This document shows, one piece after another, positions 1 to 64,000 of a stretch of DNA of 64,000 nt. The notes under the pieces were generated by a model. That model saw nothing but the letters and a program-made list of their open reading frames with translations, ran no database searches and was not told where the DNA came from. The stretch comes from Elusimicrobia bacterium GWC2_64_44 (GTDB lineage Bacteria; Elusimicrobiota; Elusimicrobia; Elusimicrobiales; UBA9959): NCBI GenBank assembly GCA_001799845.1, contig MGUG01000041.1, positions 62,001 through 126,000 on the forward strand, written 5' to 3'. Numbering within the stretch: position 1 is the first letter of the stretch; each line of letters starts with the position of its first letter. Both the position numbers and the translations under genes were made by a program.

Positions 1-2
1 CG

Positions 3-158
3 CTGCTGCTGGTCACCGCCCTGCAGCTGCTGACCTACCGCGAAGCCCAGGGCACCTTCGCCCCGCGGCTGGTCACCATGGAAACCCCGACCGAAGTGCA
101 GCCGGCCAAAGTTCCGGCTAAAAATGCCCCTGCTGATAAAAAACGGCCTGCTCGTTGA
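3..158 (+). CDS. 3' end of an unidentified gene (partial)
   Basis: Only the last 51 codons would be in the window, read in the frame beginning at position 3 and stopping at TGA 156-158. The visible tail starts with a run of leucines and ends in a Lys/Ala/Pro-rich stretch, as at the end of a membrane or secreted protein, but no family is recognisable. It overlaps pyrC by 35 bp, far more than the 1-4 bp overlaps elsewhere in the window, so the frame may simply be open by chance. Confidence 0.3.
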   Translation: MLLVTALQLLTYREAQGTFAPRLVTMETPTEVQPAKVPAKNAPADKKRPAR

Positions 159-1398
159 CCCTGTTTCCGGGGAAAGCCGCCGCGACCTGCTGGTCTCGGG
201 CGGGCGCCTCGCCTTCCCTTCCCGAAATTCACCCCACCCGCCCGGCTGCGAAGTGTTCGACGCCGCCGGGCTGTGGGTATTCCCCGGCTTTATAGACGCC
301 CACGTACACGCGCGCGAGCCCGGCGCCGAGGCGGCGGAGACGCTCGCCAGCGCGGCCGCCGCCGCCGCCGCCGGCGGCGTCACCTCCGCGCTGCTGATGC
401 CCAACACTTCCCCGGCCATGGCCACGCCCGCGCTGCTTAAAAAATACGTCCGCCGCGCCGCCGGGCTCCCCTCGAACCTGTATTTCTCAGCCGCAGCTAC
501 CGCCGGCCGCCGCGGTCTGAAGCTTTCCGGCCTGGCCGCCCTTAAAAAAGCCGGGGCGCGCGCCTTTACCGACGACGGCTCCTGCCTGCCCCGCGGCCTG
601 CTGGCCGGGCTGCTGAAGCGGGCCGCCGCGCTGGGCCTGCCGCTCCTGGACCACCCCGAAGATTTTCGCCGCACCGGAGGCGGCGTCGTTAACGCCGGCC
701 CCGCCGCGCGCCGCCTGGGACTGCCAGGCATACCCGCCGAGGCGGAATACCTGGCCGTGCTGGGGGATATCCTGGCCGCCGCCTCGTCGGGGCCCGTGCA
801 TCTGCAGCATTTGAGCCTGGCCGCCTCCGTGGCCGCCCTGCGCGCTGCCAAGGCCGCCGGCTGGCCGGTGACCGGGGAGACCTGCCCCCATTATTTCGCT
901 CTCACCGACGCCGACATAAAGAGCGACGACGCCAATTTCAAGATGAAGCCGCCGCTGCGCTCGTCCGCCGACCGCGCGGCCGTGCTGGCGGGCCTGGCCG
1001 ACGGCACCATAGACCTGGTGGCTAGCGACCACGCCCCGCACGAGGCGCGGCTGAAGGCGCGCGGTTTCCGGAGCGCACCGTTCGGCATCACCGGGCTGGA
1101 GACGCTGGCCCCGCTCTGCGTGTCGGAGCTGGTGCTGAAAAAAGTGGTCTCTAAAGCCCGCCTCGCGCGGCTGCTGTGCCTGAACCCGGCCCGCCTGCTC
1201 GGCCTGAAGAAAAAAGGCCGCCTTGCCCCCGGGTTCGACGCCGACGTTACGGTGCTGGACCCGCGGCGCGCCGCGGCCGTGCCGGAGCGCTTTGTCTCGA
1301 AGTCGGCCAATACCCCCTTTACCGGGCGCGCCCTGCGGGGCTGGCCCGTCCTGACCATCGTCGGCGGCCGCGCGGTCTACCGGGCGCCGGTGCGCTGA
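124..1398 (+). CDS. pyrC: Dihydroorotase, class I
   Basis: This cytosolic zinc amidohydrolase cyclises carbamoyl-aspartate to dihydroorotate, the third step of UMP synthesis. The 424 residues are a normal class I length. The metal-binding motif HVHAREPG begins at His60, MPNT is at 92-95, an Asp-Asp-Gly (DDG) site follows near residue 150, and the catalytic segment DLVASDHAPH spans 297-306 with the base at Asp302. The start at 124 is chosen because the N-terminus MPLLIKNGLLVDP is the usual first beta strand of the family. It is the first of four pyrimidine genes on this strand; a weak hairpin and a new -10 box separate it from pyrD, so pyrD may also be transcribed separately. Confidence 0.95.
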   Translation: MPLLIKNGLLVDPVSGESRRDLLVSGGRLAFPSRNSPHPPGCEVFDAAGLWVFPGFIDAHVHAREPGAEAAETLASAAAAAAAGGVTSALLMPNTSPAMATPALLKKYVRRAAGLPSNLYFSAAATAGRRGLKLSGLAALKKAGARAFTDDGSCLPRGLLAGLLKRAAALGLPLLDHPEDFRRTGGGVVNAGPAARRLGLPGIPAEAEYLAVLGDILAAASSGPVHLQHLSLAASVAALRAAKAAGWPVTGETCPHYFALTDADIKSDDANFKMKPPLRSSADRAAVLAGLADGTIDLVASDHAPHEARLKARGFRSAPFGITGLETLAPLCVSELVLKKVVSKARLARLLCLNPARLLGLKKKGRLAPGFDADVTVLDPRRAAAVPERFVSKSANTPFTGRALRGWPVLTIVGGRAVYRAPVR

Positions 1399-1411
1399 CG
1401 GCGGGCGCAAA

Positions 1412-1442
1412 AAAAGCCCTCCCCCGTGCGCGCGGGGCTTTT
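1412..1442 (+). terminator. Possible weak terminator after pyrC
   Basis: AAAAGCCC (1412-1419) can pair with GGGCTTTT (1435-1442) around a 15-nt loop, ending in four T. The stem is short and the T-run is broken, so read-through into pyrD is likely. The -10-like TAGAAT of pyrD follows immediately at 1445-1450. Confidence 0.35.
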
Positions 1443-1461
1443 GCTAGAATTAAGAAACAAC

Positions 1462-2505
1462 ATGGGCTTCTTATACCGCAAACTGATCCGCAGGCTGCTT
1501 TTCAACCTCAATCCCGAGCTTGTCCACGACGCCGTCATCAAGAGCGCCGGCGCGGCACAGCGCGTAGAAATACTCAACGCGCTGGTGCGCGCCCTGGCCC
1601 GGGCCAAGGATTTTCCGGTGACGGTGGCGGGGATCAAGTTCCGCAACCCGATCGGGCTCGCGGCCGGCTTCGACAAGAACTGCGAGGCGGCCCGCTTCCT
1701 GGCAGGCCTCGGCTTCGGCTTCCTGGAGCTGGGTACGGTGACGCTGCGGCCGCAGCCGGGCAATCCCCGGCCGCGCCTGTTCCGCCTGCGCGAGGACAAG
1801 GCCATCATCAACCGCATGGGCTTCAACAACGCCGGGGCCTGGGAGGCCGCGCGCTCGCTGGAGAAGCTTTTGCCGCTGCCGGTGCCGGTGGGCATCAGCG
1901 TGGGCAAAAACGCCGACTGCTCCCTCGAGGAGGCGCCGAAGAATTACCTCGAGGCGCTGAAGGTCATGTACGAGTTCGGCGACTACTTCGCCGTCAACAT
2001 CAGCTCCCCGAACACGCTGCAGCTGCGCTCGCTGCACGGCGGCGACAAGCTGCGCCGCCTGGTGGAGCCGATGCTCGACTTCGCCGCGGGCCAGAAAAAA
2101 GTCAAACCGTTCTTCGTCAAGATAGCGCCGGACCTGGAGGACAGCGACCTGGAGGGCGCGGCCGCGCTCGCCGTGGAGAAGGGTTTCGGCCTTATCGCCA
2201 CCAACACCACCGTCAGCCGCGACGCCGTGCCGGCCTACTGGCGCAGCTACGAGGGCGGCCTCAGCGGCAAGCCCCTGCGGGAGCTGTCCAACGCGGTGCT
2301 GGCCAAGACCGCAGCGCTGGTGAAAGGCCGCGTGGCCGTCATGGGCTCGGGCGGCGTCTTCGACGGGAAGACCGCGCTGGAGAAGCTGAACCTGGGCGCA
2401 GACCTGGTGCAGGTCTATTCGGGCCTGGTCTACGAGGGCCCGTTCCTGGTGAAAGAGATCCTGCGCTATCTCGAGCGCAAGCATTGGGCCGCGCCGCACC
2501 GCTGA
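1462..2505 (+). CDS. pyrD: Dihydroorotate dehydrogenase, class 2 (quinone-linked)
   Basis: This FMN enzyme oxidises dihydroorotate to orotate and passes electrons to the membrane quinone pool. Class 2 membership is shown by the N-terminal helical extension containing LLFNLNPELVHD, the GTVTLRPQPGNP segment, and the NISSPNT motif (residues 179-185) in which Ser182 is the catalytic base; class 1 enzymes use Cys. The 347 residues match the family. An upstream GTG at 1426 is in frame, but the ATG at 1462 gives the normal N-terminus and sits 11 nt after TAGAAT (1445-1450), so the mRNA may be almost leaderless. It implies a working quinone pool, in agreement with the QmoC-like protein at 22054. Confidence 0.95.
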   Translation: MGFLYRKLIRRLLFNLNPELVHDAVIKSAGAAQRVEILNALVRALARAKDFPVTVAGIKFRNPIGLAAGFDKNCEAARFLAGLGFGFLELGTVTLRPQPGNPRPRLFRLREDKAIINRMGFNNAGAWEAARSLEKLLPLPVPVGISVGKNADCSLEEAPKNYLEALKVMYEFGDYFAVNISSPNTLQLRSLHGGDKLRRLVEPMLDFAAGQKKVKPFFVKIAPDLEDSDLEGAAALAVEKGFGLIATNTTVSRDAVPAYWRSYEGGLSGKPLRELSNAVLAKTAALVKGRVAVMGSGGVFDGKTALEKLNLGADLVQVYSGLVYEGPFLVKEILRYLERKHWAAPHR

Positions 2506-2551
2506 ACGCGGGCCGGCGCCTGAAACAGATCTGACCGCGCGGGGGACGACC

Positions 2552-3229
2552 ATGCATAAGACCGAACTCATCGCAGCGCTGGATACCGACACTCTCAAAG
2601 CCGCGGAGCACCTGCTGGACAAGCTGGAGGGCCGCGTTAAATTCTTCAAGGTCGGCTCGGTGCTCTTCACCGCCGCCGGCCCCGCCGCCGTGGACCTGGT
2701 GCACAAGCGCGGCGGCCGGGTCTTCCTGGACCTTAAGTTCTACGATATCCCCAACACCGTCAAGCACGCCGTCAAGCACGCCGGGGCCATGGGCGTGTAC
2801 TCGGTCTCGCTGCATCTCTCCGGAGGCAACGAGATGCTGCGGGCCTGCGCCGAGCTGGACAAGCGCCCCAAGCTCTGGGGCATCACCGTGCTGACCAGCT
2901 TCGACGAGTACGGCCTGTTCCGCTCCGGCTACCGCTGCGGCATAGACAAGACGGTGCGCAACCTGGCCGCGCACGGCGCCGCCAACGGCGCCGACGGCGT
3001 GGTCTGCTCGCCGCTCGAGGCCGCGATGCTCAGGAAAATTCACGACGGGAAGCTGAAGCTGGTGACGCCCGGCATCAGGCCCGAGGCGCGCGGCGACGAC
3101 CAGAAGCGGGCCGTGACGCCAGCGGCCGCCAGGGAGGCGGGCGCGGACTTCATAGTGGTGGGCCGGCCTATCACCGCCGCCGCCGACCCGGCCGCCGCCG
3201 CGGCGGCCATACTGGAGGACCTGAAATGA
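2552..3229 (+). CDS. pyrF: Orotidine 5'-phosphate decarboxylase
   Basis: This enzyme decarboxylates OMP to UMP, the last step of the pathway. The 225-residue protein has the catalytic Lys-Asp-Lys-Asp tetrad: Lys33 in FFKVGS, then Asp60, Lys62 and Asp65 in FLDLKFYDIPNTV. A phosphate-gripping VTPGIRP segment and the late VVGRPIT motif are present. It is a TIM-barrel homodimer in the cytosol. A GGGGGA ribosome site precedes ATG 2552, and the stop codon overlaps the pyrE start (ATGA), so the last two steps are translationally coupled, although pyrE acts before pyrF. Confidence 0.94.
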   Translation: MHKTELIAALDTDTLKAAEHLLDKLEGRVKFFKVGSVLFTAAGPAAVDLVHKRGGRVFLDLKFYDIPNTVKHAVKHAGAMGVYSVSLHLSGGNEMLRACAELDKRPKLWGITVLTSFDEYGLFRSGYRCGIDKTVRNLAAHGAANGADGVVCSPLEAAMLRKIHDGKLKLVTPGIRPEARGDDQKRAVTPAAAREAGADFIVVGRPITAAADPAAAAAAILEDLK

Positions 3230-3801
3230 TCGACGAAACCGAGCTCAGGGCTTACCTGACCTCTTCCGGGGCTTTCCTCGAGGGGCATTTCCTGCTTTCA
3301 TCGGGGCTGCACAGCCCAAACTACGTGCAGTGCGCCCAGGCGCTGAAGAACCCGGCCTGGGCCGGCCGCATGGGCGCGGCGCTGGCCGCCGGCTGGACCG
3401 GGCCCAAACCCGACCTCATCCTCTCCCCCGCCATGGGCGGCCTGATCATCGGCCACGAGGTGGCCCGCGCCTTCGGGGTGGATTTCGTGTTCACCGAGCG
3501 CGAGGATAACATTATGACGCTGCGCAGGGGCTTCTCGCTGAAGAAAGGCGCCCGGCTCATCATAGTGGAGGACGTCTTCACCACTGGCAAGTCCACTCTG
3601 GAGACCGCCGTGGTGGCGGCCGCCGCCGGGGCCGAAACCATCGGCGCGATGTCCGTCATCAACCGCATGGGCGAGAAGACTTTGCCGTTCCCGGCGCTCT
3701 CGCTGCTGCGCCTGGGCCTCGACACGCATCCGCCGGAGAACTGCCCGCTCTGCCGCGCCGGTCTGCCGGCGGTGAAGCCGGGCTCGAGGAAATTCGCGTG
3801 A
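3226..3801 (+). CDS. pyrE: Orotate phosphoribosyltransferase
   Basis: It joins orotate to PRPP to make OMP, the substrate of the overlapping pyrF product. The 191-residue protein carries the PRPP-binding signature VEDVFTTGKS at residues 114-123 and the early substrate region LSSGLHSPNYV (24-34). A CPLC pair near the C-terminus is unusual for the textbook enzyme but occurs in the longer bacterial and archaeal-like forms; a metal-binding role would be inference. pyrA, pyrB, pyrG and pyrH are not in the window. Confidence 0.94.
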   Translation: MIDETELRAYLTSSGAFLEGHFLLSSGLHSPNYVQCAQALKNPAWAGRMGAALAAGWTGPKPDLILSPAMGGLIIGHEVARAFGVDFVFTEREDNIMTLRRGFSLKKGARLIIVEDVFTTGKSTLETAVVAAAAGAETIGAMSVINRMGEKTLPFPALSLLRLGLDTHPPENCPLCRAGLPAVKPGSRKFA

Positions 3802-4595
3802 AGGCGCTGCTGGCCGCGCTGCTGCTGCTGCCGGCCTGCGCCTCCGCGGAGAACTTCGACAAAGAGACCCGCGACTTCTCTTCTAAAAACAAAGCCTTCA
3901 GGCTCGCCGTCTCCTACTCGGGCACCGGCGGCGCCGGCCGCGCCCGCGCCGTGCTCACCGGCGCCGGCGGCAAAAATATCTCTTCGTTCGAAGCCGACCG
4001 CCCCCCTTTCTCGGTCACCCTCTCCGGAGACGGGCGCCGCCTGTTCTTCTTCTTCGGCGCGTGGGGACAGTCGGTCTCGATCTTCGGCGTGGACGTCTAC
4101 TCCTCGGCGGGCGAGCGGCTGGCCAGCCACCAGGTGCGGATGGACGGCCCGGCCGGAGAGGATTTCTCCGACGATAATTCCGTTTACGCGCTGGGCACGG
4201 AGCAGGCCGGCGCGCGCGCCATCCTGCTGTTCGATGTGAAGAGCGGCCGCCTGCTGTGGAATAAAAAATTCAAAGAGAGGCTGGCCGGCCTGAAGTTTTC
4301 CGGCGACGGCAGCCGTTTGCTGGCGCTGTTCTCCGTAGACGGCGCGTGGCGCCCCGTGATCTACGACAAGGCCGGCCGGGAACTCGGCCGCGCCGAGCTG
4401 AAGGGCACGGGTCACCTGGCGCCGCGGGTGTTCAGCCGCGACGGGACCGCCTTCGAGCTCTGGGAAGACCGCACGGTCTTTAACGAGAAAGACGGCTACT
4501 GGCACGCCAGGCTGGTAAAAAAAAGGTATTTCCGCCTGGCCGCCGGCGGCATAGAGCCCGACGGCGTCAAGGACTTCGACGAGGAGTACAGGTAA
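3798..4595 (+). CDS. Secreted protein with propeller-like repeats, function unknown
   Basis: A GTG start at 3798 overlaps the pyrE stop by 4 bp (GTGA). The first 18 residues form a signal peptide ending ACASA, with cleavage probable before Glu19; a lipoprotein reading of the Cys is possible but the lipobox is weak. The mature part has three spaced segments, LSGDGRRLFFFF, FSGDGSRLLALF and FSRDGTAFELWE, that resemble blades of TolB/WD-type beta-propellers. No catalytic motif is visible. Its place behind pyrE looks like an operon read-through neighbour rather than a pyrimidine function. Confidence 0.75.
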   Translation: MKALLAALLLLPACASAENFDKETRDFSSKNKAFRLAVSYSGTGGAGRARAVLTGAGGKNISSFEADRPPFSVTLSGDGRRLFFFFGAWGQSVSIFGVDVYSSAGERLASHQVRMDGPAGEDFSDDNSVYALGTEQAGARAILLFDVKSGRLLWNKKFKERLAGLKFSGDGSRLLALFSVDGAWRPVIYDKAGRELGRAELKGTGHLAPRVFSRDGTAFELWEDRTVFNEKDGYWHARLVKKRYFRLAAGGIEPDGVKDFDEEYR

Positions 4596-4598
4596 GGT

Positions 4599-5282
4599 TC
4601 AGGCCCAGAAGGCCAGCTTGTCCAGGAAGAGCAGCACGCCCGCCGCGGCCAGCACCACGCCCGCGACGATCTCCACATAACGCATAGCGGTCCTGAAGCG
4701 CGCCATCAGCGCGAAGAATTTCGCCGCCGCCGCGGCCGCTATCAGCAGCGGTATGGCCATGCCGGCGGAATAAACCACCAGCAGCAGCACGCCCTTGCCG
4801 GCCGTGCCGGACACCGCGGCCAGGCCGAGGATGCCGGCGAGGATAGGCCCTATGCAGGGCGACCAGCCCAGCGCGAAAGCGAAGCCCATGAAGAAGGCCC
4901 CGAAGGGCCCCTGCGCGAGGCCGCGGGTGTTGAGGCGCTTCTCGTAATTGAGGAAGTTCAGGTTTATCAGCCCGGTCATGTGCACGCCGAACAGCACCAT
5001 CATCACGCCGAGCGCCTTCATCAGCTGGTACTTGTAATCGTTGAGCAGCCCGCCTATGCCGGAGGCCGCCGCGCCCATCAGCGCGAAGGTCAGCGTGAAG
5101 CCGGCTATGAAGATCAGCGCGCTGATCACCACCTTGCGCGTGGCTACCTTGGCGTCGCCCTTCATGATCTCGCTCGCCGAGAACCCCGACAGCATGGACA
5201 GGTAGGCCGGCAGCAGCGGCAGGATGCACGGCGAGAAGAAGGACAGCAAGCCGGCGGTGAAAGCGGTGATCAGTTCTCCCAT
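4599..5282 (-). CDS. ccdA: CcdA/DsbD-type thiol electron transporter
   Basis: This integral membrane protein of 227 residues has about six hydrophobic helices. The paired motifs FFSPCILPLLPAYLSML (Cys19) and LGWSPCIGPILAG (Cys143) are the two redox cysteines that carry reducing equivalents from cytosolic thioredoxin across the membrane. CcdA homologues keep periplasmic thiols reduced for cytochrome c maturation or disulfide isomerisation; no cytochrome c assembly genes lie nearby, so the local client may be the secreted protein encoded just upstream (5284-5754). It is the last gene of a four-gene minus-strand operon. Confidence 0.88.
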   Translation of the reverse strand: MGELITAFTAGLLSFFSPCILPLLPAYLSMLSGFSASEIMKGDAKVATRKVVISALIFIAGFTLTFALMGAAASGIGGLLNDYKYQLMKALGVMMVLFGVHMTGLINLNFLNYEKRLNTRGLAQGPFGAFFMGFAFALGWSPCIGPILAGILGLAAVSGTAGKGVLLLVVYSAGMAIPLLIAAAAAAKFFALMARFRTAMRYVEIVAGVVLAAAGVLLFLDKLAFWA

Positions 5283-5283
5283 A

Positions 5284-5754
5284 TCAGTTCTTCTTTGCCG
5301 GCGCCGGCTTCAGCTCGGGCACGGGTTTTACGCCGGGCGTCTTGAGCTCTATCTTGAAAATATCCAGGCCGCCCCAGGGGCCGCCCTGCAGCCAGAAGAG
5401 CGCGGTGCGCTTCTTGCCGGCCGGGTCCTTGAAAGTCACTATGACCGCGCGCGCGCCGTTGCTGCCGGCGGAGGCCCTGGGTTCCACCGAGGCGAGGTCC
5501 AGCTTCAGTATCTTTTTGGAGGGCTGCTCTTCCAGGAAGAAGGCGCCCTTCAGCTGTATGTCCTTGCGGATATAGTCGGTAACGAAGGCCGCCAGGTCCT
5601 CGTCGCTCTCCTGTACCTGCGGCTGTACTTCCTCGTCCTCGCCGCGGGCGGTGTCGCTGGAAGCCACGGTTTCGGGCAGGCCCTCGTCCTCGTAGGCCGC
5701 CGCCGCGGGGGCCGCCAGGCACAAGCCCAGCGCCGCAATGAATATCAGCCTCAT
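5284..5754 (-). CDS. Secreted protein of unknown function
   Basis: The 156-residue product begins with a clear signal peptide (MRLIFIAALGLCLAAPAAAA) and the mature chain is acidic at the start (EDEG) and ends in a Pro/Lys-rich tail. The middle contains alternating hydrophobic strands such as ARAVIVTFKDP, but I recognise no family and no CxxC motif. It overlaps kdsC by 4 bp upstream and is 1 bp from ccdA downstream, so it is firmly within the operon; a periplasmic partner of the CcdA-like protein is a reasonable guess only. Confidence 0.7.
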   Translation of the reverse strand: MRLIFIAALGLCLAAPAAAAYEDEGLPETVASSDTARGEDEEVQPQVQESDEDLAAFVTDYIRKDIQLKGAFFLEEQPSKKILKLDLASVEPRASAGSNGARAVIVTFKDPAGKKRTALFWLQGGPWGGLDIFKIELKTPGVKPVPELKPAPAKKN

Positions 5755-6362
5755 TTTTTCCTCCGGTCGGATTCGCGCACTACCTTCATCGGGTCTTTCT
5801 TTATGGCGGGCCAGTGGGCGGTCTCGACGTAGTTCATCACGGTGCCCCAGTGGCCCTGGCTTTTGAGGATAAAATCGCAGGCTTCGCGCACGGCGCCCAC
5901 GCCGCCTTCCCGCGAGGTTACCAGGTGGGCCGACTTCTTGACCTCGGGTATAGCGTTGGCCGGCGCTACGGCCAGGCCGGCTTTCTTCAGTACCGGGATG
6001 TCGGTCAGGTCGTCGCCCATGTAGGCCACGTTCTCGGGCTTGAGGCCGGTGTCGGCGAGGATCTGGCGCAGCGGCTCCAGCTTGGAGAGGAAGCCCTGGT
6101 AGGCGTAGCCCATGCCCAGGCTCTTGGCGCGCTCCTCGGTGCCCGGGGATTCGCGGCCGGTGATCACGCCGGTGACCACGCCGAACTGGTTAAGCAGGCG
6201 TAGGCCTATGCCGTCGAGCGAATGGAAGGCTTTTACCTCTACCAGCTCGCTGCCCTTGCCTGGGAGGTAATACATCTTACCGTCGGTGAGCACGCCGTCG
6301 ACGTCCATCAGGAAAATCCTTATCTTCTTGGCGCGCGCGGTAGCGGCGGCGTTGTTTTTCAT
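5751..6362 (-). CDS. kdsC: KDO 8-phosphate phosphatase
   Basis: This HAD-family enzyme removes phosphate from 3-deoxy-D-manno-octulosonate 8-phosphate during lipopolysaccharide core synthesis. HAD motif I DVDGVLTDG has nucleophile Asp20 and acid Asp22, and the late GDDLTDIPVLKKAGLAVAP segment is typical of KdsC. I chose the ATG at 6362 because it overlaps the upstream stop as ATGA; an in-frame ATG at 6377 would add five residues. At 203 residues it is slightly longer than usual (about 170-190), with a basic C-terminal tail. Its presence supports an LPS-bearing outer membrane. Confidence 0.9.
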   Translation of the reverse strand: MKNNAAATARAKKIRIFLMDVDGVLTDGKMYYLPGKGSELVEVKAFHSLDGIGLRLLNQFGVVTGVITGRESPGTEERAKSLGMGYAYQGFLSKLEPLRQILADTGLKPENVAYMGDDLTDIPVLKKAGLAVAPANAIPEVKKSAHLVTSREGGVGAVREACDFILKSQGHWGTVMNYVETAHWPAIKKDPMKVVRESDRRKK

Positions 6363-7351
6363 ACTTTGAGGGTCCATTTTTTCGCCAGCTCAAACTCCTG
6401 TTTGCGCGAGGCGTAATTTTTCGGGGCGGGCCCCGTATAAGTGTTCAGGTACCAGTTGATGCTCTCTTCCAGCCAGGCGGAGGCCGGGGTGGAGGTCCAG
6501 CCGAAGTCTTTCTCCGCCCGCGCTATGTCCAGCACGAAGTCGCCGCCCATGGAGAAGGGCGAGGCCTCGAAATCGAAGCCGTGCTCTTTGAGCCAGGCGT
6601 AGTCGGGGCAGATCAGCCCGGAGTCGCGGTGCATGATGCGCGCCGAGAGCTTGGCGAAATCCTCCAACGTCAGGGCCTGAGAGTCGGCGAAGTTATAGGC
6701 CTTGCCGTAGGGATTTTCGGCGTAGACCAGTGTTTCCATGGCGCGTGCGAGGTCTTTGGAGAAGATGAAGCGGTTGCGGAAGGAGGCGCCGGGCAGGAAG
6801 AGCGGCCCGCCGTCGGCCAGGCGCAGCCAGTAGGAATAGGCGCGCAGGGTGGGGTCGTTGGGGCCTATGACCACCGGGGGGCGGATAATGGCGGCGGGGA
6901 ATTTCTTATCGACGAAGGCGGCGAGGAATTCTTTCTCTGCGGCGTATTTGCCCAGGCCGTAGGCGTATTTTTCCTTGAGCTGGGCCTTCAGGGGCAGCAA
7001 GTCGGCCTGGTTCTCGCGGAAAGGCGAGTTGGAGCCCTCTAAAACCGAGTAGATGGAGGCGGAGGAGGTGTAAAGGTACAGGCCGGTGCGGCCGCTGAAG
7101 ACGCGGATGGCCTTCTGGGCGTCTTCGGCGTTGTAGCAGATATTGTCTATTATGGCGTCCCAGGGCTCTACGGCCATGCGGTTGAGGTCTATTTCTACGG
7201 TGCGGTCGCCGCGGGTCTGCCTGATGTCCAGGGGGAGGCCGTCCACCGGGACGCGGCGCGAAAAGACGGTGACCTCGTTGCCGGCCTGGTGCAGGCGTAT
7301 GGCGGCTTCTCTGCCGAAAAAGCTGGTTCCGCCAAGGATCAGGATGCGCAT
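6359..7351 (-). CDS. NAD-dependent epimerase/dehydratase family protein
   Basis: This 330-residue extended SDR enzyme has the dinucleotide motif GGTSFFG at residues 7-13, an SASIYS strand and the YGLGK form of the catalytic YxxxK motif. The specific sugar or nucleotide substrate cannot be told from sequence; the family includes nucleotide-sugar epimerases and RNA-associated CSP41-like proteins. It heads the operon with kdsC, which favours a role in envelope sugar metabolism. A TATACT box at 7363-7368 lies only 11 nt before the start codon, so the transcript probably has almost no leader. Confidence 0.82.
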   Translation of the reverse strand: MRILILGGTSFFGREAAIRLHQAGNEVTVFSRRVPVDGLPLDIRQTRGDRTVEIDLNRMAVEPWDAIIDNICYNAEDAQKAIRVFSGRTGLYLYTSSASIYSVLEGSNSPFRENQADLLPLKAQLKEKYAYGLGKYAAEKEFLAAFVDKKFPAAIIRPPVVIGPNDPTLRAYSYWLRLADGGPLFLPGASFRNRFIFSKDLARAMETLVYAENPYGKAYNFADSQALTLEDFAKLSARIMHRDSGLICPDYAWLKEHGFDFEASPFSMGGDFVLDIARAEKDFGWTSTPASAWLEESINWYLNTYTGPAPKNYASRKQEFELAKKWTLKV

Positions 7352-7429
7352 AAGATTTTTATAGTATATAAATTTTTTTACTTATAAATTGTCTGCCCTA
7401 CTTGTTGTGGTGTGGCGTTTCGCGGCCAC

Positions 7430-7543
7430 CGGGCAGGACAGAACGCAAAACGCGCTCGCGCACACTGTGCGCTCGCTCCGCATTCGGCCCTCGCGCTTAT
7501 ACAAGCTCGGGCCTCATGAGGGTTTTGCTAACCCGTCCTGCCC
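7430..7543. repeat. Dispersed palindromic intergenic repeat, copy 1
   Basis: This 114-bp element is bounded by a perfect inverted pair CGGGCAGGAC (7430-7439) and GTCCTGCCCG (7534-7543), with a second nested pair GCAAAAC (7445-7451) and GTTTTGC (7522-7528) and an inner hairpin GCGCACA-C-TGTGCGC. Its core closely matches the reverse complement of 50463-50564 and shares parts with 18160-18270. It has no credible coding content; the short frame through it is repeat-derived. Confidence 0.65.
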
Positions 7544-7578
7544 GTTAGCCGCAATCTCACGTAATACAAGGTAATCGC

Positions 7579-7683
7579 GGTTAACACAGGTTAACCTTGT
7601 TATCATCTCTTATGCGGGTATCTGCGGCTGGCGCAACCTGTCTTTTTCTTCTTGTTAAATATGGTTAACATAAGTTAACATTG
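7579..7683 (+). promoter_or_regulatory. Two repeated GGTTAACA-type boxes before an HTH gene
   Basis: Two 21-nt segments, 7579-7599 and 7663-7683, share the pattern GGTTAACA-N2-RGTTAAC-N-TTG, each holding two TTAAC units one helical turn apart. The second abuts the GGGGG ribosome site of the gene at 7688. Tandem boxes directly before a small DNA-binding protein suggest autoregulation; which protein binds is inferred. Confidence 0.5.
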
Positions 7684-7687
7684 GGGG

Positions 7688-7966
7688 ATGGAGCGGGAGT
7701 TTTATTCTATTCCTGAGGCGGCGGCGCGGCTGGGGATCAGCCGGATCGCTGTTTTTAAGCGGGTGAAGAAAGGGCAACTGGAGGCGCTGCGGTTCGGGCG
7801 CAACTGGGCCGTGCCCGCTTCGGCGCTTGAATCGGCCGTTCTTGCCGCCGCCGCGCCTGTAAAGGTTGCTCCCCCCCCTCCGTCTCAGCCCGCCCGGGCA
7901 AAGAAAGAGGCGGGGGCCGTTCCCCCGCCTTCTCCTGAAGCGGACCTCGATTCCTCTTTACTTTAG
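7688..7966 (+). CDS. Small MerR/excisionase-type DNA-binding protein
   Basis: The 92-residue product has a winged-helix excisionase-like domain in its first 55 residues: FYSIPEAAARLGISRIAVFKR is the HTH and LRFGRNWAVPASALE the wing and dimer edge. The rest is Pro/Ala-rich and probably disordered. It stands alone, has a GGGGG ribosome site, and ends convergent with the gene at 7963-10215, overlapping it by 4 bp. Such proteins can be transcription factors or remnants of mobile elements; the repeated boxes upstream favour a transcription factor. Confidence 0.78.
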   Translation: MEREFYSIPEAAARLGISRIAVFKRVKKGQLEALRFGRNWAVPASALESAVLAAAAPVKVAPPPPSQPARAKKEAGAVPPPSPEADLDSSLL

Positions 7967-10215
7967 AACCAGAGCGGCGAGTACGCCATGAACCGCGCCA
8001 GCGGGAATTCGGTATAGGGCTTGTCGTCGGTGACCGGCGGGTAGGCCGCGGACCGGGCGTCCACCTCGGCGGCGTTCATCACGTGGGTCTTTATGATGTA
8101 CTCCGGCGTGACGAAGGGCAGCTCGTAGTTCACGTTCCCCCTCTTTATCCGCTGCGCCAGCACCTGCGGGCGCCGCTCCAGCGGCTGGTTGGAGGCCAGC
8201 GCCAGGTAGCCGGGGCGCCCCGGGAAACTCCACACGTTCACCTGCGGGAACACGTCCTTGAGCGAGCGCAGTATCATGTAATAGTCGCTCTCGAAGCAGG
8301 GCAGGGGTATCCACAGGCTCAGCACGCCGGTTTCGGTCAGGCGCGAGCTGGCCACTTTGAAAAAGTCGCGGCTGTAGACGTTGACGGCGCCGGAGCTGTA
8401 GATGGGCGGCGTGACGTCCACTATGATCGCGTCGTAGGCCGCGCGCGAGCGCAGCAGCTCGTTGCGCCCGTCGTTGACGCGGATCTCGAAGCGCCCGGCG
8501 GCCTCGGACTTCTCCCAGTTGCCGGCGAACAGCGGCGCGGCTTCGCGCACGGACGAGAGCAGCTCGGCCACGGTCACTTTTACGCCGTGCAGCACGCCGG
8601 AGCGCAGCGTGTTGGCTGCTCCCAGCCCGATGATGAACATGCTCTTCGGGTTTTCCTGGAAGATCAGCGGGAAATGGGACATCAGCTTGCCGGCGTCGCC
8701 GTTGCCCGAGACCGCGACCCCGTTGATATACAGCGATTTGGACCGCTCCCCGTCCCGGAACAGCACGTCGACGGCCCCGGCCCGGTCCTCGGCGTGAAAG
8801 GCGATGAAGCCCGGCGCGTTGCGCGCGAAGCGCCGCGCGATGGTGCTGAAGACCGGGTCGGGTATGATGAAGGCCGCTCCGGCCGCGAGTACCGCCGCGC
8901 CCAGCCAGGGCGTGAAGCGTTTTTTCTCCTCGGCTCCTGCCAGGGCCGCCAGGGCGGTGCCGGTCAGCGCGGCCAGTATGGCCGTCAGGATGAAGCTGAA
9001 CTTGGTGCCCAGCTGCGGCACCAGGATGAAGCCTGTCACCAGCGAGCCGGCGATGGTGCCCAGGGTGTTGGCGCTGTAGAGCGGGCCCACGGCGCCCACG
9101 CGGCCGGCCGCGCGTATGCCGGCCTGGGCCGCCACCGGGAAGAAGAACCCCATCAGGAAAGTGACCGGGGTGATTATCAGCAGCGACCAGCCGAAGAGGT
9201 TGAACACGTCGGAGGCCTGCGTCAGCGGCGAGTACATGTATTTCGGGTGCACGGCCGCGGCGCCCGCGAAGTAGAAGGCCGCCAGGCCCGCCAGGGCCAG
9301 CGCGGCTATGGCCGCCTGCGTGCGGGCCAGGATAGGCAGCGGGTCGGCGGTGGAATCCGCCTGTTCCCCGGCGTAGAGGCTGCCCAGCGCTATGCCCAGC
9401 AGGTAGGCCGAGAGCATGGCCGAGAAAGCGTAGACGGAGCTGCCTATGGTCAGCACCAGCAGGCGGGCCCAGAGCACCTCGAAGGCCAGCGCCGTAAAGC
9501 CCGAGGCCGCCATGACCAGCAGCAGGCGGCGGTAGCCGCGGGTGCCTTCCTCGGTCTGCCTGGCGGGGGCGTTGGGCTCCCGGTCGGGCGGGCCGTAGGC
9601 GGCTATGCGCAGGGCTATGGCCAAATTCAAAGCCGCGGCCAGCGCGGCCGCGCCCTTTTCCCCGGCATGACCTATCAGCAGGTAGCCGGCCGCCAGTACG
9701 CCCAAGGCCGCCCCCAGCGTGTTGAGGGCGTAGAGGCGGGAGATCTTGCCGCCGGAGTCCCCCGTGCCCGCCGCCAGGCCGCTGGCCAGCAGCGGCAGGG
9801 TGGCGCCCATCAGCGCGGTCGGCACCAGCAGCACTGCCGCCGACACCAGCACGCGGATGACCGCCGTTAGGGCGGCGGCGCCGGCCGTCCCCCCCTCCGG
9901 CAGCAGCGGGGCCAGCAGGCCGGGCAGGCCCGCCATCAGCGCGGTGGCGCCCAGCGCGAAAACGGCCACCAGCAATTCCAGCCAGGCGTAGAGCCGCAGC
10001 GGGTTCTTCAGCCCGTCGGCTTTTCTGCCGGCGATGACCGCGCCCAGCGCCAGGCCGCCCATGAAGACGGCCAGCACCGTGCTGGTGGCCTCCAGCGTGC
10101 CGCCGAAGACGCGGATGAGCATGCGGAACCAGACCGTTTCGTAGATGAGGCCGCTGACGCCTGAAATGAAGAACAATAGAGGTATGCCGGGCTTGGATCT
10201 GAGTAAATTTTTCAT
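7963..10215 (-). CDS. Membrane-fused spermidine-synthase-like protein
   Basis: The 750-residue protein joins a multi-helix membrane region (about residues 10-440, starting with FISGVSGLIYETVWFRMLI) to a C-terminal Rossmann domain resembling spermidine synthase. FIIGLGAANTLRSG is the S-adenosylmethionine-type glycine loop and YDAIIVDVTPP the acidic motif. The family is annotated as fused MFS/spermidine synthase; whether members make polyamines is unproven and several conserved decarboxy-SAM residues look changed here. TAGAAT (10226-10231) lies 10 nt before its ATG, so its mRNA may be nearly leaderless. It is divergent from the SPFH gene. Confidence 0.83.
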   Translation of the reverse strand: MKNLLRSKPGIPLLFFISGVSGLIYETVWFRMLIRVFGGTLEATSTVLAVFMGGLALGAVIAGRKADGLKNPLRLYAWLELLVAVFALGATALMAGLPGLLAPLLPEGGTAGAAALTAVIRVLVSAAVLLVPTALMGATLPLLASGLAAGTGDSGGKISRLYALNTLGAALGVLAAGYLLIGHAGEKGAAALAAALNLAIALRIAAYGPPDREPNAPARQTEEGTRGYRRLLLVMAASGFTALAFEVLWARLLVLTIGSSVYAFSAMLSAYLLGIALGSLYAGEQADSTADPLPILARTQAAIAALALAGLAAFYFAGAAAVHPKYMYSPLTQASDVFNLFGWSLLIITPVTFLMGFFFPVAAQAGIRAAGRVGAVGPLYSANTLGTIAGSLVTGFILVPQLGTKFSFILTAILAALTGTALAALAGAEEKKRFTPWLGAAVLAAGAAFIIPDPVFSTIARRFARNAPGFIAFHAEDRAGAVDVLFRDGERSKSLYINGVAVSGNGDAGKLMSHFPLIFQENPKSMFIIGLGAANTLRSGVLHGVKVTVAELLSSVREAAPLFAGNWEKSEAAGRFEIRVNDGRNELLRSRAAYDAIIVDVTPPIYSSGAVNVYSRDFFKVASSRLTETGVLSLWIPLPCFESDYYMILRSLKDVFPQVNVWSFPGRPGYLALASNQPLERRPQVLAQRIKRGNVNYELPFVTPEYIIKTHVMNAAEVDARSAAYPPVTDDKPYTEFPLARFMAYSPLWF

Positions 10216-10250
10216 CGTGAGGTATATTCTATAAATTAAAAGCCGTTAGT

Positions 10251-10279
10251 TTGCCCCCCCGCCGCTTTATAGATATAAT
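10251..10279 (+). promoter_or_regulatory. Promoter of the SPFH gene, probably leaderless
   Basis: TTGCCC (10251-10256), a 17-bp spacer and a perfect TATAAT (10274-10279) end only 6 nt before ATG 10286, so transcription should begin at or next to the start codon. Confidence 0.6.
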
Positions 10280-10285
10280 CTTGCC

Positions 10286-11158
10286 ATGAACAATTCCTTT
10301 TTCGAGGACCTGAAAAGCGTCCTGGACGAGATGGGCAAGCAAGGTCAGGGAGGCAAGATGGAAAAAGATTACCTTGGTAAACTGCTGGTGCCGGTCATAG
10401 CGGTGGTGGTTGCGGTCATAGCGTTCTCATCGTTCTTTATAATAGCGCCGGGCGAGGTGGCCATCAAGACGCGGGTAGGCTCCATCGTGGACTCCTACAG
10501 CGAGGGCATGCATTTCAAGCTGCCGCTCGTCGAGAGCATCATCAAGTTCTCCATCCAGATCCAGCGCGCGGACATCAAGACGCAGGCCTTCTCCAAGGAC
10601 CTGCAGACCATGAACGCGCACCTCGTGGTAAATCATCGCATCCAGAAGGAGACCGCGGTCAGCATCTACCGCAACCTCGGGCCCGCCTATGTCACCAATA
10701 TCGTCGACCCGGCGGTACAGGAGGTCTTCAAGGCCATTTCCGCCCGGTATTCGGCCGAGCTGATCATTTCCGAGCGCAACAAGCTGGTCGAGGAGCTTAA
10801 CGCGGAGGTCAAGGAGCGCCTCAACAAGAAAGAGATCATCGTCACCGACATTTCCGTGACCGACCTGGACTTCACCGAGCAGTTCCTGAAGGCCGTGGAG
10901 GACAAGCAGGTGGCCGAGCAGCAGGCCAAGATGTCCGAAAAGCTCGTCGAGAAGGCCAAGCGCGACGCGGAATCGCAGATCGCCAAGTCCAAGGGCGAGG
11001 CCGAGGCCCTGCGCATGCAGCGTGAGCAGGTCACCCCCGCGCTCATCGAGCTGCGCAAGGTGGACGCCCAGCTGAAGGCCATCGAGAAATGGAACGGCGT
11101 GCTGCCCGGTTACGTCGGAGGCGGCGTGCCCTTTGTGTCCATAGACAAGAACCGCTGA
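10286..11158 (+). CDS. SPFH/band-7 (prohibitin-type) membrane protein
   Basis: The 290-residue protein has a basic/polar N-terminus of about 28 residues, one membrane span (LLVPVIAVVVAVIAFSSFFII, about 31-52), an SPFH domain (about 55-190) beginning APGEVAIKTRVG, and a long charged coiled coil (about 195-250). Prohibitin-like proteins form ring scaffolds in the inner membrane that control FtsH-type proteases or membrane microdomains. No protease gene is adjacent. A terminator follows at 11178-11220, so it is monocistronic. Confidence 0.86.
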   Translation: MNNSFFEDLKSVLDEMGKQGQGGKMEKDYLGKLLVPVIAVVVAVIAFSSFFIIAPGEVAIKTRVGSIVDSYSEGMHFKLPLVESIIKFSIQIQRADIKTQAFSKDLQTMNAHLVVNHRIQKETAVSIYRNLGPAYVTNIVDPAVQEVFKAISARYSAELIISERNKLVEELNAEVKERLNKKEIIVTDISVTDLDFTEQFLKAVEDKQVAEQQAKMSEKLVEKAKRDAESQIAKSKGEAEALRMQREQVTPALIELRKVDAQLKAIEKWNGVLPGYVGGGVPFVSIDKNR

Positions 11159-11177
11159 CCTGTCCAAGGTCAAAGCG

Positions 11178-11220
11178 CCGCACCTGGATTTTTTATAGAA
11201 TTCAGGTGCGGTTTATTTTT
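11178..11220 (+). terminator. Terminator after the SPFH gene
   Basis: CCGCACCTG (11178-11186) pairs perfectly with CAGGTGCGG (11203-11211), followed by TTTATTTTT. The 16-nt loop contains TATAGAAT (11194-11201), a -10-like box that could serve the next gene. Confidence 0.7.
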
Positions 11221-11229
11221 GGAGGGATA

Positions 11230-11505
11230 ATGAAAAAACTTTTTACGGCTGTTCTCCTGATGTTCCTGGCCCTGGCTTACGGCGCCATGACCGGCGCTGA
11301 CCTGCTCTGCTCTAACGCTTACGCGGCTTCGTCCAAGCCTAAACCCAAGCCTGCCCCCGGTCCCGACAGCACCGATGACGGCGACGGCGGCGGTTCCGGC
11401 AATGATGACGGTCCCGACAGCACCGACGATGGCGGCGGCTGCGGGGGCGGCGGTTCCGGCGGCGGCTCCGATCCGGATGGTTCGGGTGGCGGCACTGATT
11501 TTTAA
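11230..11505 (+). CDS. Small secreted Gly/Asp-rich protein
   Basis: A GGAGGGATA ribosome site precedes ATG 11230. The 91-residue product has a signal peptide (about 1-33, ending NAYAAS), a Lys-Pro linker, and a low-complexity tail of Gly, Ser and Asp with two copies of PDSTDDG and one Cys in GGGCGGGG. Mature chain would be about 58 residues and disordered or calcium-binding. No homologous family is recognised. Terminators flank it on both sides, so it is expressed alone. Confidence 0.62.
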   Translation: MKKLFTAVLLMFLALAYGAMTGADLLCSNAYAASSKPKPKPAPGPDSTDDGDGGGSGNDDGPDSTDDGGGCGGGGSGGGSDPDGSGGGTDF

Positions 11506-11522
11506 CTCCTACATCCGAAATG

Positions 11523-11553
11523 AAAGGGCCCGGTTAGCCGGGCCTTTTCTTTT
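11523..11553 (+). terminator. Intrinsic terminator
   Basis: GGCCCGG (11527-11533) and CCGGGCC (11538-11544) form a stem with a TTAG loop, extended by A-T pairs and followed by TTTTCTTTT. Confidence 0.78.
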
Positions 11554-11584
11554 GCCGGGCCTGCGCGTCTGCTTATGGTCGGTA

Positions 11585-11613
11585 TTGACATATTCAATAT
11601 ATGCTGGTATACT
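11585..11613 (+). promoter_or_regulatory. Sigma-70-type promoter of the DUF2089 operon
   Basis: TTGACA (11585-11590), exactly 17 bp, and TATACT (11608-11613). The leader to ATG 11665 is about 45 nt, AT-rich, and shows no clear Shine-Dalgarno sequence. Confidence 0.8.
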
Positions 11614-11664
11614 TCATCTAAGTAGATAATAAGTATTAATAAAATCAATACAAACATTAACAAT

Positions 11665-12033
11665 ATGAATATTCCTAATAAATGTCCTTCTTGCTCCGGT
11701 AAGGTGGTTGTGACCGAACTTTCCTGCACTGACTGCAAAACTTCCGTGAAGGGAAGTTTTGAGTTGCCCGTCTTCGCGGTGCTGTCCCCGGAAGAGGAAG
11801 GTTTCCTGCGCGTATTCCTGGCGGCGCGGGGCAGCATAAAGGAAGTCGAGAGGCAGCTGAATATCTCGTATCCTACGGTCAGGGGGCGGCTGGAGTCCTT
11901 GTTGAACAAGCTGGGGCTGGGCAGCCTGCAGGCGGAGGCCAAGCGCCGCCGCCTTGAGATAGTGAGCCGCCTGGAGCGGGGGGAGATAAGCGCCCAGGAA
12001 GCGGTGGCTATGCTGAAGGAACTGGAGGGGTAG
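11665..12033 (+). CDS. DUF2089 family protein (zinc ribbon plus HTH)
   Basis: The 122-residue protein has an N-terminal zinc ribbon with Cys7, Cys10, Cys21 and Cys24, then a hydrophobic core LPVFAVLSPEEEGFLRVFL and a helix-turn-helix centred on QLNISYPTVRGRLESLL (about 64-80). DUF2089 proteins are presumed cytosolic transcription regulators. The C-terminal RGEISAQEAVAML resembles the short helical SHOCT-type motif that also opens the next protein, suggesting the two interact. The two genes are 8 bp apart. Confidence 0.85.
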   Translation: MNIPNKCPSCSGKVVVTELSCTDCKTSVKGSFELPVFAVLSPEEEGFLRVFLAARGSIKEVERQLNISYPTVRGRLESLLNKLGLGSLQAEAKRRRLEIVSRLERGEISAQEAVAMLKELEG

Positions 12034-12041
12034 GAGGCTTT

Positions 12042-12407
12042 ATGAACGAGGAGAAACTGCGCATACTTAAATTGCTGGAACTGAAGAAGATCACCTCCGC
12101 CGAGGCAATGGAGCTCCTTGAGGTCCTGGGCAAGGGTCCCCGGGCCCCCGGCGAGGTAAAGGGCCGGGTGCTCCGCATTCGCGTCTACGAGGAGGGCACT
12201 GAAGAGCCGAAGGTTAATATACATATCCCGCTCTCCTGGGCCAAATTCATGGCGCCCTTTATAGAGGGGAAGATAAAGGCTAAGCTGGCGGACAAGGGTT
12301 ACTCTGTAGACATGGGGAAGATACAGGAAGCCATTGAGGCACATGAACCCATGCGCATAGTGGACGTTAAGGACGGGGGGGACAGGGTGGAGATATATAT
12401 TGAATAG
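12042..12407 (+). CDS. SHOCT-like/YvlB-type small protein
   Basis: The 121-residue product starts with a helical motif, LRILKLLELKKITSAEAMELLE, of the SHOCT-like type found at the N-terminus of YvlB/DUF4097 proteins, followed by a beta-rich half including VLRIRVYEEG and VNIHIPLSWAKF. No enzyme motif is visible. DUF2089 and SHOCT-like genes often occur as a pair; a regulator with its effector or anti-regulator is likely but unproven. The gene ends just before the parS region. Confidence 0.72.
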   Translation: MNEEKLRILKLLELKKITSAEAMELLEVLGKGPRAPGEVKGRVLRIRVYEEGTEEPKVNIHIPLSWAKFMAPFIEGKIKAKLADKGYSVDMGKIQEAIEAHEPMRIVDVKDGGDRVEIYIE

Positions 12408-12415
12408 GCACCCGT

Positions 12416-12431
12416 AGTTTCACGTGAAAAC
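12416..12431. other. parS: parS-type site 1
   Basis: The 12-bp palindromic core TTTCACGTGAAA of the ParB binding site is present at 12418-12429; the outer bases deviate from the full consensus. Confidence 0.75.
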
Positions 12432-12500
12432 AGCGCTGTCTGAAAATACCATGAAGCGCTTGCTGCCCTCAAAACTCAGGTTTTGGGGGCAGTTCCTTTG

Positions 12501-12516
12501 TGTTTCACGTGAAACA
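12501..12516. other. parS: parS site 2 (perfect consensus)
   Basis: TGTTTCACGTGAAACA matches the classic 16-bp parS palindrome at every base. It lies 144 bp before parA and is the best nucleation site for ParB in the window. Confidence 0.92.
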
Positions 12517-12538
12517 TCAGCGTATCTGCCGTTGGCAT

Positions 12539-12567
12539 TTGACAATACCGGCTCAAAACAATAGAAT
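12539..12567 (+). promoter_or_regulatory. Promoter of parA
   Basis: TTGACA (12539-12544), 17 bp, TAGAAT (12562-12567). It lies between parS sites 2 and 3, so ParB bound there could repress its own operon. The parA ribosome site AAAGGGGAG follows the leader. Confidence 0.75.
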
Positions 12568-12598
12568 AGATGTATCCCTTTAGTTGCCGGGTGTTGTT

Positions 12599-12614
12599 GT
12601 TTTCACGTGAAACT
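12599..12614. other. parS: parS-type site 3
   Basis: The core TTTCACGTGAAA occurs at 12601-12612, within the expected parA 5' leader. Confidence 0.8.
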
Positions 12615-12644
12615 TGACCTAACAGTTTAGAAAGGGGAGTTAAT

Positions 12645-13484
12645 ATGGCTGAAATCGTTGCGATAGCTAACCAGAAGGGCGGGGTTGGTAAAACCACTAC
12701 GTCTATTAACCTGGCCGTGGCCTTGGCCGCCTTCGACTATGAGACTTTGCTGATAGACTTCGATCCCCAGAGCAACTCTACCTCAGGCCTGGGCGTGGAT
12801 ATCACCAAGAACAACAAGAACATTTACGACGTGCTCTGTGGCCGCGCCCCCGTGGAATCGGCCATACATCAGACTTCGGTGGACTGGCTGGATATAATCC
12901 CTACCAGCCACAACCTGGCGGGCGCAGAGATAGAATTGGTTAGCGAGTTTTCACGTGAAACGGTCCTTAAGCGCTCTCTGGACAAGATTGGGGGGATGTA
13001 CAAGTTCATTATAATAGACTGCCCTCCCTCTCTGGGGCTGCTTACTGTCAACGCCCTCAACGCCTCCAACTCCGTTCTTACGCCGGTGCAGTGCGAATAT
13101 TATGCCATGGAAGGCCTGGCTTACTTCATGAACACTGTGGAGAAGATCAAGCAGGCCCTTAACCCCGGCCTGAATATCGACGGCGGCGTGGTGACCATGT
13201 TCGATTCCCGCATTAACCTGGCTAACCAGGTGAAAGAAGAGATAAGCCGCTACTACGGGGACCGCCTTTATAAGACCGTTATCCCCCGCAATGTGCGCCT
13301 GGCGGAAGCCCCCAGCTACGGGCAGCCTATTTTTGTCTATGACCCCAGCTCACGGGGGGCACTGGCTTACAAGGAACTGGCGCTGGAGTTCCTGTCCCGC
13401 AGGGGCGTGGACGTTTCCAGCCATCGCAAATCTGACCTCTACGTGACCGAGGAAGCGGAACTTGAGTACGACCTTGGCGGCTGA
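12645..13484 (+). CDS. parA: Chromosome-partition ATPase ParA/Soj
   Basis: This 279-residue deviant Walker ATPase dimerises on DNA with ATP and moves ParB-parS complexes. KGGVGKTT at residues 11-18 is the Walker A box with the signature lysine, IDFDPQSNST the A' box, and FIIIDCPPSLG the Walker B. It is a typical chromosomal Soj length, without the N-terminal HTH of plasmid type Ia ParA. A parS-type site lies inside the gene (12947-12962), encoding part of the EFSRETV segment. It is 45 bp upstream of parB. Confidence 0.95.
   Translation: MAEIVAIANQKGGVGKTTTSINLAVALAAFDYETLLIDFDPQSNSTSGLGVDITKNNKNIYDVLCGRAPVESAIHQTSVDWLDIIPTSHNLAGAEIELVSEFSRETVLKRSLDKIGGMYKFIIIDCPPSLGLLTVNALNASNSVLTPVQCEYYAMEGLAYFMNTVEKIKQALNPGLNIDGGVVTMFDSRINLANQVKEEISRYYGDRLYKTVIPRNVRLAEAPSYGQPIFVYDPSSRGALAYKELALEFLSRRGVDVSSHRKSDLYVTEEAELEYDLGG
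12947..12962. other. parS: parS-type site 4, inside parA
   Basis: The core TTTCACGTGAAA occurs at 12949-12960 within the parA coding sequence. A parS site inside parA/soj is also known from other chromosomes. Confidence 0.8.
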
Positions 13485-13529
13485 GCCGGCTGTTGACGTT
13501 GCGGCGCTATATATAAGGAAGGAGAACAT

Positions 13530-14399
13530 ATGAGAAAGGCAATGGGCAGGGGCATAGACGCCCTGATCACGAAGGTGCAGAACAACGATATCACCGGGGA
13601 CCTGGTACAGCGCATCCCCGTGGGCAAGGTAGAGGCCAACCCTTTTCAGCCCCGGCGCAATTTCGACGAGACCAAGCTGGCCGAACTGGCCGAATCCATT
13701 AAAGAGGGGGGGCTGCTGCAGCCCATCTCCGTCTGGAAGAATAACGGCGACGGCGGTTACGTGCTCATAGCCGGCGAGCGGCGCCTGCGCGCCAGCAAAC
13801 TGGCCGGCCTGGCCGAGATAGACGCCATCGTCCGCAAGGACTTGAGCGACGAGCAGAAGCTGGGGCTCTCCCTGGTGGAGAACGTGCAGCGCGAAGACCT
13901 GAACGCGGTGGATACCGCGCTGGCCTACAAGCAGCTGATAGACGCTTTCGGGGCTTCCCAGGCCGACATCGCCAGGAAGGTGGGTAAGTCCCGCGCCGCC
14001 GTGTCCAATACCCTGCGCCTGCTCGAGCTCGACGCCGAGATCCGGCAGGGCATACAGTCCGGGGCCATCAGCGAAGGCCACGCCCGCGCGTTGATCTCCA
14101 TTCCGGACTCTGCCAAGCGCCGCGAGTTCTACCAGCGCATCGTGGTGGAGAAGCTCTCCGTGCGCGACGTGGAGGGCTTCGCCCAGGGCTTCCACGCCGA
14201 TAAACCGCGGGCCCAGAAAGCGCCGCGCGCCGGCTCGCGCCGCACGCCGGAGGTAGTGGAACTGGAAACCTCGCTGCAGCGGTCGCTGGGTACCAAGGTG
14301 GAGCTCAGCCCCGGCCCCGGGCCGGAGAATGGTAAAATAGTCATACATTATTTCTCGCTGGACGATCTCGACAGGGTGACACGAATTCTTAAGAAGTAA
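13530..14399 (+). CDS. parB: Chromosome-partition protein ParB/Spo0J
   Basis: The 289-residue protein has the N-terminal ParA-contact segment (MRKAMGRGIDALI), the CTP-binding ParB/Srx domain (about 30-115) including NPFQPRR and GERRLRAS, an HTH around SQADIARKVGKSRAAVSNTLR (about 147-167), and a C-terminal dimerisation domain. ParB clamps load at parS using CTP and spread along DNA. AAGGAAGGAG precedes its ATG. gidA, gidB, dnaA and dnaN are not in the window, so the usual origin neighbours are not confirmed. Confidence 0.95.
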   Translation: MRKAMGRGIDALITKVQNNDITGDLVQRIPVGKVEANPFQPRRNFDETKLAELAESIKEGGLLQPISVWKNNGDGGYVLIAGERRLRASKLAGLAEIDAIVRKDLSDEQKLGLSLVENVQREDLNAVDTALAYKQLIDAFGASQADIARKVGKSRAAVSNTLRLLELDAEIRQGIQSGAISEGHARALISIPDSAKRREFYQRIVVEKLSVRDVEGFAQGFHADKPRAQKAPRAGSRRTPEVVELETSLQRSLGTKVELSPGPGPENGKIVIHYFSLDDLDRVTRILKK

Positions 14400-14403
14400 C
14401 ACG

Positions 14404-15459
14404 ATGGGCAACATGCGCTACCTTCTCGCGGCGGCCCTGCTGGCCGCCACCGCGGCGGCCGGGGCCCAGGCACCCGACGACGGTAAGCCGGCCTTCTCGG
14501 CCCGCTCCGCGCCGGTGCCGGCGTACTTCGCCCCGGAGCGGAACCTTAACCGGTATTACCTCTACGCCGACGGTGGGTTTCACGCCGACTGGTACGTGGG
14601 CTACAACAACTGCTGGGTGATAAAGCTGCCGCCGGTCCCCACCGGCGGCTACGCCAAGGCCTTTATCGGCGCCAAGCTGGGCCGGGCCAAGATAAAATCG
14701 TGGCCCAACTCCTGGGACACCGACCCTATCCCGGGCAAGATCTACATGGCGCTCAACCAGGCGCCCACCTTCAACTCCGACCACACCTACTTCCTCGTGG
14801 ACGCGGCCGACCTGCCGCGCGAGCCGCTGCCCAACGATTCGCTCGACGGAGTGGACTCCTCCCGCTGGCTCTGGGCGGAGGTGCCCCTCTCCCGCGTCTC
14901 CGCCGAGAAAGATAATTATCTCGCGCTCTGGGCCTCGTCGCGCTATTTCATCAGCGCCTCCAGCGCGCCCATCCTCGCCGCGGCGATGAGCCAGGGCGGG
15001 GGAGAGGACGTCTGGCTGAACCGCTCCATCAAGGGCAACGCGCCCTCCGGCGAAGGCGTGCTGGAGACCCCGATCTCCGGCATCAAGCCGGCCATGGCCG
15101 TGAAGCTGGTGCCCGTCAACGGGTACAAAGTTCTCATTAAAGGCTTTTCCGCAGAGCTGACCGACGAAGAAATAGGGGTCTCTTTCACCGCCATCGGGGA
15201 GGATATCCGTTCCGCCTGGCTGGAAGTTTCCTACGACAAGTTCGACTGGCAGCGCGTGACGCGCTACTTCTTCCGGGCGCCGTATTTCTGGACCTTCGGG
15301 CGCGCCGCCATCTCCAAGGATATGTTCTACCTGCGCGCCGCCGCCGTGGACAGCCTGGAGAACATCGGCTATTCCATGGAGATCACGGTGCCCCCCGTGG
15401 CCGTAAAACCGGCCGCGCCGCCCGCGGCCGAAGAGAACGAGAACGAAGATGAACAATAA
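14404..15459 (+). CDS. Secreted protein of unknown function behind parB
   Basis: The 351-residue product has a signal peptide (about 1-22, ending GAQA) and a mature domain rich in aromatic strands (YYLYADGGFHADWYVGYNN, near the start). The C-terminus has a Pro/Ala/Glu-rich tail (PAAPPAAEENENEDEQ). Only the possible cysteine in NNCW is notable; no enzyme motif is recognised. It starts 4 bp after parB and its last 11 bp overlap asd, so it is cotranscribed with housekeeping genes despite being exported. Confidence 0.7.
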   Translation: MGNMRYLLAAALLAATAAAGAQAPDDGKPAFSARSAPVPAYFAPERNLNRYYLYADGGFHADWYVGYNNCWVIKLPPVPTGGYAKAFIGAKLGRAKIKSWPNSWDTDPIPGKIYMALNQAPTFNSDHTYFLVDAADLPREPLPNDSLDGVDSSRWLWAEVPLSRVSAEKDNYLALWASSRYFISASSAPILAAAMSQGGGEDVWLNRSIKGNAPSGEGVLETPISGIKPAMAVKLVPVNGYKVLIKGFSAELTDEEIGVSFTAIGEDIRSAWLEVSYDKFDWQRVTRYFFRAPYFWTFGRAAISKDMFYLRAAAVDSLENIGYSMEITVPPVAVKPAAPPAAEENENEDEQ

Positions 15460-16474
15460 AAAATTCAATATCGCGGTGGTCGGCGCCTCCGGCATGGTCG
15501 GCGGCGAACTACTGGGCCTGCTGGAAAGCCGGCGCTTCCCCGTCGGGGAGTTCTATCCTTTCAACTCCGGCCGGAGCGCGGCTAAGGTCTCCTTCAAAGG
15601 GAAGAAATATCCCTGCACCGCCCCGACCTTCGAGGCCCTGAAAAAAGCCGACATCGTGTTCTTCGTCTCCAACGAGGAGGTCTCCGATGAATTCGCCCCG
15701 CGGCTGGCCGCGGCCGGCGTCTGGTGCATAGACGACTCGTCTCAATTCCGCCTCGCGCCCGGAGTGCCGCTGGTGATCCCCGAGGTCAACGGCTCCGAGC
15801 TGAAGCCGTCCAAAAAGCTGGTCGCCGGGCCCAACTGCACCCTGACCGGGGCCGCCGTGGCGCTGGCCGAAGTGCATAAAAAATTCCGCGTGACCGAACT
15901 GCGCCTGGCAACCTACCAGGCCGTATCCGGCGCGGGCAAAGCGGCCATGGGCCAGCTGGTGGAAGAACTGCGCGCCTACCTGAAGACCGGCGCGCCCGAG
16001 CTGCGGCCGCTGGGAAAGTTCCCGCGCCCCATCGCCTTCAACGTTTTCCCGCAGGTCGGCGGCTTCGACGCCGAGGGCAACTCCGGCGAGGAGAACAAGG
16101 TGTCGGCCGAGCTGAAGAAGATCTGGGGCGACAAGCGCATAAAGATCAGCTCCACCGCCGTGCGCGTGCCGGTGCTGCGCGGCCACTCGCTGTGCGCCTG
16201 GTTCAAGACGGCGCGGCCCTGCTCCCCGGCCGAACTGAAAAAGATTTTCCTGCGCACGCCGGGCCTGAAATTCTGCGCCCGGCCGGAAGACTACCCGACG
16301 CCGCTAGAGAACGGCGACCGCACCGACATCGTTTACGCCGGGCGGCTGCGCCGCGCGGCGACCGCGAAGAACGAATACCAGCTTTGGATAGTGTCGGACA
16401 ACCTTTACAAGGGCGCGGCCCTGAATTCGGTGCAGATAGCCGAACGGATAGAAGAGCTGGAGGGGGGGAGATGA
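15449..16474 (+). CDS. asd: Aspartate-semialdehyde dehydrogenase
   Basis: This cytosolic NADPH enzyme reduces aspartyl phosphate to aspartate semialdehyde, the branch point to lysine/diaminopimelate, threonine and methionine. The 341-residue protein shows the nucleotide loop VVGASGMVGGELL near residue 9, the catalytic cysteine Cys130 in GPNCTLTG, and the substrate-binding RVPVLRGHS motif with its histidine. Length is standard. It overlaps the secreted gene upstream by 11 bp and the small lipoprotein downstream by 4 bp (ATGA). Confidence 0.95.
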   Translation: MNNKKFNIAVVGASGMVGGELLGLLESRRFPVGEFYPFNSGRSAAKVSFKGKKYPCTAPTFEALKKADIVFFVSNEEVSDEFAPRLAAAGVWCIDDSSQFRLAPGVPLVIPEVNGSELKPSKKLVAGPNCTLTGAAVALAEVHKKFRVTELRLATYQAVSGAGKAAMGQLVEELRAYLKTGAPELRPLGKFPRPIAFNVFPQVGGFDAEGNSGEENKVSAELKKIWGDKRIKISSTAVRVPVLRGHSLCAWFKTARPCSPAELKKIFLRTPGLKFCARPEDYPTPLENGDRTDIVYAGRLRRAATAKNEYQLWIVSDNLYKGAALNSVQIAERIEELEGGR

Positions 16475-16752
16475 AAGGAAGATATTTGACCGCCGTGCTG
16501 GCTCTGGCCGCGCTGGGCGCCTGCCAGAAGAAGCAGCCGGAAAACATACCGCAGCCCAAAGCGGAGCCGGCGCAGGCCGCCGCCGTTTCCACGGCCACGG
16601 TCATAGACCAGAACCCGCTGACCGCGCCCGGCACCTACCTGAAGACCACCGTCGGGCGCGTGCAGCAGGCCAAGGACGCCAAGGCTTTGTACGAGGCCAC
16701 GGAAAAGAAGAACCTGGAAAGCCTCAACCTCAACGACCCCGGCGGCAACTGA
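16471..16752 (+). CDS. Small lipoprotein
   Basis: The 93-residue product has a short signal peptide with lipobox LGAC, lipidation expected at Cys18. The mature part is Lys/Pro/Ala-rich then helical (VGRVQQAKDAKALYEATEKK) and ends NDPGGN. A strong AGGGGGGGAG ribosome site lies within the end of asd, and ATGA overlap couples the two genes. No family is recognised. Confidence 0.72.
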   Translation: MKGRYLTAVLALAALGACQKKQPENIPQPKAEPAQAAAVSTATVIDQNPLTAPGTYLKTTVGRVQQAKDAKALYEATEKKNLESLNLNDPGGN

Positions 16753-16846
16753 TGCCCGGCTGCGGCGGGAATTGCGGTGCCTTCGGCCACCCGGCCGCGG
16801 TCGGCTGAGAGATCTGCGGGCGGGCTTTCCGGAGAACGGAGGGGAA

Positions 16847-17503
16847 ATGGAATTATTTCAAGCGCATCCTGTAGCTGTCTTCCTGGGCGTGGCCGCTATC
16901 ATCGTAGGGCTGGCTTTTTACTTTAACTGGCGGCGGCGCAAGGACCTGGAAGAGCTCGCGGTCTCGATGGGGCTGGAATTTTCCCCGGAGGGCCCGGAGC
17001 AGCACGAGCTGGAAGCCAGCGGCCTGGAGATCTTCCGCCTCGGGCGCGGGCGCAAGGCTTCAAATCTGATAAAGGTTCGCGGTGGCGCCGGCGAGATCCG
17101 CGTCTTCGACTACCGCTATACCATCGGCGGCGGCAAGAGCAGCCAGACCCACACCTTTACGCTGGCCCTGATGGCGAATTTGCGCTGCGAGGTGCCGCAG
17201 TTCGAGCTGAAGCCGGAGACCTTTCTCTACAAGATAGGCGAGGCCATCGGGTTCAAGGATATAGACCTGCCGGCCTTCCCCGATTTTTCCGACAAGTACC
17301 GCCTGACCGGCCCGGACGAGGCCGCCGTCCACATGTTCTTCACGCCGCGCCGCGCGGCCTGGTTCGAGGCCAACCCCGGCCTGTGGGCCCAGGGCGCGCC
17401 CTGCCACGTGGTGTTCTTCAAGCGCGTCGGGCATCTGCCCGTGAGCGCCTGGCAGTCCTTCATAGAGGAAGCCAAGACCTTCGCAGCAGAGATCCTCAGG
17501 TAA
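16847..17503 (+). CDS. Single-span membrane protein of a conserved unknown family
   Basis: I start at ATG 16847 because a GGAGGGGAA site precedes it and it gives a clean N-terminal membrane span (PVAVFLGVAAIIVGLAFYF, about 8-26). The cytosolic 190 residues contain the pattern RKASNLI...GEIRVFDYRYTIGGGKSSQTHTF split over residues 70-105, which I know from many uncharacterised bacterial proteins with the same architecture. No catalytic site is visible. 218 residues; it follows a 94-bp gap with no gene. Confidence 0.7.
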   Translation: MELFQAHPVAVFLGVAAIIVGLAFYFNWRRRKDLEELAVSMGLEFSPEGPEQHELEASGLEIFRLGRGRKASNLIKVRGGAGEIRVFDYRYTIGGGKSSQTHTFTLALMANLRCEVPQFELKPETFLYKIGEAIGFKDIDLPAFPDFSDKYRLTGPDEAAVHMFFTPRRAAWFEANPGLWAQGAPCHVVFFKRVGHLPVSAWQSFIEEAKTFAAEILR

Positions 17504-17533
17504 ACCGCCGGCCCGCCCGGAGGCGGCGGACCC

Positions 17534-17564
17534 TTGACAAGTAGTTTAGTATATGCTAAACTAC
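17534..17564 (+). promoter_or_regulatory. Promoter overlapped by a palindromic ArsR-type operator
   Basis: TTGACA (17534-17539), 17 bp and TAAACT (17557-17562) form a promoter. Between and over them is the inverted repeat GTAGTTTAG-N6-CTAAACTAC (17541-17564) with perfect 9-bp arms. Only 7 nt separate the -10 from ATG 17570. A repressor bound here would block RNA polymerase, so the regulator encoded immediately downstream probably controls itself and the sulfur genes behind it. Confidence 0.8.
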
Positions 17565-17569
17565 TATAC

Positions 17570-17872
17570 ATGAATAAAGCCATGCTCGCCAAGGCGAACG
17601 GGATAGCCGCCATGCTCTCCTGCATCGCCCATCCGTTCCGCCTTATGATGATCTGCATGCTCCTGAAGAAGGAGATGTTCGTACACGAGCTGATAGAGAA
17701 GCTCGGCACGACCAAGGGGAACATCTCGCAGCATCTGCGCGTCCTCGCGGACCGCGGCCTCATCCAGAAGCGCCGCGACGGCAACCGGATCTTCTACAGC
17801 ATCAAGGACCCCAACCTGGCGGAACTGATAACCAGGATCAAGAAGCTGTATTGCCCCAATTTCGATCTATAA
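17570..17872 (+). CDS. ArsR-family repressor, persulfide-sensor type
   Basis: The 100-residue protein is a winged-helix ArsR regulator; TTKGNISQHLRVLADRGLI (47-65) is the recognition region. Cys29, in RLMMICML, and Cys95, in KKLYCPN, are 66 residues apart, the spacing of the disulfide/tetrasulfide pair in the sulfane-sulfur sensors SqrR (Cys41/Cys107) and BigR. RLMMICML also matches the helix in which that first cysteine sits. There is no CxC metal site of the arsenic type. I infer a reactive-sulfur sensor that releases the operator at 17541-17564. An in-frame TTG at 17534 lies in the promoter and is rejected as a start. Confidence 0.85.
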   Translation: MNKAMLAKANGIAAMLSCIAHPFRLMMICMLLKKEMFVHELIEKLGTTKGNISQHLRVLADRGLIQKRRDGNRIFYSIKDPNLAELITRIKKLYCPNFDL

Positions 17873-17891
17873 CCAGCCAGGAGGAGATAGT

Positions 17892-18137
17892 ATGGACCTT
17901 AGCCAGATAAAACCCGCAAAGACGGTGGACGCGCGCTCGATGGCCTGCCCCGGCCCTCTGCTGGAGGCCAAGAAGGGCATAGCCGGCGTGCCGGTGGGCG
18001 GCGTGCTGGAGATACAGTCCGGCGACAAGGGCAGCCGCGAGGATATCCCCGCCTGGTGCGGCAAGTCGGGGCACGAGTATATGGGCGTGCTCGAGCGCGA
18101 CGGCTATGACAGCCTCTTCGTCACCCGCAAAAAGTAG
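17892..18137 (+). CDS. TusA/SirA-type sulfur carrier protein
   Basis: The 81-residue protein has the defining CPGP motif in ARSMACPGPLLEAKK, whose cysteine carries persulfide sulfur between proteins. AGGAGG precedes the ATG 20 bp after the regulator. TusA-like proteins feed sulfur to tRNA thiolation, cofactor synthesis or, with DsrE-type partners, to dissimilatory sulfur metabolism; the DsrE-family genes at 23136 and 23839 favour the last. A second cysteine (PAWCGKSG) is not part of the usual motif. Confidence 0.88.
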   Translation: MDLSQIKPAKTVDARSMACPGPLLEAKKGIAGVPVGGVLEIQSGDKGSREDIPAWCGKSGHEYMGVLERDGYDSLFVTRKK

Positions 18138-18159
18138 CTGAACTCACGCGGCGTGTCCA

Positions 18160-18270
18160 GGGCAGGCGGCCCTTCGGGCACGCTATCTGGCGCATAGCGC
18201 CAGCGCTCCCCCTCGGCCCTCGCGCTACGCAGGCTCGGGCCTGCGGGAGGGCCCTCAGAACCACCTGCCC
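18160..18270. repeat. Dispersed palindromic intergenic repeat, copy 3
   Basis: This 111-bp element fills the gap between the TusA and MvhD genes. It is bounded by GGGCAGG (18160-18166) and CCTGCCC (18264-18270), has a central GCGCATAGCGC-type hairpin, and contains CGGCCCTCGCGCTACGC, matching copies at 7430-7543 and 50463-50564 (reverse strand). Its inner arms are more diverged than in the other two. It could fold in mRNA between the regulator/TusA part and the redox genes. Confidence 0.5.
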
Positions 18271-18308
18271 CGTCCGCGCCGCAAGCCTTGTATGGAGACT
18301 TCTTCCGT

Positions 18309-18689
18309 ATGACTCATCGGAAAATACTAATTATTACTACTAATCACAGCTCCTATCCGGGGGCGGACGCGGTTGGGCAGGCCCGGATGGGGTATGGGGC
18401 CAATACCTATATCATACGCGTGCCGGACCCGGTGATGTTCCCGGAGGATTTCTACCTGCGCGCCTACGAGAAGGGGATAGGCGGGATCATCATAATGTCC
18501 TCGGGGTCCGATTGTCCTTACGAGGGCGCTTATGAGCGGCTCTCCAAGCGCATCGCGCGGGTCTATGAGCAGATGCGGGCCAAGGGGATAGCGGTGAACC
18601 GCCTCAAGCTCACTACCATCTGCACCGTCTGCCGCGCGGCTTTCCTCAAGGAGATCTCGGAAATGGAAAAGGCGGTGGCCGTGATATGA
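18309..18689 (+). CDS. MvhD-type hydrogenase iron-sulfur subunit
   Basis: The 126-residue protein belongs to the MvhD/FrhD domain family, small [2Fe-2S] proteins that pass electrons from hydrogenases or other dehydrogenases to HdrA. Cysteines in SGSDCPYEG and TTICTVCRAAF are the expected ligands; some classical members have five. ATG 18309 is used because the earlier in-frame start is a TTG with no ribosome site. It overlaps the QmoA-like gene by 4 bp, so its partner is almost certainly the Hdr/Qmo proteins. No hydrogenase gene lies in the window. Confidence 0.85.
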   Translation: MTHRKILIITTNHSSYPGADAVGQARMGYGANTYIIRVPDPVMFPEDFYLRAYEKGIGGIIIMSSGSDCPYEGAYERLSKRIARVYEQMRAKGIAVNRLKLTTICTVCRAAFLKEISEMEKAVAVI

Positions 18690-19972
18690 GCCTGGAAAAA
18701 ATAGAAGTGGACGCGCTGGTGGTGGGCTCCGGCATAGCCGGCCTGCAGAGCGCGCTGGACCTGGCCGACCAGGGCTACTCGGTGGCCATAGTGGAGAGGA
18801 ACCCGAGCATCGGCGGCAAGATGATCAGCCTGAGCAAGGTGTTCCCGACGCTCGACTGCGCGAGCTGCATCACCACGCCGCGCATGGCCAGCGTTTCGCA
18901 TCACCCGCGCATCACCACGCTCACTTACAGCACCGTGGACGCCATAAGGCGCGAGGGCAAGACTTTCACCGCCGCGATAACCCGCAAGCCGCGCTATATA
19001 GATGAAAAAGAATGCATCTCCTGCAAGCGCTGCGAGGAGGTGTGCCCTGTCTTCCTGCCCGACGAATACGAACAGGGAATGGGCGCGAAGAAGACCATCT
19101 CCATACCTTTCACCAACGCCATACCGCAGTTCCCGGTCATGCACCCGGAGCATTGCATACGCTGCGGCGCCTGCGCCCGCGCCTGCCCCAAGGACTGCAT
19201 AGACTTTTTGCAGGAGCCCGCGCCCGTAGAGATAAAGGCCAAGGCGGTAATACTCGCCACCGGTTACGAGACCACGCCGATGACGGCCAAGAAACAGTAC
19301 GGCCTGGGCGCGCTGCCTAACGTGATCTCGCCGATGGCGGCCGAGCGGCTGCTGGCCCCGCACGGCCCTTACGGCCGCGTGCTGCGCCCCTCCGACGGCA
19401 TGACGCCGGGTTCTATCGCCTACGTGCAGTGCGCGGGCTCGCGCGACAAGAGTATCGGCATTCCTTATTGCTCGCGCGTCTGCTGCATGTACGCCATCAA
19501 GCAGGCCATACTGCTGTCCGGCTCGCTGCCCATAGCCGACATCACCATCTACTACATGGACATCCGCGCCTTCGGCAAAGGCTACGAGCAGTTCTATAAC
19601 AACGCCCGGGCCATGGGCATAAACTTTGTGAAGGCCAAGGTGGCCCGCATCACCGAGGACGAGAATCATAACCCCGTCGTGCGCATAGAAAAACAGGAAG
19701 GCACCTCGGGCCCGGAGGAGATAAAACACGAACTTGTCATTCTCTCGCAGGGCCTCGTGCCGGCCTGCGACGGCTCCAAGTTCGGTCTCGGCGCGGCCAA
19801 TAACGAATTCGGCTTCGTGAAACTGTCCGACGAAACGGTCTCCTCCGCCGTCACCGACGGCGCGGGCGTGTTCGTGGCCGGCACCGCCAAGGGGCCGCGC
19901 GACATACCCGACTCCGTGGTGGACGCCGGCTCCGCCGCTATAGAAGCCGCCAGTTATATAAGGAGGCTGTGA
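18686..19972 (+). CDS. qmoA: QmoA-like/HdrA-type flavoprotein
   Basis: The 428-residue protein has an FAD loop GSGIAG (14-19), an internal DCASC site (Cys58, Cys61) typical of the HdrA family, and two [4Fe-4S] ferredoxin clusters: Cys110/113/116/120 and Cys157/160/163/167. QmoA of sulfate reducers is a short HdrA-like subunit that exchanges electrons between menaquinol and APS reductase. No aprAB or dsrAB is present here, so the acceptor is unknown. It overlaps its neighbours on both sides by 4 bp. Confidence 0.87.
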   Translation: MSLEKIEVDALVVGSGIAGLQSALDLADQGYSVAIVERNPSIGGKMISLSKVFPTLDCASCITTPRMASVSHHPRITTLTYSTVDAIRREGKTFTAAITRKPRYIDEKECISCKRCEEVCPVFLPDEYEQGMGAKKTISIPFTNAIPQFPVMHPEHCIRCGACARACPKDCIDFLQEPAPVEIKAKAVILATGYETTPMTAKKQYGLGALPNVISPMAAERLLAPHGPYGRVLRPSDGMTPGSIAYVQCAGSRDKSIGIPYCSRVCCMYAIKQAILLSGSLPIADITIYYMDIRAFGKGYEQFYNNARAMGINFVKAKVARITEDENHNPVVRIEKQEGTSGPEEIKHELVILSQGLVPACDGSKFGLGAANNEFGFVKLSDETVSSAVTDGAGVFVAGTAKGPRDIPDSVVDAGSAAIEAASYIRRL

Positions 19973-21762
19973 TGAACGAGAAAATTACCGAAGCGGCCTC
20001 TAAAGATAACTACCGCCAGGAGCCAAAGGTCGGGGTCTACGTCTGCCATTGCGGCGGCAACATCTCCGACATCATAGACGTGAAGGCCGTGGCCGAGGCG
20101 CTCTCCAAATACCCCGGCGTGACGGTGGCCCGCGAGTACGCCTTCATGTGCTCCTCCAACGGCCAGGACCTCATCGCCGAGGACATAAAGAACCTGGGCG
20201 TAAACCGCACCGTGGTGGCGGCCTGCTCGCCGAGCCTCCACGAACTGACTTTCCGCAACGTGCTGCAGCGCGCCGGCGTGAACCCGTACCTGCACGAGCA
20301 CGTCAATATCCGCGAGCAGGCGAGCTGGGTGCATAAGCTCGACAAGGCCGGCGCTACGGCGAAGGCCATAAAGCTGGCGCAGGCCGGCGTGGAGAAGGTG
20401 CTGCGCAAGGACGCCCTGAACGCCATCCGCGTGGCGGCAGAACAGAGGGTGGCCGTGATCGGCGGCGGCGTCTCCGGCATGCGCGCGGCGCTTAGCGCCG
20501 CGGGCAAGGGCCTCGAGGCCGTTATCATAGAGAAAGGCCCGCGCCTGGGCGGCAAGCTGCTCGAGCTCGGCAAAATGTATCCCTCCGGTGAGACGGGCCC
20601 GGCCATAGTGAAGAAGCTTTCAGACCTGGTGCTCGCCGAGGGGAAGATAACGGTGCACACGTCCGCCGAGATAGACTTCGTCAGCGGCTTCGTCGGCAAC
20701 TTCAAGATCAACTTTAAGAAAACCGACGGGAGTTCCGCCCAGGTGAAGGCCGGCGCGATAGTGATGGCCACCGGCTACGAGCATTATAAGCCCGCCAAAG
20801 GCGAGTTCGGCTACGGCGAAGACGCCAACGTGGTCACGCTGCCGGAGTTCATCTCCCTGCTCAAAAACTCTCCGGCGGACCGGCTGGAATACTCCGGGCG
20901 TGAGATAAAGAGCCTTGCCCTTATACATTGCGTGGGCTCGCGCCAGGTGGAGGGGGTCCATAAACCCCAGGCCGACGGCAGGCTAAACGACTACTGTTCC
21001 CGGACCTGCTGCACTTCCGCCCTGCACACCGTCAACCAGCTGAAGGACAAGTACCCCGGCGTGCGCGTTTACGATATCTACCGCGACATACGCACCTACG
21101 GCATGAAGCACGAAGAGTATTACGACAAAGCCTCGAAGGACGGCGTGCTGTTCATGCGGCATAACGAGGCCGACCAGCCCGTGGTGACCTCCGACCGCAC
21201 CGGCCATACCGTAAAAGTAAAGGACGTGCTGACCTGGGGTGAGGAGCTGGAATTCAAGGCGGACCTCGTGGTGCTGGTCACCGGCATGACGCCCGCGGAT
21301 ATCACGCTCATCAAATCCCAGCTCAAGCTGCCGTCCGGCGCGGACCGCTTCCTGCAGGAAGTGCACCCCAAGCTGCGCCCCGTGGAGCTGGCCAACTCCG
21401 GCATCTTCGTCGCCGGGGCCGCGCAGTACCCCATGGATTCCACCGAGGCCATGGCCTCGGCCGGCACCGCCGCCGCCAAGGCCGCCATACTGCTGGCCGA
21501 GCCGGACATCCCGCTGGAGCCTTTTGTGGCCGTGGTGGACGAACACAAATGCACCGGCTGCGGCCTGTGCCCCGCCGAGTGTTCCTATGACGGCGCGCTG
21601 ATGATGGGCGAGCATAACGGCAAGAAGGTCGCCGTAGTGAACCCGGCGCTGTGCAAGGGCTGCGGCGCCTGCGTGGCGGTCTGCCCGACCCGCGCCATAA
21701 ACGTGGCCGGCTGGACGCTGGACCAGTTCGACGCGATGGTGGACGCCATCGCGAAGGAATAA
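19969..21762 (+). CDS. HdrA/QmoB-like flavoprotein with C-terminal ferredoxin
   Basis: The 597-residue protein has the HdrA N-terminal domain (VYVCHCGGNISD, Cys26 and Cys28), an FAD-binding Rossmann fold starting VAVIGGGVSGM at about residue 161, the paired CSRTCCTSAL cysteines, and a C-terminal two-cluster ferredoxin from Cys528 (KCTGCGLCPAEC, then LCKGCGACVAVCP). HdrA is the electron-bifurcating flavin subunit of heterodisulfide reductases. With the smaller QmoA-like partner and the QmoC-like membrane subunit it should form a Qmo/Hdr-like complex. QmoB in sulfate reducers is longer, with an MvhD domain at its end; here MvhD is a separate gene. Confidence 0.88.
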   Translation: MMNEKITEAASKDNYRQEPKVGVYVCHCGGNISDIIDVKAVAEALSKYPGVTVAREYAFMCSSNGQDLIAEDIKNLGVNRTVVAACSPSLHELTFRNVLQRAGVNPYLHEHVNIREQASWVHKLDKAGATAKAIKLAQAGVEKVLRKDALNAIRVAAEQRVAVIGGGVSGMRAALSAAGKGLEAVIIEKGPRLGGKLLELGKMYPSGETGPAIVKKLSDLVLAEGKITVHTSAEIDFVSGFVGNFKINFKKTDGSSAQVKAGAIVMATGYEHYKPAKGEFGYGEDANVVTLPEFISLLKNSPADRLEYSGREIKSLALIHCVGSRQVEGVHKPQADGRLNDYCSRTCCTSALHTVNQLKDKYPGVRVYDIYRDIRTYGMKHEEYYDKASKDGVLFMRHNEADQPVVTSDRTGHTVKVKDVLTWGEELEFKADLVVLVTGMTPADITLIKSQLKLPSGADRFLQEVHPKLRPVELANSGIFVAGAAQYPMDSTEAMASAGTAAAKAAILLAEPDIPLEPFVAVVDEHKCTGCGLCPAECSYDGALMMGEHNGKKVAVVNPALCKGCGACVAVCPTRAINVAGWTLDQFDAMVDAIAKE

Positions 21763-21763
21763 T

Positions 21764-22057
21764 ATGGCCGACGTGAAACAAATAGCCGAACAGCTCAAGA
21801 AACTTACCGGACTCCGCGGTCCCGTGCCGGTTGAATTGCGCGACCGCGTGGCCGCGCAGAACAAGGCGCAGAGGGCCGTGCTCGACGCGCTGAAGGCGGG
21901 CCCCAAGACCGTGCCGGAACTCGCCGCCGCGGCGGGCCTGCCGCAAGATCAGGCGCTCTGGTACGTGGCCGCCCTGCGCAAATACGGCAAGATAGCCGAC
22001 GTGCCTGGCAAGGGCGATTATCCGAAGTACGAACTCAAGGGAGGGGAAGCCAAATGA
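21764..22057 (+). CDS. Small winged-helix-like protein in the Hdr/Qmo operon
   Basis: The 97-residue protein has a predicted winged helix (AVLDALKAGPKTVPELAAAAG followed by WYVAALRKYGKI), then a short wing and KYEL. It lacks cysteines, so it is not an electron carrier. It lies 1 bp after the HdrA-like gene and overlaps the QmoC-like gene by 4 bp. It may be an accessory or regulatory protein of the complex; I do not recognise a named family. Confidence 0.7.
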   Translation: MADVKQIAEQLKKLTGLRGPVPVELRDRVAAQNKAQRAVLDALKAGPKTVPELAAAAGLPQDQALWYVAALRKYGKIADVPGKGDYPKYELKGGEAK

Positions 22058-23136
22058 AGGTGAACCCCGAGCTCATAGACGAGATAAAGAAATACGGCGC
22101 TTTCGACATTTCCGCGTGTTTCAACTGCGGCAACTGCACCGCGGTCTGCCCGCTTTCAAAAGAAGACGCCTCTTTCCCGCGCAAACTGATCCGCGCCGGC
22201 CACGTGGGCATGGAAGAGAAGGTAGCTTCGGCGCTGGAGCCGTGGCATTGCTACTACTGCGGAGAGTGCTCCGCCACCTGCCCGCGCGAGGCCCAGCCCG
22301 GCGAGTACATGATGGCCCTGCGCCGCTACCTCATAGCTAAATACGACATCACCGGGCTGTCGAAAATATTCTATAAGACCGGCTGGCTGCAGGCCTGGCT
22401 GGCCGCCGGCCTGCTGGCGGCGTTCTACTGGCTCTACAGTTCTTACACCGGCGACTTCGGCGCGCTCGCCGGCAAGATAGAACTGGCCTTCCCCGTCTAC
22501 GTCACCATCGCGCTGGGCGGCTACATCATAAACATGTACCGCCACACTATAGTTAAGCCCCTCGGCGGTATCAAGGCCTCGCTCAAGCCCGCGCATATCT
22601 ACGATACCCTGGTGCACGGCTTCACGCAGAAGAACTTCAACGGCTGCGAAGAGACCGACTGGACCCGCTGGATAGCCCACCTGCTCGTCATGAGCGGCTA
22701 CGTGCTGACGCTGCTGATCTCCAACCTGCATCTGCTCTCGCCGCTCGACAAGCAGTACGTGGCGTTCGGCCCGGTGAGTCTGCTGGTGTGGTACTCGGGG
22801 CTCGCCATCCTCGTAGGCGGCGGCATTATGTCCTCGCGGCGCGTTCTCAAAAGCGCGCAGTCCAGCAAGTTCTCGCACCCGAGCGACTGGCTGTTCGTGG
22901 TGACGATGTTCCTGATAGGCGCGAGCCTCTTGTTTACGCATTTCCTCAACGTGGCCTACGGCCCGGGCGACCCTCTGCTCGCCAAGATCTACCGCCTGAA
23001 TATAGCCATAGAGACGGTGTGGATAATCCTCATTGTGCCGTTCACCAAGTGGATACACATCTTCTTCCGGCCGCTCGCCGTCTATTTTCAGCATGTCAGA
23101 AAGGAGGCTGAAGCCGGCACGGCCTTCAGCATATAA
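22054..23136 (+). CDS. qmoC: QmoC-like protein: HdrC ferredoxin fused to a membrane cytochrome-b-like domain
   Basis: The first 80 residues bind two [4Fe-4S] clusters (Cys22/25/28/32 and Cys66/69/72/76). The rest has about five membrane helices with histidines in MYRHTIV, IAHLLVM, NLHLLSP and FTHFLN that could bind heme b, as in the HdrE/NarI-type domain. QmoC anchors the Qmo complex and connects it with menaquinone. The 360-residue length matches QmoC. It links the soluble flavoproteins encoded just upstream to the quinone pool used by PyrD. Confidence 0.88.
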   Translation: MKVNPELIDEIKKYGAFDISACFNCGNCTAVCPLSKEDASFPRKLIRAGHVGMEEKVASALEPWHCYYCGECSATCPREAQPGEYMMALRRYLIAKYDITGLSKIFYKTGWLQAWLAAGLLAAFYWLYSSYTGDFGALAGKIELAFPVYVTIALGGYIINMYRHTIVKPLGGIKASLKPAHIYDTLVHGFTQKNFNGCEETDWTRWIAHLLVMSGYVLTLLISNLHLLSPLDKQYVAFGPVSLLVWYSGLAILVGGGIMSSRRVLKSAQSSKFSHPSDWLFVVTMFLIGASLLFTHFLNVAYGPGDPLLAKIYRLNIAIETVWIILIVPFTKWIHIFFRPLAVYFQHVRKEAEAGTAFSI

Positions 23137-23495
23137 TGGAAAAAATAGTTTACGTCGCCACGCATTTCAAGGATTCCCCTGAGAAGGCCATAATCCCCTT
23201 CGTGCTGGCCAACGCCAGCTACGCCATGGACGCCCAGCCTGTGATCATCCTGCAGGCCGAGGGCGTGAACCTGGCCGTAAAGGGCAAAGCCGCGGAGATA
23301 ACCCACCCGCCCTTCGACCCGCTGGAAAAACTTTTTGATTCCTACGCCGGGCAGGGCGGCCAACTGCTGGTCTGCTCGCCGTGCCTGAAGGCCCGCAACT
23401 ATACGGAGGCCGATTTAGTGCCGAACGCGAAAATAGTCGGCGCCGCAAAGATAATCGAGGAAGTCACGGGCGCAAAGGCCGTGATGTCATATTGA
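23136..23495 (+). CDS. DsrE-family protein
   Basis: The 119-residue protein has the DsrE/F fold pattern: an opening strand KIVYVATHFKDSPEKA, a central ALVFLAN-like helix region and LLVCSPCLKARNY, whose cysteines are in the position of the sulfur-carrying Cys in DsrE proteins. The start codon overlaps the last base of the QmoC-like gene (TAATG). DsrE proteins accept sulfane sulfur from TusA; both are encoded in this operon. Confidence 0.82.
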   Translation: MEKIVYVATHFKDSPEKAIIPFVLANASYAMDAQPVIILQAEGVNLAVKGKAAEITHPPFDPLEKLFDSYAGQGGQLLVCSPCLKARNYTEADLVPNAKIVGAAKIIEEVTGAKAVMSY

Positions 23496-23496
23496 T

Positions 23497-23829
23497 ATGA
23501 GAAAAGCGGGCATAATACGCTGTCAGCAGACCGAGGATATCTGCCCGGGCACCACGGACTTCAAGTGCGCGGCCGCGGGCAAGGGCTCTTTCACCGAGAC
23601 CGGCCCCGTCGAGATAGTCGGTTTCGTCTCCTGCGGCGGCTGCCCCGGCAAGCGCGCGGTGATGCGCGCGGAGGAGCTTGTGGCGCGCGGCGCGGAAGTT
23701 ATAGCGCTGGCCTCCTGCATAAAGAACGGCAATCCCGTCGGCTTTCCCTGCCCGCACGCCGAGGTCATGAAGACGGCGATACTTAAAAAAGTCGGCGAGA
23801 AAGTGAAATTTCTGGATTACACGCATTAA
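23497..23829 (+). CDS. CGGC-domain protein
   Basis: The 110-residue protein has the family motif SCGGCPGK in the middle, an N-terminal RCQQTEDICPG and a late CPHAEVM, giving several conserved cysteines that may bind metal or carry sulfur. CGGC-domain proteins are small putative metal-binding proteins of anaerobes. It starts 1 bp after the DsrE-like gene. Its role is unknown; the context suggests handling of persulfide or an iron-sulfur site. Confidence 0.82.
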   Translation: MRKAGIIRCQQTEDICPGTTDFKCAAAGKGSFTETGPVEIVGFVSCGGCPGKRAVMRAEELVARGAEVIALASCIKNGNPVGFPCPHAEVMKTAILKKVGEKVKFLDYTH

Positions 23830-23838
23830 GGAGAAACT

Positions 23839-24390
23839 ATGGCTGACATTAAAGAACTGGAAGCGCAGATAGCGGCCCTCAAGGCCGACGTGGCGACCCT
23901 CAAGGCCAACGCCCCCGAGGACAAGCTCTCCATGGTAGTGATGAGCGGCGACATGGACAAGCTGCTGGCCTCGTTCATCATCGCGACGGGCGCCGCGGCC
24001 ATGTTCGAGAAGGTGGTGATGTTCTTCACTTTCTGGTCCATCCCGGCCCTGAAGGACCCGAACAAGACCGTTTCCAAGGACGTGGTCTCCAAGATGTTCG
24101 AGGTGATGCTCCCGAACGGCGCCGACGGCACCAAGCTCAGCCAGATGAACATGGGCGGCATGGGCAAGGCCATGATCAAGAGCATTATGAAGAAGCACAA
24201 CGTGATGACGCTCGCTCAGCTGATGAAGACGGCCGCCGACTCCGGCGTGCAGATCTACGTCTGCCAGATGAGCATGGACCTGATGGGCTACAAGATGGAA
24301 GAGATGATAGATTACCCCAACCTCAAGAGCGCCGGCGTGGGCAAGTTCCTGGCCGAGGCCGGTACCAGCAAGTCTTCGCTGTTCATATAG
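23839..24390 (+). CDS. DsrE2-type membrane-associated sulfur carrier
   Basis: The 183-residue protein starts with a coiled coil (about residues 3-26) followed by a DsrE/DsrF-like domain with two hydrophobic segments (KLLASFIIATGAAAM and VVMFFTFWSIPAL). Cys142 in IYVCQMSMDLMGY is the conserved cysteine of DsrE2 proteins. DsrE2 accompanies TusA and rhodanese in sulfur oxidisers as a membrane-linked persulfide carrier. A GGAGAAACT ribosome site precedes it. It is the last soluble sulfur gene before the porin. Confidence 0.85.
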   Translation: MADIKELEAQIAALKADVATLKANAPEDKLSMVVMSGDMDKLLASFIIATGAAAMFEKVVMFFTFWSIPALKDPNKTVSKDVVSKMFEVMLPNGADGTKLSQMNMGGMGKAMIKSIMKKHNVMTLAQLMKTAADSGVQIYVCQMSMDLMGYKMEEMIDYPNLKSAGVGKFLAEAGTSKSSLFI

Positions 24391-24414
24391 TTTTGGAAAA
24401 TTAACGGAGGCAAA

Positions 24415-25611
24415 ATGAAAAAATCGGTTAACCTGTTAGCTGCGGCGTTCGTAATTACCGGGCTTTCGCTGAATGCTTTCGCCACCAACGGCGACAACAT
24501 GATAGGCGTGGGCCCCACTTCCCGCGCCATGGGCGGCACGGGCATGGCTGCCCCGCAGGACGCCATCAGCGCCATCTTCTCCAACCCGGCCGCGCTGGGC
24601 CAGGTCAAAGGCGACAGTTTCAACTTTGCCGGCACCTGGTTCGCGCCGGCGGTGAAAGCTACCGTGGTCTCCGGCATGGCCGGCAACTGGAAGGTCAACA
24701 GCAAGGACCAGCCTTACGCCATCCCGGCTATCGGCCTGGCCACCCCGGTCAACGACAGGTTCACCTTCGGCATCGCCGCGTATGGCGTGTCCGGTATGGG
24801 TGTGGATTACCGCAACATGGACCCGATGAAGACCAACACCAAGGTCTCCGTCATGAAGTTCGTGCCCGCCCTCGCCTACAAGAACGGAGCGCTCTCCTAC
24901 GGCGCCGGCCTCGACATAGACTACCAGGCCGCCGACTTCGGCAAGGGCCTCTCGCACGGTTACGCGCTGGGCCTGCGCCTCGGCGCGGCTTACGAGACCG
25001 AGAAGTGGAATTTCGGCGCCACCTACGTCACCCCGCAGAACGTGACGCATGAGCGCATCTACGACTTCGACGGCGAAGGCGCCATGGGTTCCTTCAACGG
25101 CTATGACCCGCTGAAGCTCGAGAATCCCGCCCAGTACGGCGCCGGCGTAGCCTACAAAGGCCTTGATAAATGGCTGTTCACCGGCGAGGTGAAATACCTT
25201 GACTGGGGCAATGCCGACGGCTACAGCGACTTCGACTGGGAGTCCCAGACCGTCTTCGGCCTGGGCGTCCAGAACAAGACCACCGAAAAGCTGACGCTGC
25301 GCGCCGGCTGGAACTACGGCAAGAACCCGGTGAAAGAGCACCAGAACTTCAACCCGATGGGCACTACCGACGTGCAGGGCATGGCGATGAACACCTTCGG
25401 CTACGAGTATTTCCGCGTCATCGGCTTCCCCGGCATCGTGGAACACCACCTCACCCTGGGCGCGGGCTACGAGTTCTCGCCCAAGTTCGCGCTGAACGTC
25501 GGCTACAAGAAAGCCTTCTCTACGACGATCAAGGAAGTCTCCTCCGACGGTACTCTGAAGTCTGAACTTTCCGAGACCGCCTACGACTTCGGCCTCACCT
25601 TCAAGTTCTAA
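24415..25611 (+). CDS. FadL/OmpP1-type outer-membrane transport protein
   Basis: The 398-residue protein has a signal peptide (about 1-22, ending NAFA), the N-terminal FadL-type hatch region (GPTSRAMGGTGMAAPQDA and SNPAALG) and a long series of amphipathic beta strands ending in the aromatic residue Phe (LTFKF), as needed for barrel insertion. FadL proteins admit hydrophobic compounds. At the end of a sulfur operon it may import hydrophobic sulfur compounds or polysulfide, which is inference. A strong terminator follows. Confidence 0.87.
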   Translation: MKKSVNLLAAAFVITGLSLNAFATNGDNMIGVGPTSRAMGGTGMAAPQDAISAIFSNPAALGQVKGDSFNFAGTWFAPAVKATVVSGMAGNWKVNSKDQPYAIPAIGLATPVNDRFTFGIAAYGVSGMGVDYRNMDPMKTNTKVSVMKFVPALAYKNGALSYGAGLDIDYQAADFGKGLSHGYALGLRLGAAYETEKWNFGATYVTPQNVTHERIYDFDGEGAMGSFNGYDPLKLENPAQYGAGVAYKGLDKWLFTGEVKYLDWGNADGYSDFDWESQTVFGLGVQNKTTEKLTLRAGWNYGKNPVKEHQNFNPMGTTDVQGMAMNTFGYEYFRVIGFPGIVEHHLTLGAGYEFSPKFALNVGYKKAFSTTIKEVSSDGTLKSELSETAYDFGLTFKF

Positions 25612-25631
25612 GGGACCTGAAGCCAAAGAAA

Positions 25632-25656
25632 GGCCCCGCTCCGGCGGGGCCTTTTT
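25632..25656 (+). terminator. Terminator of the sulfur operon
   Basis: GGCCCCG and CGGGGCC arms (25632-25638 and 25645-25651) are followed by TTTTTATTT. The -10-like TAGAAT of the next gene begins 7 nt later. Confidence 0.88.
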
Positions 25657-25674
25657 ATTTCATAGAATAAAAAC

Positions 25675-27315
25675 ATGCAACTGCAAGGTTCAGGGGCCAT
25701 GCTCTGGCGCAAGGCCGCAGTCATAGGCAGCCTGTGGGCCGCGTCGGAGATAGTCCTCGGCAGCTTTCTAAAGAACGCGCATATACCTTTCGCCGGGCTG
25801 CTGCTCACCGGCATAGGCGTAGCCATACTCGTGGCGGGGCACCGGCTCTGGCCTGAGAAGGGCCTGCTCTGGCGCGCAGGGCTGGTCTGCGCGGCTATGA
25901 AGTCGGTCTCGCCGAGCGCGGTACTGGTTAGCCCCATGGTGGCCATCTTCGCGGAGGGCCTCTGCGCCGAACTCGGCGTGCGGCTGCTCGGCGGCAACGC
26001 AGCCGGCTATCTGCTTGCCGGCGGGCTCGCCATGAGCTGGGGGCTGCTGCACAAGATAGGAAAACTCTACATCTTCTACGGCCCCGAGGCGCTGGCGGTA
26101 TACGCGCGCGGGCTGGAGAAACTGCGGGCCTGGCTGGGCAGCCCCGGCGGGGCCTGGGAGCCGCTCGCGGCGCTGCTGGCCGGATATTTCCTTGCAGGCG
26201 CCGCGGCCGCACTTATCGGGATGCGGGCCTCCTCCTCCGGAGCTATCGTGCCTGTGCAGAGCCGGGGCGCGGATGTCTTCAAGCCCCGCTCCGGCGCGTC
26301 CGCCCCTTCTTACTCCGTATTCTTTTTTATAGTTCATCTGGCCGCCGTGGCGGCGCTGATGGTGTCCGGCAAGGTGCGCCTGGAACTGGCCGCCGCGCTG
26401 TCGGCCGGCTACGGGCTGGCCTGCGCTGTCTTCTACCGGCGCTCGGCCGCGCTGCTGGGCCGGCGCGGCCTTTGGGCCGGCCTTCTTGTCGCCTCGGTGC
26501 TGGCCGGCTGGCTGCTCGGCGACTGGGGCTCTGGCTTGCGCATGGCGGCGCGCGCCTTTGCGCTGACGCTGGGCTTCGCGGCGATCGCGCAGGAGCTGCT
26601 GAACCCGGCGGTGCGGCTGGCGCTCGAGCGCGCGGCCGGGCGGGCCTTCTTCGAGACGCTGGAATACGCCTTCGCCTCGCTGCCGCTGGTTCTGGGGTCG
26701 CTGCCGTCGGGCCGGGACATGCTGCTGCGGCCGGCGGCCTCGCTGCGCACTGTCATAGGCCGGGCGCCATGCCTGCTGGAGCGCGAGCGCCGCAGGGTGT
26801 ACATAATAACGGGCGGGCACGGTTCCGGTAAAAGCACTCTCGTGAAAGGCGTTGCCGGCCTGCTGCAAGAGCGCGGTTTGCGTCCCGCCGGGATAATGGC
26901 CGAAGGGCTTTGGCGGGCCGGCATCCGGGACGGCTTTGACCTGGTGGACCTCTCATCCGGCGTGAAAACTCCGCTCTGCCGCCGGGAAACCGGCGGAAAA
27001 ATACGCGCCGGCGAGTTTCGCTTCTTCGAGGGCGGGCTGGCCGCCGGGCGGCTGGCGCTGTCTGCTGAAAGCGTACGGCCTGCCGCGGCCGTCTTCCTGG
27101 ATGAAATAGGTTTCCTGGAGCTGGAGGGCGGCGGGTGGGCGCCTGAGCTGACCGCGCTGCTGGGGGCCGGCGGTCCGCCGGTTATCGTGGTTGTACGCGA
27201 CTACCTGCTGGAGAAAGTCCTGGCCCGCTGGCGCCTGAAACCTTCCGCGGTCTGGAAAGCCGGAAAGACCGGCCCTGCTGACGCAATGACGCTGCTGGCC
27301 GCTGCCATTGACTAG
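25675..27315 (+). CDS. Membrane protein fused to a THEP1-type NTPase
   Basis: The 546-residue protein has about eight to ten hydrophobic helices in residues 1-350, and a soluble C-terminal P-loop domain. Walker A is GGHGSGKS (380-387) and Walker B is FLDEIGFLEL, with Asp476-Glu477, the DEIG form typical of THEP1/NTPase_1 proteins, which hydrolyse nucleotides or act on RNA ends. RAGEFRFFEGGL is another family-like segment. THEP1 proteins are normally about 180-residue soluble enzymes, so a membrane-anchored fusion is unusual. TAGAAT (25663-25668) lies 6 nt before ATG, giving a leaderless mRNA. It overlaps the promoter of the DUF134 gene. Confidence 0.75.
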   Translation: MQLQGSGAMLWRKAAVIGSLWAASEIVLGSFLKNAHIPFAGLLLTGIGVAILVAGHRLWPEKGLLWRAGLVCAAMKSVSPSAVLVSPMVAIFAEGLCAELGVRLLGGNAAGYLLAGGLAMSWGLLHKIGKLYIFYGPEALAVYARGLEKLRAWLGSPGGAWEPLAALLAGYFLAGAAAALIGMRASSSGAIVPVQSRGADVFKPRSGASAPSYSVFFFIVHLAAVAALMVSGKVRLELAAALSAGYGLACAVFYRRSAALLGRRGLWAGLLVASVLAGWLLGDWGSGLRMAARAFALTLGFAAIAQELLNPAVRLALERAAGRAFFETLEYAFASLPLVLGSLPSGRDMLLRPAASLRTVIGRAPCLLERERRRVYIITGGHGSGKSTLVKGVAGLLQERGLRPAGIMAEGLWRAGIRDGFDLVDLSSGVKTPLCRRETGGKIRAGEFRFFEGGLAAGRLALSAESVRPAAAVFLDEIGFLELEGGGWAPELTALLGAGGPPVIVVVRDYLLEKVLARWRLKPSAVWKAGKTGPADAMTLLAAAID

Positions 27316-27361
27316 CGAGCTTCAACTTGTTAATATTAGTTATTGGCATATGCCAATAACT
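27308..27361 (+). promoter_or_regulatory. Promoter and perfect palindromic operator of the DUF134 cluster
   Basis: TTGACT (27308-27313), 17 bp, TAATAT (27331-27336). Immediately behind it the 24-bp sequence at 27338-27361, with half-site AGTTATTGGCAT, is a perfect palindrome that ends at the base before ATG 27362. A protein bound there would cover the transcription start and the start codon. The DUF134 product is the likely binder. Confidence 0.8.
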
Positions 27362-27682
27362 ATGACCCGTCCCCTGAAAATAAGAAAAGTCACCTCCGCG
27401 CCGCGCGCCTATTATTTCAAACCGCGGGCGGTGCCGCTCTGCGAGCTGGAGGAGATAACCCTGCAGCTCGACGAGCTGCAGGCGCTGGAGCATGCCGACC
27501 TGAAGCGCCGGGGGCAGGCGGACGCGGCCGCCGCCATGCGGGTCTCGCGGCAGACCTTCGGCAATATACTCGCTTCCGCCAGGCGGAAGCTGGCCGACGC
27601 CGTGGTGAACGGCAAGGCCCTAAAGATAGAGGGCGGCCCGGTGGAACTGAGCCGGCCGCACTGCGGAGGAAAACACAAATGA
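27362..27682 (+). CDS. DUF134 family DNA-binding protein
   Basis: The 106-residue protein begins TRPLKIRKV followed by YYFKPRAVPL, the usual start of DUF134 proteins, which fixes the ATG at 27362 rather than an earlier in-frame ATG at the palindrome. The C-terminal half is a sigma-region-4-like helix-turn-helix (AAAAMRVSRQTFGNILASAR). DUF134 genes commonly stand next to NifX/NifB-type metal-cluster genes in anaerobes, as here; the next gene overlaps by 4 bp. Autoregulation through the palindrome is inferred. Confidence 0.88.
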   Translation: MTRPLKIRKVTSAPRAYYFKPRAVPLCELEEITLQLDELQALEHADLKRRGQADAAAAMRVSRQTFGNILASARRKLADAVVNGKALKIEGGPVELSRPHCGGKHK

Positions 27683-28044
27683 ACATCTGCGTACCCGTGG
27701 AAAACAATGACGGCCTGAAGTCCAAGGTCTTCGGCCATTTCGGCAGCGCGCCTTTCTTCGCCATCTGCGAGGTGGAAAGCGCCAAGGTGGAGTTCCTGGA
27801 TAACGGCAACCAGCACCATGAGCACGGCCAGTGCAACCCGTTGGGGGCCATAGCCGGCAAAAAAGTCTCCGCCATACTCGTCGGGGGCATAGGGGCGCGC
27901 GCGCTCCAGCACCTGAACGCGGGCGGCATAAAGGCCTACCGCTCGCCGCAGGGGCCGCTCTCCCAGGCGCTTGAAATGTTCAAGAAGCGGGAACTGCCCG
28001 AGATACTGCCCACCGACTGCTGCCAGGGGCATGGCTGCCATTAA
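27679..28044 (+). CDS. Dinitrogenase iron-molybdenum cofactor family protein (NifX-like)
   Basis: The 121-residue protein has the RNaseH-like NifX/NifB C-terminal fold: MNICVPVENNDG, SKVFGHFGSAPFFAI and ILVGGIGARAL are family signatures. The C-terminus ends DCCQGHGCH, a Cys/His-rich tail able to bind metal. No nitrogenase genes are present, so, like many such proteins in anaerobes, it probably carries or inserts an iron-sulfur or other metal cluster. It overlaps both neighbours. Confidence 0.88.
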   Translation: MNICVPVENNDGLKSKVFGHFGSAPFFAICEVESAKVEFLDNGNQHHEHGQCNPLGAIAGKKVSAILVGGIGARALQHLNAGGIKAYRSPQGPLSQALEMFKKRELPEILPTDCCQGHGCH

Positions 28045-28444
28045 CCACCGCCTGCACGGCCACTGCGTGGCCTGCGGGCCTGAGAACGCCATTGGCCTGC
28101 GCCTGAAGTTCAGCCCGCAGGCCGACGGTTCCGTGGAAGGCGCGGCTTTCTGCGCCAAGGCCCTTACAGGTTACGACGGGCTGCTGCACGGCGGCGTGGC
28201 CGCCCTGATGCTCGATAGCGCCATGACCAACTGCCTGTTCGCGGCCGGAGTAACGGCCCTTACCGGGGAGCTGGCGCTAAAGTACAGGGCCCCGGTTAAA
28301 ATAGGCCGGGCAGTAGCGCTTAAAGCCTGGATAGAGAAGGATCACGACCCTCTGTTTTTATTGCGGTCCGAGCTAAGCCAGGACGGCGCGCTGAAAGTCT
28401 CCGGGGAAGCGAAATTCATGCGCAGCGCCGCCGCGGGGGAATGA
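28031..28444 (+). CDS. PaaI-type hotdog thioesterase
   Basis: The 137-residue hotdog protein has the family helix with GLLHGGVAALMLDSAM and the GELALKYRAPVKIGR strand. PaaI-type enzymes hydrolyse acyl-CoA thioesters. The ATG at 28031 is preferred; it overlaps the NifX-like gene by 14 bp. An N-terminal HCVACGPEN pair of cysteines is common in this subgroup. Its substrate and its link to the surrounding metal-cluster proteins are unknown. Confidence 0.85.
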   Translation: MAAINHRLHGHCVACGPENAIGLRLKFSPQADGSVEGAAFCAKALTGYDGLLHGGVAALMLDSAMTNCLFAAGVTALTGELALKYRAPVKIGRAVALKAWIEKDHDPLFLLRSELSQDGALKVSGEAKFMRSAAAGE

Positions 28445-28806
28445 TGGAAGACAGGAAAATGGCTTTAGAAGAAGCCCTTAAAACCTATGCCGGCCGCCTG
28501 AACGATCCGGACGCGTCCGCCTCTGTCACCGGCCCCTGCGGCGACACGATGGAGTTCTACCTCAATATAAGCGACAACAGGGTTTCCGGCATACGTTTCC
28601 ACGCCGACGGCTGCGGTTACACCTCCGCCTGCGGGGCCGTGGCCGCCTTCTATGCCGACGGGCGCCGGCTGGAAGAGGCCATGTTCGTCTCTCCCGGGCT
28701 GATCCTGAAGACCCTGGGAAACGTCCCGGAGGACCACCGACACTGCGCCATCCTCGCCGCTACCACGCTATACAAAGCGCTGGCGGACCATCTGCTGAAG
28801 GACTGA
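28441..28806 (+). CDS. NifU/IscU-type iron-sulfur scaffold protein
   Basis: The 121-residue protein keeps the IscU active-site set: Cys33 and Asp35 in GPCGD, Cys58 in DGCGYT, and His101-Cys102. An extra Cys64 is close by. Such scaffolds build [2Fe-2S] clusters with a cysteine desulfurase; none is encoded in the window. It is a short N-domain-only form, overlaps the thioesterase gene by 4 bp and stands 6 bp before the NapH-like gene, consistent with delivering clusters to it or to the NifX-like protein. Confidence 0.87.
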   Translation: MMEDRKMALEEALKTYAGRLNDPDASASVTGPCGDTMEFYLNISDNRVSGIRFHADGCGYTSACGAVAAFYADGRRLEEAMFVSPGLILKTLGNVPEDHRHCAILAATTLYKALADHLLKD

Positions 28807-28812
28807 CATGTA

Positions 28813-29952
28813 ATGATGAAGCACTTAAGAACTTTCGCCTCGGCTGCGGGGCTGGCGGCGTTGGTGATAGGCGGGTCGCTGCTGTCCTCCGGCCTGTGGG
28901 GGGAAAAACCTGAAAAAGCCGGAGCCGCGGAACTGCGGCTCGTTTATACTCCCGGGATGACGGCGGCGCAGTTCGCCGAGGCCAACGCCCTGCCCGGCGA
29001 GGTGGCCGCCGCGGCCTTCAACAGCCGCGGCTCCATGCCGTACTACGACGCAGACAAACTGCCGCCGGACGGCCTGCGCGCTTCTGTGGAGCGTGAGCTG
29101 GCCCTCCATAACGAGCACGCGTCCAAGAACTGGCGCAAGATAGCGCTGAAGTTCGTAATGTGGTTCGCCTTCCTGGGAGTAGTGTTCACGCTGCTGCGGC
29201 GCGGCCTGGTGACGGGTGTGCTGCGCAACTGGCTCTATTTTGCCTCGGCGCTGCTCTTCGGCGTGGCGCTGGGCTCCGACCCCAGCCCTATGGGTACGGT
29301 GAAGGACGCTATCGTGCTTTACGCGGGCAGCGGCGCTGTTTTCCCGCCCCGCCTGATCGCTTTCGGCGTTTTTCTGCTGCTGGTCGTGCTGGCCAACAAG
29401 TTCATCTGCTCCTGGGGCTGCCAGCTCGGCGTGCTGCAGGACCTGCTGTTCCGCTTCGGCCGGAGCGGCGGCCTGAAGCAGTACAAGCCGCCTTTCTCCG
29501 TCACCAATACAGTGCGCGTGCTGGCGCTGGCCGCTGTGATCGTCTCCGCCTTTCTGGGCAGCGACATTATCGGGGCGGTAGACCCGTTCAAGATCTATAA
29601 CCCGGTGATCCTGAGCCTCTGGGGCTGGGCCTTCGTCACGCTGCTGCTGGCGGCAAGCCTATTCGTCTACCGGCCCTGGTGCCACCTGTTCTGCCCCTTC
29701 GGCCTCGCCGGCTGGCTGGCGGAAAAGATCAGCGTTTACCATGTGACCGTGGCTTACGACAAGTGCGCGGCCTGCGGCGCCTGCGAGAGGGCCTGCCCTT
29801 CCACGGTAATGGGCGCGATACTGAAGCGCGACCGGGCTATACCCGACTGCTTCTCCTGCGGCGACTGCCTGGCCGCCTGCCCGCACGGGGCCGTCTCGTT
29901 CTCGGCCGAACGCCGCCAGGTGCCGCCGCCTGGCAAATTCGCAAAAAGCTAG
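28813..29952 (+). CDS. NapH/polyferredoxin-type membrane iron-sulfur protein
   Basis: The 379-residue protein has an N-terminal span, a periplasmic segment of about 80 residues, then four or five helices with the CSWGCQLGVLQD and YRPWCHLFCPFG motifs typical of NapH/NosR/RdxB proteins, and a C-terminal ferredoxin with two CxxCxxCxxxCP clusters (KCAACGACERACP, DCFSCGDCLAACP). It should move electrons between quinol and a partner across or along the membrane. Two ATG codons (28813 and 28816) are possible. It closes the DUF134 cluster. Confidence 0.85.
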   Translation: MMKHLRTFASAAGLAALVIGGSLLSSGLWGEKPEKAGAAELRLVYTPGMTAAQFAEANALPGEVAAAAFNSRGSMPYYDADKLPPDGLRASVERELALHNEHASKNWRKIALKFVMWFAFLGVVFTLLRRGLVTGVLRNWLYFASALLFGVALGSDPSPMGTVKDAIVLYAGSGAVFPPRLIAFGVFLLLVVLANKFICSWGCQLGVLQDLLFRFGRSGGLKQYKPPFSVTNTVRVLALAAVIVSAFLGSDIIGAVDPFKIYNPVILSLWGWAFVTLLLAASLFVYRPWCHLFCPFGLAGWLAEKISVYHVTVAYDKCAACGACERACPSTVMGAILKRDRAIPDCFSCGDCLAACPHGAVSFSAERRQVPPPGKFAKS

Positions 29953-29963
29953 AATATAGTTGA

Positions 29964-30236
29964 ATGAAATTCCGGGTTATCAAAACCTTGCTGTGCCTGG
30001 CGTTCGCGGCCCTGTCCGCTGGCGCCTGGGATTTGCACATGCTCGGCCCCGCCCACCAGGCGGGTGAGCCCTGCCAGGTCTGCGCCGTGGCAGCCTCACC
30101 GGAACTTAACTCCGACTGCGGCAGCGAGCTGCTGGCCCGCCCTGATAATTTTGTTAGCGCAGTGGCCGCCCTCCCCGGGCTGCCCGCGGAAACTCCGTTC
30201 ATAGCGGCCTTCCTCGGCCGCGCACCTCCCCGCTAA
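29964..30236 (+). CDS. Small exported protein of unknown function
   Basis: The 90-residue product has a signal peptide (about 1-21) and a short mature chain with the cysteine pair in GEPCQVCAVA and another Cys in NSDCGS. HMLGPAHQAG supplies two histidines, so a metal-binding role is possible. TAGAAT (29950-29955) lies 8 nt before ATG, implying a leaderless transcript separate from the NapH-like gene. A terminator overlaps the stop codon. Confidence 0.62.
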   Translation: MKFRVIKTLLCLAFAALSAGAWDLHMLGPAHQAGEPCQVCAVAASPELNSDCGSELLARPDNFVSAVAALPGLPAETPFIAAFLGRAPPR

Positions 30237-30262
30237 AAAGGCCGACGCTGCCTTTTTTGTTT
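30235..30262 (+). terminator. Intrinsic terminator
   Basis: AAAAAGGC (30235-30242) and GCCTTTTT (30250-30257) form an 8-bp stem followed by TGTTTT. The same stem with a different loop occurs at 46645-46667. Confidence 0.8.
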
Positions 30263-30324
30263 TCAACCCTTCAAGAGGCGCTGCCGCCTTTTGAGGCGCG
30301 CATCGATACATCGGGAGGAGAGCT

Positions 30325-31464
30325 ATGAGGAAAATCATTGTTTTAGCGTTGTTGTCGGGAGTTTGCGGCGCCGCCCTGGCCCAGGAGGCCGGCACGCCGC
30401 CGCAGGGCCTGCGCGGCACCCCAGCCAATCTGCCGGACATCAGCGTGATAGGCGTTATCGAGGGTCATACCAGTTCAAACAAGGCCGACGACACCCGCGA
30501 CAAATTGGAGTTCAGCGAGGTGGAGACGGCCTTCCAGGGCTATATCTACCCGGAGATGAAGGCCGACGTGTTCCTGGCCCTTCACAAGCACGGCACGGAG
30601 TACGAAAGCGAGATCTGCGAGGCCAAGGTATCTTTCCTGCGCCTGGCCGACGGGCTGTCCGCAGAAGTGGGTAAGGTGAACGCCGAGTTCGGCAAGCTGA
30701 ACAAGGCGCACACTCATACCCGCCTGATGATAGACCAGCCGGCGGTACTGACCAACTTCCTGGGCACGCACGCCTTTAACCCGCAGGGCGCGGCGCTCAA
30801 GTACCTGCTGCCGCTGCCTTTTTACGCGCAGGCGCAGGCAGGCGCCTGGAACATGGCCGGCCACGAGCATCACGTGGAGGGAGACAATACCGCCGAAGTG
30901 CTGGACGTGGATCAAAGCACCGTTACGGTGGTGCTGGCCCCGGAGGAGACCGAGGACTTCTCGCCGGCGGGCAAGGTGTACACCGCACGCCTCAATATGT
31001 CTTTCCCGCTCGGCTCCGGAAGCGAACTGGAGCTGGGCGGCAGCGCCCTCAAGGGCAAAGGCAGCCATTGGGAGCATCACGAGGACAATATAAAGATCGC
31101 CGGCGCGGACTTCACGCTGAAGTTCTGGCCCGACGCCTACCGGCGCTTTACGCTGCAGGGAGAATATATGCGGCTCACGCGTGAGGTGCCCGTGGGCACG
31201 CTCAAGCGCGACGGCCTGTACCTGTTCGCCAATTACCGGGCCTCCAAGTACTGGAACTTCGGGGCGCGCTTCGACTACGCCGAGAACGCCTTCCCGGCTA
31301 TAACCTATGAGCGCGACTATGCCCTGATAGCCACGCGCAACCTCACCGAGACCACCACGCTGCGCGCCCAGTACAAGCATATCAACCTCTCCGGCGAGAA
31401 GACGGACGAGGGCTGGGTGCAGCTGACCTTCGGCCTTGGCCCGCACAGCCATGACCTGGAATAA
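30325..31464 (+). CDS. Outer-membrane barrel protein linked to metal uptake
   Basis: The 379-residue protein has a signal peptide (about 1-19), many amphipathic strands and a histidine-rich periplasmic or loop segment (MAGHEHHVEGD; another at HWEHHED; C-terminus GPHSHDLE). It ends in beta strands rather than a plug domain, so it looks like a porin. GGGAGGAG precedes ATG. The znuA-like gene starts 10 bp later, which suggests this is the outer-membrane port for the same metal, probably zinc. Confidence 0.78.
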   Translation: MRKIIVLALLSGVCGAALAQEAGTPPQGLRGTPANLPDISVIGVIEGHTSSNKADDTRDKLEFSEVETAFQGYIYPEMKADVFLALHKHGTEYESEICEAKVSFLRLADGLSAEVGKVNAEFGKLNKAHTHTRLMIDQPAVLTNFLGTHAFNPQGAALKYLLPLPFYAQAQAGAWNMAGHEHHVEGDNTAEVLDVDQSTVTVVLAPEETEDFSPAGKVYTARLNMSFPLGSGSELELGGSALKGKGSHWEHHEDNIKIAGADFTLKFWPDAYRRFTLQGEYMRLTREVPVGTLKRDGLYLFANYRASKYWNFGARFDYAENAFPAITYERDYALIATRNLTETTTLRAQYKHINLSGEKTDEGWVQLTFGLGPHSHDLE

Positions 31465-31474
31465 GGACGAAACC

Positions 31475-32380
31475 ATGAAAAAACTATTCTTGACCGCCGC
31501 CGCGCTGGCCCTCTGGGCCGGCGCCGCGCGCGCGGAAATAAAAGTCGTGACCGCCTCTTCCGACCTTAAGTACATCTGCGAACGCGTGGGCGGCGCGGAG
31601 GTAAAGGTTGAAAGCCTCTCTTCCGGCGACCAGGACCTGCATATGGTGGAGCCGCGCCCCAGCATGGTCTTCAAGCTCAAGAAGGCCGACCTGCTGTTGC
31701 GCGTCGGGCTGGACCTGGATATGTGGGTGGACAGCTTGATAAACGCCGCGCGCAACCCGCGCCTGTTCTACGGCGCGGCCGGTTATGTTGACGCCTCGGC
31801 CGGGATGGCCCTGCTGGAGAAACCCGAGGGCAAGGTGGACGCCTCCATGGGCGACATCCATATCTACGGCAACCCGCATTACTGGCTGGACCCGGCCAAC
31901 GCGAAGACAATGGCAAAGAATATACTGGCCGGCCTCAAGCGGGCCGCGCCGGAGAAGTGCGCGGAGTTCGACGCCAATTACGCGGCCTTCATAAAAGAGA
32001 CGGACGAGAAGCTGGCAGGCTGGCAACAGCGCATGGCGCCGCTAAAGGGTCTGAAAGTAGTGACCTATCATAGTTCCTGGCCTTACTTCGCCGCGCGTTT
32101 CGGGCTGGACGTGGCCGGCCACGTGGAGCCCAAGCCGGGCATACCGCCTTCCGCCTCCCACCTGGACGGCCTGGTGAAGAAGATGAAGGCGGAGAACGTA
32201 AAGGTGATACTGACCGAGAGCTATTACCCGCGCAAAGGCCCGGATTTCCTGGCCGGCAAGACTGGCGCGGCGGTGGTGACCGCGGCGGTGAGCGCCGGCG
32301 GAACCAAGGACGTCGGGACCTACTTTGACGTGTTCGAGAGGGTAATAACGGAACTGGAAAAAGCCGCGGAGAAGAAATAG
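31475..32380 (+). CDS. znuA: Zinc/manganese ABC transporter substrate-binding protein
   Basis: The 301-residue periplasmic protein (cluster A-I family) has a signal peptide (1-20) and the expected ligands: His in DLHMVEP, His in NPHYWLDP, His in VTYHSSWPYF and an acidic residue in ILTESYYP. There is no long His-rich loop, which is usual in strict zinc ZnuA; manganese or iron remain possible. I start at ATG 31475; the in-frame GTG at 31436 lies in the preceding gene. Confidence 0.87.
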   Translation: MKKLFLTAAALALWAGAARAEIKVVTASSDLKYICERVGGAEVKVESLSSGDQDLHMVEPRPSMVFKLKKADLLLRVGLDLDMWVDSLINAARNPRLFYGAAGYVDASAGMALLEKPEGKVDASMGDIHIYGNPHYWLDPANAKTMAKNILAGLKRAAPEKCAEFDANYAAFIKETDEKLAGWQQRMAPLKGLKVVTYHSSWPYFAARFGLDVAGHVEPKPGIPPSASHLDGLVKKMKAENVKVILTESYYPRKGPDFLAGKTGAAVVTAAVSAGGTKDVGTYFDVFERVITELEKAAEKK

Positions 32381-32389
32381 TCATACGTT

Positions 32390-32413
32390 CCCGGGGCGGC
32401 TGGCCGCCCCGGG
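32390..32413 (+). other. Strong hairpin without T-tract between binding protein and permease genes
   Basis: CCCGGGGCGGC (32390-32400) and GCCGCCCCGGG (32403-32413) form an 11-bp GC stem with a 2-nt loop. No T-run follows, so it may protect the upstream mRNA and raise binding protein over permease rather than terminate. Confidence 0.6.
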
Positions 32414-32430
32414 GCGTTCAAAAGGAATTT

Positions 32431-33246
32431 ATGCTTGAAATAATGCTGCCCGCCATGGCAGCCGCCGTGATACTGGTGGGTATACACGCCTACCTCGGGA
32501 TACACATACTGGCGCGCGGGGTGATCTTCGTGGACCTGGCGCTGGCGCAGATAGCGGCGCTCGGCGCCATCACCGGCGTGCTGTTCGGCCTGGAGCTGCA
32601 CACTACGGGCTCTTATCTCGCTTCGCTGGCGGCCACCTTCGTCGGCGCCGGTGTGTTCGCCCTGACGCGGGGGCGGCAGACCACCGGCGCCATGCAGGAA
32701 GCCGCCATAGGCATAGTCTATGTGGTGTCGGCGGCGCTGGCCGTGATGGTGCTGGACCGCCTGCCCGGCGAGGCCGAACACCTCAAGGGCATGCTGGTGG
32801 GGAATATCCTCTTCGTCACCTGGCCCCAGGTGGGCAAGACCGCGCTGCTCTACGCGGCCGTAGGCCTGGCCCATTATGCCTTTCGTGCGAGGTTCCTCGC
32901 CATTTCCTTCTGCCCGGCCATGTCTACCGGCTGCGGCACGAATACCAGACTTTGGGATTTCCTGTTCTACGCGCTGTTCGGCTTCGTGGTGACGAGCTCG
33001 GTGGAGCTGGCCGGAGTGCTGCTGGTGTTTACTTTTCTCATAATCCCGGCCGTCTGCGCCGGGCGTTTCGCCTCATCCCTCAAGGGCCGCCTTTGGCTGG
33101 GCTGGGGACTGGGAGTAATGACTAGCCTGGCCGGCATAGCCGCCAGCGCCGCCTGGGACCTGCCTACAGGCCCCGCCATAGTCTGCGCCTTCGGCGTGCT
33201 GGCGCTGCTGTCTCTGCTCCCGGGTCTGCGATCAGCCCAAAAATAA
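32431..33246 (+). CDS. znuB: Metal ABC transporter permease (ABC-3 family)
   Basis: The 271-residue protein has seven or eight membrane helices and the conserved ABC-3 segments ARGVIFVDLALAQIAALG, EAAIGIVYVVSAA and VELAGVLLVFTFLIIPA. It should form a homodimer that moves zinc or manganese received from the binding protein. No ATPase gene (znuC) follows: the next gene is on the other strand. The ATPase must be elsewhere or be borrowed from another system. Confidence 0.88.
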   Translation: MLEIMLPAMAAAVILVGIHAYLGIHILARGVIFVDLALAQIAALGAITGVLFGLELHTTGSYLASLAATFVGAGVFALTRGRQTTGAMQEAAIGIVYVVSAALAVMVLDRLPGEAEHLKGMLVGNILFVTWPQVGKTALLYAAVGLAHYAFRARFLAISFCPAMSTGCGTNTRLWDFLFYALFGFVVTSSVELAGVLLVFTFLIIPAVCAGRFASSLKGRLWLGWGLGVMTSLAGIAASAAWDLPTGPAIVCAFGVLALLSLLPGLRSAQK

Positions 33247-33271
33247 CGGCGGCGGCTTGCTGCCGGCAGGG

Positions 33272-33634
33272 CTAACCAAGGAGCTCCTTGACCTTGGCCA
33301 GCAGGGCGTCGATCCTGAACGGTTTGGCGAAAAACCCCTCCAGTTTGTATTTTTCCACGAAGAGCGGCATAACCCAGGGATCGATCGCGCCGCTTATCAT
33401 GATGGATTTGGTCGCGCCATGCCTGCGGGCCGAGAATTCTACAAGTTCGGTACCCGCCCCGTCCGCCAGGATAAGGTCGGTTATCAGCAAGTCGTAGATA
33501 TTGGCGGTCATGAGCGCCCGCGCCTCTTCCGCGCCGCTGGCCAGTGTGACATGGTAGTCGGAAGAACTGAAGGCCCGTTTCAGCAGTTCCCGCAGCGACG
33601 CCTCGTCGTCCACAGCAAGTATCTTTTTGGGCAT
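33272..33634 (-). CDS. Stand-alone response-regulator receiver protein
   Basis: The 120-residue protein is a single receiver domain: KILAVDDE acidic pocket, phospho-Asp in LLITDLILADG, switch residue in SIMISGA, and Lys in FAKPF. The ATG at 33634 follows GGGAGGGG; a longer upstream frame is rejected. It has no output domain, so it acts by protein contact. An ECF-type promoter (33657-33688) drives it, divergent from the sigma-factor gene, so it belongs to the same regulon. Confidence 0.87.
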   Translation of the reverse strand: MPKKILAVDDEASLRELLKRAFSSSDYHVTLASGAEEARALMTANIYDLLITDLILADGAGTELVEFSARRHGATKSIMISGAIDPWVMPLFVEKYKLEGFFAKPFRIDALLAKVKELLG

Positions 33635-33656
33635 ATTTTCCCCTCCCGCCGCGCTT

Positions 33657-33688
33657 ATACGGACGCGCGGGAGGCGGAAAAGGTTTAG
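33657..33688 (-). promoter_or_regulatory. ECF-sigma promoter C (response regulator)
   Basis: On the minus strand CTAAACC (33688-33682), 16 bp, CGTCCGTAT (33665-33657). It matches promoters A (33736) and B (35351) in both boxes and spacer length. The start codon is 22 nt downstream. Confidence 0.82.
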
Positions 33689-33735
33689 TCGGCTATCATG
33701 GCCTTCCGTCGAATTATATAATTGGCCGTAGGGGG

Positions 33736-33767
33736 CTAAACCCTTCCTGCGCTCCGCGCGTCTGTAT
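33736..33767 (+). promoter_or_regulatory. ECF-sigma promoter A (autoregulation)
   Basis: CTAAACC (33736-33742), 16 bp, CGTCTGTAT (33759-33767), just before the sigma-factor gene. ECF sigma factors commonly transcribe their own gene, which this arrangement suggests. Confidence 0.85.
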
Positions 33768-33780
33768 AAATGTGGAAACG

Positions 33781-34359
33781 ATGACCGATATAGAAAAAAA
33801 AGGCTCTGAAAGCCCCGGGGCTGCAAACCCGGAGGGGGCTTTCACCCTGATCGTGGAGGAGCACCAGCGCCTGGTCTACGGGGTAGCGCTCCGGCTTACA
33901 GGCAACAGCTCCGCCGCGGAGGATATAACCCAGGAGACCTTCATAGCGGCCTGGCGGCACTTGAAGGATTTCCGCGGTGAAAGCTCTTTGAAGACCTGGC
34001 TGCTGCGTATAGCGGCCAACAAGGCGCGCTCCTACTGGCGCTGGAAAAAGCTGCGTACCTGGTTCAGCCTTTCGGACCCGGCAAACGGTGACGAGGAGAG
34101 CCCGGCGCTGGAAGACCTGCTGCCCGACGATCCGCGCCAGCGCCCTGAGCAGGCTGCGCAGGCCGCCGAACTTGAGCGGCGGGTGCAGGCCGCCATAAGC
34201 GCCCTGCCGCCGCGCCAGCGCGAAGTGGCCGTACTGCGCGCGCAGGGCTTGAGCGGGGCGGAGATAGCGGCCGCGCTGGGCATGGCGGAAGGGACCGTGA
34301 AGGCCCACTGGTTCGAGGCCCGTAAGAAGCTTGAGGTCTCGCTGAGGGAATATTTATGA
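33781..34359 (+). CDS. ECF (RpoE-like) RNA polymerase sigma factor
   Basis: The 192-residue protein has region 2 (about 20-95; HQRLVYGVALRLTGNSSAAEDITQ is split across its first part, WLLRIAANKARSYWR follows) and region 4 (about 130-185; LPPRQREVAVLRAQGLSGAE and EGTVKAHWFEARKKL). No region 3, as expected for ECF factors. ATG 33781 is chosen; an in-frame GTG at 33772 would place the start on the predicted transcription start. It overlaps the likely anti-sigma gene by 4 bp. Confidence 0.9.
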   Translation: MTDIEKKGSESPGAANPEGAFTLIVEEHQRLVYGVALRLTGNSSAAEDITQETFIAAWRHLKDFRGESSLKTWLLRIAANKARSYWRWKKLRTWFSLSDPANGDEESPALEDLLPDDPRQRPEQAAQAAELERRVQAAISALPPRQREVAVLRAQGLSGAEIAAALGMAEGTVKAHWFEARKKLEVSLREYL

Positions 34360-34655
34360 ACGAAGACGAGAAAGAGCGTAAATTGCTGTCTCTGCTGGCC
34401 CCGCGCCGCAGTGAGGCCTTCTGGGCCGCCCAGCGCGCCCGCATAGCTTCGTCCGCGGCCGAAAGGAAGGGCCCGGCCCGGGCCTGGCTCCTGGCGCCGG
34501 CGGCCGCCGCCGCCCTGCTGGCCGTGCTGCTGGTGCGCCCGCAGCGGGAGCCGATGCAGACCGAGCCGCAGGTAGTCAGCGCGGCTTTTATAGAGCACCT
34601 GGACCTGCTTGACGATATGGACGTCCTGGAAGCCGTGCCGGAGGAAGAGTTATGA
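34356..34655 (+). CDS. Putative anti-sigma factor (single-span membrane protein)
   Basis: The 99-residue product has a basic helical cytosolic part (about 1-45, KERKLLSLLAPRRSEAFWAAQ), one membrane span (WLLAPAAAAALLAVLLV) and a short acidic periplasmic tail (EHLDLLDDMDVLEAVPEEEL). The layout, small size and 4-bp overlap with the sigma gene suggest an anti-sigma factor, but it lacks the zinc HxxxCxxC motif, so this is inference from position. Confidence 0.65.
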   Translation: MNEDEKERKLLSLLAPRRSEAFWAAQRARIASSAAERKGPARAWLLAPAAAAALLAVLLVRPQREPMQTEPQVVSAAFIEHLDLLDDMDVLEAVPEEEL

Positions 34656-34927
34656 GGAAACGTACGTTATTCATGTGGCTCAGCGGCGCTCTGGCCGCTA
34701 CCGCCATAGCGGGGGCCGTGAGCGCGCCCGCCGAGGTGCTGGCGAACCTGGAATTCTTCAGTGATCTCGAAATGTTCTCCAACCTGGACCTGCTGGAAGG
34801 TGAAGAGGCCGCGGAGGCGCCGCCGCTGGTTTTCACGGCGCCGGCGGCCTCTACCGCCGCGGTGGCGGGCTCGAGCGTTACGGTGAAAGTTTCCACGACG
34901 GCCTGGAGGGTATATGAAAAGCGTTAA
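34652..34927 (+). CDS. Small periplasmic protein of the ECF operon
   Basis: The 91-residue product has a signal peptide or anchor (about 1-28) and an acidic amphipathic stretch FFSDLEMFSNLDLLEGEE that resembles the tail of the preceding protein (HLDLLDDMDVLE). The C-terminal part is Ala/Thr/Val-rich. It overlaps the anti-sigma candidate by 4 bp and the DUF3106 gene by 14 bp. No family is recognised; a co-sensor is plausible. Confidence 0.62.
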   Translation: MRKRTLFMWLSGALAATAIAGAVSAPAEVLANLEFFSDLEMFSNLDLLEGEEAAEAPPLVFTAPAASTAAVAGSSVTVKVSTTAWRVYEKR

Positions 34928-35345
34928 TTTTATCTTTATAGCGCTGCTGCTGTCTGCGCCGGCTGTAGGGCTGTCCGCCGCGGACGATAAGGCCGCGGAC
35001 AGGCAGGCCGCGTGGGAGAAGCTGCCGGAAGCCGAGAAAAAGCGGGTGCTGGCCAATTATGAAAAATGGAAAGGGCTGGACGCCGCGAAGCAAGACGAGG
35101 TGAAGGAAAAGTACTCCCGCTTCAGCGCGATGCCGAAGGAAAAACAGGCGGAACTGCGTACCCGCTGGACGCGGTTCCAGGCCATGCCCGACGGCGAGCG
35201 CTCTAAACTGGTAAAGAAATTCCAGAAATGGCAGAAGCTTTCCAAAGAGCGCCGCGAGGAGCTGCGCAAGGAATACCGCCGGGACAAGAAAGGCGAGCGG
35301 CGTTCCGGGCAGGGCGGCAACGGCGGCGGCAGGGGCAGGCGCTGA
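34914..35345 (+). CDS. DUF3106 periplasmic protein
   Basis: The 143-residue protein has a signal peptide (1-22) and four tandem units of about 20 residues beginning WEKLPEAEKKRVL, YEKWKGLDAAKQDEV, YSRFSAMPKEKQAEL and WTRFQAMPDGERSKL, then a very basic Gly/Arg tail. DUF3106 proteins accompany ECF sigma factors in many Gram-negative bacteria and look like CpxP/Spy-type helical chaperones or sensors. It is the last gene of the sigma operon. Confidence 0.82.
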   Translation: MKSVNFIFIALLLSAPAVGLSAADDKAADRQAAWEKLPEAEKKRVLANYEKWKGLDAAKQDEVKEKYSRFSAMPKEKQAELRTRWTRFQAMPDGERSKLVKKFQKWQKLSKERREELRKEYRRDKKGERRSGQGGNGGGRGRR

Positions 35346-35350
35346 GCGGG

Positions 35351-35382
35351 CTAAACCTTCCGCCCCGCCCGCGCGTCAGTAT
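35351..35382 (+). promoter_or_regulatory. ECF-sigma promoter B
   Basis: CTAAACC (35351-35357), 16 bp, CGTCAGTAT (35374-35382). It starts 5 bp after the DUF3106 stop and drives the gene at 35422. Confidence 0.85.
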
Positions 35383-35421
35383 GGGTGAGGCGGAGAACCG
35401 CCCAAGTATCAAGGAGGAGTT

Positions 35422-35913
35422 ATGAAGACCAAGATAATGACTATAGCCGCCCTCAGCCTGGTTTCGATCTTTGCCGTCACGGCCGCCGTAAAGGCCGAAG
35501 ACGCGCCGGTTGTGCCGGACGAGGCGCTGGTTCAGGAGACGCTGCAGACCCGCGACCAGGTGCGCAAGCAGGACGGGACCGGGGATAAGCTGCAGGTCAA
35601 AAAGCAGCTGCGCGACGGCACCGGCAAGGACGCCGGCGCGCCGGCCGGAGAGGAAAAGACGGCCCTTAAGAAGCAGACCCGGGAGATGAAAGGCGCCGAG
35701 AACGCCAAGGGCGAGGCCGTGAGGGAGCGGGCCGGCAGCTCGGGAGAGGGCAAAGGCCTGAAGAACGGTGACGGCACCGGCGACCAGGTGAAAAAGCAGG
35801 AGCGCAAGCAGGAGCGCAAGCAGTTGCGGAACGAAGAGCGCTCAGGCTCCCGCGGCTCAGGTTCCGAGAAGCGCGGCCAGGGACGCGGCGGCGGGGCGGG
35901 AAACCGCAAGTAA
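35422..35913 (+). CDS. Exported low-complexity charged protein, ECF target
   Basis: The 163-residue product has a signal peptide (about 1-25, ending VKAED) and a highly charged, probably disordered mature chain. Motifs recur: KQDGTGDKLQVKKQLRDGTG near the start and NGDGTGDQVKKQERKQ late, with the C-terminus rich in Gly, Arg and Lys. AAGGAGGAG precedes the ATG. Promoter B places it under the ECF factor. A periplasmic protective or RNA/LPS-binding polycation is possible; no family is recognised. Confidence 0.7.
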   Translation: MKTKIMTIAALSLVSIFAVTAAVKAEDAPVVPDEALVQETLQTRDQVRKQDGTGDKLQVKKQLRDGTGKDAGAPAGEEKTALKKQTREMKGAENAKGEAVRERAGSSGEGKGLKNGDGTGDQVKKQERKQERKQLRNEERSGSRGSGSEKRGQGRGGGAGNRK

Positions 35914-35930
35914 GCGAGCAGCGGCAGCGA

Positions 35931-35956
35931 CCGCCGCCCCGGTAAAGGGGCGGCGG
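35931..35956 (+). other. Intergenic GC hairpin without T-tract
   Basis: CCGCCGCCCC (35931-35940) pairs with GGGGCGGCGG (35947-35956) around GGTAAA. The following CTTAACC is not a T-tract, so it resembles the hairpin at 32390-32413 and may modulate mRNA stability between 35422 and 35976. Confidence 0.55.
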
Positions 35957-35975
35957 CTTAACCAAGGAGAACGCT

Positions 35976-36848
35976 ATGAGGCAACGGATACTGTCCGCCT
36001 TTATTTTTTTATTTACGGCCGGCGCCGCCGCGGCCGAAAGCTATACCGACGCCGGCGGCCGCTATACCGCAGGCCCCGACGGTTACGCCGGCATGAGCGC
36101 CTTCGCGGAATGGGGCGACGACTCCTATTATCTGCGCCCGGCGCTGAATACGTACAAAAGCGACCTCTCCGACAGGAAATCCATTTACTCTTTCGGAGCG
36201 GGGCTTGAGCGGGAGCGCTGGAGCGCCGGCGCGGAACTTTCCCTGACGCCGGAAACCGCGGGCTATAAGAACACGGGCCTGTATGGCGACTTCACTTACC
36301 GCCTGCTGGGCGAGCCCGCCGATGACGCCGCGCTGGAGGACTTGGCTCTGGGCGTGTTCTGCGGCCTGACCGCGCACGAGGACGCCTATGCCACCTCTAC
36401 CACCACGGTGTACAGCGGCCGCCGCGGCGGATCCAGTTCCGCCCTGACGGATGCCTTCAAGCTCAACCAGACGGACTACGGCGTATCCGCCTCCCTAAAG
36501 GCTTTCGGCCTGCGCGCCAGCGGGCGGTTCACCAAGACCGCTTACGACAAGGACGTGACGGAAGAAGCCCGCCAGTTGCCGATAGAAATAGGCGGCGTGG
36601 GCGCCAGCGGCTTTCCCGATACGGCCGTCTCTGTGCGGTTGCGCGTGCCTGGCCTGCCGCTGTCCCCGGAAGCAGGGTACGCAAAAACCACCTACCTATT
36701 GGACCAGCCGTCTTCGGAAGCGCTGAACTTCGGCGTCTCCGTGCGCGCCGGCAGGGCGGAACTCTCGGCCGGGTGGGAGAACTTCAACCCAGGAGGCGGG
36801 GCGGGACGCAGCGACTATTATTCCCTCGGCCTTACCTTCTCGTTCTGA
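35976..36848 (+). CDS. Outer-membrane barrel-like protein
   Basis: The 290-residue protein has a signal peptide (1-19) and repeated amphipathic strands with aromatic ends (GRYTAGPDGYAGMSAFAEW, YYSLGLTFSF at the C-terminus, ending in Phe). No plug or enzyme motif. AAGGAGAA precedes ATG. It may be cotranscribed from promoter B, making it an envelope target of the ECF factor, but its own promoter cannot be excluded. Confidence 0.72.
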   Translation: MRQRILSAFIFLFTAGAAAAESYTDAGGRYTAGPDGYAGMSAFAEWGDDSYYLRPALNTYKSDLSDRKSIYSFGAGLERERWSAGAELSLTPETAGYKNTGLYGDFTYRLLGEPADDAALEDLALGVFCGLTAHEDAYATSTTTVYSGRRGGSSSALTDAFKLNQTDYGVSASLKAFGLRASGRFTKTAYDKDVTEEARQLPIEIGGVGASGFPDTAVSVRLRVPGLPLSPEAGYAKTTYLLDQPSSEALNFGVSVRAGRAELSAGWENFNPGGGAGRSDYYSLGLTFSF

Positions 36849-36880
36849 GGCGCCGCGCTGTTAATTTGTAAACTTATGGC

Positions 36881-37702
36881 ATGGCGGATACTATCCTGAC
36901 CCTTGAAGAATACGCGCGCATCGCGGCCTGGTTCGTCAGCTACACCAACGGGTTCCGCGACGGCGGCGGCACGCTGCCGGGACCGCTCAGATTTAAGCTG
37001 GCGCACAGCGGCCGGGTGGCCTCCAATGCCGCGCGGATAGCGGCCGGGCTGGGCCTGGGCGAGGGGGAATGCGCGGTGGCCAGGGCCGCCGGGCTGCTGC
37101 ACGACGTGGGCCGGTTCAGGCAATTTTCCTGTCACGCCTCGTTCATAGACGCGCGCAGCCTGGACCACGGGCTGGAGGGGCGCCGCGTGCTTGAGGAGAA
37201 AGCCGCCGGGCTGTTCCCCGATGCCGTTATTTTCCGCCGCCTGCTCTGCGCCACCGAATTCCATAACCGCAGGCCCGACGCCCTGCCCAAAGACCTGCCG
37301 CTGGCCGATAACAGCCTGCTGCTGCTGGTGCGCGACGCTGACAAGGTGGATATAATGGAGACGCTGCTGGGCAGCGCCGAGTCCGGGGACTTCCGCGGCC
37401 TGCAGGATACTATTCCCGATATCAAGCTGGAGGGCGGGCTCACGCCGGGAGTGGCGGAGGCCGCCGCGCGCGGGGAGACGCTGTCGCTGAAGAACCTTAA
37501 CACCCTGGCCGACATTTTGGTGATGGTGGCCGGCTGGTTCCACGATCTTAACTACGCCCCGGCCCGCCGGGTAGCCGCCGAGCGCGGCTTCCTGCAGCGC
37601 CTGCGCCGCCTGCTGCCCGGAGACAACCCCGTACTAGACGCCCTCTTCGCCGACCTCGCCCGCACCGCCTCCAGCCCCGGCGCCAAATACACCGGAATAT
37701 AG
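36881..37702 (+). CDS. HD-domain phosphohydrolase
   Basis: The 273-residue protein has the HD metal site: His42 (LAHSGRV), His74-Asp75 (LLHDVGRF) and a late Asp in RDADKVDIMETLL. A CATEFHNRR segment adds another His. It lacks GYP, so it is a generic HD hydrolase of nucleotides or phosphoesters, substrate unknown. TAAACT (36869-36874) is 6 nt before ATG, indicating a leaderless transcript. Confidence 0.83.
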   Translation: MADTILTLEEYARIAAWFVSYTNGFRDGGGTLPGPLRFKLAHSGRVASNAARIAAGLGLGEGECAVARAAGLLHDVGRFRQFSCHASFIDARSLDHGLEGRRVLEEKAAGLFPDAVIFRRLLCATEFHNRRPDALPKDLPLADNSLLLLVRDADKVDIMETLLGSAESGDFRGLQDTIPDIKLEGGLTPGVAEAAARGETLSLKNLNTLADILVMVAGWFHDLNYAPARRVAAERGFLQRLRRLLPGDNPVLDALFADLARTASSPGAKYTGI

Positions 37703-37725
37703 AACGACTCCGTCAGCATCGAGGG

Positions 37726-37935
37726 CTATTTTTTGAAGTCCGTCGGGCAGCTCAGGCCTTTGGCGCCGAACTTGGTGGCCAGCCAGACCAGGGGGCAGGC
37801 GCTGCCGGTGGCGAGGCGGAAGAACACGAAGGAGGCTATCAGCGCCGCCGGGTAGAAGTCCGGGCTGCGGTAATGGCCGGCCCAGGCCAGGCCCGCCGTC
37901 GCGGCGGCGGCTAAGAAGAGCCCAAGATTTTTCAT
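37726..37935 (-). CDS. Small two-span membrane protein (DUF2892-like)
   Basis: The 69-residue protein has two hydrophobic segments and a C-terminal CPLVWLATKFGAKGLSC region resembling YgaP-type DUF2892 domains. The start MKNLG at 37935 is used; upstream codons are the tail of the next gene. It is the last gene of the RND operon and 1 bp from a related protein (37937-38125). Function unknown. Confidence 0.7.
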   Translation of the reverse strand: MKNLGLFLAAAATAGLAWAGHYRSPDFYPAALIASFVFFRLATGSACPLVWLATKFGAKGLSCPTDFKK

Positions 37936-37936
37936 A

Positions 37937-38125
37937 TCACTCCTGAAGCCCGAGCTTTCTGAACAGCCAGATGGCCGGGCACCACTTGGTGAAGGCCGAC
38001 TGCAGCAGGTTCGCCCCGACAAAGGCCGTGAGCCACAGGAAGCGGCCGTCGACGTAGACGGTGAGGCCCACGCTCAGCAGCACCATGAACCCGGCCAGCA
38101 GATGCAACGCGTCGTTGAGTTTCAT
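37937..38125 (-). CDS. DUF2892 family inner-membrane protein
   Basis: The 62-residue protein matches DUF2892: NDALHLLAGFMVLLSV span, a short turn, then a second span ending FTKWCPAIWLFRKLGL with the characteristic Trp-Cys-Pro. Such domains are found alone or fused to rhodanese (YgaP). Its start is 1 bp from the RND permease stop, so it is cotranscribed. Confidence 0.82.
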   Translation of the reverse strand: MKLNDALHLLAGFMVLLSVGLTVYVDGRFLWLTAFVGANLLQSAFTKWCPAIWLFRKLGLQE

Positions 38126-38126
38126 T

Positions 38127-41100
38127 TTATTCTCCAGTAGCGCCCAGCAGGTCTTCCCGCACTTCCGGGTCCGGCGTGCCGGGCTTTAATTTATATTCCT
38201 TGTCCTTGAAGGCGAGATAATACAGCACCGGCACCGCCACGCGGCTAAGCAGCGTGGCGGCTATCTGCCCGGCGATAAGCGAGATGGCCAGCCCCTGGAA
38301 GATAGGGTCGAACAAGATCACGCCCGCACCCACTATGACGGCCAACGCCGTCAGCAGCATGGGCCGGAAGCGCACCACGCCGGCCTCTATCACGGCCTCT
38401 TTGAGCTCCATGCCCTCGCGCACCTTCAGGTTGATGAAGTCCACGAGGATGATGGAGTTGCGCACCACTATGCCCGCCGAGGCGATGAAGCCTATCATCG
38501 ACGTGGCCGTGAAGAACGCGTTCATGCCCCAGTGGGCGGGGATGATGCCGATGAGGGCCATGGGGATGGCGGCCATGATGATGAACGGCGTGAGGAAATC
38601 CTCGAACCAGGCCACGACGAGGATGTAGATGAGCACCAGCACCATGGCGAAGGCGATGCCCAGGTCGCGGAACACCTCGTAGGTGATGTGCCACTCGCCG
38701 TCCCACTTGATGGCGGTCTCGGCGGCGCTGACGGGCTGGCGCGTGAAGTACTGGTTGATCTCGCCGCCGCGCGCTTTGGAGAGCTCGTCTATTTTTTTCT
38801 TGAGGTCGAGCACCGCGTAGACGGGGCTTTCCGTGCCGCCGGCGATGTCGGCCGTAACGTAGGCGACGCGCTGGAGGTTCTTGCGGTAAACGGGCCGGTT
38901 CTCAAGGCCGTTCTCGGCGCGCACGAAGCTGGCCATAGGGATGGCCGTCCCGTTGGGCGAGAAGAACTTTATCTCTTTAAGCGTGGAGAGCGCCCGGCGC
39001 TTCTCCGGCGACAGGCGCAGCCGTATGTCCACCGCCTCGTTCTCCTCCGCCACGTGCGCGGAGTCGATATCCGCGCCGGACAGCGACAGCGCGGCGGTCT
39101 GCACAATGTCGGCGGCCGCGACGCCGTTGAGGGTGGCCTTCTGCCGGTCCACGAGCAGGCGGGTGATGGGCTGGTCCTCCGGGATATAGGAATCCACGTC
39201 GACTATGCCTTCGGTTTTCCTGAGTACGTTCTTTATCTCCTCGGCCAGCGCGCGCTGGTTGGCGGGGTTGGGGTCGAAGACCTCGACGAGCAGGGTGGCC
39301 ATCACCGGCGGGCCGGGCGGGACCTCGGCCACCTGGATGCGGGCGGCGTAGCGGTCCGCTATCTCCTTGAGGCCGGGCCGCACTGCCACGGCTATGTCGT
39401 GGCTGGCCCGCTTGCGGTCGTGCTTGTCGGAGAGGTTCACCTGGATATCCGCCTGGTAGGGTTCGCGGCGAAGGAAGTAATGGCGCACGAGGCCGTTGAA
39501 GTTATACGGCGCGGAGGCTCCGGCGTAGATCTGCAGGTCGCGCACCTCGGGCACGGAGGCCAGGTAGGCGGCCATCTCGCCGGCCGCTTTTTCGGTGCGC
39601 GCCAGCGACGAGCTCTCCGGCATGTTGATCATGACCTGGAACTCGTTCTTGTTGTCGAAGGGCAGCGTCTTGAAGATGACCAGCCGGAAGGCCACCATCG
39701 CGAGCACCACGGCCAGCAGCCCGGCGGTGAACCACAGGAACTTCTTGCCGGCGGCCGGGTTATAGATGAGCTTTTTCATCAGGCCGCGGTACAGGCGGTC
39801 CAGCAGGCCTTCCCTGTTGTGCTCGCAATGCTTCAGGGGCCACTTCTCCACCACGCGGGCGTAGAGCCACGGGGCGAACGCGAACGCCACGCCGAGCGAG
39901 AAGAGCATGGCCACCGACGCGCCTATGGGGATGGGGCGCATGTAGGGGCCCATCATGCCGCTCACGAAGGCCATGGGCAGGATGGAGGCGATGACGGTCC
40001 AGGTGGCGAGTATCGTCGGGTTGCCCACCTCGTCCACGGCGTTGAGGATGTTGCGGTACAGGGAGTTCTTGCGGTTGAGCACGCAGTGGCGGTTGATGTT
40101 CTCCACCACTACTATGGCGTCGTCGACGAGTATGCCGATGGAGAAGATCAGCGCGAACAGCGTGATGCGGTTGAGGGTGTAGCCGTAGAGATAATACACC
40201 AGCAGCGTGAGCGCGAGTGTTACGGGGATGGCCACCAGCACCACGGCCGCCTCGCGCAGCCCGAGCGTCAGGGCGATGAGGATAGTGACCGACAGCGTCG
40301 CGAGCAGCATGTGGTAGATCAGCTCGTCCGACTTGGCCTTGGCGGTCTCGCCGTAGTTGCGCGTGACCGTGAGGTTGATGCCGTCGGGGATCTCGCGGCC
40401 CTTCATGGCCTCCACCTTGGCGAGGATGGCGCGGGAGACCTCGGTGGCGTTGGCGCCGCGGCGCTTGGCCACGGACAGCGTGACGGCGGGGGTGCCGGCC
40501 GCGGCCTTTACGGCGGAGGCCGGGCCCTGCAGCATGGTGACCGAGCGCTCTTCCTCGTCGGGGCCGTCCTTGATGTCCGCCACCTCGGAAAGCCTGACGG
40601 GGCGCCCGTCGGAGACACCGACTATGATGCTGCGCAGGTCGTCCGCGCTGCGGATGAAGGCGTCGGTCTCGGCCAGCAGCACGGTGTCGCCCTGGTTATA
40701 ATGCCCGGCGGGCAGGCTGGCGTTGGACATCTTGATGATGCCGGCGAGCATGGGCGGGGTGAGCCGGTGGCGGGCAATGGCCGCCGGATCGAAATGTACT
40801 ATGAACTGCCGCTTGTGGCCGCCTATGATGCGCGTCTCTGAGACGTTGCCGACGGCGTTGAGCTCGGTCTGGATGCGGGCCGCCGCGCGGCGCAGGTCGT
40901 AGCCGTTCTTGCCTTCTCCCCACAGGGTCAGGGCCAGCACGGGCACGTCGTCTATGGCGCGGTACTTGATGAGCGGCTCGCCCGAGCCGCGCGGGAAGAT
41001 GTCCTTATTGTCCAGGGTCTTCGTGTAGATGAGGTTCGCCGCCGTTTCCGGCGCGGTGCCCACCTTGAAGCGCACGGTGAACATGGCGAAGTTGGGCTGG

Positions 41101-41381
41101 GCTATGGAATAGATATATTCCACGCCGGGGATCTCCCACAGCTTGCGCTCGCCCACCTCGACGAGGTGTTTCTCTATCTCGGCCGGGGCCGCGCCGTAGA
41201 ACGGCACCATGATGTCGAACATGGGCACGTTGATCTGCGGCTCTTCCTCGCGCGGCAGTTTGAAGGTGGAGAAGACGCCTAGCAGGATGAAGGTGACGAT
41301 GAGTATGGGCGTGAGTCGCGAGCGGATGAAAGCTTCGGCCATGCGGCCGGCCATGCCGTACTTGTGTTCAGGATCTTTCAT
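38127..41381 (-). CDS. RND efflux permease (AcrB/HAE1-like)
   Basis: The 1084-residue inner-membrane protein has the RND layout: one N-terminal helix, a large periplasmic loop, six helices, a second loop, and five more helices. GILVDDAIVVVENI in helix 4 carries the paired Asp of the proton relay, and FTATSMIGFIASAGIVVRNSI is the matching late segment. It exports hydrophobic or heavy substrates with proton influx. Its start codon overlaps the TolC-like stop by 1 bp. No periplasmic adaptor (HlyD-type) gene is next to it, which is unusual. Confidence 0.93.
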   Translation of the reverse strand: MKDPEHKYGMAGRMAEAFIRSRLTPILIVTFILLGVFSTFKLPREEEPQINVPMFDIMVPFYGAAPAEIEKHLVEVGERKLWEIPGVEYIYSIAQPNFAMFTVRFKVGTAPETAANLIYTKTLDNKDIFPRGSGEPLIKYRAIDDVPVLALTLWGEGKNGYDLRRAAARIQTELNAVGNVSETRIIGGHKRQFIVHFDPAAIARHRLTPPMLAGIIKMSNASLPAGHYNQGDTVLLAETDAFIRSADDLRSIIVGVSDGRPVRLSEVADIKDGPDEEERSVTMLQGPASAVKAAAGTPAVTLSVAKRRGANATEVSRAILAKVEAMKGREIPDGINLTVTRNYGETAKAKSDELIYHMLLATLSVTILIALTLGLREAAVVLVAIPVTLALTLLVYYLYGYTLNRITLFALIFSIGILVDDAIVVVENINRHCVLNRKNSLYRNILNAVDEVGNPTILATWTVIASILPMAFVSGMMGPYMRPIPIGASVAMLFSLGVAFAFAPWLYARVVEKWPLKHCEHNREGLLDRLYRGLMKKLIYNPAAGKKFLWFTAGLLAVVLAMVAFRLVIFKTLPFDNKNEFQVMINMPESSSLARTEKAAGEMAAYLASVPEVRDLQIYAGASAPYNFNGLVRHYFLRREPYQADIQVNLSDKHDRKRASHDIAVAVRPGLKEIADRYAARIQVAEVPPGPPVMATLLVEVFDPNPANQRALAEEIKNVLRKTEGIVDVDSYIPEDQPITRLLVDRQKATLNGVAAADIVQTAALSLSGADIDSAHVAEENEAVDIRLRLSPEKRRALSTLKEIKFFSPNGTAIPMASFVRAENGLENRPVYRKNLQRVAYVTADIAGGTESPVYAVLDLKKKIDELSKARGGEINQYFTRQPVSAAETAIKWDGEWHITYEVFRDLGIAFAMVLVLIYILVVAWFEDFLTPFIIMAAIPMALIGIIPAHWGMNAFFTATSMIGFIASAGIVVRNSIILVDFINLKVREGMELKEAVIEAGVVRFRPMLLTALAVIVGAGVILFDPIFQGLAISLIAGQIAATLLSRVAVPVLYYLAFKDKEYKLKPGTPDPEVREDLLGATGE

Positions 41382-42712
41382 TAGTTTACCCCCAGCTTGT
41401 CCGAAATTTCTTTGACCGCGGCCGCGTCGAGCGACTCCGAGGCCAGCAGGGCCTGCGCGCGGTAAAGGTTCAGCTTATAAAGCGTTTCGTAGTAGGCCCC
41501 TTCGGCCTGCAAAACTGAGGCCTGGGCGCGCAGCACTTCCAGTACGCTCTGGCGGCCCTGGCGGTAGAGCGGGCGGAACAGCTCCAGCGACTGCCGGGCT
41601 CTTTCCACGGTCTCTTTGGCCACGGGCAGGCTCTCGGCGGCGGCCCTGTAGTTGCTGAGCGCCTCGGCTACCTCGGTATCGGCCGCGCGGCGCGCCTCGT
41701 CCAGCCTGGCGCGGGCCATGGCGGTGTCGGCCGCGGCGGCGTCGCGCCTGGCGTAGTAGGCCGGATCGCCTATGGGCACGGTCAGCCGCAGGCCCAGCAG
41801 GCGGTTGCTCTTAAAGTCAGAGAGGCTTTCGGAGTTGGTCTCCCATGTGCCGAAGGCCTCTACCACGGGCAGAACGGAGTTTTTTTGGGTCGCGGCCGCG
41901 GTTTCGCTTATCTCGGCCAGTTTTTCCAGCGCTTTGAGGTCGCGGCGGCCCGCGGCGGAAAGCCCGCCGCGTTCCAGCGGGGCGTAGGCGGGAGCGGCCA
42001 GCGCGCCGGAGGCCCCGGCGCCGCCAGGCAGGCCTATGGCTATGCCCAGTTTCTCTTCCTCCAGCTCCAGGGCCCTCTGCCAGTTGAGTTTATAGCCTTT
42101 GAGAGTGGAAAGTATGGCTTCGGCCCCGTAATAGTCGGAACCCAGCACCATGCCCTTGTCCTTCAGCATCTGGGCGGTCTTCAGTTCTGTCTCGGCCGCG
42201 GTCACGCTCTCGGCGGCCAGGGCCGCCAGGCGGGCGCGCAATAGGACGGTCAGCCACTGATAGGTGATCTTGAAGGTGATGCCGGAGCGGGCCCTTTCAT
42301 AGCCGTGGCCGGCCGCTTCCACCCCCAATTTGCCCATTTTGGCGGCGTTTGTAAGGGCGAAACCGGTGAACAGCGGCACTCCGGCCTCAATGCCCGCCAT
42401 ATAGTTGCGGGCCGGGTCCGGGTCGTTGATGGTGGCCAGGGAGGCCATGCTGAAGGTGCCCTGCTTCATGGCCGTGGCGAAGGCGTACACGGGGTCGGTG
42501 CCGTCCGTATACATGCCCTTTAGCTTCAGGCCGCCGTAGCGGCTCATTTTGGCCTGTTTCAGGCCGGCCCGCGCCCCGCTAACGCGGGCGGCCTCCGCTT
42601 TTACGATATTGTCGTTCTTGAGGCCCCGGTCCACCGCCTCGGCCAGCGTCAGCCCGGTCTGGGCCTGCGCCGCCAGCGGCATAAGGGTGAGTATTAAAAT
42701 CGAAAACTTCAT
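41381..42712 (-). CDS. TolC-family outer-membrane efflux protein
   Basis: The 443-residue protein has a signal peptide (1-17, ending AAQAQ), an opening LTLAEAVDRGLKNDN motif and the two-fold helical repeat of TolC with long coiled coils in each half. The start at 42712 follows AAAGGAGAAA; a longer frame to 42829 is rejected. It provides the outer-membrane exit for the RND pump encoded downstream. Confidence 0.87.
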   Translation of the reverse strand: MKFSILILTLMPLAAQAQTGLTLAEAVDRGLKNDNIVKAEAARVSGARAGLKQAKMSRYGGLKLKGMYTDGTDPVYAFATAMKQGTFSMASLATINDPDPARNYMAGIEAGVPLFTGFALTNAAKMGKLGVEAAGHGYERARSGITFKITYQWLTVLLRARLAALAAESVTAAETELKTAQMLKDKGMVLGSDYYGAEAILSTLKGYKLNWQRALELEEEKLGIAIGLPGGAGASGALAAPAYAPLERGGLSAAGRRDLKALEKLAEISETAAATQKNSVLPVVEAFGTWETNSESLSDFKSNRLLGLRLTVPIGDPAYYARRDAAAADTAMARARLDEARRAADTEVAEALSNYRAAAESLPVAKETVERARQSLELFRPLYRQGRQSVLEVLRAQASVLQAEGAYYETLYKLNLYRAQALLASESLDAAAVKEISDKLGVN

Positions 42713-42822
42713 GTGTTTCTCCTTTCGCTTCCCTAATGAGATGCGGTAAAGGCCCAAAAGTTTCAGGTCTGCATGACTCCAGAGGTTATTTTTAAATAGG
42801 GGATAGGCGTGCTTTGCCACCC

Positions 42823-42850
42823 TTGACAAGTCAATATATATGCTTATACT
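42823..42850 (+). promoter_or_regulatory. Strong promoter of the clostripain-type gene
   Basis: TTGACA (42823-42828), 16 bp, TATACT (42845-42850). It leaves a leader of about 110 nt before ATG 42969, the longest clear leader in the window. Confidence 0.82.
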
Positions 42851-42899
42851 ATATATGGGCGCCGTCGATACTCCCTGTAATTGCTCCTTCGGTATAGGA

Positions 42900-42928
42900 C
42901 TAAGGGCCCATTGCGGCCTGGGACTTAG
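42900..42928 (+). promoter_or_regulatory. Folded leader before the clostripain-type gene
   Basis: CTAAG (42900-42904) pairs with CTTAG (42924-42928) and CCCA (42907-42910) with TGGG (42919-42922), giving a two-part hairpin. An alternative pairing of GACTT (42922-42926) with AAGTC further downstream would break it, so the leader could switch. It does not match any riboswitch consensus I know. Confidence 0.4.
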
Positions 42929-42968
42929 GACCTTTGATTAAAGTCAATCCGCAAGCGAAAATATAACT

Positions 42969-44264
42969 ATGAAACGCAACTGGCTGATAACTCTCGCGGC
43001 AATAGCCGCCTTCGCCACGGGCCTACGCGCCCAGGACGACGCTTTCAGCCGCCTCGGTTCCGACCTGCCGCGCCCCGCCGCCGCCCCCGTAGTTTCGGCT
43101 CCCGCGCCCGTCAACACCGCTCCCTCCGCCACCGCCGCCCAGCGCGAATGGCTGGTAATGGTCTTCATCAACGGCGTTAACGACCTGGGCATATTGGGTT
43201 TCGCCAACAGCGACCTCAACGAGATGGAGGCCGTGGGCTCCACCGACCAGGTGGCCGTGCTGGTGGAGTTCGGCATCCTGGGCATGGACAATAACACGGA
43301 CCGCAACCTGCAGTTCCAGCGCGGCTCCAAGACCGTCTACATCACCCGCGACGCGGACGCCAACAGGGTCACTTCCCCCGTAGTCTACAATTCCAATACC
43401 GCCGACATGGGCAGCGAGGCCCATTTCCTGCGCTTCATAAAGCGCGGCCTGCGCCAGTATCCCGCCCGCAAGGTGGCCGTGGTACTGTGGAACCACGGCT
43501 CCGGCCGCCTCGGCATAGCCTCGGACGACGCCACCGGCAACCAGATGAGCATCCCCAAGCTGGGCTACGCGCTGAACTTGGCCGCCCGCGAGCTGGGCCG
43601 CAAGATAGATGTGTTCGCCACCGACGCCTGCCTGATGCAGATGGCTAGCGTAGCCTACGAGATGAAGGACGCGGCCGAGGTGGTGGTGGGCTCGGAGGAG
43701 ATCATCTCCGGCCCCGGCTACCCTTACACGGCTATACTCTCCGGCCTGACCGGCAACCCCGGCCAGAACGCCGAGGGCCTGGGCCGCCTGATAGTGGACG
43801 CTTTCGGCGCGAGCTATCCCACCGATGCCACGCTTTCCGCGCTGCGCACCTCCTCGCTGCCAGGCTTCCGGGACGCGCTGGACGCCTGGGTGGGCGCGCT
43901 GCGCGCCGAGCCCCGGGCCTTCGCCGCGGCCGCCGACCCCGCCGTGATAGGCGCGGTGTCCAAGTTCACGCTGAGGGATTCAAAAGACCTTATAGACTAT
44001 ATAGATATGGTCGGCGCGCGCCTGCCGGATGGCAGCGGCGCCAAGGCCGCCGGGGCCCGCCTGAAGGCGCAGATACAGCGCTCGCTGCTGGTGCGCAATG
44101 TCATGAAGCCCGCCCGCAACAACCGCTACACGGCGGCCAACGGCATGGCCATTTACATCCCGGACCTGCGCTACGACTCCGCCAATTACGAGGGAATGGC
44201 CTTCGCGGCCGATTCCCAGTGGGACGATTTCCTGCTGCAGGTGATGAGCGAGAGGCTGAGATAA
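42969..44264 (+). CDS. Clostripain-type cysteine peptidase (family C11)
   Basis: The 431-residue protein has a signal peptide (1-21, ending LRAQ), a Pro/Ala linker, and a caspase-like C11 domain. The catalytic dyad is His176 in WNHGSG and Cys221 in TDACLMQM. C11 peptidases cut after Arg and often self-process. The mature enzyme is exported to the periplasm or beyond. It is followed 1 bp later by a long unknown exported protein, a possible substrate, pro-protein or partner. Confidence 0.88.
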   Translation: MKRNWLITLAAIAAFATGLRAQDDAFSRLGSDLPRPAAAPVVSAPAPVNTAPSATAAQREWLVMVFINGVNDLGILGFANSDLNEMEAVGSTDQVAVLVEFGILGMDNNTDRNLQFQRGSKTVYITRDADANRVTSPVVYNSNTADMGSEAHFLRFIKRGLRQYPARKVAVVLWNHGSGRLGIASDDATGNQMSIPKLGYALNLAARELGRKIDVFATDACLMQMASVAYEMKDAAEVVVGSEEIISGPGYPYTAILSGLTGNPGQNAEGLGRLIVDAFGASYPTDATLSALRTSSLPGFRDALDAWVGALRAEPRAFAAAADPAVIGAVSKFTLRDSKDLIDYIDMVGARLPDGSGAKAAGARLKAQIQRSLLVRNVMKPARNNRYTAANGMAIYIPDLRYDSANYEGMAFAADSQWDDFLLQVMSERLR

Positions 44265-44265
44265 T

Positions 44266-45987
44266 ATGAAACTGGGAGCCGCCAAACTACTGCGCCTGGC
44301 CGCCTTTGCGGCGGGCCTGGCCGTTTGCGCCGCCCCGGCCGGCGCCGCCCGCGCCGAAGGCGAGCCCCAGGAGCGCCTGGCCGCCTACGAGCTGGGCATC
44401 TCCAGCGCCGATCCCTCGGCCGCCGCCGCCCTGCTGCGCGACGGCGAGGCCCGCGAGCTGCTGGACGCGCGGTCTGACGCCGCGGCCGTGCTGGGCCGGG
44501 CCGAAGCCCTGAAGGACCTTAAAGACCTGCTCGCCATGCCCTGGGACGCCGCGCGCGTCAACCAACTCAACCAGGCCCTCTCCATACGTATAGACGCGGA
44601 CAAGCCGCTGTCCCGGCTGGGCGTGGGCCCGGAGCCGGAGAAACTGCTGACCTGGCTGGGGCGCTTCGCCCCGACCTATCCCGCGGCCAAAAAGACCGTG
44701 GTGAAGAAAGCCATCCGCGAGTGGGAGATAGTGTTTGGCACTATGACCGACACCCGCAATATGAGCTGGGGCCAGGCCCGCGCCGAGCGGGGCCGCGGCG
44801 TCAACATCACCAAAGAGGCCTGGGGGCTCATGGTGCTGCGCGAGCGCAACGCCGTGCTGGAGCGCCTGATCTCGGCTGACCCTAATTTCCTGATCTATAA
44901 CGACCAGCGGCTGGCCGCAGCCCGCCAGAACTCCGCGCTGGACGTGGACGTGCGCGCGCTGATAGCCTCGCTGCCCCCGGACCAGCAGTCGCAGCTCGCG
45001 GGCAAGCCCTTCGGCGACCAGCTCTACCTGCTGGGCAACATGTTCGACAACAGCACCATCACCGCGAGCCCTGACCTAAGGGCGCGCATCAACTCGGCGC
45101 GCACCTCGCTGCCGCAGGAGGTGCTGCAGAGCCAGCACCGCCAGGTGCTGGGCACCATGCTTAACACCGCTGTGGCCTCCGAGCTGCGCGGCACCCAGGC
45201 CGGCGACAGGGCGCTTGCGGCCTTCCCCGGCGGGCTGCGCATCACCGTGGCGCCCGTGGAGGGCGGCTACTCCCGCTATGACGCGGCCACCGGCACCATA
45301 GTGCTGGATTCCGAGACCATACAGCAGTACATGCGCATGAAGGGCTATACCTCTTCCACCGTGATGAGCAACCCGGCGCAGCTGGCCGAGATAGCCAAGT
45401 ACATGTCGCCCGCCGTGGTTTACGAGGCCGCGCATAAGTCCCAGGCCGACTGGTCGCGCACGCAGGGGATCTACCTGCCGCGCACGCAGGAGAACGAGAT
45501 AGAGGCCATGGCTCTCGAGGGGCTTTATACTACGGAGAAACTTTCCAAGGACACCGGATTCAACCAGATAATGAGCGACAGCCGCGCGTTCTCAACTTAT
45601 GCTTCGAAGCGCGTGGAAATAGCCACTGAGTTTAAGTCTTCCCGTGGTAAGGCCTTCTCTACCACCGTCCGCCAGCGCTATTTCTCCGGCCTGCCCTCGC
45701 TGGACGCCGCGGCCTCCCAGGTGCTGGGCGCCGTCAGCGGCGAGCTGGAGCGCCGCGCCGCCCTGCCCGCGGCCGAGCAGACCGCGCTGCGCACCAACGG
45801 GCTGAACCAGGCTGACGCCATGGAGATGTCGCCCGAAGAGCTCTCAGGCTCGGTGGGTGAAATACAGACCCCGGTTCTTGTTAAAATACAGGGAGACATG
45901 GCCAGGCTGGGCGTCTACCGCAGCCACTATAACGCCGCGGACAGGCAGAACAGCGCCGGCCTAAAATCTTTGACCGCTAAGCCTTGA
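44266..45987 (+). CDS. Large exported protein of unknown function next to the C11 peptidase
   Basis: The 573-residue product has a signal peptide (about 1-30) and a mainly helical mature chain. VVYEAAHKSQADW with a downstream ENEIEAMALEG resembles a zinc-peptidase HExxH plus Glu helix, but the first His is Tyr, so if related it is inactive or a false match. Coupling to the C11 gene (1-bp gap) suggests they work together. Confidence 0.68.
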   Translation: MKLGAAKLLRLAAFAAGLAVCAAPAGAARAEGEPQERLAAYELGISSADPSAAAALLRDGEARELLDARSDAAAVLGRAEALKDLKDLLAMPWDAARVNQLNQALSIRIDADKPLSRLGVGPEPEKLLTWLGRFAPTYPAAKKTVVKKAIREWEIVFGTMTDTRNMSWGQARAERGRGVNITKEAWGLMVLRERNAVLERLISADPNFLIYNDQRLAAARQNSALDVDVRALIASLPPDQQSQLAGKPFGDQLYLLGNMFDNSTITASPDLRARINSARTSLPQEVLQSQHRQVLGTMLNTAVASELRGTQAGDRALAAFPGGLRITVAPVEGGYSRYDAATGTIVLDSETIQQYMRMKGYTSSTVMSNPAQLAEIAKYMSPAVVYEAAHKSQADWSRTQGIYLPRTQENEIEAMALEGLYTTEKLSKDTGFNQIMSDSRAFSTYASKRVEIATEFKSSRGKAFSTTVRQRYFSGLPSLDAAASQVLGAVSGELERRAALPAAEQTALRTNGLNQADAMEMSPEELSGSVGEIQTPVLVKIQGDMARLGVYRSHYNAADRQNSAGLKSLTAKP

Positions 45988-45997
45988 TAAAATTTTT

Positions 45998-46588
45998 ATG
46001 AAGAATTTAGTTCTCACTCTTTCCATACTTTCAGCGCTGGCCGCGGCGGCCTGCGCCGGCGCGCCTGCCAAGAGCCGGGCCGCGCAGTACAAGAATTTTG
46101 CGATGGACAATAATTATTTCTCCTGCCTGGTCCCGGCGGCCTGGAGCCTGGAGCGCGACAAGGACAAAGACGAAGAATACAAGATCTACGAGATACAGCT
46201 GCTGGCTCCCAAGACCGGCAAAGCCCCGACGTTCATCAATGTCGCTTATTACACGAAAGATAATCTCGATTTCAACGGTCTGAAGGATTTTGTGGACAGC
46301 AATTCAAAGAACGCTCTCGGCGAAACGAAAAGCGCGCGGGAGAACTACGACCCCGTAAAGAACATCTCCCTCGCCGGGCGCAAGGCGCAATTGCTGGCCC
46401 GCGAGCGCATGGTCTTCCTGCACCCCGAGAGCAAGTCCGACGAGAGCGTGCAGCTGAAAGAGAAGCTCTACGTCCTGCCCGCCAAAGAGGGCTTTTACGT
46501 TCTCCACTTCAGCGCACCTAAGGATTCTTTCCTCGCCAACCAGGCCGTCTTCGAGAAAGTGGCCAAGAGCTTCAAGGGCCTGCCGTAA
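45998..46588 (+). CDS. Exported lipoprotein-like protein
   Basis: The 196-residue product has a signal peptide with a lipobox-like AAAC (Cys19 or so) and a mature domain beginning with a PsbP/Mog1-like pattern (NNYFSCLVPAAWSLERD), continuing with strand-rich segments INVAYYT and FYVLHFSAP. Such domains are seen in secreted proteins of unknown role. TAAAAT lies 4-5 nt before ATG. Two terminators follow. Confidence 0.7.
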   Translation: MKNLVLTLSILSALAAAACAGAPAKSRAAQYKNFAMDNNYFSCLVPAAWSLERDKDKDEEYKIYEIQLLAPKTGKAPTFINVAYYTKDNLDFNGLKDFVDSNSKNALGETKSARENYDPVKNISLAGRKAQLLARERMVFLHPESKSDESVQLKEKLYVLPAKEGFYVLHFSAPKDSFLANQAVFEKVAKSFKGLP

Positions 46589-46603
46589 GCGGCCGCCGCC
46601 AAT

Positions 46604-46635
46604 AAAAAAACCGCGCCGGGTAGGCGCGGTTTTTT
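46604..46635 (+). terminator. Terminator (plus strand) at a convergent junction
   Basis: ACCGCGCC (46610-46617) and GGCGCGGT (46623-46630) form the stem; poly-A precedes and TTTTTT follows, so it can work in both directions. Confidence 0.88.
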
Positions 46636-46644
46636 GCTGCCTTC

Positions 46645-46667
46645 AAAAAGGCTCCTGCTGCCTTTTT
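46645..46667 (-). terminator. Terminator of the GDPD gene
   Basis: AAAAAGGC (46645-46652) and GCCTTTTT (46660-46667) pair around a 7-nt loop; on the minus strand the stem is followed by its T-run. It overlaps the GDPD stop codon. Confidence 0.75.
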
Positions 46668-47550
46668 AAGGTTTGGCTTTGCGGGCCTGCAGGTAGTCGA
46701 CGAGGGCGGCAGGGTAGTCGGTGATGATGGCGTCCACACCGGCGGCTATGGCCAGTTCCCATTCCTTCTTGGTGTTGATGGTCCACGGGGCCACTTTGAT
46801 GCCGGCGGCCTGCGCCTCTTTAACCGCTTCCGGGGTTATCCACTTGTAATTGGGGCTCCAGATGTCGGTCTTGGCGGCCTTGAGGGCGGGCACGATGTCC
46901 AGCAGTTCCTCGTAGGTGAGCTGCGAGGTGCGGATGGCGGGGGCGAGCTTCTTTATCTCTTTAAGCGTGCGCACGTCGAAGGACTGCACCATGACGCGGG
47001 CTTCCATGCCGTGCTTTTTAACGGTGTCTACCACCAATTTGGCGAACTCGGCCGCGGTGGGGGTGAGTTCCGGCTCGTAGGGGAAGACCTTGGTCTCGAT
47101 GTTGAACTCCATTTTCTTGGCCGCCTGGTAGCCGGACTTCTTCACCAGGTCGAAAACTTCCTCCAGCGTTGGCATGGGCGTGCCGGGAACGGCGATCTGC
47201 TCGGGGAACTTGGGGTTGAGGAGCGTGCCGCAGTCGTATTTCTTCAGCTCGGCCAGCGTCAGCGAGCGTATCGGGACCGCTTTCTCCAGCTTGTTGCCCT
47301 CGGCGTCCAGGCAGCGCTCGGGCGTGACCTTGGGCTCGTGCGAGACTATCACCACGCCGTCTTTGGTGACGCCCAGGTCCAGTTCCAGCACGTCGGCCTC
47401 GGCCATCAGCGCGGCCTCGAAGGCCGGGATGGTGTTCTCGGGCACGGTGCCGCGGCTGCCGCGGTGGCCGTGCACCGCTACTATGTGCGCTTCCTGCGCG
47501 CAGAGCTGAGCGGCGCAGGCGGAAATAAGTATAAAGATAAGTTTTTTCAT
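46666..47550 (-). CDS. Glycerophosphodiester phosphodiesterase, exported
   Basis: The 294-residue protein has a signal peptide (1-19, ending LCAQ) and the GDPD TIM barrel: VHGHRGSRGTVPENTIPAF with the catalytic His pair and ELDLGVTKDGVVIVSHEP with acidic metal ligands. It releases glycerol-3-phosphate and an alcohol from deacylated phospholipids in the periplasm. I use ATG 47550 with its GGAGGAACC site; a much longer frame to 48246 is a shadow of tatD. The GlpT-like permease at 50600 could take up the product. Confidence 0.9.
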   Translation of the reverse strand: MKKLIFILISACAAQLCAQEAHIVAVHGHRGSRGTVPENTIPAFEAALMAEADVLELDLGVTKDGVVIVSHEPKVTPERCLDAEGNKLEKAVPIRSLTLAELKKYDCGTLLNPKFPEQIAVPGTPMPTLEEVFDLVKKSGYQAAKKMEFNIETKVFPYEPELTPTAAEFAKLVVDTVKKHGMEARVMVQSFDVRTLKEIKKLAPAIRTSQLTYEELLDIVPALKAAKTDIWSPNYKWITPEAVKEAQAAGIKVAPWTINTKKEWELAIAAGVDAIITDYPAALVDYLQARKAKP

Positions 47551-47640
47551 GGTTCCTCCAGCTCCAATCATAGGATATTGGGCCCCGCGGCGGCAAAGAG
47601 GTCTTTGCCTGGGCGCGGCCTTATGGTGTAAACTTTCCAG

Positions 47641-48366
47641 GTGAAATATTTCGACGCGCACGACCATCTGCAGAATTTCGCCTCCGAAGACGAGCTGGGC
47701 GCGGCCCTGCGCGCCGCCGGAGAGGCCGGCGTGGAGGACATGCTCTGCTGCGGCACCTGCCCCGAAGACTGGGGCCGCGTGCTGGAGCTGGCGGGGCGCG
47801 ACGCGCGCATAAAGCCCTGCTTCGGCCTGCATCCCTGGCAGACGGCCGAGGAAGGCTGGCTGCCGAAGCTCGAGGAGTTCGTCCGCAGGACCCCCTGCTG
47901 CGTCGGGGAAATCGGCCTGGACGGCGTGAAGGGCCTGCCGGGGCAGGAAGAAATTTTCGTGGCACAACTCGCGCTGGCGGCGCGCTTCGACAGGCCCGTT
48001 GTGCTGCACTGCGTAAAGAGCTGGGGCCGCATGCTGGACCTGCTTAAGCCCGCACATCTGGGCGCCTTCATGCTGCACGCCTACAGCGGCTCCGCCGAAC
48101 TGGTGAAGGACCTCTCGGCGCTGGGCGGCTATTTCTCCTTCGGCCCGGAAATAACGGACCCGGCCCGGGAGCGCCTGCGCGCCGCGCTGGCCGCCGTGCC
48201 GCCGGACAGGCTGCTGTTCGAGACGGAGGCCCCGGAGCACGGTCATAGACCCGCCGCAGTAAAGGAAGTAGTAGCGGCCGCGGCGGAGCTGCTGAACAGG
48301 CCGGTGGAAGAGCTCGCCGCACTGACTTACGCCAACGGGCTCAGATTCATAGGAGAGCTTAAATGA
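47641..48366 (+). CDS. TatD-family metal-dependent hydrolase
   Basis: The 241-residue TIM-barrel protein has DAHDHLQNF (His pair), FGLHPW, VGEIGLDG (Glu ligand), VLHCVKSWG, MLHAYSG and late ETEAPEH motifs of TatD DNases. The first motif is DAHDHL instead of the common DxHxHL. A GTG start is used, 6 nt after TAAACT (47629-47634), so the mRNA appears leaderless. It overlaps the next gene by 4 bp. Confidence 0.86.
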   Translation: MKYFDAHDHLQNFASEDELGAALRAAGEAGVEDMLCCGTCPEDWGRVLELAGRDARIKPCFGLHPWQTAEEGWLPKLEEFVRRTPCCVGEIGLDGVKGLPGQEEIFVAQLALAARFDRPVVLHCVKSWGRMLDLLKPAHLGAFMLHAYSGSAELVKDLSALGGYFSFGPEITDPARERLRAALAAVPPDRLLFETEAPEHGHRPAAVKEVVAAAAELLNRPVEELAALTYANGLRFIGELK

Positions 48367-49112
48367 CCGAAGACAGGCTGGCGCGCATCAGGCTTATGCT
48401 CGGCGAGGAAAGGCTTGAGCGCCTGAAAAATTCTTTCGTGACCGTGGTCGGGCTCGGCGCCGTGGGCAGCTACGCCGTGGAGGGCCTGGCCCGCTCGGGC
48501 GTGGGCCGGCTGCGGCTGGTGGACTTCGACGTGCTGCGCGCGAGCAACATCAACCGCCAGCTTTACGCGCTGGGTTCCACGCTGGGCCGGCACAAGGCCG
48601 ACGTCGCCGCGGAGCGCGTGCTGGACATCAACCCGCATTGCCGCGTGGAAAAGCTCAACGTGTTCGCTAACGACGAGACTTTTGACCGCATACTGGAGGG
48701 GAAGCCCGACCTGGTGATAGACGCCATAGATTCGCTGGGGCCCAAGGCCGGCCTGATAGCCGCTACGGTGAAGCTCGGCCTGCCGCTGATAGCGTCCATG
48801 GGCGCCGCGCTGCGCACCGACTCCGCCGCCGTGCGCGTGGGCCCGATAAAAGAAGTGATAGGCTGCCCGCTCGCCGCCAAAGTGCGCAATTTGCTGCGCA
48901 AAAGCGGCACTCACCTGGATTTCACCTGCGTCTACTCGCTCGAGCCGGTGGGCGAGCTGCGCAAAAAGCGGCAGGTGGACCCCGAGACACAATTCCACGA
49001 GCAGGGCCGCCGCCGCGCCGCGCTGGGCAGCCTGCCCACGCTGACCGGCATCTTCGGCCTCACCGCCGCCAACGCCGCCATACAGCTGCTAGCCGGGGAA
49101 GAGCCCCGGTGA
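48363..49112 (+). CDS. tcdA: tRNA threonylcarbamoyladenosine dehydratase
   Basis: This 249-residue ThiF/E1-like ATPase cyclises the t6A modification at position 37 of tRNAs. VTVVGLGAVGSYAVEGLARSG (first 20 residues of the loop) is the nucleotide site, RASNINRQLYA is the arginine-finger region, and LVIDAIDSLGPKAGLI the aspartate pocket. Its length matches TcdA/CsdL. It is coupled to tatD and the following secreted gene by 4-bp overlaps. Confidence 0.87.
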   Translation: MTEDRLARIRLMLGEERLERLKNSFVTVVGLGAVGSYAVEGLARSGVGRLRLVDFDVLRASNINRQLYALGSTLGRHKADVAAERVLDINPHCRVEKLNVFANDETFDRILEGKPDLVIDAIDSLGPKAGLIAATVKLGLPLIASMGAALRTDSAAVRVGPIKEVIGCPLAAKVRNLLRKSGTHLDFTCVYSLEPVGELRKKRQVDPETQFHEQGRRRAALGSLPTLTGIFGLTAANAAIQLLAGEEPR

Positions 49113-49672
49113 AGCGCGCCGCCCTGGCGCTGGCCTTGGCCGCGCTGTGCGCGGCCAGCGCCGGCCCGTCGGCCGCCGCCGGGCTTGGCGACTATACCGG
49201 TTTCTGGAACGGCCAGCTGCAGGGCTTCAGGGGAAAATACCGGGTCACGCTGACAGTCTCCGGCCTAAACAAGTCTTATTACGGCTCCTATAGCGTATTG
49301 CCGCCGAAGGGCGCGGCCTCGCGCGGCACTTTCTCTTTCGAGCCGGGCAAAAACGGCTGCTGGGGAGTGCGGCTGAACGCCCCGGGCGGCGCGCCGCTGC
49401 GCGTGCCTGAGTTCTGCCCCAGGCCCGGAGGCGGCGTGGTCTTTTACGTCGACGGGGCCGAGCTGAGCGTGATAGCCGAGACGCGGCCCGGCACGGCCGC
49501 GCTGGATATCATAGTGTCCCATAAGCACGACGAGCTGCGCGGAACTATCGGCAGGAAAACCCCGCGCGGCCAGGCGGCAGAACCGGCGAAGGCAGAGCCC
49601 CCGCCGCCCTCTGTCCCCCTGCTCAACGCCGGAGAAAAGCCCGTGCGCGCCAAACGCCCGCCGAAACTTTAA
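49109..49672 (+). CDS. Exported protein of unknown function
   Basis: A GTG start overlaps the tcdA stop (GTGA). The 187-residue product has a signal peptide (about 1-24) and a beta-rich mature domain (YTGFWNGQLQGFRGKYRVTL) typical of small extracellular lipocalin-like or DUF domains, followed by a Pro/Lys-rich tail. Two cysteines (GCWG, EFCPR) could form a disulfide. No family is recognised. Confidence 0.68.
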   Translation: MKRAALALALAALCAASAGPSAAAGLGDYTGFWNGQLQGFRGKYRVTLTVSGLNKSYYGSYSVLPPKGAASRGTFSFEPGKNGCWGVRLNAPGGAPLRVPEFCPRPGGGVVFYVDGAELSVIAETRPGTAALDIIVSHKHDELRGTIGRKTPRGQAAEPAKAEPPPPSVPLLNAGEKPVRAKRPPKL

Positions 49673-49685
49673 TTTATTGTTTGGT

Positions 49686-50420
49686 TTATTTCTGGCCCGC
49701 GGCGCTGACGCGCGCGGAGAGCTTGCCGGCCCAGTCCAGGACCTTCCCGGCCGTGGCGGGCGACTTGAACATATTCGCGCCGTGGCCGCGGCCGCCGTCG
49801 ATGGCGGAGACGGCGAGGCCGCTCCTGGCGGCCAGCTGGCTCAGGGCCGCGGCGCTCTGCCAGGCGTAAGGATCGTCTGCGGCCGCGGCCAGCAGCAGCC
49901 GGGGAGCTTTAGCCAGATATAGCTCCGGCTTTATCCCAGCGTAGTCCATGCCCGGAGAAAGCAATACCACCCCGGCCGGCTTCACGGCGCCTTCGGCCGC
50001 GGCCTTCAGCGCCAGGTTCGCCCCGACGCTCGCGCCGCAGAAAATAATCTTTGAGAGCTTCTTCTTCTTTAGCCAGCCCGCCGCCGCCTCGATATCCCGC
50101 GAGGCATTGCCCCAGTCGGCCTTGGTGAAATTCCGGTAATCCGCCTTCTTCCCGCCGCAGCTCACGCTGCCGCCGTGCCCGCGCAGATCTATAGAAAGCC
50201 ACCCATATCCCCGCGCCGCGAGTTCCCCCTGGAACCCGCCCCACTCATTCCTATCCGACCCCAGCCCGTGCACATTAATAAATACCAAAGCGCCCGACGA
50301 CGGCTTCATATAAAAAGCCTCTATCTTACACCCGTCTTTAGTGGTGAAATTTACGGTTTCCTGGCCGGCGGTTACCTTGCTGGCGGACAATAAACACGCG
50401 AGTATTAAGGCGCAGCGCAT
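49686..50420 (-). CDS. Alpha/beta hydrolase, exported
   Basis: The 244-residue protein has a signal peptide (1-18), an oxyanion segment NVHGLGSDRNEW, the nucleophile elbow CGASVGAN, an Asp in AAADDPYAW and a catalytic His in GRGHGANMF. It is an esterase or acylglycerol-type hydrolase; the substrate is unknown. I begin at ATG 50420; a longer frame to 51032 is not real. It is convergent with the gene at 49109. Confidence 0.84.
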   Translation of the reverse strand: MRCALILACLLSASKVTAGQETVNFTTKDGCKIEAFYMKPSSGALVFINVHGLGSDRNEWGGFQGELAARGYGWLSIDLRGHGGSVSCGGKKADYRNFTKADWGNASRDIEAAAGWLKKKKLSKIIFCGASVGANLALKAAAEGAVKPAGVVLLSPGMDYAGIKPELYLAKAPRLLLAAAADDPYAWQSAAALSQLAARSGLAVSAIDGGRGHGANMFKSPATAGKVLDWAGKLSARVSAAGQK

Positions 50421-50462
50421 AGTGGCTCCTTTTAACGAGTGTGAACGCGGGGCTGACGCGGT

Positions 50463-50564
50463 GGCCGGGCAGGCAAAACCCTCATGAGGCCGAGGCTTGC
50501 GTAGCGCCGAGGCCGAATGCGGAGTGAGCGCACGGTGTGCGCGAACGCGTTTTGCGGCCCGGTC
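50463..50564. repeat. Dispersed palindromic intergenic repeat, copy 2 (inverted)
   Basis: Read on the minus strand this element repeats copy 1 (7430-7543): GCAAAACGCG, the GCGCACAC-GTGCGC hairpin, CTCCGCATTCGGCC and CTCATGAGGGTTTTGC are shared almost base for base. CCGGGC (50465-50470) and GCCCGG (50557-50562) form the outer arms. It fills the gap between the hydrolase and the GlpT-like gene. Confidence 0.65.
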
Positions 50565-50599
50565 AGCGCGGCGGCACCGGAGGGTCGAAAGACTTTCGC

Positions 50600-51973
50600 C
50601 TAATCCTTCTCGTGGTGCTTCTTCCAGGTCAGCGCCAGCAGCAGGATGGCCAGCACGCAGGAGGCCAGCAGCATTTTGAAGCCGCCGTCCCAGCCCCAGC
50701 GGTCCACCACCTGCCCCATCCCCACCTCGGCTATCACCGCCCCGAACATATAGCCGAAAAAGCCCGTGAACCCGGCCGCCGTGCCCGCCGCCTTCTTGGG
50801 CACCATGTCCACCGCGCTCACGCCTATCAGCATCACCGGCCCGTAGATCAGGAAGCCGATCACGCCGAGGGAAAGAGAATCCACCCAGAACCGCCCCGCC
50901 GGGTTCTGCCAGTAAACATAGACCGCTATGGTCACGAACAGCATGTAGATGACCGACACCGGCCCGCGCCGCCCGTGAAAGAACTTGTCCGACGCCCAGC
51001 CGGCCAGCAGCGTGCCCGGGATGCCCGCCCACTCGTAGAGAAAGAACTGCCAGCGCGCCATGTCGGGCGGGCAGGCCTTCACCTGGGTCAGATAGGTTGG
51101 CGCCCAGTCCAGTACGCCGTAGCGTATCACGTAGACGAAGATGTTAGCGAAAGCGATGATCCACAGCGGCTTGTTGTTGAGCACGTGCTCCAGGAAGATC
51201 TCTTTGGCCGTCATCTCGCGCTCGGGGTCGGCCACGCCGGTGTCGGGGTTGTCGCCCGTATGTTCCTCGATGGACGGCAGGCCGCAGCTCTGCGGCGTGT
51301 CGCGCAGGAAAGTCGCTATCAGCAGGCCCATGCCTATGGCCATCAGCGCCGGCACGTAGAAGATGAGGTAGAACGGCAGCTTGCCGTCGCCCAGCACCGC
51401 CGTCAGGCCCAGGATGGCCGCCAGCGCCAGCGCGCCGTTGATGATGGGGGCCACCACGCCGCCGCCGATGTTGTGCGCCAGGTTCCAGATGGCGAACTTG
51501 GTGCCGCGCTCGTCGTCCGAGAACCAATGCGTCAGCGTGCGCGCGCAGGGCGCCCAGCCCATGCCCTGCGCCCAGCCGTTGCAGAACCACAGCGCGACCA
51601 TCGCCCACAGCGAGCCGGCCAGCGTCGGGAACAGCAGGTTCATGGCGCCGGAGAGTATGAGGCCGGTGGCCATGAAGAAGCGCGGGTTGGAGCGGTCGGA
51701 CACGTTGCCCATCACGAACTTGGAGAGCCCGTACGCCACGGCCAGGCCCGTGGCGATCAGGCCCACATCGCTCTTAGAGAAGCCGTAGATGTTTATGAGG
51801 TAGGGCTTGGCGAGCGAGAAGTTCTTGCGCACCAGGTAGAACCCGGCGTAGCCGAAGAAGATGGACAGCATCATCTGCCACCGCAGCGCCTTGTAGCGCG
51901 CGGTTTGGAGTTCCTTGGGCAGGCGCTCAATGTGCGCTGCGGGTTTGTAGAGGGAGAGCAGTCTGGTGAGCAT
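50600..51973 (-). CDS. glpT: GlpT/UhpC-type organophosphate transporter
   Basis: The 457-residue MFS protein has 12 predicted helices and the organophosphate:phosphate antiporter signatures: RWQMMLSIFFGYAGFYLVRK near the start, SKFVMGNVSDRSNPRFFM and GTKFAIWNLAHNIGGG. It matches GlpT in length; related hexose-phosphate carriers cannot be excluded. ATG 51973 follows AAAGGATA. With the exported GDPD it could salvage glycerol-3-phosphate. It is 8 bp behind the uracil permease gene. Confidence 0.85.
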   Translation of the reverse strand: MLTRLLSLYKPAAHIERLPKELQTARYKALRWQMMLSIFFGYAGFYLVRKNFSLAKPYLINIYGFSKSDVGLIATGLAVAYGLSKFVMGNVSDRSNPRFFMATGLILSGAMNLLFPTLAGSLWAMVALWFCNGWAQGMGWAPCARTLTHWFSDDERGTKFAIWNLAHNIGGGVVAPIINGALALAAILGLTAVLGDGKLPFYLIFYVPALMAIGMGLLIATFLRDTPQSCGLPSIEEHTGDNPDTGVADPEREMTAKEIFLEHVLNNKPLWIIAFANIFVYVIRYGVLDWAPTYLTQVKACPPDMARWQFFLYEWAGIPGTLLAGWASDKFFHGRRGPVSVIYMLFVTIAVYVYWQNPAGRFWVDSLSLGVIGFLIYGPVMLIGVSAVDMVPKKAAGTAAGFTGFFGYMFGAVIAEVGMGQVVDRWGWDGGFKMLLASCVLAILLLALTWKKHHEKD

Positions 51974-51981
51974 TGTATCCT

Positions 51982-53280
51982 TTATTTCTTGACCGGCGCG
52001 CAGGCGCATTCCTCGGCGTCCTGGACGTCGGGAGCCCCGAAAGAGAGGGCCAGGTTCATGACCACGGCGAACACCGTGCCGAAGGCGATGCCGGCTATGT
52101 TGACGCTGCCGACGGTGAAGCCTTTCACGCCGAGGCCGGTGGCGATTATTATGGAAGAGCCCGCGATGATGAGGTTCTTGTGCGAGCAGAAATCCACCTT
52201 GGCATCCGTCCAGATCTTGATGCCCATCACGGCTATCAGGCCGTAGAGTATCACCGTCACGCCGCCCAGCACCGGGTTAGGGATGCTCTGGATGACCGCG
52301 CCGAACTTGGGGCACAGCCCGAGCAGCAGCGCTATGCAGGCCGCCGCGATAAAGTTGTAGACGCTGAACACGCGCGTGATGGCCATCACGCCCATGTTCT
52401 CGGCGTAGGTGGTCTGCGGCGTGCCGCCGCCCAGGGCCGACACGAAGGACGCGACGGCGTCGCCCAGGTAGGCGCGGCCGAGGTGGGGGTTCATGTCGCG
52501 CTTCATGTAGCCGCCGATGGCTTCCAGGTGGCCCTTGTTCTCGGCCACCAGCACCACGAAGACCGGGGCGATGACCAATACCGCCTGCCAGCTGAACACC
52601 GGCGCTGTGAACGGCGGCAGGCCCACCCAGGCAGCCGCCCGGATGGCCGCCAGCTGCTCCAGGCCGACCAGCCCGAAAACGAGCGACAGCGCGTAGCCCA
52701 CTACCACGCCGGTGAGGATAGGCAGCAGGCGGATGAAGCCCTTCAGGTAGATGGAGACGGCGGCCGCGGTCACGAAGGTGGCGCCGGCCACCAGCAGCCG
52801 CACGGCGTCCTCGCCGGTGGCCAGGCGGAAATCAGCGTTGATGAAATTGGAGACGGCCGAGGCGGAAAGGTTCAGGCCGATGATGGCCACCACCGCGCCG
52901 GTCACGATGGGCGGCATCAGCCGGTCTATCCACCGGGAGCCGTAGCGCATGGTCGCCCCGGCGGCGAGCGCGTAGAGCAGCGCCGCCCCGGCGATGCCGC
53001 ACAGCGCGTGCGGGATATTCTCGGCCAGCCCGCCGGTGACAGCCAGCACCGGGCCGATGAAGGCGAACGAGGAGCCCAGGTAGCTGGGGACCTTCGCGCG
53101 CGTGACGGCGATGAAGATGAGGGTGCCGACGCCGGAGAAGAAGATGGCGGTCTGCGGGTTGAAGCCCATCAGGATAGGGGCCAGCACCGTGGCGCCGAAC
53201 ATGGCCACCACATGCTGCATGCCCATGGGGATAAGCTTGGAAAGAGGCAGTTTATCTTCAGGGTAATACATTTTCTGCAT
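51982..53280 (-). CDS. uraA: Uracil/xanthine permease (UraA family)
   Basis: The 432-residue NCS2 protein has 12-14 helices, the opening GMQHVVAMFGATVLAPILMG motif, NPQTAIFFSGVGTL and the TYAENMGVMAITRV signature with its Glu. These fit UraA, a uracil:proton symporter, better than purine members. Uracil uptake complements the de novo pathway at the window start. It heads a two-gene operon with the GlpT-like gene. Confidence 0.87.
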   Translation of the reverse strand: MQKMYYPEDKLPLSKLIPMGMQHVVAMFGATVLAPILMGFNPQTAIFFSGVGTLIFIAVTRAKVPSYLGSSFAFIGPVLAVTGGLAENIPHALCGIAGAALLYALAAGATMRYGSRWIDRLMPPIVTGAVVAIIGLNLSASAVSNFINADFRLATGEDAVRLLVAGATFVTAAAVSIYLKGFIRLLPILTGVVVGYALSLVFGLVGLEQLAAIRAAAWVGLPPFTAPVFSWQAVLVIAPVFVVLVAENKGHLEAIGGYMKRDMNPHLGRAYLGDAVASFVSALGGGTPQTTYAENMGVMAITRVFSVYNFIAAACIALLLGLCPKFGAVIQSIPNPVLGGVTVILYGLIAVMGIKIWTDAKVDFCSHKNLIIAGSSIIIATGLGVKGFTVGSVNIAGIAFGTVFAVVMNLALSFGAPDVQDAEECACAPVKK

Positions 53281-53328
53281 ACAAGATAATATTATTAATA
53301 ACCGCGAAGGGTAAAGGGCGTAAAAAAC

Positions 53329-53363
53329 GGGGACAGGCTACTTTAATAAAGTAGCCTGTCCCC
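53329..53363 (-). terminator. 35-bp near-perfect palindrome, terminator-like on the minus strand
   Basis: GGGGACAGGCTACTTTA (53329-53345) is the exact reverse complement of 53347-53363, with one base between. On the minus strand it is followed by GTTTTTT, so it can terminate the CheC transcript. Palindromes with this GGGGACAGGCTAC core also recur near Y1 transposases in other genomes, so it may be a small mobile repeat. Confidence 0.7.
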
Positions 53364-53375
53364 ATTTTTGCGAGA

Positions 53376-53933
53376 CTAGTCCAGGCTGGCGGCTATGGGC
53401 TCAGGCAGCAGGGCGAAGAGGTGGAGCTCTGAGGCGGGGCCGCCGCAGGTCAGTTCCACGCGGGCCTCTATGAGGCGACAGGGGCAGGCGGGGGCGCCTA
53501 TGGTCCCGGCCAGGGCCGCGGCGTCGCCGGTCACGAAAAGAGGAAGCGCGGGCAGCATGGACCGCTTCAGCGCGTTGATGATGATGTTCACCAGCACGTT
53601 GATGAGGATGTTGCCGAGCTCGGTGAGCATGACCTCCTCGGCCGCGGTTATGTGGGCGCCCCTGGGGAAGGAATGGCCGGTGAAAGCTTTGGAGATGTCC
53701 TCTATGTCGGCTGGGTTGGCCGCCATCACTCCGGTAAGCGGCAGCTCTCCCATGACCATGTAGACCGCGGCCGTCTGCACGCCGTCGTACGGCGCCAGGG
53801 CGTCGGCCAGCGTGCCCTTGGTTACCTCCACGCCGGCCAGGCGCCAGTTGCCCGCCGAGCTGCGGCCAAGCCGCTGCAGGCATTTTTCCATGCCGGCCAG
53901 CGTCAGCGCGTGTAGGTTGGTCTGCTGGGCCAT
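53376..53933 (-). CDS. CheC-like phosphatase of CheY-P
   Basis: The 185-residue protein matches the CheC/CheX fold: EEVMLTELGNILINVLVNII is the conserved Glu...Asn phosphatase helix. Only one copy of that signature is obvious, whereas CheC usually has two. It is 1 bp behind a CheY-type regulator, its likely substrate. No CheA or receptors are in the window. Confidence 0.82.
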   Translation of the reverse strand: MAQQTNLHALTLAGMEKCLQRLGRSSAGNWRLAGVEVTKGTLADALAPYDGVQTAAVYMVMGELPLTGVMAANPADIEDISKAFTGHSFPRGAHITAAEEVMLTELGNILINVLVNIIINALKRSMLPALPLFVTGDAAALAGTIGAPACPCRLIEARVELTCGGPASELHLFALLPEPIAASLD

Positions 53934-53934
53934 A

Positions 53935-54285
53935 TCAGAACTTTTTGAGCACCGCTTCCAGTTCGGCGTACATGAAGGGCTTGTGCAGCACCGCCGCCGC
54001 GCCCGCCTCCAGCAGCTGCTGGGTCATGCTGTCCTGCTGCACGGCCGTCACCATCACCACCCGGGCCTCCGGGTCGAAGCCCTTGATCTCCACCAGGGTC
54101 TCCAGGCCGGTCTTGCCGGGCATGATCATATCCAGCAGTGTAAGCTCGGGCCTCTGCTGTTTGTAAAATTGAATGGCCTCGTTGCCGTTCTCCGCCTCGT
54201 TGGTGACCTCGTGGCCCATCTCGGTCAGCAGGTCCTTGATCATGCTGCGGGTCAGCGTGTTGTCGTCCACTATCATTATCTTCAT
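53935..54285 (-). CDS. CheY-like response regulator
   Basis: The 116-residue receiver has the DD pocket (IMIVDDNT), phospho-acceptor Asp52 in LTLLDMIMPGKTG, Thr in MVTAVQ and Lys in LHKPF. ATG 54285 gives the standard start and is followed by a good GGAGAA site upstream. No output domain. Its overlap with the CheC-like gene suggests a phospho-signalling pair that may control motility or gliding. Confidence 0.88.
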   Translation of the reverse strand: MKIMIVDDNTLTRSMIKDLLTEMGHEVTNEAENGNEAIQFYKQQRPELTLLDMIMPGKTGLETLVEIKGFDPEARVVMVTAVQQDSMTQQLLEAGAAAVLHKPFMYAELEAVLKKF

Positions 54286-54327
54286 AAAGTTCTCCTGCGC
54301 CCCCACGGCTAGCTAAGGTGTATCTTA

Positions 54328-54624
54328 CTAAAAATCTTTCAGATAATGCTTCAGCGCCAGCAGGGGGTGCCGCAGCGGCAGGCGCGGCCCCGAGTAGCGC
54401 ATGATCTCACGCATGCGCGCGCGCAGGTCCGGGGGCCAGCAGTTGGCGGGGCAGCGCCTGCAGGACGGCTTGGGGTCGCGCGGGCAGCGCTCCAGGCGCC
54501 GCGCCGCCTCCGCCAGCAGTTCGCGGCAGGCCGGGCACAGCGGGGCGCCGCCGTGCCGGGCGCGGCAATGCATCCCGGCCATCAGTTCCAGGGTTTTTAA
54601 TTCGGTTTTAATATCCCGCGCCAT
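54328..54624 (-). CDS. YgbA-type nitrous-oxide-stimulated promoter family protein
   Basis: The 98-residue protein has the family pattern of basic N-terminus (RDIKTELKTLELMAGMHC) and spaced cysteines CPACRELL, CPRDPK, CRRCPANCW, then RARMREIMRYSGPRL. Six or more cysteines suggest a zinc or iron-sulfur site. YgbA homologues respond to nitrosative stress in enterobacteria; that role here is inference. It is divergent from the PilZ gene. Confidence 0.85.
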   Translation of the reverse strand: MARDIKTELKTLELMAGMHCRARHGGAPLCPACRELLAEAARRLERCPRDPKPSCRRCPANCWPPDLRARMREIMRYSGPRLPLRHPLLALKHYLKDF

Positions 54625-54679
54625 AGCGTGTTGCGCCCCCCGATATTATAAAATACAAGCGGGGGGAGAAGGTACAGAT

Positions 54680-55000
54680 ATGATAAGAACCAACGACAAG
54701 CGCCGCGCGCAGCGCGACAGGCACGACTCGGTAGTGGAGATCTTCGGCGCGGCCGGCAAGCTGAGGGCTACCGGCCGGCTGGCCGATTATTCCGCGAGCG
54801 GCATTTCCTTTACTTCCGACGCGACCTTCGCCAAGGGCGAAAGATTCACGGCCCGCCTGCGCCTGCTCGACAAGGGCGTGCTCGACGTCACCGGCGAAGT
54901 GGTCTGGGCGCGCAAAGAAGGCTTGCGCGCCCTCTACGGAGTCAGGTTCGAATCCGTCAACCGGGTTAATCCTACCGGAGAGCTAAAAGGGGATAGATGA
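54680..55000 (+). CDS. PilZ-domain protein
   Basis: The 106-residue protein is a lone PilZ domain. DKRRAQRDRHDS carries the RxxxR c-di-GMP contact and DYSASGISF the (D/N)xSxxG motif. GGGGGGAGAAGG precedes ATG, downstream of a TATAAAAT box. It is a likely c-di-GMP effector, consistent with the HD-GYP protein at 58061. It overlaps the next gene by 4 bp. Confidence 0.86.
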   Translation: MIRTNDKRRAQRDRHDSVVEIFGAAGKLRATGRLADYSASGISFTSDATFAKGERFTARLRLLDKGVLDVTGEVVWARKEGLRALYGVRFESVNRVNPTGELKGDR

Positions 55001-55767
55001 TGCGTAACTTCATATGCGCGCTGGCGCTGCTGGCCGCGGCGCCGGCCGGCGCGGAGGACTGGAAACTTTCCTCCTCGGTCAACTACGACACCGGAAAATA
55101 CGGCGGCACCACGCGCGTGGATACCGTCTACATACCGGTCACGCTGAAGCGGTACTTCCTTAACACGGACCTCTCAGCCACGCTCCCTTTCCTGCGCCAG
55201 AGCTCCACGGGCCAGGTCACGCGCGTCGGCGGCAGGCCGGAGCGCGTCTCCGCCGGCAGGGCGTCCTCGGCCGGGACTTCTGAGGCGGGGCTCGGGGATA
55301 TGCTGCTGCGCGGCACTTACCTTGTGAAGCGCGACGGTGCGGGCTCCTTCGACCTCTCGCTGGGCGGCAGGATCAAGCTGCCCACGGCCGACGAGAAGAA
55401 GGGGCTCGGCACCGGGGAGCTGGACCAGGGCGCCGGCTTCGAATTCGGCAAGGAGCTGAACCCGGGCCTGAAACTGCTGGCCGACGGTTACTACACCATT
55501 ATCGGCGACCCGGCCGGCACGGACTACAACAACCAGCTGGCGCTGTCGCTGGGTTTCTATAAACCGCTGCAACAGGGCCTGGGCCTTACCGTGCTCTACG
55601 AGACTTCCAGCGCGCTGGCGGACGGCAGCACCGACCCGCGCTCGCTGTCGGCCCTGCTCGAGAAACGCGCCGGCGGCGGCCTAGCTTACACCTTAGGCCT
55701 GACGCTGGGCCTGTCCGAGGGCAGCCCGCAGTACGGCCTGAGCGCCGGCCTGGGCGGTAAATTCTAA
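54997..55767 (+). CDS. Outer-membrane barrel protein
   Basis: The 256-residue protein has a signal peptide (1-19, ending GAED) and alternating amphipathic strands (WKLSSSVNYDTGKYGG, LDQGAGFEFGKEL), ending GLSAGLGGKF with a terminal Phe. It resembles the MetA/transporter-type barrel proteins. It is coupled by a 4-bp overlap to the PilZ gene, suggesting that c-di-GMP signalling and this envelope protein are linked. Confidence 0.75.
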   Translation: MMRNFICALALLAAAPAGAEDWKLSSSVNYDTGKYGGTTRVDTVYIPVTLKRYFLNTDLSATLPFLRQSSTGQVTRVGGRPERVSAGRASSAGTSEAGLGDMLLRGTYLVKRDGAGSFDLSLGGRIKLPTADEKKGLGTGELDQGAGFEFGKELNPGLKLLADGYYTIIGDPAGTDYNNQLALSLGFYKPLQQGLGLTVLYETSSALADGSTDPRSLSALLEKRAGGGLAYTLGLTLGLSEGSPQYGLSAGLGGKF

Positions 55768-55779
55768 CCAGAGCTCCGC

Positions 55780-56628
55780 ATGGACAGATCAATAGCCGCC
55801 AGGGAGATAATGCTGCTCGGGGCTTTCGAGGAAGCCCGGGCCGCCGCCGCGCGCGCAGGCATTGAAGTGATCCCGCTGAAGGGAGTGGCCCTGCTGGAGC
55901 TGGGCGTCTACCGGCCCGGCGAGCGGGACCTGAGCGACGCGGACCTGCTGCTGCGCCCCCGCGACCTGCCCGCTTTCGAAGATCTGCTGCGCGGCCTGGG
56001 CTACGAGCCCATGCCGCACAGCGCCGACGCCTGGTACAAGCCTTCCCCGGGCGAAGCGCCGCCGGTGATACTGGACGTGCACACCGGGCTCTGGCATATT
56101 AAAGATACCGAAGAACTGTTCAGGTGGGGCCTGGAGCCCGGACGCAGCGGCCTGGCCCTGAACCTGGCCGACCTGTTCATCCACGCGGCCGCGCACCCGC
56201 TGCTGAACCACGGGGCCCTGACGGCCCGCGCCATAGAGGATTGCGCCCGCATAGCGGGTCTCGCCCCCGGCGACGGGGAGGGGTTCTGGGCGCTGGTGGC
56301 GCGCAAGGCGGAGGTTTACGGCGTGCGGGCGGTGCTGTGGCCGGTGGTGCGGCGGCTGGCCGCCGGGCCTTTCGTCGTGCCGGAGGCGGCGCAGGCCGCG
56401 CTCGCGCCGCGCGGGGCGGAAAAGATAAAGGCGGCCTTCTTCGAGAAAGCCGCCCGGAAACATTCGGCGCCGCTGGAATACCTGCTGCCCGTGCTGCATC
56501 GCCCCGGCCTGCTGCTGCGCTACGCCGTGCCGGACCCGCGCTTCATGCTCCGCCGCTACGGCTCAGCCTCTCTCATCTCCTACGCCCTGCGCCCCCTAAG
56601 ACTCCTTCGCTCCTTCTTCGGCAGGTAG
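55780..56628 (+). CDS. Nucleotidyltransferase family protein (PF14907 type)
   Basis: The 282-residue protein has the pattern PLKGVALLELGVYRPGERDLSDADLLLRP near its start (split here at residues 30-58), the GS/DxD-like nucleotidyltransferase signature of the NTP_transf_5 family, and AAAHPLLNHGA. Members occur with surface polysaccharide genes. Its stop TAG uses the first G of the mobile element (56628), so the original C-terminus may have been longer. Confidence 0.8.
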   Translation: MDRSIAAREIMLLGAFEEARAAAARAGIEVIPLKGVALLELGVYRPGERDLSDADLLLRPRDLPAFEDLLRGLGYEPMPHSADAWYKPSPGEAPPVILDVHTGLWHIKDTEELFRWGLEPGRSGLALNLADLFIHAAAHPLLNHGALTARAIEDCARIAGLAPGDGEGFWALVARKAEVYGVRAVLWPVVRRLAAGPFVVPEAAQAALAPRGAEKIKAAFFEKAARKHSAPLEYLLPVLHRPGLLLRYAVPDPRFMLRRYGSASLISYALRPLRLLRSFFGR

Positions 56629-57675
56629 GGACGTTGTTGAGTTGTTGACTTGGTTAGCAAAAATCCCCACTAATCGAGTAAAAGAACCCGACAGGCAGTT
56701 GTCGGGTTCTTCTGCTATCCTATTATCGGGGGTGGACTATGCCGAGACAAGCAAGGATGGATGTGGCCGGGCAGTTTTATCACGTGATGTCGCGCGGGAT
56801 AGAGCGGCGCGCTATATTCACTGACAAATACGACTATGCGGACTTTTACGGGCGCTTGGCGGAATGGATCAGTCTCTCCGGAAGCAAATGCCTTGCCTGG
56901 TGCCTGATGCCAAACCATTTTCACGTATTCTTGATGCGCGGAGACAGGCCTCTTTCTGAATTGATGAGCCACGTTCTAACCGGGTACGCGACCACCTTTA
57001 ACTTGAAATACGAACGCGCGGGACATTTATTCCAGAATAGGTACAAATCCATAATTTGTCTGTCTGAAAACTACTTGCGGGAGGCGGTCCCTTACATTCA
57101 TCTGAACCCGCTAAGGGCCGGGCTCATTAAAGAATTGTCCGAGCTGAAGGATTACAGATGGTGCGGGCACGCCGCGGCGCTGGGTTTGCGCGGCAAAGAT
57201 ATCTTGGACAGGAGTGAATTTCTTGATCATTTCGGCGGAACAGAGCGGAGCGCAGTAGAAAATTACCTGCGCGCTATAGCCGCTAGGGCTGCCTCGGGGA
57301 GACTTGGGCCGGAGGAGCTGCCTGAAACACCCGATCAGGCTTCTCCGGACCGGGAAACCCAGGAGGATTTGGTGTTATCTGCGCCGATCCATTCAGGCAA
57401 CGTTATGTTTCCCGCTCAGAGCAGGGAGGAATCATTGGCGTTGACCGAGCGGATTTCTGGAGTGGAGCGGGGCAGCATATTCGGCCTAACGCGGGCGCAT
57501 ACCATTTCACACGCGCGGGCGATATATTGCTACCTGCGTAAAGAAAGCGCAGGGGTAAGCGGCGAACGCCTTGCCGAGGAGTTACGGATTAGCCGGAGTG
57601 GTGTTTCACGGCTGATCTGGCGCGGGAGGGGATATTTCTTGGATTGGGAAAAACTCAACAACTCAACAACGTCCC
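56628..57675. mobile_element. RAYT/IS200-like element with 21-bp terminal inverted repeats
   Basis: The 1048-bp element begins GGGACGTTGTTGAGTTGTTG+A (56628-56648) and ends in its exact reverse complement (57655-57675). Both flanks are TA. It contains one transposase gene. Terminal inverted repeats are not usual for IS200-like Y1 elements. Each end supplies the G of a TAG stop codon for the neighbouring gene. The same termini occur at 61698-61808. Confidence 0.85.
56682..56711 (+). other. Hairpin upstream of the transposase gene
   Basis: A 12-bp perfect stem, AAGAACCCGACA (56682-56693) with its reverse complement (56700-56711), loop GGCAGT. It lies 27 nt before the ATG. It could be a transposase recognition hairpin or limit entry of outside transcription. 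Confidence 0.7.
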
Positions 57676-57689
57676 TACTGGGGCGCTAG
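56739..57689 (+). CDS. REP-associated (RAYT-type) Y1 transposase
   Basis: The 316-residue protein has the Y1/HUH domain (about 8-140): MPRQARMDVAGQFYHVMSRG start, the metal-binding HFH (His60, His62) in CLMPNHFHVFL, and the probable nucleophile Tyr83 or Tyr91 before GHLFQNRYKS, then YIHLNPLRAG. The C-terminal part ends with an HTH (GERLAEELRISRSGVSRL). It is longer than IS200 TnpA (about 150). The reading frame runs through the right terminal repeat, which encodes LNNSTTS, and stops 12 bp outside, after LLGR. Confidence 0.9.
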   Translation: MPRQARMDVAGQFYHVMSRGIERRAIFTDKYDYADFYGRLAEWISLSGSKCLAWCLMPNHFHVFLMRGDRPLSELMSHVLTGYATTFNLKYERAGHLFQNRYKSIICLSENYLREAVPYIHLNPLRAGLIKELSELKDYRWCGHAAALGLRGKDILDRSEFLDHFGGTERSAVENYLRAIAARAASGRLGPEELPETPDQASPDRETQEDLVLSAPIHSGNVMFPAQSREESLALTERISGVERGSIFGLTRAHTISHARAIYCYLRKESAGVSGERLAEELRISRSGVSRLIWRGRGYFLDWEKLNNSTTSLLGR

Positions 57690-58061
57690 GCCTTTTACCA
57701 CGGTCACTAGTTTCAGTATGCTCGCCAGGCGCTCCAGGCCGGGCGGCTTCACCACAAAATCGAAAGCTCCTTCCTTGACCGCCTTGGCGGCGAGGTCGGC
57801 GTTGTCGAGACCTGCGATGATGACCACGCAGGCGTCCTTGTTCTTCTCGCGGGCCTTGAAGGAGAATTCCAGGCCGCTGGCCCCGCGGAGGTAGATGTCG
57901 GTCAGTACCACGTCGAAAGCTTTCCCGTCGAGCAACGCCCTCGCCTTCTCGGCGTCGCTCTCCCGCGTGACCTCGAAATGCGGAAAGCCCGCCAGGATCT
58001 CGTCCACGCGGGCCAGTACGTAGCCTTCGTCCTCCAGGAACAAAAGCTGTTTTTTCGGCAT
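57675..58061 (-). CDS. Response-regulator receiver protein
   Basis: The 128-residue receiver has LLFLEDEG pocket residues, phospho-Asp in DVVLTDIYLRGASG, and a Lys in FVVKPPG. Ser/Thr at the switch is unclear. It overlaps the HD-GYP gene by 4 bp (ATGA), so the two form a two-gene operon. Its stop TAG takes its G from the mobile element end. The C-terminus GLAPQ may be truncated or altered. Confidence 0.85.
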   Translation of the reverse strand: MPKKQLLFLEDEGYVLARVDEILAGFPHFEVTRESDAEKARALLDGKAFDVVLTDIYLRGASGLEFSFKAREKNKDACVVIIAGLDNADLAAKAVKEGAFDFVVKPPGLERLASILKLVTVVKGLAPQ

Positions 58062-59284
58062 CACCATTCCACCCACCAGCGGGCCAGCTCCAGCTTGGCG
58101 GCGTACTTGGGATTGCGCAGGGCCACTTCCTCCAGGCCGGCTGGGCGCTCTATGGTGAGCAGCGGGTGGGCCAGCAGGTCCAGGCGGGACGGGGCGGCCG
58201 GCTCGTAATCGGAGTCCAGCAGCTTCTCCACCAGGGGGCGGGTCAGCGAGCCGCGGTTGACGGCCAGCACCCGGGCGGTCTCTCCGGTGGAGAGCCGGAC
58301 CAGGGAGCCGGGGGGGAAAATGGAGAGCACGGAGATGAGCAGTTTAACGGCGCCGGCGTTGAAACCGCGCCCTTCCTTCTCTATGAGTTCTTTCACCGCG
58401 TCGGGAGGGGCCATGGGGCCGCGCCAGGCGCGCGGGTGCGTCATGGCCTCGTAAGTGTCGGCTATGGCTATCAGCTGGGCCAGCGGGTCGAGTTCCTCGT
58501 CCGAGGCGTGGTCCGGGTAGCCGGAGCCGTCGGCGCGCTCGTGCGTCTGCAGTACTATAAGGCGCGCCCGGTCCTTGATCTTGTAGTCGAGGTCGACTAT
58601 CCGGTCCAGCTTGGCGGCGCCGGCCTCGGCGTGCAGGGCCATCTCTGCGAACTCGTCGTCGCCCAGGCGCGTCTCGCTGTTGTAGAGGGAGGAATACTCG
58701 GTCATGCCGATGTCGTGCGCCATAGCGCAGAAGCCCAGCAGGCGCAGCTCGGCCGGCTCCAGCCCGGCCTGTACGCCCATGGCCAGGGCCAGCACCACGG
58801 TGTTGGCCGTGTGGCCGCGCAGGTAATCGTCGGCGGTGGAATAGGCGGTGAAGCCGAGCAGGGCCGGGTTGGTCTTCAGGGTTTCCGAGACCAGCCCGCA
58901 GGCGGCGGACACGGCCTCGTACTTTTCGCAATAGGGCTGGTCGGCGGCTTTCAGGAAAGCGCCGGCCTGTTCGAGCAGGCGGGAGTAGACTTCGCGGGCG
59001 CGGGGCTCATGCTCGTTGAAAGGCACCGCGGGAGCTGAGCCGGCCCGCGGAGACTCCTGGCTGTTCATCAGCCTGGGGCCGGGCTGGCGCCTGCGGGGAT
59101 CTGTTTTCGGGGCCGCCTGTTCCGGGACGCTTTCCGCCTGTGCCGCGGGCGCGGGGGCCGGCGGCGGCATCGTAGCGGCCGCGGCGGACTGCGGTGCCGG
59201 GACCAGAGCGGGGGCCACGGCCTTTTTTTCGGGCGCGGGGCGGCGGGGCTCCTCTTTAAGCTTCCTCAGGTCGGAAAAGCGCAT
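58061..59284 (-). CDS. HD-GYP domain protein (c-di-GMP phosphodiesterase)
   Basis: The 407-residue protein has a Pro/Ala-rich N-terminus (about 1-90) and an HD-GYP domain: His158, His190-Asp191 (AHDIGM), His218, and HERADGSGYP (248-257). The GSGYP loop shows the GYP signature. It should cleave c-di-GMP to pGpG or GMP. A C-terminal extension follows. TATACT lies 6 nt before ATG (59291-59296), so the transcript should be leaderless. The downstream receiver protein may control it. Confidence 0.88.
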   Translation of the reverse strand: MRFSDLRKLKEEPRRPAPEKKAVAPALVPAPQSAAAATMPPPAPAPAAQAESVPEQAAPKTDPRRRQPGPRLMNSQESPRAGSAPAVPFNEHEPRAREVYSRLLEQAGAFLKAADQPYCEKYEAVSAACGLVSETLKTNPALLGFTAYSTADDYLRGHTANTVVLALAMGVQAGLEPAELRLLGFCAMAHDIGMTEYSSLYNSETRLGDDEFAEMALHAEAGAAKLDRIVDLDYKIKDRARLIVLQTHERADGSGYPDHASDEELDPLAQLIAIADTYEAMTHPRAWRGPMAPPDAVKELIEKEGRGFNAGAVKLLISVLSIFPPGSLVRLSTGETARVLAVNRGSLTRPLVEKLLDSDYEPAAPSRLDLLAHPLLTIERPAGLEEVALRNPKYAAKLELARWWVEW

Positions 59285-59341
59285 ATGTAAAGTATACCCG
59301 GGGCGGGTTAAATAAAGGTTACAGAATGATTAAACCGCGGG

Positions 59342-60454
59342 TCAGAACTTTTTCTCGAAAACGCGGTATTTGCGGTAAACCTTGCCGCCTATGGCCTCTA
59401 TGACGCCGTTGATCTGCGTATTGTCTTCCAGCGTCCAGGACATCTCGCCGTACACCCATTTCATCTTCTGCCCGGCCTCGAAGCCTTTCTTGATGAGCAG
59501 CATCTCCAGCCCGCGGCCCCGGAATTCCTTCTTGACTCCCAGCGTCAGCATGCGGCCTGCGCGCATCTTGAAATGCAGGTTGTAGAGGAACGGCAGGAGG
59601 GTGAGCGGGTTCAGGCTGCCGCGCGCGGCCTTCAGCGGGACGTTCAGGTCCGGCAGCAGCAGCACGAAGGCCGCCGGCTTGCCGTCCACGTCGGCGAAAT
59701 AGAGGTATTCCGGCTTGAGCACCGGCTTCATGGCGGCGGCCATGTCGTTGAACTCGGCGTCGGACATGGGCACGAAGCCCCAGTTCTTTTCCCAGGCGGA
59801 GTTGTAGATCTCCTTGACCTCGGCGATGGCACGGTCCAGGCCGTCGGCGGCCACGTGGCGGACCTTGATGTCTTTGCCGCGGGTCAGGCGCTGCACTATC
59901 TTCTCGAAGCGCTCGCCGAAGCCGTGCGCCACGTCCACCCGCCAGGCCAGCAGGTCCTTGGCCTTGGCGAAGCCCGCCGCCCCGGCGAGCTCCAGGTAAT
60001 AGGGGGGCGTGTAGGGCATCATCACCATCGGCGGGCCGTCGAAGCCCTCGGCCAGCATGCCGCAGGTCTCGTTGGTGGAAGGGTTGACCGGGCCCAGGGC
60101 GGAATCCATGCCGCGGGCTTTCAGCCAGGCGCAGGCGGCCTTGAGCAGGGCCGCGGCGGCTTCCTTGTCGTCCGAACAGTCGAAGAAGCCGAAGAAGCCG
60201 GCCTTGTCGTTGTGGAAATTATTGTGGGCGCTGTTGACGATGGCGGCCACGCGTCCGGCCGGGCGGCCGTTGCGGAAGGCCATGTAGAGGGCGCGCTCGC
60301 CGTGGCGCCAGAAGGGATGGCCGGTGTCGAGCAAATGGCGCACGTCCTTCTTCAGCTCGCCCACCCAGTGGGGGTGGCGGCTGAACAGGGCGTAGGGATA
60401 GTCTATGAACGCGCCGAGCTCCGCCTCGGGCAGTTCGCGGATAACTAAGGACAT
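59342..60454 (-). CDS. GNAT-like acyltransferase, candidate ceramide synthase
   Basis: The 370-residue protein belongs to a widespread GNAT-like family: FIDYPYALFSRHPHWVGEL at the start, RVAAIVNSAHNNFH, GFFGFFDCSDD, GPVNPSTNETCGML and MPYTPPYYLELAGAAGF are its signatures. It is 10 bp behind the serine-palmitoyltransferase-like gene. Bacterial ceramide synthase (bCerS) of Caulobacter is a GNAT-type protein, so an N-acyltransferase acting on a sphingoid base is plausible but not shown. Confidence 0.8.
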   Translation of the reverse strand: MSLVIRELPEAELGAFIDYPYALFSRHPHWVGELKKDVRHLLDTGHPFWRHGERALYMAFRNGRPAGRVAAIVNSAHNNFHNDKAGFFGFFDCSDDKEAAAALLKAACAWLKARGMDSALGPVNPSTNETCGMLAEGFDGPPMVMMPYTPPYYLELAGAAGFAKAKDLLAWRVDVAHGFGERFEKIVQRLTRGKDIKVRHVAADGLDRAIAEVKEIYNSAWEKNWGFVPMSDAEFNDMAAAMKPVLKPEYLYFADVDGKPAAFVLLLPDLNVPLKAARGSLNPLTLLPFLYNLHFKMRAGRMLTLGVKKEFRGRGLEMLLIKKGFEAGQKMKWVYGEMSWTLEDNTQINGVIEAIGGKVYRKYRVFEKKF

Positions 60455-60464
60455 AAAAAGATGT

Positions 60465-61670
60465 TTACTTCGCGAGGACCGGCTTTTTCTTCAGGACTTT
60501 CTTGACGCAGGTCTCGAAGATGTCCAGGGCGCGGTCCAGCTGCTCCCGGGTGTGGGTGGCGGTGGCCACCACGCGCAGCATGGCGCGCTTGGGCGGCACG
60601 GCCGGGCTGACCACGGGGTTGGTGAACAGGCCGTGGTCGTAGAGCATGCGCCAGAGCATGAAAGTCTTTTCGTTGTCGCCGATGATGACGGGGATGATGG
60701 GGGTCTGCGTCTCGCCGGTGTTGAGGCCCATGGCCTTGAAGCGCTTCATCAGGTAGGCGGCGTTGTCCCACAGCTTCTTGATGCGCTGCGGCTCGGCCTC
60801 GATGATGTCCAGGGCCTTGGAGATGGCGGCCACGGAGGCCGGCGGCAGGGAGGCCGAGAAGATCATGGAGCGGGAGATATGCTGTATGTAGTGCAGGATA
60901 TCCGCGTCGCCCACCGCGAAACCGCCCACGGAGGCAAAAGACTTGGAACAGGTGCCCACCACCAGGTCCACGTCCTTGTGGGAGAGGTTGAAATGCTCGC
61001 AGGTGCCGCGGCCGTGCTTGCCCAGCACGCCTGTGGCGTGCGCGTCGTCCACCATCAGGCGGGCGCCGTGGCGGCGGCAGACCTTGGAAATTTCGGGGAT
61101 GGGGGCGATGTCGCCTTCCATCGAGAAGACGCCGTCCACTATGACCAGTTTGCCGTGGCGGGGGCCGATCTCTTTGAGGACTTTTTCCAGATTCTCCGGG
61201 TCGTTGTGGCGGAAGCGGCGCAGTTCGCCGTGCGAAAGGCGGCAGCCGTCCAAAATGCTGGCGTGGTTGAGCTTGTCCACGACCGCGAAATCGCCCTTGC
61301 CGACCAGGGCGGAGACGACGCCCAGGTTCATCTGGTAGCCGGTGGCGTAAATGAGGGCGGCTTCGCGGCCTTTGAAGGCGGCGAGCTTGCGCTCCAGCTC
61401 CGTGTGCAGCACAGTGTTGCCGTTGAGGAAGCGCGAGCCGGCCACGCCGGTTCCGAATTTCTCCACCGCGTCTATGGCGGCCTTCTTCATGCGGGGGTCG
61501 TTAGCGAGGCCCAGGTAGTTGTTGGACCCGAACATGATGAACTTTTTCCCCTTAATGGTGATCTCGGGGGCCTGTTCGGACTCCAGTTCCTTGAAATAAG
61601 GGTAGATGCCGTTGGCTATTAGCTGCTTAACAATGTGGAAATTGCGGCACTTGTCAAAAATGTCGGTCAT
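60465..61670 (-). CDS. Alpha-oxoamine synthase, serine-palmitoyltransferase-like
   Basis: The 401-residue PLP enzyme condenses an amino acid with an acyl-CoA. Lys243 in GTCSKSFASVGGF binds PLP; Asp208 and His211 (MVDDAHATG) complete the site. The opening GIYPYFKELESEQ and GTGVAGSRFLNGNT are closer to bacterial serine palmitoyltransferases than to BioF or Kbl. The MITE at 61698 lies 27 bp before the ATG and displaces the usual -35 region. KBL or BioF function remains possible. Confidence 0.82.
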   Translation of the reverse strand: MTDIFDKCRNFHIVKQLIANGIYPYFKELESEQAPEITIKGKKFIMFGSNNYLGLANDPRMKKAAIDAVEKFGTGVAGSRFLNGNTVLHTELERKLAAFKGREAALIYATGYQMNLGVVSALVGKGDFAVVDKLNHASILDGCRLSHGELRRFRHNDPENLEKVLKEIGPRHGKLVIVDGVFSMEGDIAPIPEISKVCRRHGARLMVDDAHATGVLGKHGRGTCEHFNLSHKDVDLVVGTCSKSFASVGGFAVGDADILHYIQHISRSMIFSASLPPASVAAISKALDIIEAEPQRIKKLWDNAAYLMKRFKAMGLNTGETQTPIIPVIIGDNEKTFMLWRMLYDHGLFTNPVVSPAVPPKRAMLRVVATATHTREQLDRALDIFETCVKKVLKKKPVLAK

Positions 61671-61697
61671 ATATCTTGATATTTTATCATTATTAAG

Positions 61698-61808
61698 GGG
61701 ACGTTGTTGAGTTGTTGAGTTGTTATTTCAGGTTTTGTGGATATTGAGAATATACTGCGCTATTGATGAGGGATTTGCTTTAACAACTCAACAACTCAAC
61801 AACGTCCC
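61698..61808. mobile_element. 111-bp miniature element (MITE) with RAYT-element termini
   Basis: The element starts with the same 21 bases as the RAYT element and has perfect 28-bp inverted ends (61698-61725 and 61781-61808), made of repeated GTTGTTGA units. The 55-bp interior has no gene and no match to the transposase. It is presumably moved in trans by a RAYT-type enzyme. It supplies the stop codon and last three codons of the rfaE2 gene. Confidence 0.85.
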
Positions 61809-62266
61809 TGCAACTTTTTGGACAGGGCAGTGGTGGAGCGGCCTTTGAGGAGGGGGATCAGGGCGACCCGGCCGGCGAATTCGGCCCCGGCTACCGCGGC
61901 GTTGCGGTAGTCGGCGCCTTTGACCAAAATGTCGGGGCGCAGGGCTTTTATGAGGTCGTGAGGGGTGTCTTCGCCGAAAACCACCACCGCGTCCACGGCG
62001 GCCAGGGCGGCCAGCACGGTGGCGCGGTCGGCGGCCTTATTGAAAGGCCGGGAGGGTCCTTTGAGGCGCCTTACGGAGGCGTCCGAGTTGAGGCCCAGGA
62101 ACAGGAAATCTCCCAATGAGCGGGCCTTCTCCAGCGAGTACACATGCCCCGCGTGCAGCAGGTCGAAGCAGCCGTTGGTGAAAACGGCCTTTTTGCCGGC
62201 CTTTTTCAGGGCCGCCCTCACGGCGACGGCCCTTTTAACGGACAGGATCTTGCCCGCGGTGCGCAT
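61796..62266 (-). CDS. rfaE2: D-glycero-beta-D-manno-heptose 1-phosphate adenylyltransferase
   Basis: The 156-residue protein is the C-terminal (RfaE2/HldE) half: TNGCFDLLHAGHVYSL has the HxGH site (His38, His41) and VKGADY the late motif. It makes ADP-heptose for LPS inner core. ATG 62266 overlaps the accC stop (ATGA). Its end ...KKLQGRC-TGA runs into the miniature element: the last three codons and stop are element sequence, so the native C-terminus was altered. The separate kinase half (RfaE1) is not here. Confidence 0.9.
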   Translation of the reverse strand: MRTAGKILSVKRAVAVRAALKKAGKKAVFTNGCFDLLHAGHVYSLEKARSLGDFLFLGLNSDASVRRLKGPSRPFNKAADRATVLAALAAVDAVVVFGEDTPHDLIKALRPDILVKGADYRNAAVAGAEFAGRVALIPLLKGRSTTALSKKLQGRC

Positions 62267-63630
62267 CAGGCGGCCTTTACGGGCTCGGCAGGGGCCAGCA
62301 GGCGTTCCATGAAGCCGGTGTCGGTGCTGCCGGCCTTGAACTCCGCGCTCTCTACTATGAGCTGGTGCGCGTCTATGGTTGTCTTCACGCCCTTCACCTT
62401 GAATTCGGCCAGCGCGCGGCGCGAGCGCTCTACCGCCATCTCGCGGGTGGGGGCCCAGACTATGAGCTTCGCGAGCATGCTGTCGTAATAGATGGGCAGG
62501 TTGTAGCCGGCGTAGACATGGGTGTCGACGCGGATGCCGGGGCCGCCGGGGAGCAGCCACTCTTCTATGCGGCCCACGGAGGGCGCGAAGTTGCGGCTGA
62601 AATCCTCGGCGTTGATGCGGTGCTCTATGGAATGGCCGGTGAGCGGTACGGTGTGGCCGCCGGTGTAGGTCAGCTTCTCTCCGGAGGCGGCCAGCAGCTG
62701 CTCGCGCACCAGGTCGAAGCCGGTCACGCACTCGGTCACCGGGTGCTCTACCTGCAGGCGGGTGTTGACTTCCATGAAGTAGAATTCGCCGGTCTGGGTG
62801 AGCAGGAATTCCACCGTGCCCACGCCGACGTACTTGGCGGCCTCGGCCAGGTCCACGGCCGCCTTCTCGAGCTTCGAGCGCAGCTTCTTGTCCACGGCGG
62901 GGCTGGGGGTCTCCTCCACCAGCTTCTGGTGGCGGCGCTGTATAGAGCAGTCGCGCTCGGGGAAAGCTATCACGTTGCCGTGGGTGTCGCGGGCGAACTG
63001 CACCTCTATGTGGCGCGGCAGCTCGATGTATTTCTCGAAATAGACCTCGCCGTTGCCGAAGGCGGCCTTGGCCTCGCTGGAGGCCATGTTCATCTCGTTG
63101 GCCAGCTGGGCGGCCTCGCGCACTATGCGTATGCCCTTGCCGCCGCCGCCGGCGGCAGCTTTAATCATTATGGGAAAGCCGATCTTGGCCGCCGCGGCGG
63201 CCGCTTCTTTGACGGAGACGCAGTCCTTGGTGCCGGGCGTCACGGGCACGCCGGCCTTTACCGCCATCTTGCGGGCCTCGGCCTTGTGGCCGAGCTGCTG
63301 TATAGACTTGGGCGACGGGCCTATGAAGGCGATGCCGTTGTCGCGGCAGGCGGCGGAGAAATCGGCGTTCTCGGAGAGGAAGCCGTAGCCGGGGTGGATG
63401 GCGTCCGCGCCGGTGACCTTGGCGGCGGCGATGATGGCCGGGATGACCAGGTAGCTTTCCTTGGCCATGGCCGGGCCTATGCAGACGGCCTCGTCGGCCA
63501 GGCGCACGTGCAGCGACGACCGGTCGGCCTCGGAATAGACGGCCACTGAAGGCACATTGAGCTCGCGCAGCGTGCGGATGACGCGCACCGCGATTTCGCC
63601 GCGGTTGGCGATCAGAACTTTTTTAAACAT
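62266..63630 (-). CDS. accC: Biotin carboxylase
   Basis: The 454-residue ATP-grasp enzyme carboxylates biotin on the carrier protein AccB to start fatty acid synthesis. KVLIANRGEIAVRVIRT, the glycine-rich AAAGGGGKGIRIV loop, EMNTRLQVEHPVTE (here MEVNTRLQVEHPVTE) and RINAED are all present. Length is standard. It overlaps rfaE2 by 1-4 bp and is 34 bp behind the cut-off gene. accB is not visible, so the carrier gene may lie just beyond the window or elsewhere. Confidence 0.95.
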   Translation of the reverse strand: MFKKVLIANRGEIAVRVIRTLRELNVPSVAVYSEADRSSLHVRLADEAVCIGPAMAKESYLVIPAIIAAAKVTGADAIHPGYGFLSENADFSAACRDNGIAFIGPSPKSIQQLGHKAEARKMAVKAGVPVTPGTKDCVSVKEAAAAAAKIGFPIMIKAAAGGGGKGIRIVREAAQLANEMNMASSEAKAAFGNGEVYFEKYIELPRHIEVQFARDTHGNVIAFPERDCSIQRRHQKLVEETPSPAVDKKLRSKLEKAAVDLAEAAKYVGVGTVEFLLTQTGEFYFMEVNTRLQVEHPVTECVTGFDLVREQLLAASGEKLTYTGGHTVPLTGHSIEHRINAEDFSRNFAPSVGRIEEWLLPGGPGIRVDTHVYAGYNLPIYYDSMLAKLIVWAPTREMAVERSRRALAEFKVKGVKTTIDAHQLIVESAEFKAGSTDTGFMERLLAPAEPVKAA

Positions 63631-63664
63631 GGGTCCTCCAATATATCTGCGGCACCGGCCCGCG

Positions 63665-64000
63665 CTACTTTTTTGGCGGCGCGCCCGGGGGCGGCGGCGC
63701 CGGCGGGGCTTTCTCCACCTTGGCTTTGCTGGTCCAGAGGTTGATCAGGAAAATGAAGATATCCCGGGTCTCGGCCTTGCGCGTGGAGGGATTGTAGGTT
63801 TCCTCGCGCAGGAAGACGCGGTATTCGGGCCCGGCCACGTGCACGGCCAGCCAGGCGTCCTTGGGCAGGAACTTGGCGTTCCTGCCGGCCCGGGCCTTCA
63901 GGGCCTCGAACTGCTGGCGGCGGGCTTCGCCTATTGGCGGCATGCCCTGCTGGAAGCGGGATTTCTGGGCGAAGGCTATAGCCTCGGGGCCGGCGGAGCC
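63665..64000 (-). CDS. Unidentified gene, 5' end beyond the window
   Basis: The minus-strand frame is open to the last base, so at least 111 residues are encoded and the start may lie outside; an internal ATG at 63943 is not required. The visible part has charged helices (GEARRQQFEALKARAG), a strand DAWLAVHVAGPEYRVFLRE, TRDIFIFLINLW and a Pro-rich tail APPPPGAPPKK. It is not AccB. No family is recognised. Confidence 0.6.
   Translation of the reverse strand, partial: GSAGPEAIAFAQKSRFQQGMPPIGEARRQQFEALKARAGRNAKFLPKDAWLAVHVAGPEYRVFLREETYNPSTRKAETRDIFIFLINLWTSKAKVEKAPPAPPPPGAPPKK

Follow-up and report, generated by a model that had tools for sequence, protein, structure and literature searches.

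What reaction could a Qmo/Hdr-type electron-transfer operon serve in a bacterium in which neither aprA nor a sulfite reductase is found? The operon lies in Elusimicrobia bacterium GWC2_64_44 (phylum Elusimicrobiota), within a 64,000-nt stretch of contig MGUG01000041.1 that was analysed as a whole and is called the window here. To predict sulfur metabolism from a genome, one usually looks for Dsr, Apr, Sox, Psr and sHdr genes. Should a recurring complex stand outside these gene lists, electron exchange with the sulfur cycle would extend to some anaerobes now regarded as fermenters.

An operon headed by a SqrR/BigR-like repressor

A first-pass annotation had described sulfur-carrier and Qmo/Hdr-like genes running in one direction from 17892 to 25611. 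All of them are present on the + strand at these coordinates. The transcription unit begins further upstream, at arsR (ATG 17570), a SqrR/BigR-like gene that the annotation had left out together with its dedicated operator. The features are as follows.

17534..17562, + strand: promoter by sequence pattern, TTGACA-17 nt-TAAACT, with TG ahead of the second hexamer
17543..17562, no strand: operator palindrome AGTTTAG-N6-CTAAACT, overlapping the promoter, conserved in relatives
17570..17872, + strand: arsR, SqrR/BigR-like repressor; paired cysteines C41/C107
17892..18137, + strand: tusA, sulfur carrier (PF01206, 3.5e-18), Cys19
18309..18689, + strand: mvhD/flpD-like subunit (PF02662, 6.9e-16); ATG 18309 is the probable start, the longest frame opens at TTG 18288
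18686..19972, + strand: HdrA-type flavoprotein A with Fe-S motifs, in the QmoA position (HdrA models, tree)
19969..21762, + strand: HdrA-type flavoprotein B with N- and C-terminal Fe-S motifs, in the QmoB position (HdrA models, tree)
21764..22057, + strand: winged-helix subunit, 97 aa, fused to flavoprotein B elsewhere
22054..23136, + strand: QmoC-like protein, HdrC plus membrane cytochrome b (NF038018, 137 bits, below the cut-off of 300)
23136..23495, + strand: dsrE-family sulfur carrier, optional (domain match, relatives)
23497..23829, + strand: CGGC-domain protein, optional (domain match, relatives)
23839..24390, + strand: DsrE2-family sulfur carrier (PF13686, 9.7e-45), Cys142
24415..25611, + strand: FadL/TodX-type outer-membrane channel (PF03349, 1e-24)
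25629..25654, no strand: hairpin then T-rich tail 3' of fadL, probable transcript end

Promoter-like sites number six in the region against a shuffle mean of 1.7, while the five terminator-like sites are not above the shuffle mean of 8.6. Transcription of arsR is expected to start at or beside its ATG. A possible element in the tusA-mvhD gap did not recur, a search of the window with two mismatches giving 2 matches against a chance mean of 4.

In SqrR/BigR regulators the cysteine pair serves sensing, and their usual targets are sulfide oxidation or detoxification. The window ArsR aligns with the SqrR and BigR entries, which are persulfide sensors, with both cysteines matched (C41/C107, counted from TTG at 17534), and cysteine stands at each of the two positions in 19 of 23 aligned rows. 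It resembles these repressors in family, cysteine pair and a palindrome covering the promoter, but it scores 77.5 bits with the NCBIfam BigR model, below the cut-off of 155, and heads a Qmo/Hdr-type operon in its family; its operator also presumably differs in sequence from those of SqrR and BigR. With one mismatch allowed, the palindrome recurs at the arsR start in 18 of the 19 module-bearing family genomes. A single operator locus per genome was found in 17/19, and in one genome (G122) a second copy lies upstream of a fadL relative. Judged from these sequences, the operon is apparently switched by its own sulfur-sensing ArsR repressor and is probably persulfide-inducible. ArsR and FadL are outside the wide core of the module described below; because neither gene was found in any of the 47 Bacteroidota loci, we propose the persulfide switch for the Elusimicrobiota family and do not extend it to the wide core.

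Subunits of the putative complex and sulfur carriers

The two flavoproteins had been labelled QmoA-like and HdrA-like. The HdrA type holds, and the labels themselves are loose, as both proteins score best with HdrA models. In canonical QmoB, MvhD is the fused C-terminal domain, as we checked in locus L148 and as the available part of PMC4911364 describes for T. dismutans QmoB. Because of this fusion, the separate mvhD is read as a split-off part of QmoB, and its interpretation as an extra subunit was rejected. Positions 47 and 81 of MvhD are cysteines in 42/65 and 40/65 rows, and Asp and Ala in the window protein. The winged-helix domain and flavoprotein B form one protein in four other loci, so that the winged-helix protein is best regarded as a subunit of the complex; it was discarded as the operon's DNA-binding regulator, a role that arsR and the operator fill in this family. 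Its model has a general likeness to ArsR/SmtB and Z-alpha folds, from which no function follows. The predicted structure of the L101 fusion has confident domains and, as a single chain, holds no docking information. The QmoC alignment has eight invariant cysteines (84/84 rows) and conserved histidines.

Among the sulfur carriers, TusA Cys19 is invariant in 65/65 rows and DsrE2 Cys142 in 53/53. The window DsrE2 meets the Pfam DrsE_2 cut-off and reaches 54.9 bits with NF047629 (cut-off 210), and the window TusA has a weak match to the YedF model TIGR03527, below its cut-off. CGGC is found in 7 and DsrE in 6 of 18 relatives, and both are optional in the module.

A six-gene core of constant order in eight phyla

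The gene order of the module recurs in 18 relatives. Across 83 related loci, the order tusA-mvhD-A-B-wHTH-qmoC is identical in all 58 that have the six genes, and these fall into eight phyla, as named in the records. Such recurrence argues against a chance arrangement. TusA is the first core gene in each of the 58 complete loci. It is present in 64/83 loci (in L120 only behind qmoC), and 17 of the 19 loci that miss it lie at contig ends. Presence is patchy, with a strong QmoC match in 13 of the 22 genus genomes listed. The module is also found in Labilibaculum euxinus A4 (L092), a strain that is in culture. With a core order that does not vary, a regulon of one locus in the family and a cultured carrier of the core, the ideas developed below can be tested directly.

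In other phyla, representatives of the flanking families are annotated as YeeE/YedE transporters (10 loci) and rhodaneses (9 loci). A PhsA/PsrA-like subunit family adjoins the core in four Bacteroidota loci, one of which (L104) carries the annotation, with Fe-S and NrfD genes behind. In two Anaerolineae loci (L127, L138), TusA, YeeE/YedE-family and DsrE-type (YTD-like) genes lie directly 3' of the core; YeeE/YedE is annotated in L127 and assigned in L138 through a shared flank family.

The module flavoproteins are separate from apr-linked QmoAB

The first-pass annotation had seen no aprAB, dsrAB or lipoate-binding protein in the island, and these absences were checked beyond the window. In the source genome, which is 90% complete, we found no aprA, no sulfite-reductase fold (PF01077) and no second HdrA, and aprA and dsrA were above cut-off in none of the 19 module-bearing family genomes. 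For LbpA, the source genome offers nothing beyond a GCV_H fragment of 23 bits that is interrupted by a stop; exactly one GCV_H match occurs in 14/19 family genomes. No CCG/HdrB motif is found within the window. Of the 7947 ORFs in the related loci, four carry the CCG pattern, none of them inside a module core (one on the minus strand of L062, two outside the core of L112, one in L122). QmoC has no HdrC-type homologue in the source genome at E 0.001 other than itself, and the only clear molybdopterin oxidoreductase there, the single PF00384 match over cut-off, is a formate dehydrogenase. Cytochrome bd was found in 19/19 family genomes, weakly in G110.

In the flavoprotein tree, a 100/100 branch splits the apr-linked QmoA/QmoB from the module proteins, the references being only five apr-linked loci, with sHdrA left out. 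The QmoC tree favours neither a grouping with apr-linked QmoC nor a separation from it: the module QmoC proteins are not one clade there, and apr-linked and fused-type QmoC stand between two module groups; this tree was rerun without L151 (very long branch) and L131. The module shares with canonical (type I) QmoABC two HdrA-type flavoproteins, an MvhD domain and an HdrC-cytochrome b QmoC. In contrast to it, A and B form their own clades, MvhD is separate, AprAB is absent in the family, and TusA, the winged helix, sulfur carriers and a SqrR-like regulator are added.

We class the module as a Qmo/Hdr variant, perhaps a 'type II Qmo'. According to the available part of PMC10504309, type II QmoAB(C) is nearer to HdrA than to bacterial QmoAB and occurs also without Dsr/Apr; that part mentions neither a link to TusA nor a winged helix nor a regulator, and the likeness is one of description only. 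Named type II QmoAB sequences are those of Ammonifex degensii and Vulcanisaeta moutnovskia. The term itself is mentioned, not defined, in the accessible parts of the open-access literature found. The suggestion of a possibly undescribed module stands insofar as this is no ordinary Qmo, and has to be narrowed insofar as the set is not confined to the source genome and related sets are mentioned in papers.

Proposed mechanism

What is read directly in the genomes is which genes are present and in what order, the sequences of regulator and operator, the clades of the flavoproteins, the cysteines, and what the searched genomes lack. From this we infer a model in which the subunits would form a complex with TusA as substrate and quinone as partner, responding to persulfide. 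In this model, with about an even chance of being right, the module is a reversible, quinone-linked, two-electron TusA-persulfide:quinone oxidoreductase. Sulfur would enter via the FadL channel or originate inside the cell and be loaded onto DsrE2/DsrE and TusA. TusA-S-SH could then dock at the HdrA-type flavoprotein part (A and B, with MvhD and the winged-helix subunit), where flavins and Fe-S clusters would conduct two electrons in either direction between the docked persulfide and QmoC with its quinone, in the putative reaction TusA-S-SH + 2e- + 2H+ = TusA-SH + H2S. Coupling of TusA persulfide to the quinone pool, as the first-pass annotation had suggested, is the best reading; the first place of TusA in the complete loci and its invariant cysteine count in its favour. 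Sites for siroheme, molybdopterin or a non-cubane (CCG) cluster were not seen in the operon, so two-electron persulfide chemistry seems likelier than oxidation to sulfite.

As to direction, a quinol-dependent sulfur/persulfide reductase is a possibility that we hold loosely; the reverse, persulfide formation toward quinone, is somewhat less likely and on its own doubtful. By its potential, menaquinol reduces persulfide only weakly unless bifurcation or the proton-motive force assists, which counts against the model. Where an NAD(P)H module is inserted, the complex may use electron bifurcation.

The core shared among several phyla possibly represents a complex of sulfur energy metabolism that has yet to be defined. 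It is tempting to speculate, though we put this short of an even chance, that uncultured Elusimicrobiota, Bacteroidota, Chloroflexota, Krumholzibacteriota and others use it as an undefined respiratory complex, respiring cytoplasmic sulfane sulfur without molybdopterin, siroheme or non-cubane clusters. The YeeE/YedE, rhodanese and PhsA/PsrA-like neighbours in other phyla were counted in favour of the oxidoreductase reading, together with the invariant DsrE2 cysteine, the conserved operator, the ArsR match and the aprA, dsrA and CCG searches that found nothing. Counted against it were the scattered module QmoC, the usual oxidation or detoxification link of SqrR/BigR, and the biosynthetic relatives of TusA and DsrE2.

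Alternative explanations

The alternative that survives best, unlikely yet credible, is an oxidative or detoxifying role as a cytoplasmic stand-in for SQR, in which sulfide or persulfide would be oxidised onto TusA/DsrE2 and electrons would run from QmoC through quinone to cytochrome bd. The SqrR/BigR-like regulator fits this role, and the ubiquity of cytochrome bd in the family means that an electron sink for oxidation exists, which also counts against our preferred reading. According to the available part of PMC11129491, Labilibaculum SYP, of a strain group growing at <=7 mM sulfide, was reported with genes of a 'heterodisulfide reductase system' (the module itself is in a different strain, L. 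euxinus A4). However, the same part gives no sulfide oxidation observed in culture for those strains, and the PhsA/PsrA-like family beside the Bacteroidota cores points away from oxidation.

An sHdr-like route without lipoate, carrying TusA sulfane sulfur to sulfite with electrons going through QmoC to quinone, appears quite unlikely. TusA, DsrE and HdrA relatives do occur together in sHdr loci (PMC6067878, in the part available), and a Hdr-TusA-thiosulfate sulfurtransferase-sulfur transporter cluster of Ca. Stygibacter (Cloacimonadota), likened here by description only and possibly the same module, is read as sulfur oxidation in the available part of PMC8542988. The resemblance to both Qmo and sHdr noted at first holds for the Qmo-like layout and these shared genes. 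It fails at two sHdr marks, CCG/HdrB in the window and LbpA in the source genome; a further HdrC-type homologue is also lacking there, and the module has a membrane QmoC.

The neighbourhood in L127 and L138 suggests a part in a disproportionation route, which we regard as improbable. The YTD cluster of sulfur disproportionators has TusA and DsrE in common with the module and, as described in the accessible part of PMC12998232, contains no HdrA/QmoC genes; by the same source, no proposed marker, single or combined, is unambiguous. The window operon has no YedE gene, and aprA and PF01077 were not found in the source genome as above.

TusA and YedE relatives also serve tRNA thiolation, Fe-S and selenium-type roles, and DsrE2 relatives likewise have biosynthetic roles. 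A module that feeds such biosynthesis with sulfur or with YedE/YedF-type selenium, and takes no part in energy metabolism, would agree with the weak YedF match of TusA. It is very improbable, however, given that the operon encodes two HdrA flavoproteins and a cytochrome b subunit in the membrane, that most family genomes have a single operator locus, and that presence is patchy.

An ordinary sulfate-reduction Qmo with aprAB elsewhere in the genome and a standard Qmo phylogeny, Qmo-like as the A-B-C layout with MvhD is, is practically eliminated by the missing aprA/dsrA and the separate flavoprotein clades, and is refuted within the 90%-complete genome and its 18 relatives. Outside the family the two can coexist: four module genomes hold a separate apr-linked qmo locus. 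Among 18 genomes chosen from 80 named loci, aprA is present in four, and one more has aprA in two pieces.

A six-gene core conserved across phyla

We examined 83 loci (the best 80 of the 572 related ones in a scan of named genomes, plus 3 further ones; counts are lower bounds) and found tusA in 64, mvhD in 64, the first HdrA-type flavoprotein (A) in 70, the second (B) in 81, the 97-aa winged-helix protein (wHTH) in 76 and qmoC in all 83. The contig ends too early in 17 of the 19 loci without tusA, while the tusA counted in L120 sits downstream of qmoC. At least 58 of the 83 loci contain all six genes, and each of these 58 carries them on a single strand in the identical order tusA-mvhD-A-B-wHTH-qmoC, no gap being longer than 241 bases. 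By record titles, the complete loci belong to Elusimicrobiota, Bacteroidota (at least 30), Chlorobiota, Chloroflexota, Krumholzibacteriota, Thermodesulfobacteriota, Myxococcota and Aminicenantes; one further bin bears the label Planctomycetota, and other bins have no phylum in their names. A cultured strain, Labilibaculum euxinus A4, carries one of the complete loci. Neither arsR nor fadL was found in any of the 47 Bacteroidota loci examined, and thus both lie outside the wide core; a Crp/Fnr-type regulator family takes the place of arsR in at least 24 Bacteroidota loci. A contig labelled Blastopirellula marina (L078) has an Elusimicrobiota-type module and is either misbinned or transferred, and in L121 qmoC and flavoprotein A are seemingly split into several frames.

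Within Elusimicrobiota, a search of 294 genomes returned strong full-length QmoC matches in 19, all from the family of the window: 13 from its genus (22 genomes listed) and 6 from three other genera. Four further genomes of the class have a QmoC 36–39% identical in a different gene arrangement. Among the matches listed, the nearest named relatives are Elusimicrobiota such as Elusimicrobiales STC_50, whose QmoC is 93% identical to that of the window. We fetched 22 stretches, 18 from family relatives and 4 of the class-level type. The 18 relatives share the gene order arsR-tusA-mvhD-A-B-wHTH-qmoC-dsrE2-fadL as far as contigs extend: arsR and tusA are seen in 15 (contigs end in the other 3), dsrE2 in 17, fadL in 15, CGGC in 7 and DsrE, upstream or downstream of dsrE2, in 6.

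The module flavoproteins are separate from apr-linked Qmo

The first-pass annotation had noted a likeness to Qmo without aprAB, which we followed up with a 70-row flavoprotein tree leaving out sHdrA and named type II sequences. The apr-linked qmoABC references came from five genomes, four of them (L149–L152) also module-bearing, with qmo adjacent to aprA (L149, L150, L152) or about 2.5 kb (L151) or 8 kb (L148) away. The 22 module A proteins form a single clade (100/100), as do the 22 B proteins (100/99), and a 100/100 branch splits the ten apr-linked QmoA/QmoB from them, placing both module flavoproteins outside the apr-linked clade. Module A groups with archaeal HdrA and the fused type; in the latter, represented by class-level loci of other Elusimicrobiota families (L049–L052) and Methanoperedens L122, A and B are fused beside qmoC, and these fused proteins form clades of their own. 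In the QmoC tree, the module sequences do not form one clade: the apr-linked and fused-type ones branch off between two groups of them. In an uncertain alignment, His188 and His275 (window numbering) occur in 22 and 19 of 24 module QmoC, respectively, versus none of the five apr-linked ones.

Subunit variants

AlphaFold models the 97-aa protein as a winged helix similar to ArsR/SmtB proteins (mean pLDDT 80); its alignment contains no conserved cysteine, and a PDB sequence search gave no convincing match. In four loci (L100, L101, L112, L114), the C-terminus of flavoprotein B is this same winged-helix domain (E 7e-17 to 2.5e-21), joined in the L101 model by a low-confidence linker (580–590), and these fusions argue that the winged-helix protein is part of the complex. 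Flavoprotein A of L100, L112 and L125 contains an insert of Fer4_20 and a complete Pyr_redox_2, which we take to be a GltD/NfnB-type NAD(P)H unit, and L114 has a similar insert judging by sequence. Coupling to NAD(P)H is thus conceivable for some forms of the module. Beyond the module core, L112:10806-15089 encodes two CCG-like-motif proteins and more HdrA/QmoC-like pieces, perhaps a second Hdr-type set.

Operon limits and control

Gene calls and profile matches bore out the genes and coordinates (17892-25611) of the first-pass annotation; the unit itself starts further upstream, with arsR. Immediately 3′ of fadL is a hairpin that has a T-rich tail. The candidate promoter is:

17534-17562, + strand, putative promoter (TTGACA at 17534, 17-nt spacer with TG, TAAACT ending at 17562), 5′ of the arsR ATG at 17570

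With the hexamers ending so close to the ATG, the transcript probably has almost no leader. A palindrome, AGTTTAG-N6-CTAAACT, covers part of the promoter spacer and the second hexamer, and is present in relatives (10 in one comparison) despite otherwise unlike upstream DNA. With at most one mismatch, it occurs in 18 of the 19 module-bearing family genomes, once in 17 and twice in G122; the genome lacking it, G215, has a contig that starts within the operon. A reversed control pattern was not found in 16 of the 19. All 18 site-bearing genomes have the site at an arsR start, followed by tusA in 17; in G110, the site-bearing arsR (57% identity) has no tusA within the 1.5 kb read. The second site of G122 lies upstream of fadL and so links this channel with the system. 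BigR (3pqj) and SqrR (6o8k-o) entries align with the window ArsR with both cysteines matched, each position being Cys in 19 of 23 alignment rows; the ArsR score is under the BigR cut-off. The GC-rich, strongly folding tusA-mvhD gap (18138-18308) has related blocks in several relatives, reversed in some, and resembles a repeated palindromic element.

A possible sulfur–quinone mechanism and its direction

We propose that the module proteins would assemble as a complex on the membrane, with a TusA-bound sulfur substrate and quinone as the likely electron partner, and that persulfide may be the inducing signal. Since the operon has no CCG, siroheme or molybdopterin sites, the simplest chemistry is a two-electron persulfide/sulfide exchange.

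The evidence on direction is divided. Reduction is favoured by Psr-like genes adjoining the core in some loci and by the own genome having no other clear sulfur reductase. Flank families, annotated from representatives only, include a PhsA/PsrA-like molybdopterin subunit (4 loci; score under the PhsA cut-off), which in L104 precedes Fe-S and NrfD genes, as well as YeeE/YedE transporters (10 loci) and rhodanese (9 loci). Downstream of the core, Anaerolineae L127 and L138 have genes for TusA and YeeE/YedE-family proteins, together with weakly matching DsrE-type genes. The own genome (60 contigs, 3.09 Mb, 90% complete) contains no PF01077, aprA or second full HdrA. The suggested absence of APS reductase and DsrAB extends beyond the window, as aprA and dsrA exceed the cut-off in none of the 19 family genomes; among 18 genomes chosen from the best 80 of 572 loci, aprA does so in 4 (two pieces in 1 more) and dsrA in 3. 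Only one PF00384 match in the own genome is over the cut-off, and it also scores above the one for formate dehydrogenase; another match, of 20 bits, falls below. Across eight genomes, seven from the family, the own genome and Labilibaculum alone have strong PF00384 matches; G110, G028 and G225 have weak ones over the cut-off, G204 has one below it, and G030 and G122 have none. The formate dehydrogenase alpha on contig C52 of the own genome (L153) has a NuoG-like N-terminal part in one 1157-aa open frame.

Oxidation or detoxification is favoured by the SqrR-like switch and by cytochrome bd, present in 19 of 19 family genomes (weak in G110); COX1 is over the cut-off in 3 of the 19. PMC11129491 places Labilibaculum strain SYP among sulfide-tolerant strains credited with a heterodisulfide reductase system, in which sulfide oxidation was not observed. 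A Cloacimonadota gene set combining Hdr and TusA with a sulfurtransferase and a sulfur transporter is mentioned in PMC8542988. In the open-access literature searched, we found no definition of the six-gene module, the winged-helix subunit or the regulator.

Neighbouring genes

NTPase_1, DUF134, NifX-like, NifU-like and NapH-like ferredoxin genes lie 3′ of the operon (25675-29952), and several recur downstream of the module in relatives. Metal uptake genes (ZnuA/ABC-3) and a minus-strand AcrB-type efflux gene occupy 31436-33246 and 38127-41381, respectively. In L045 (genome G030), a cytochrome bd gene lies about 3.4 kb past the fadL of the module.
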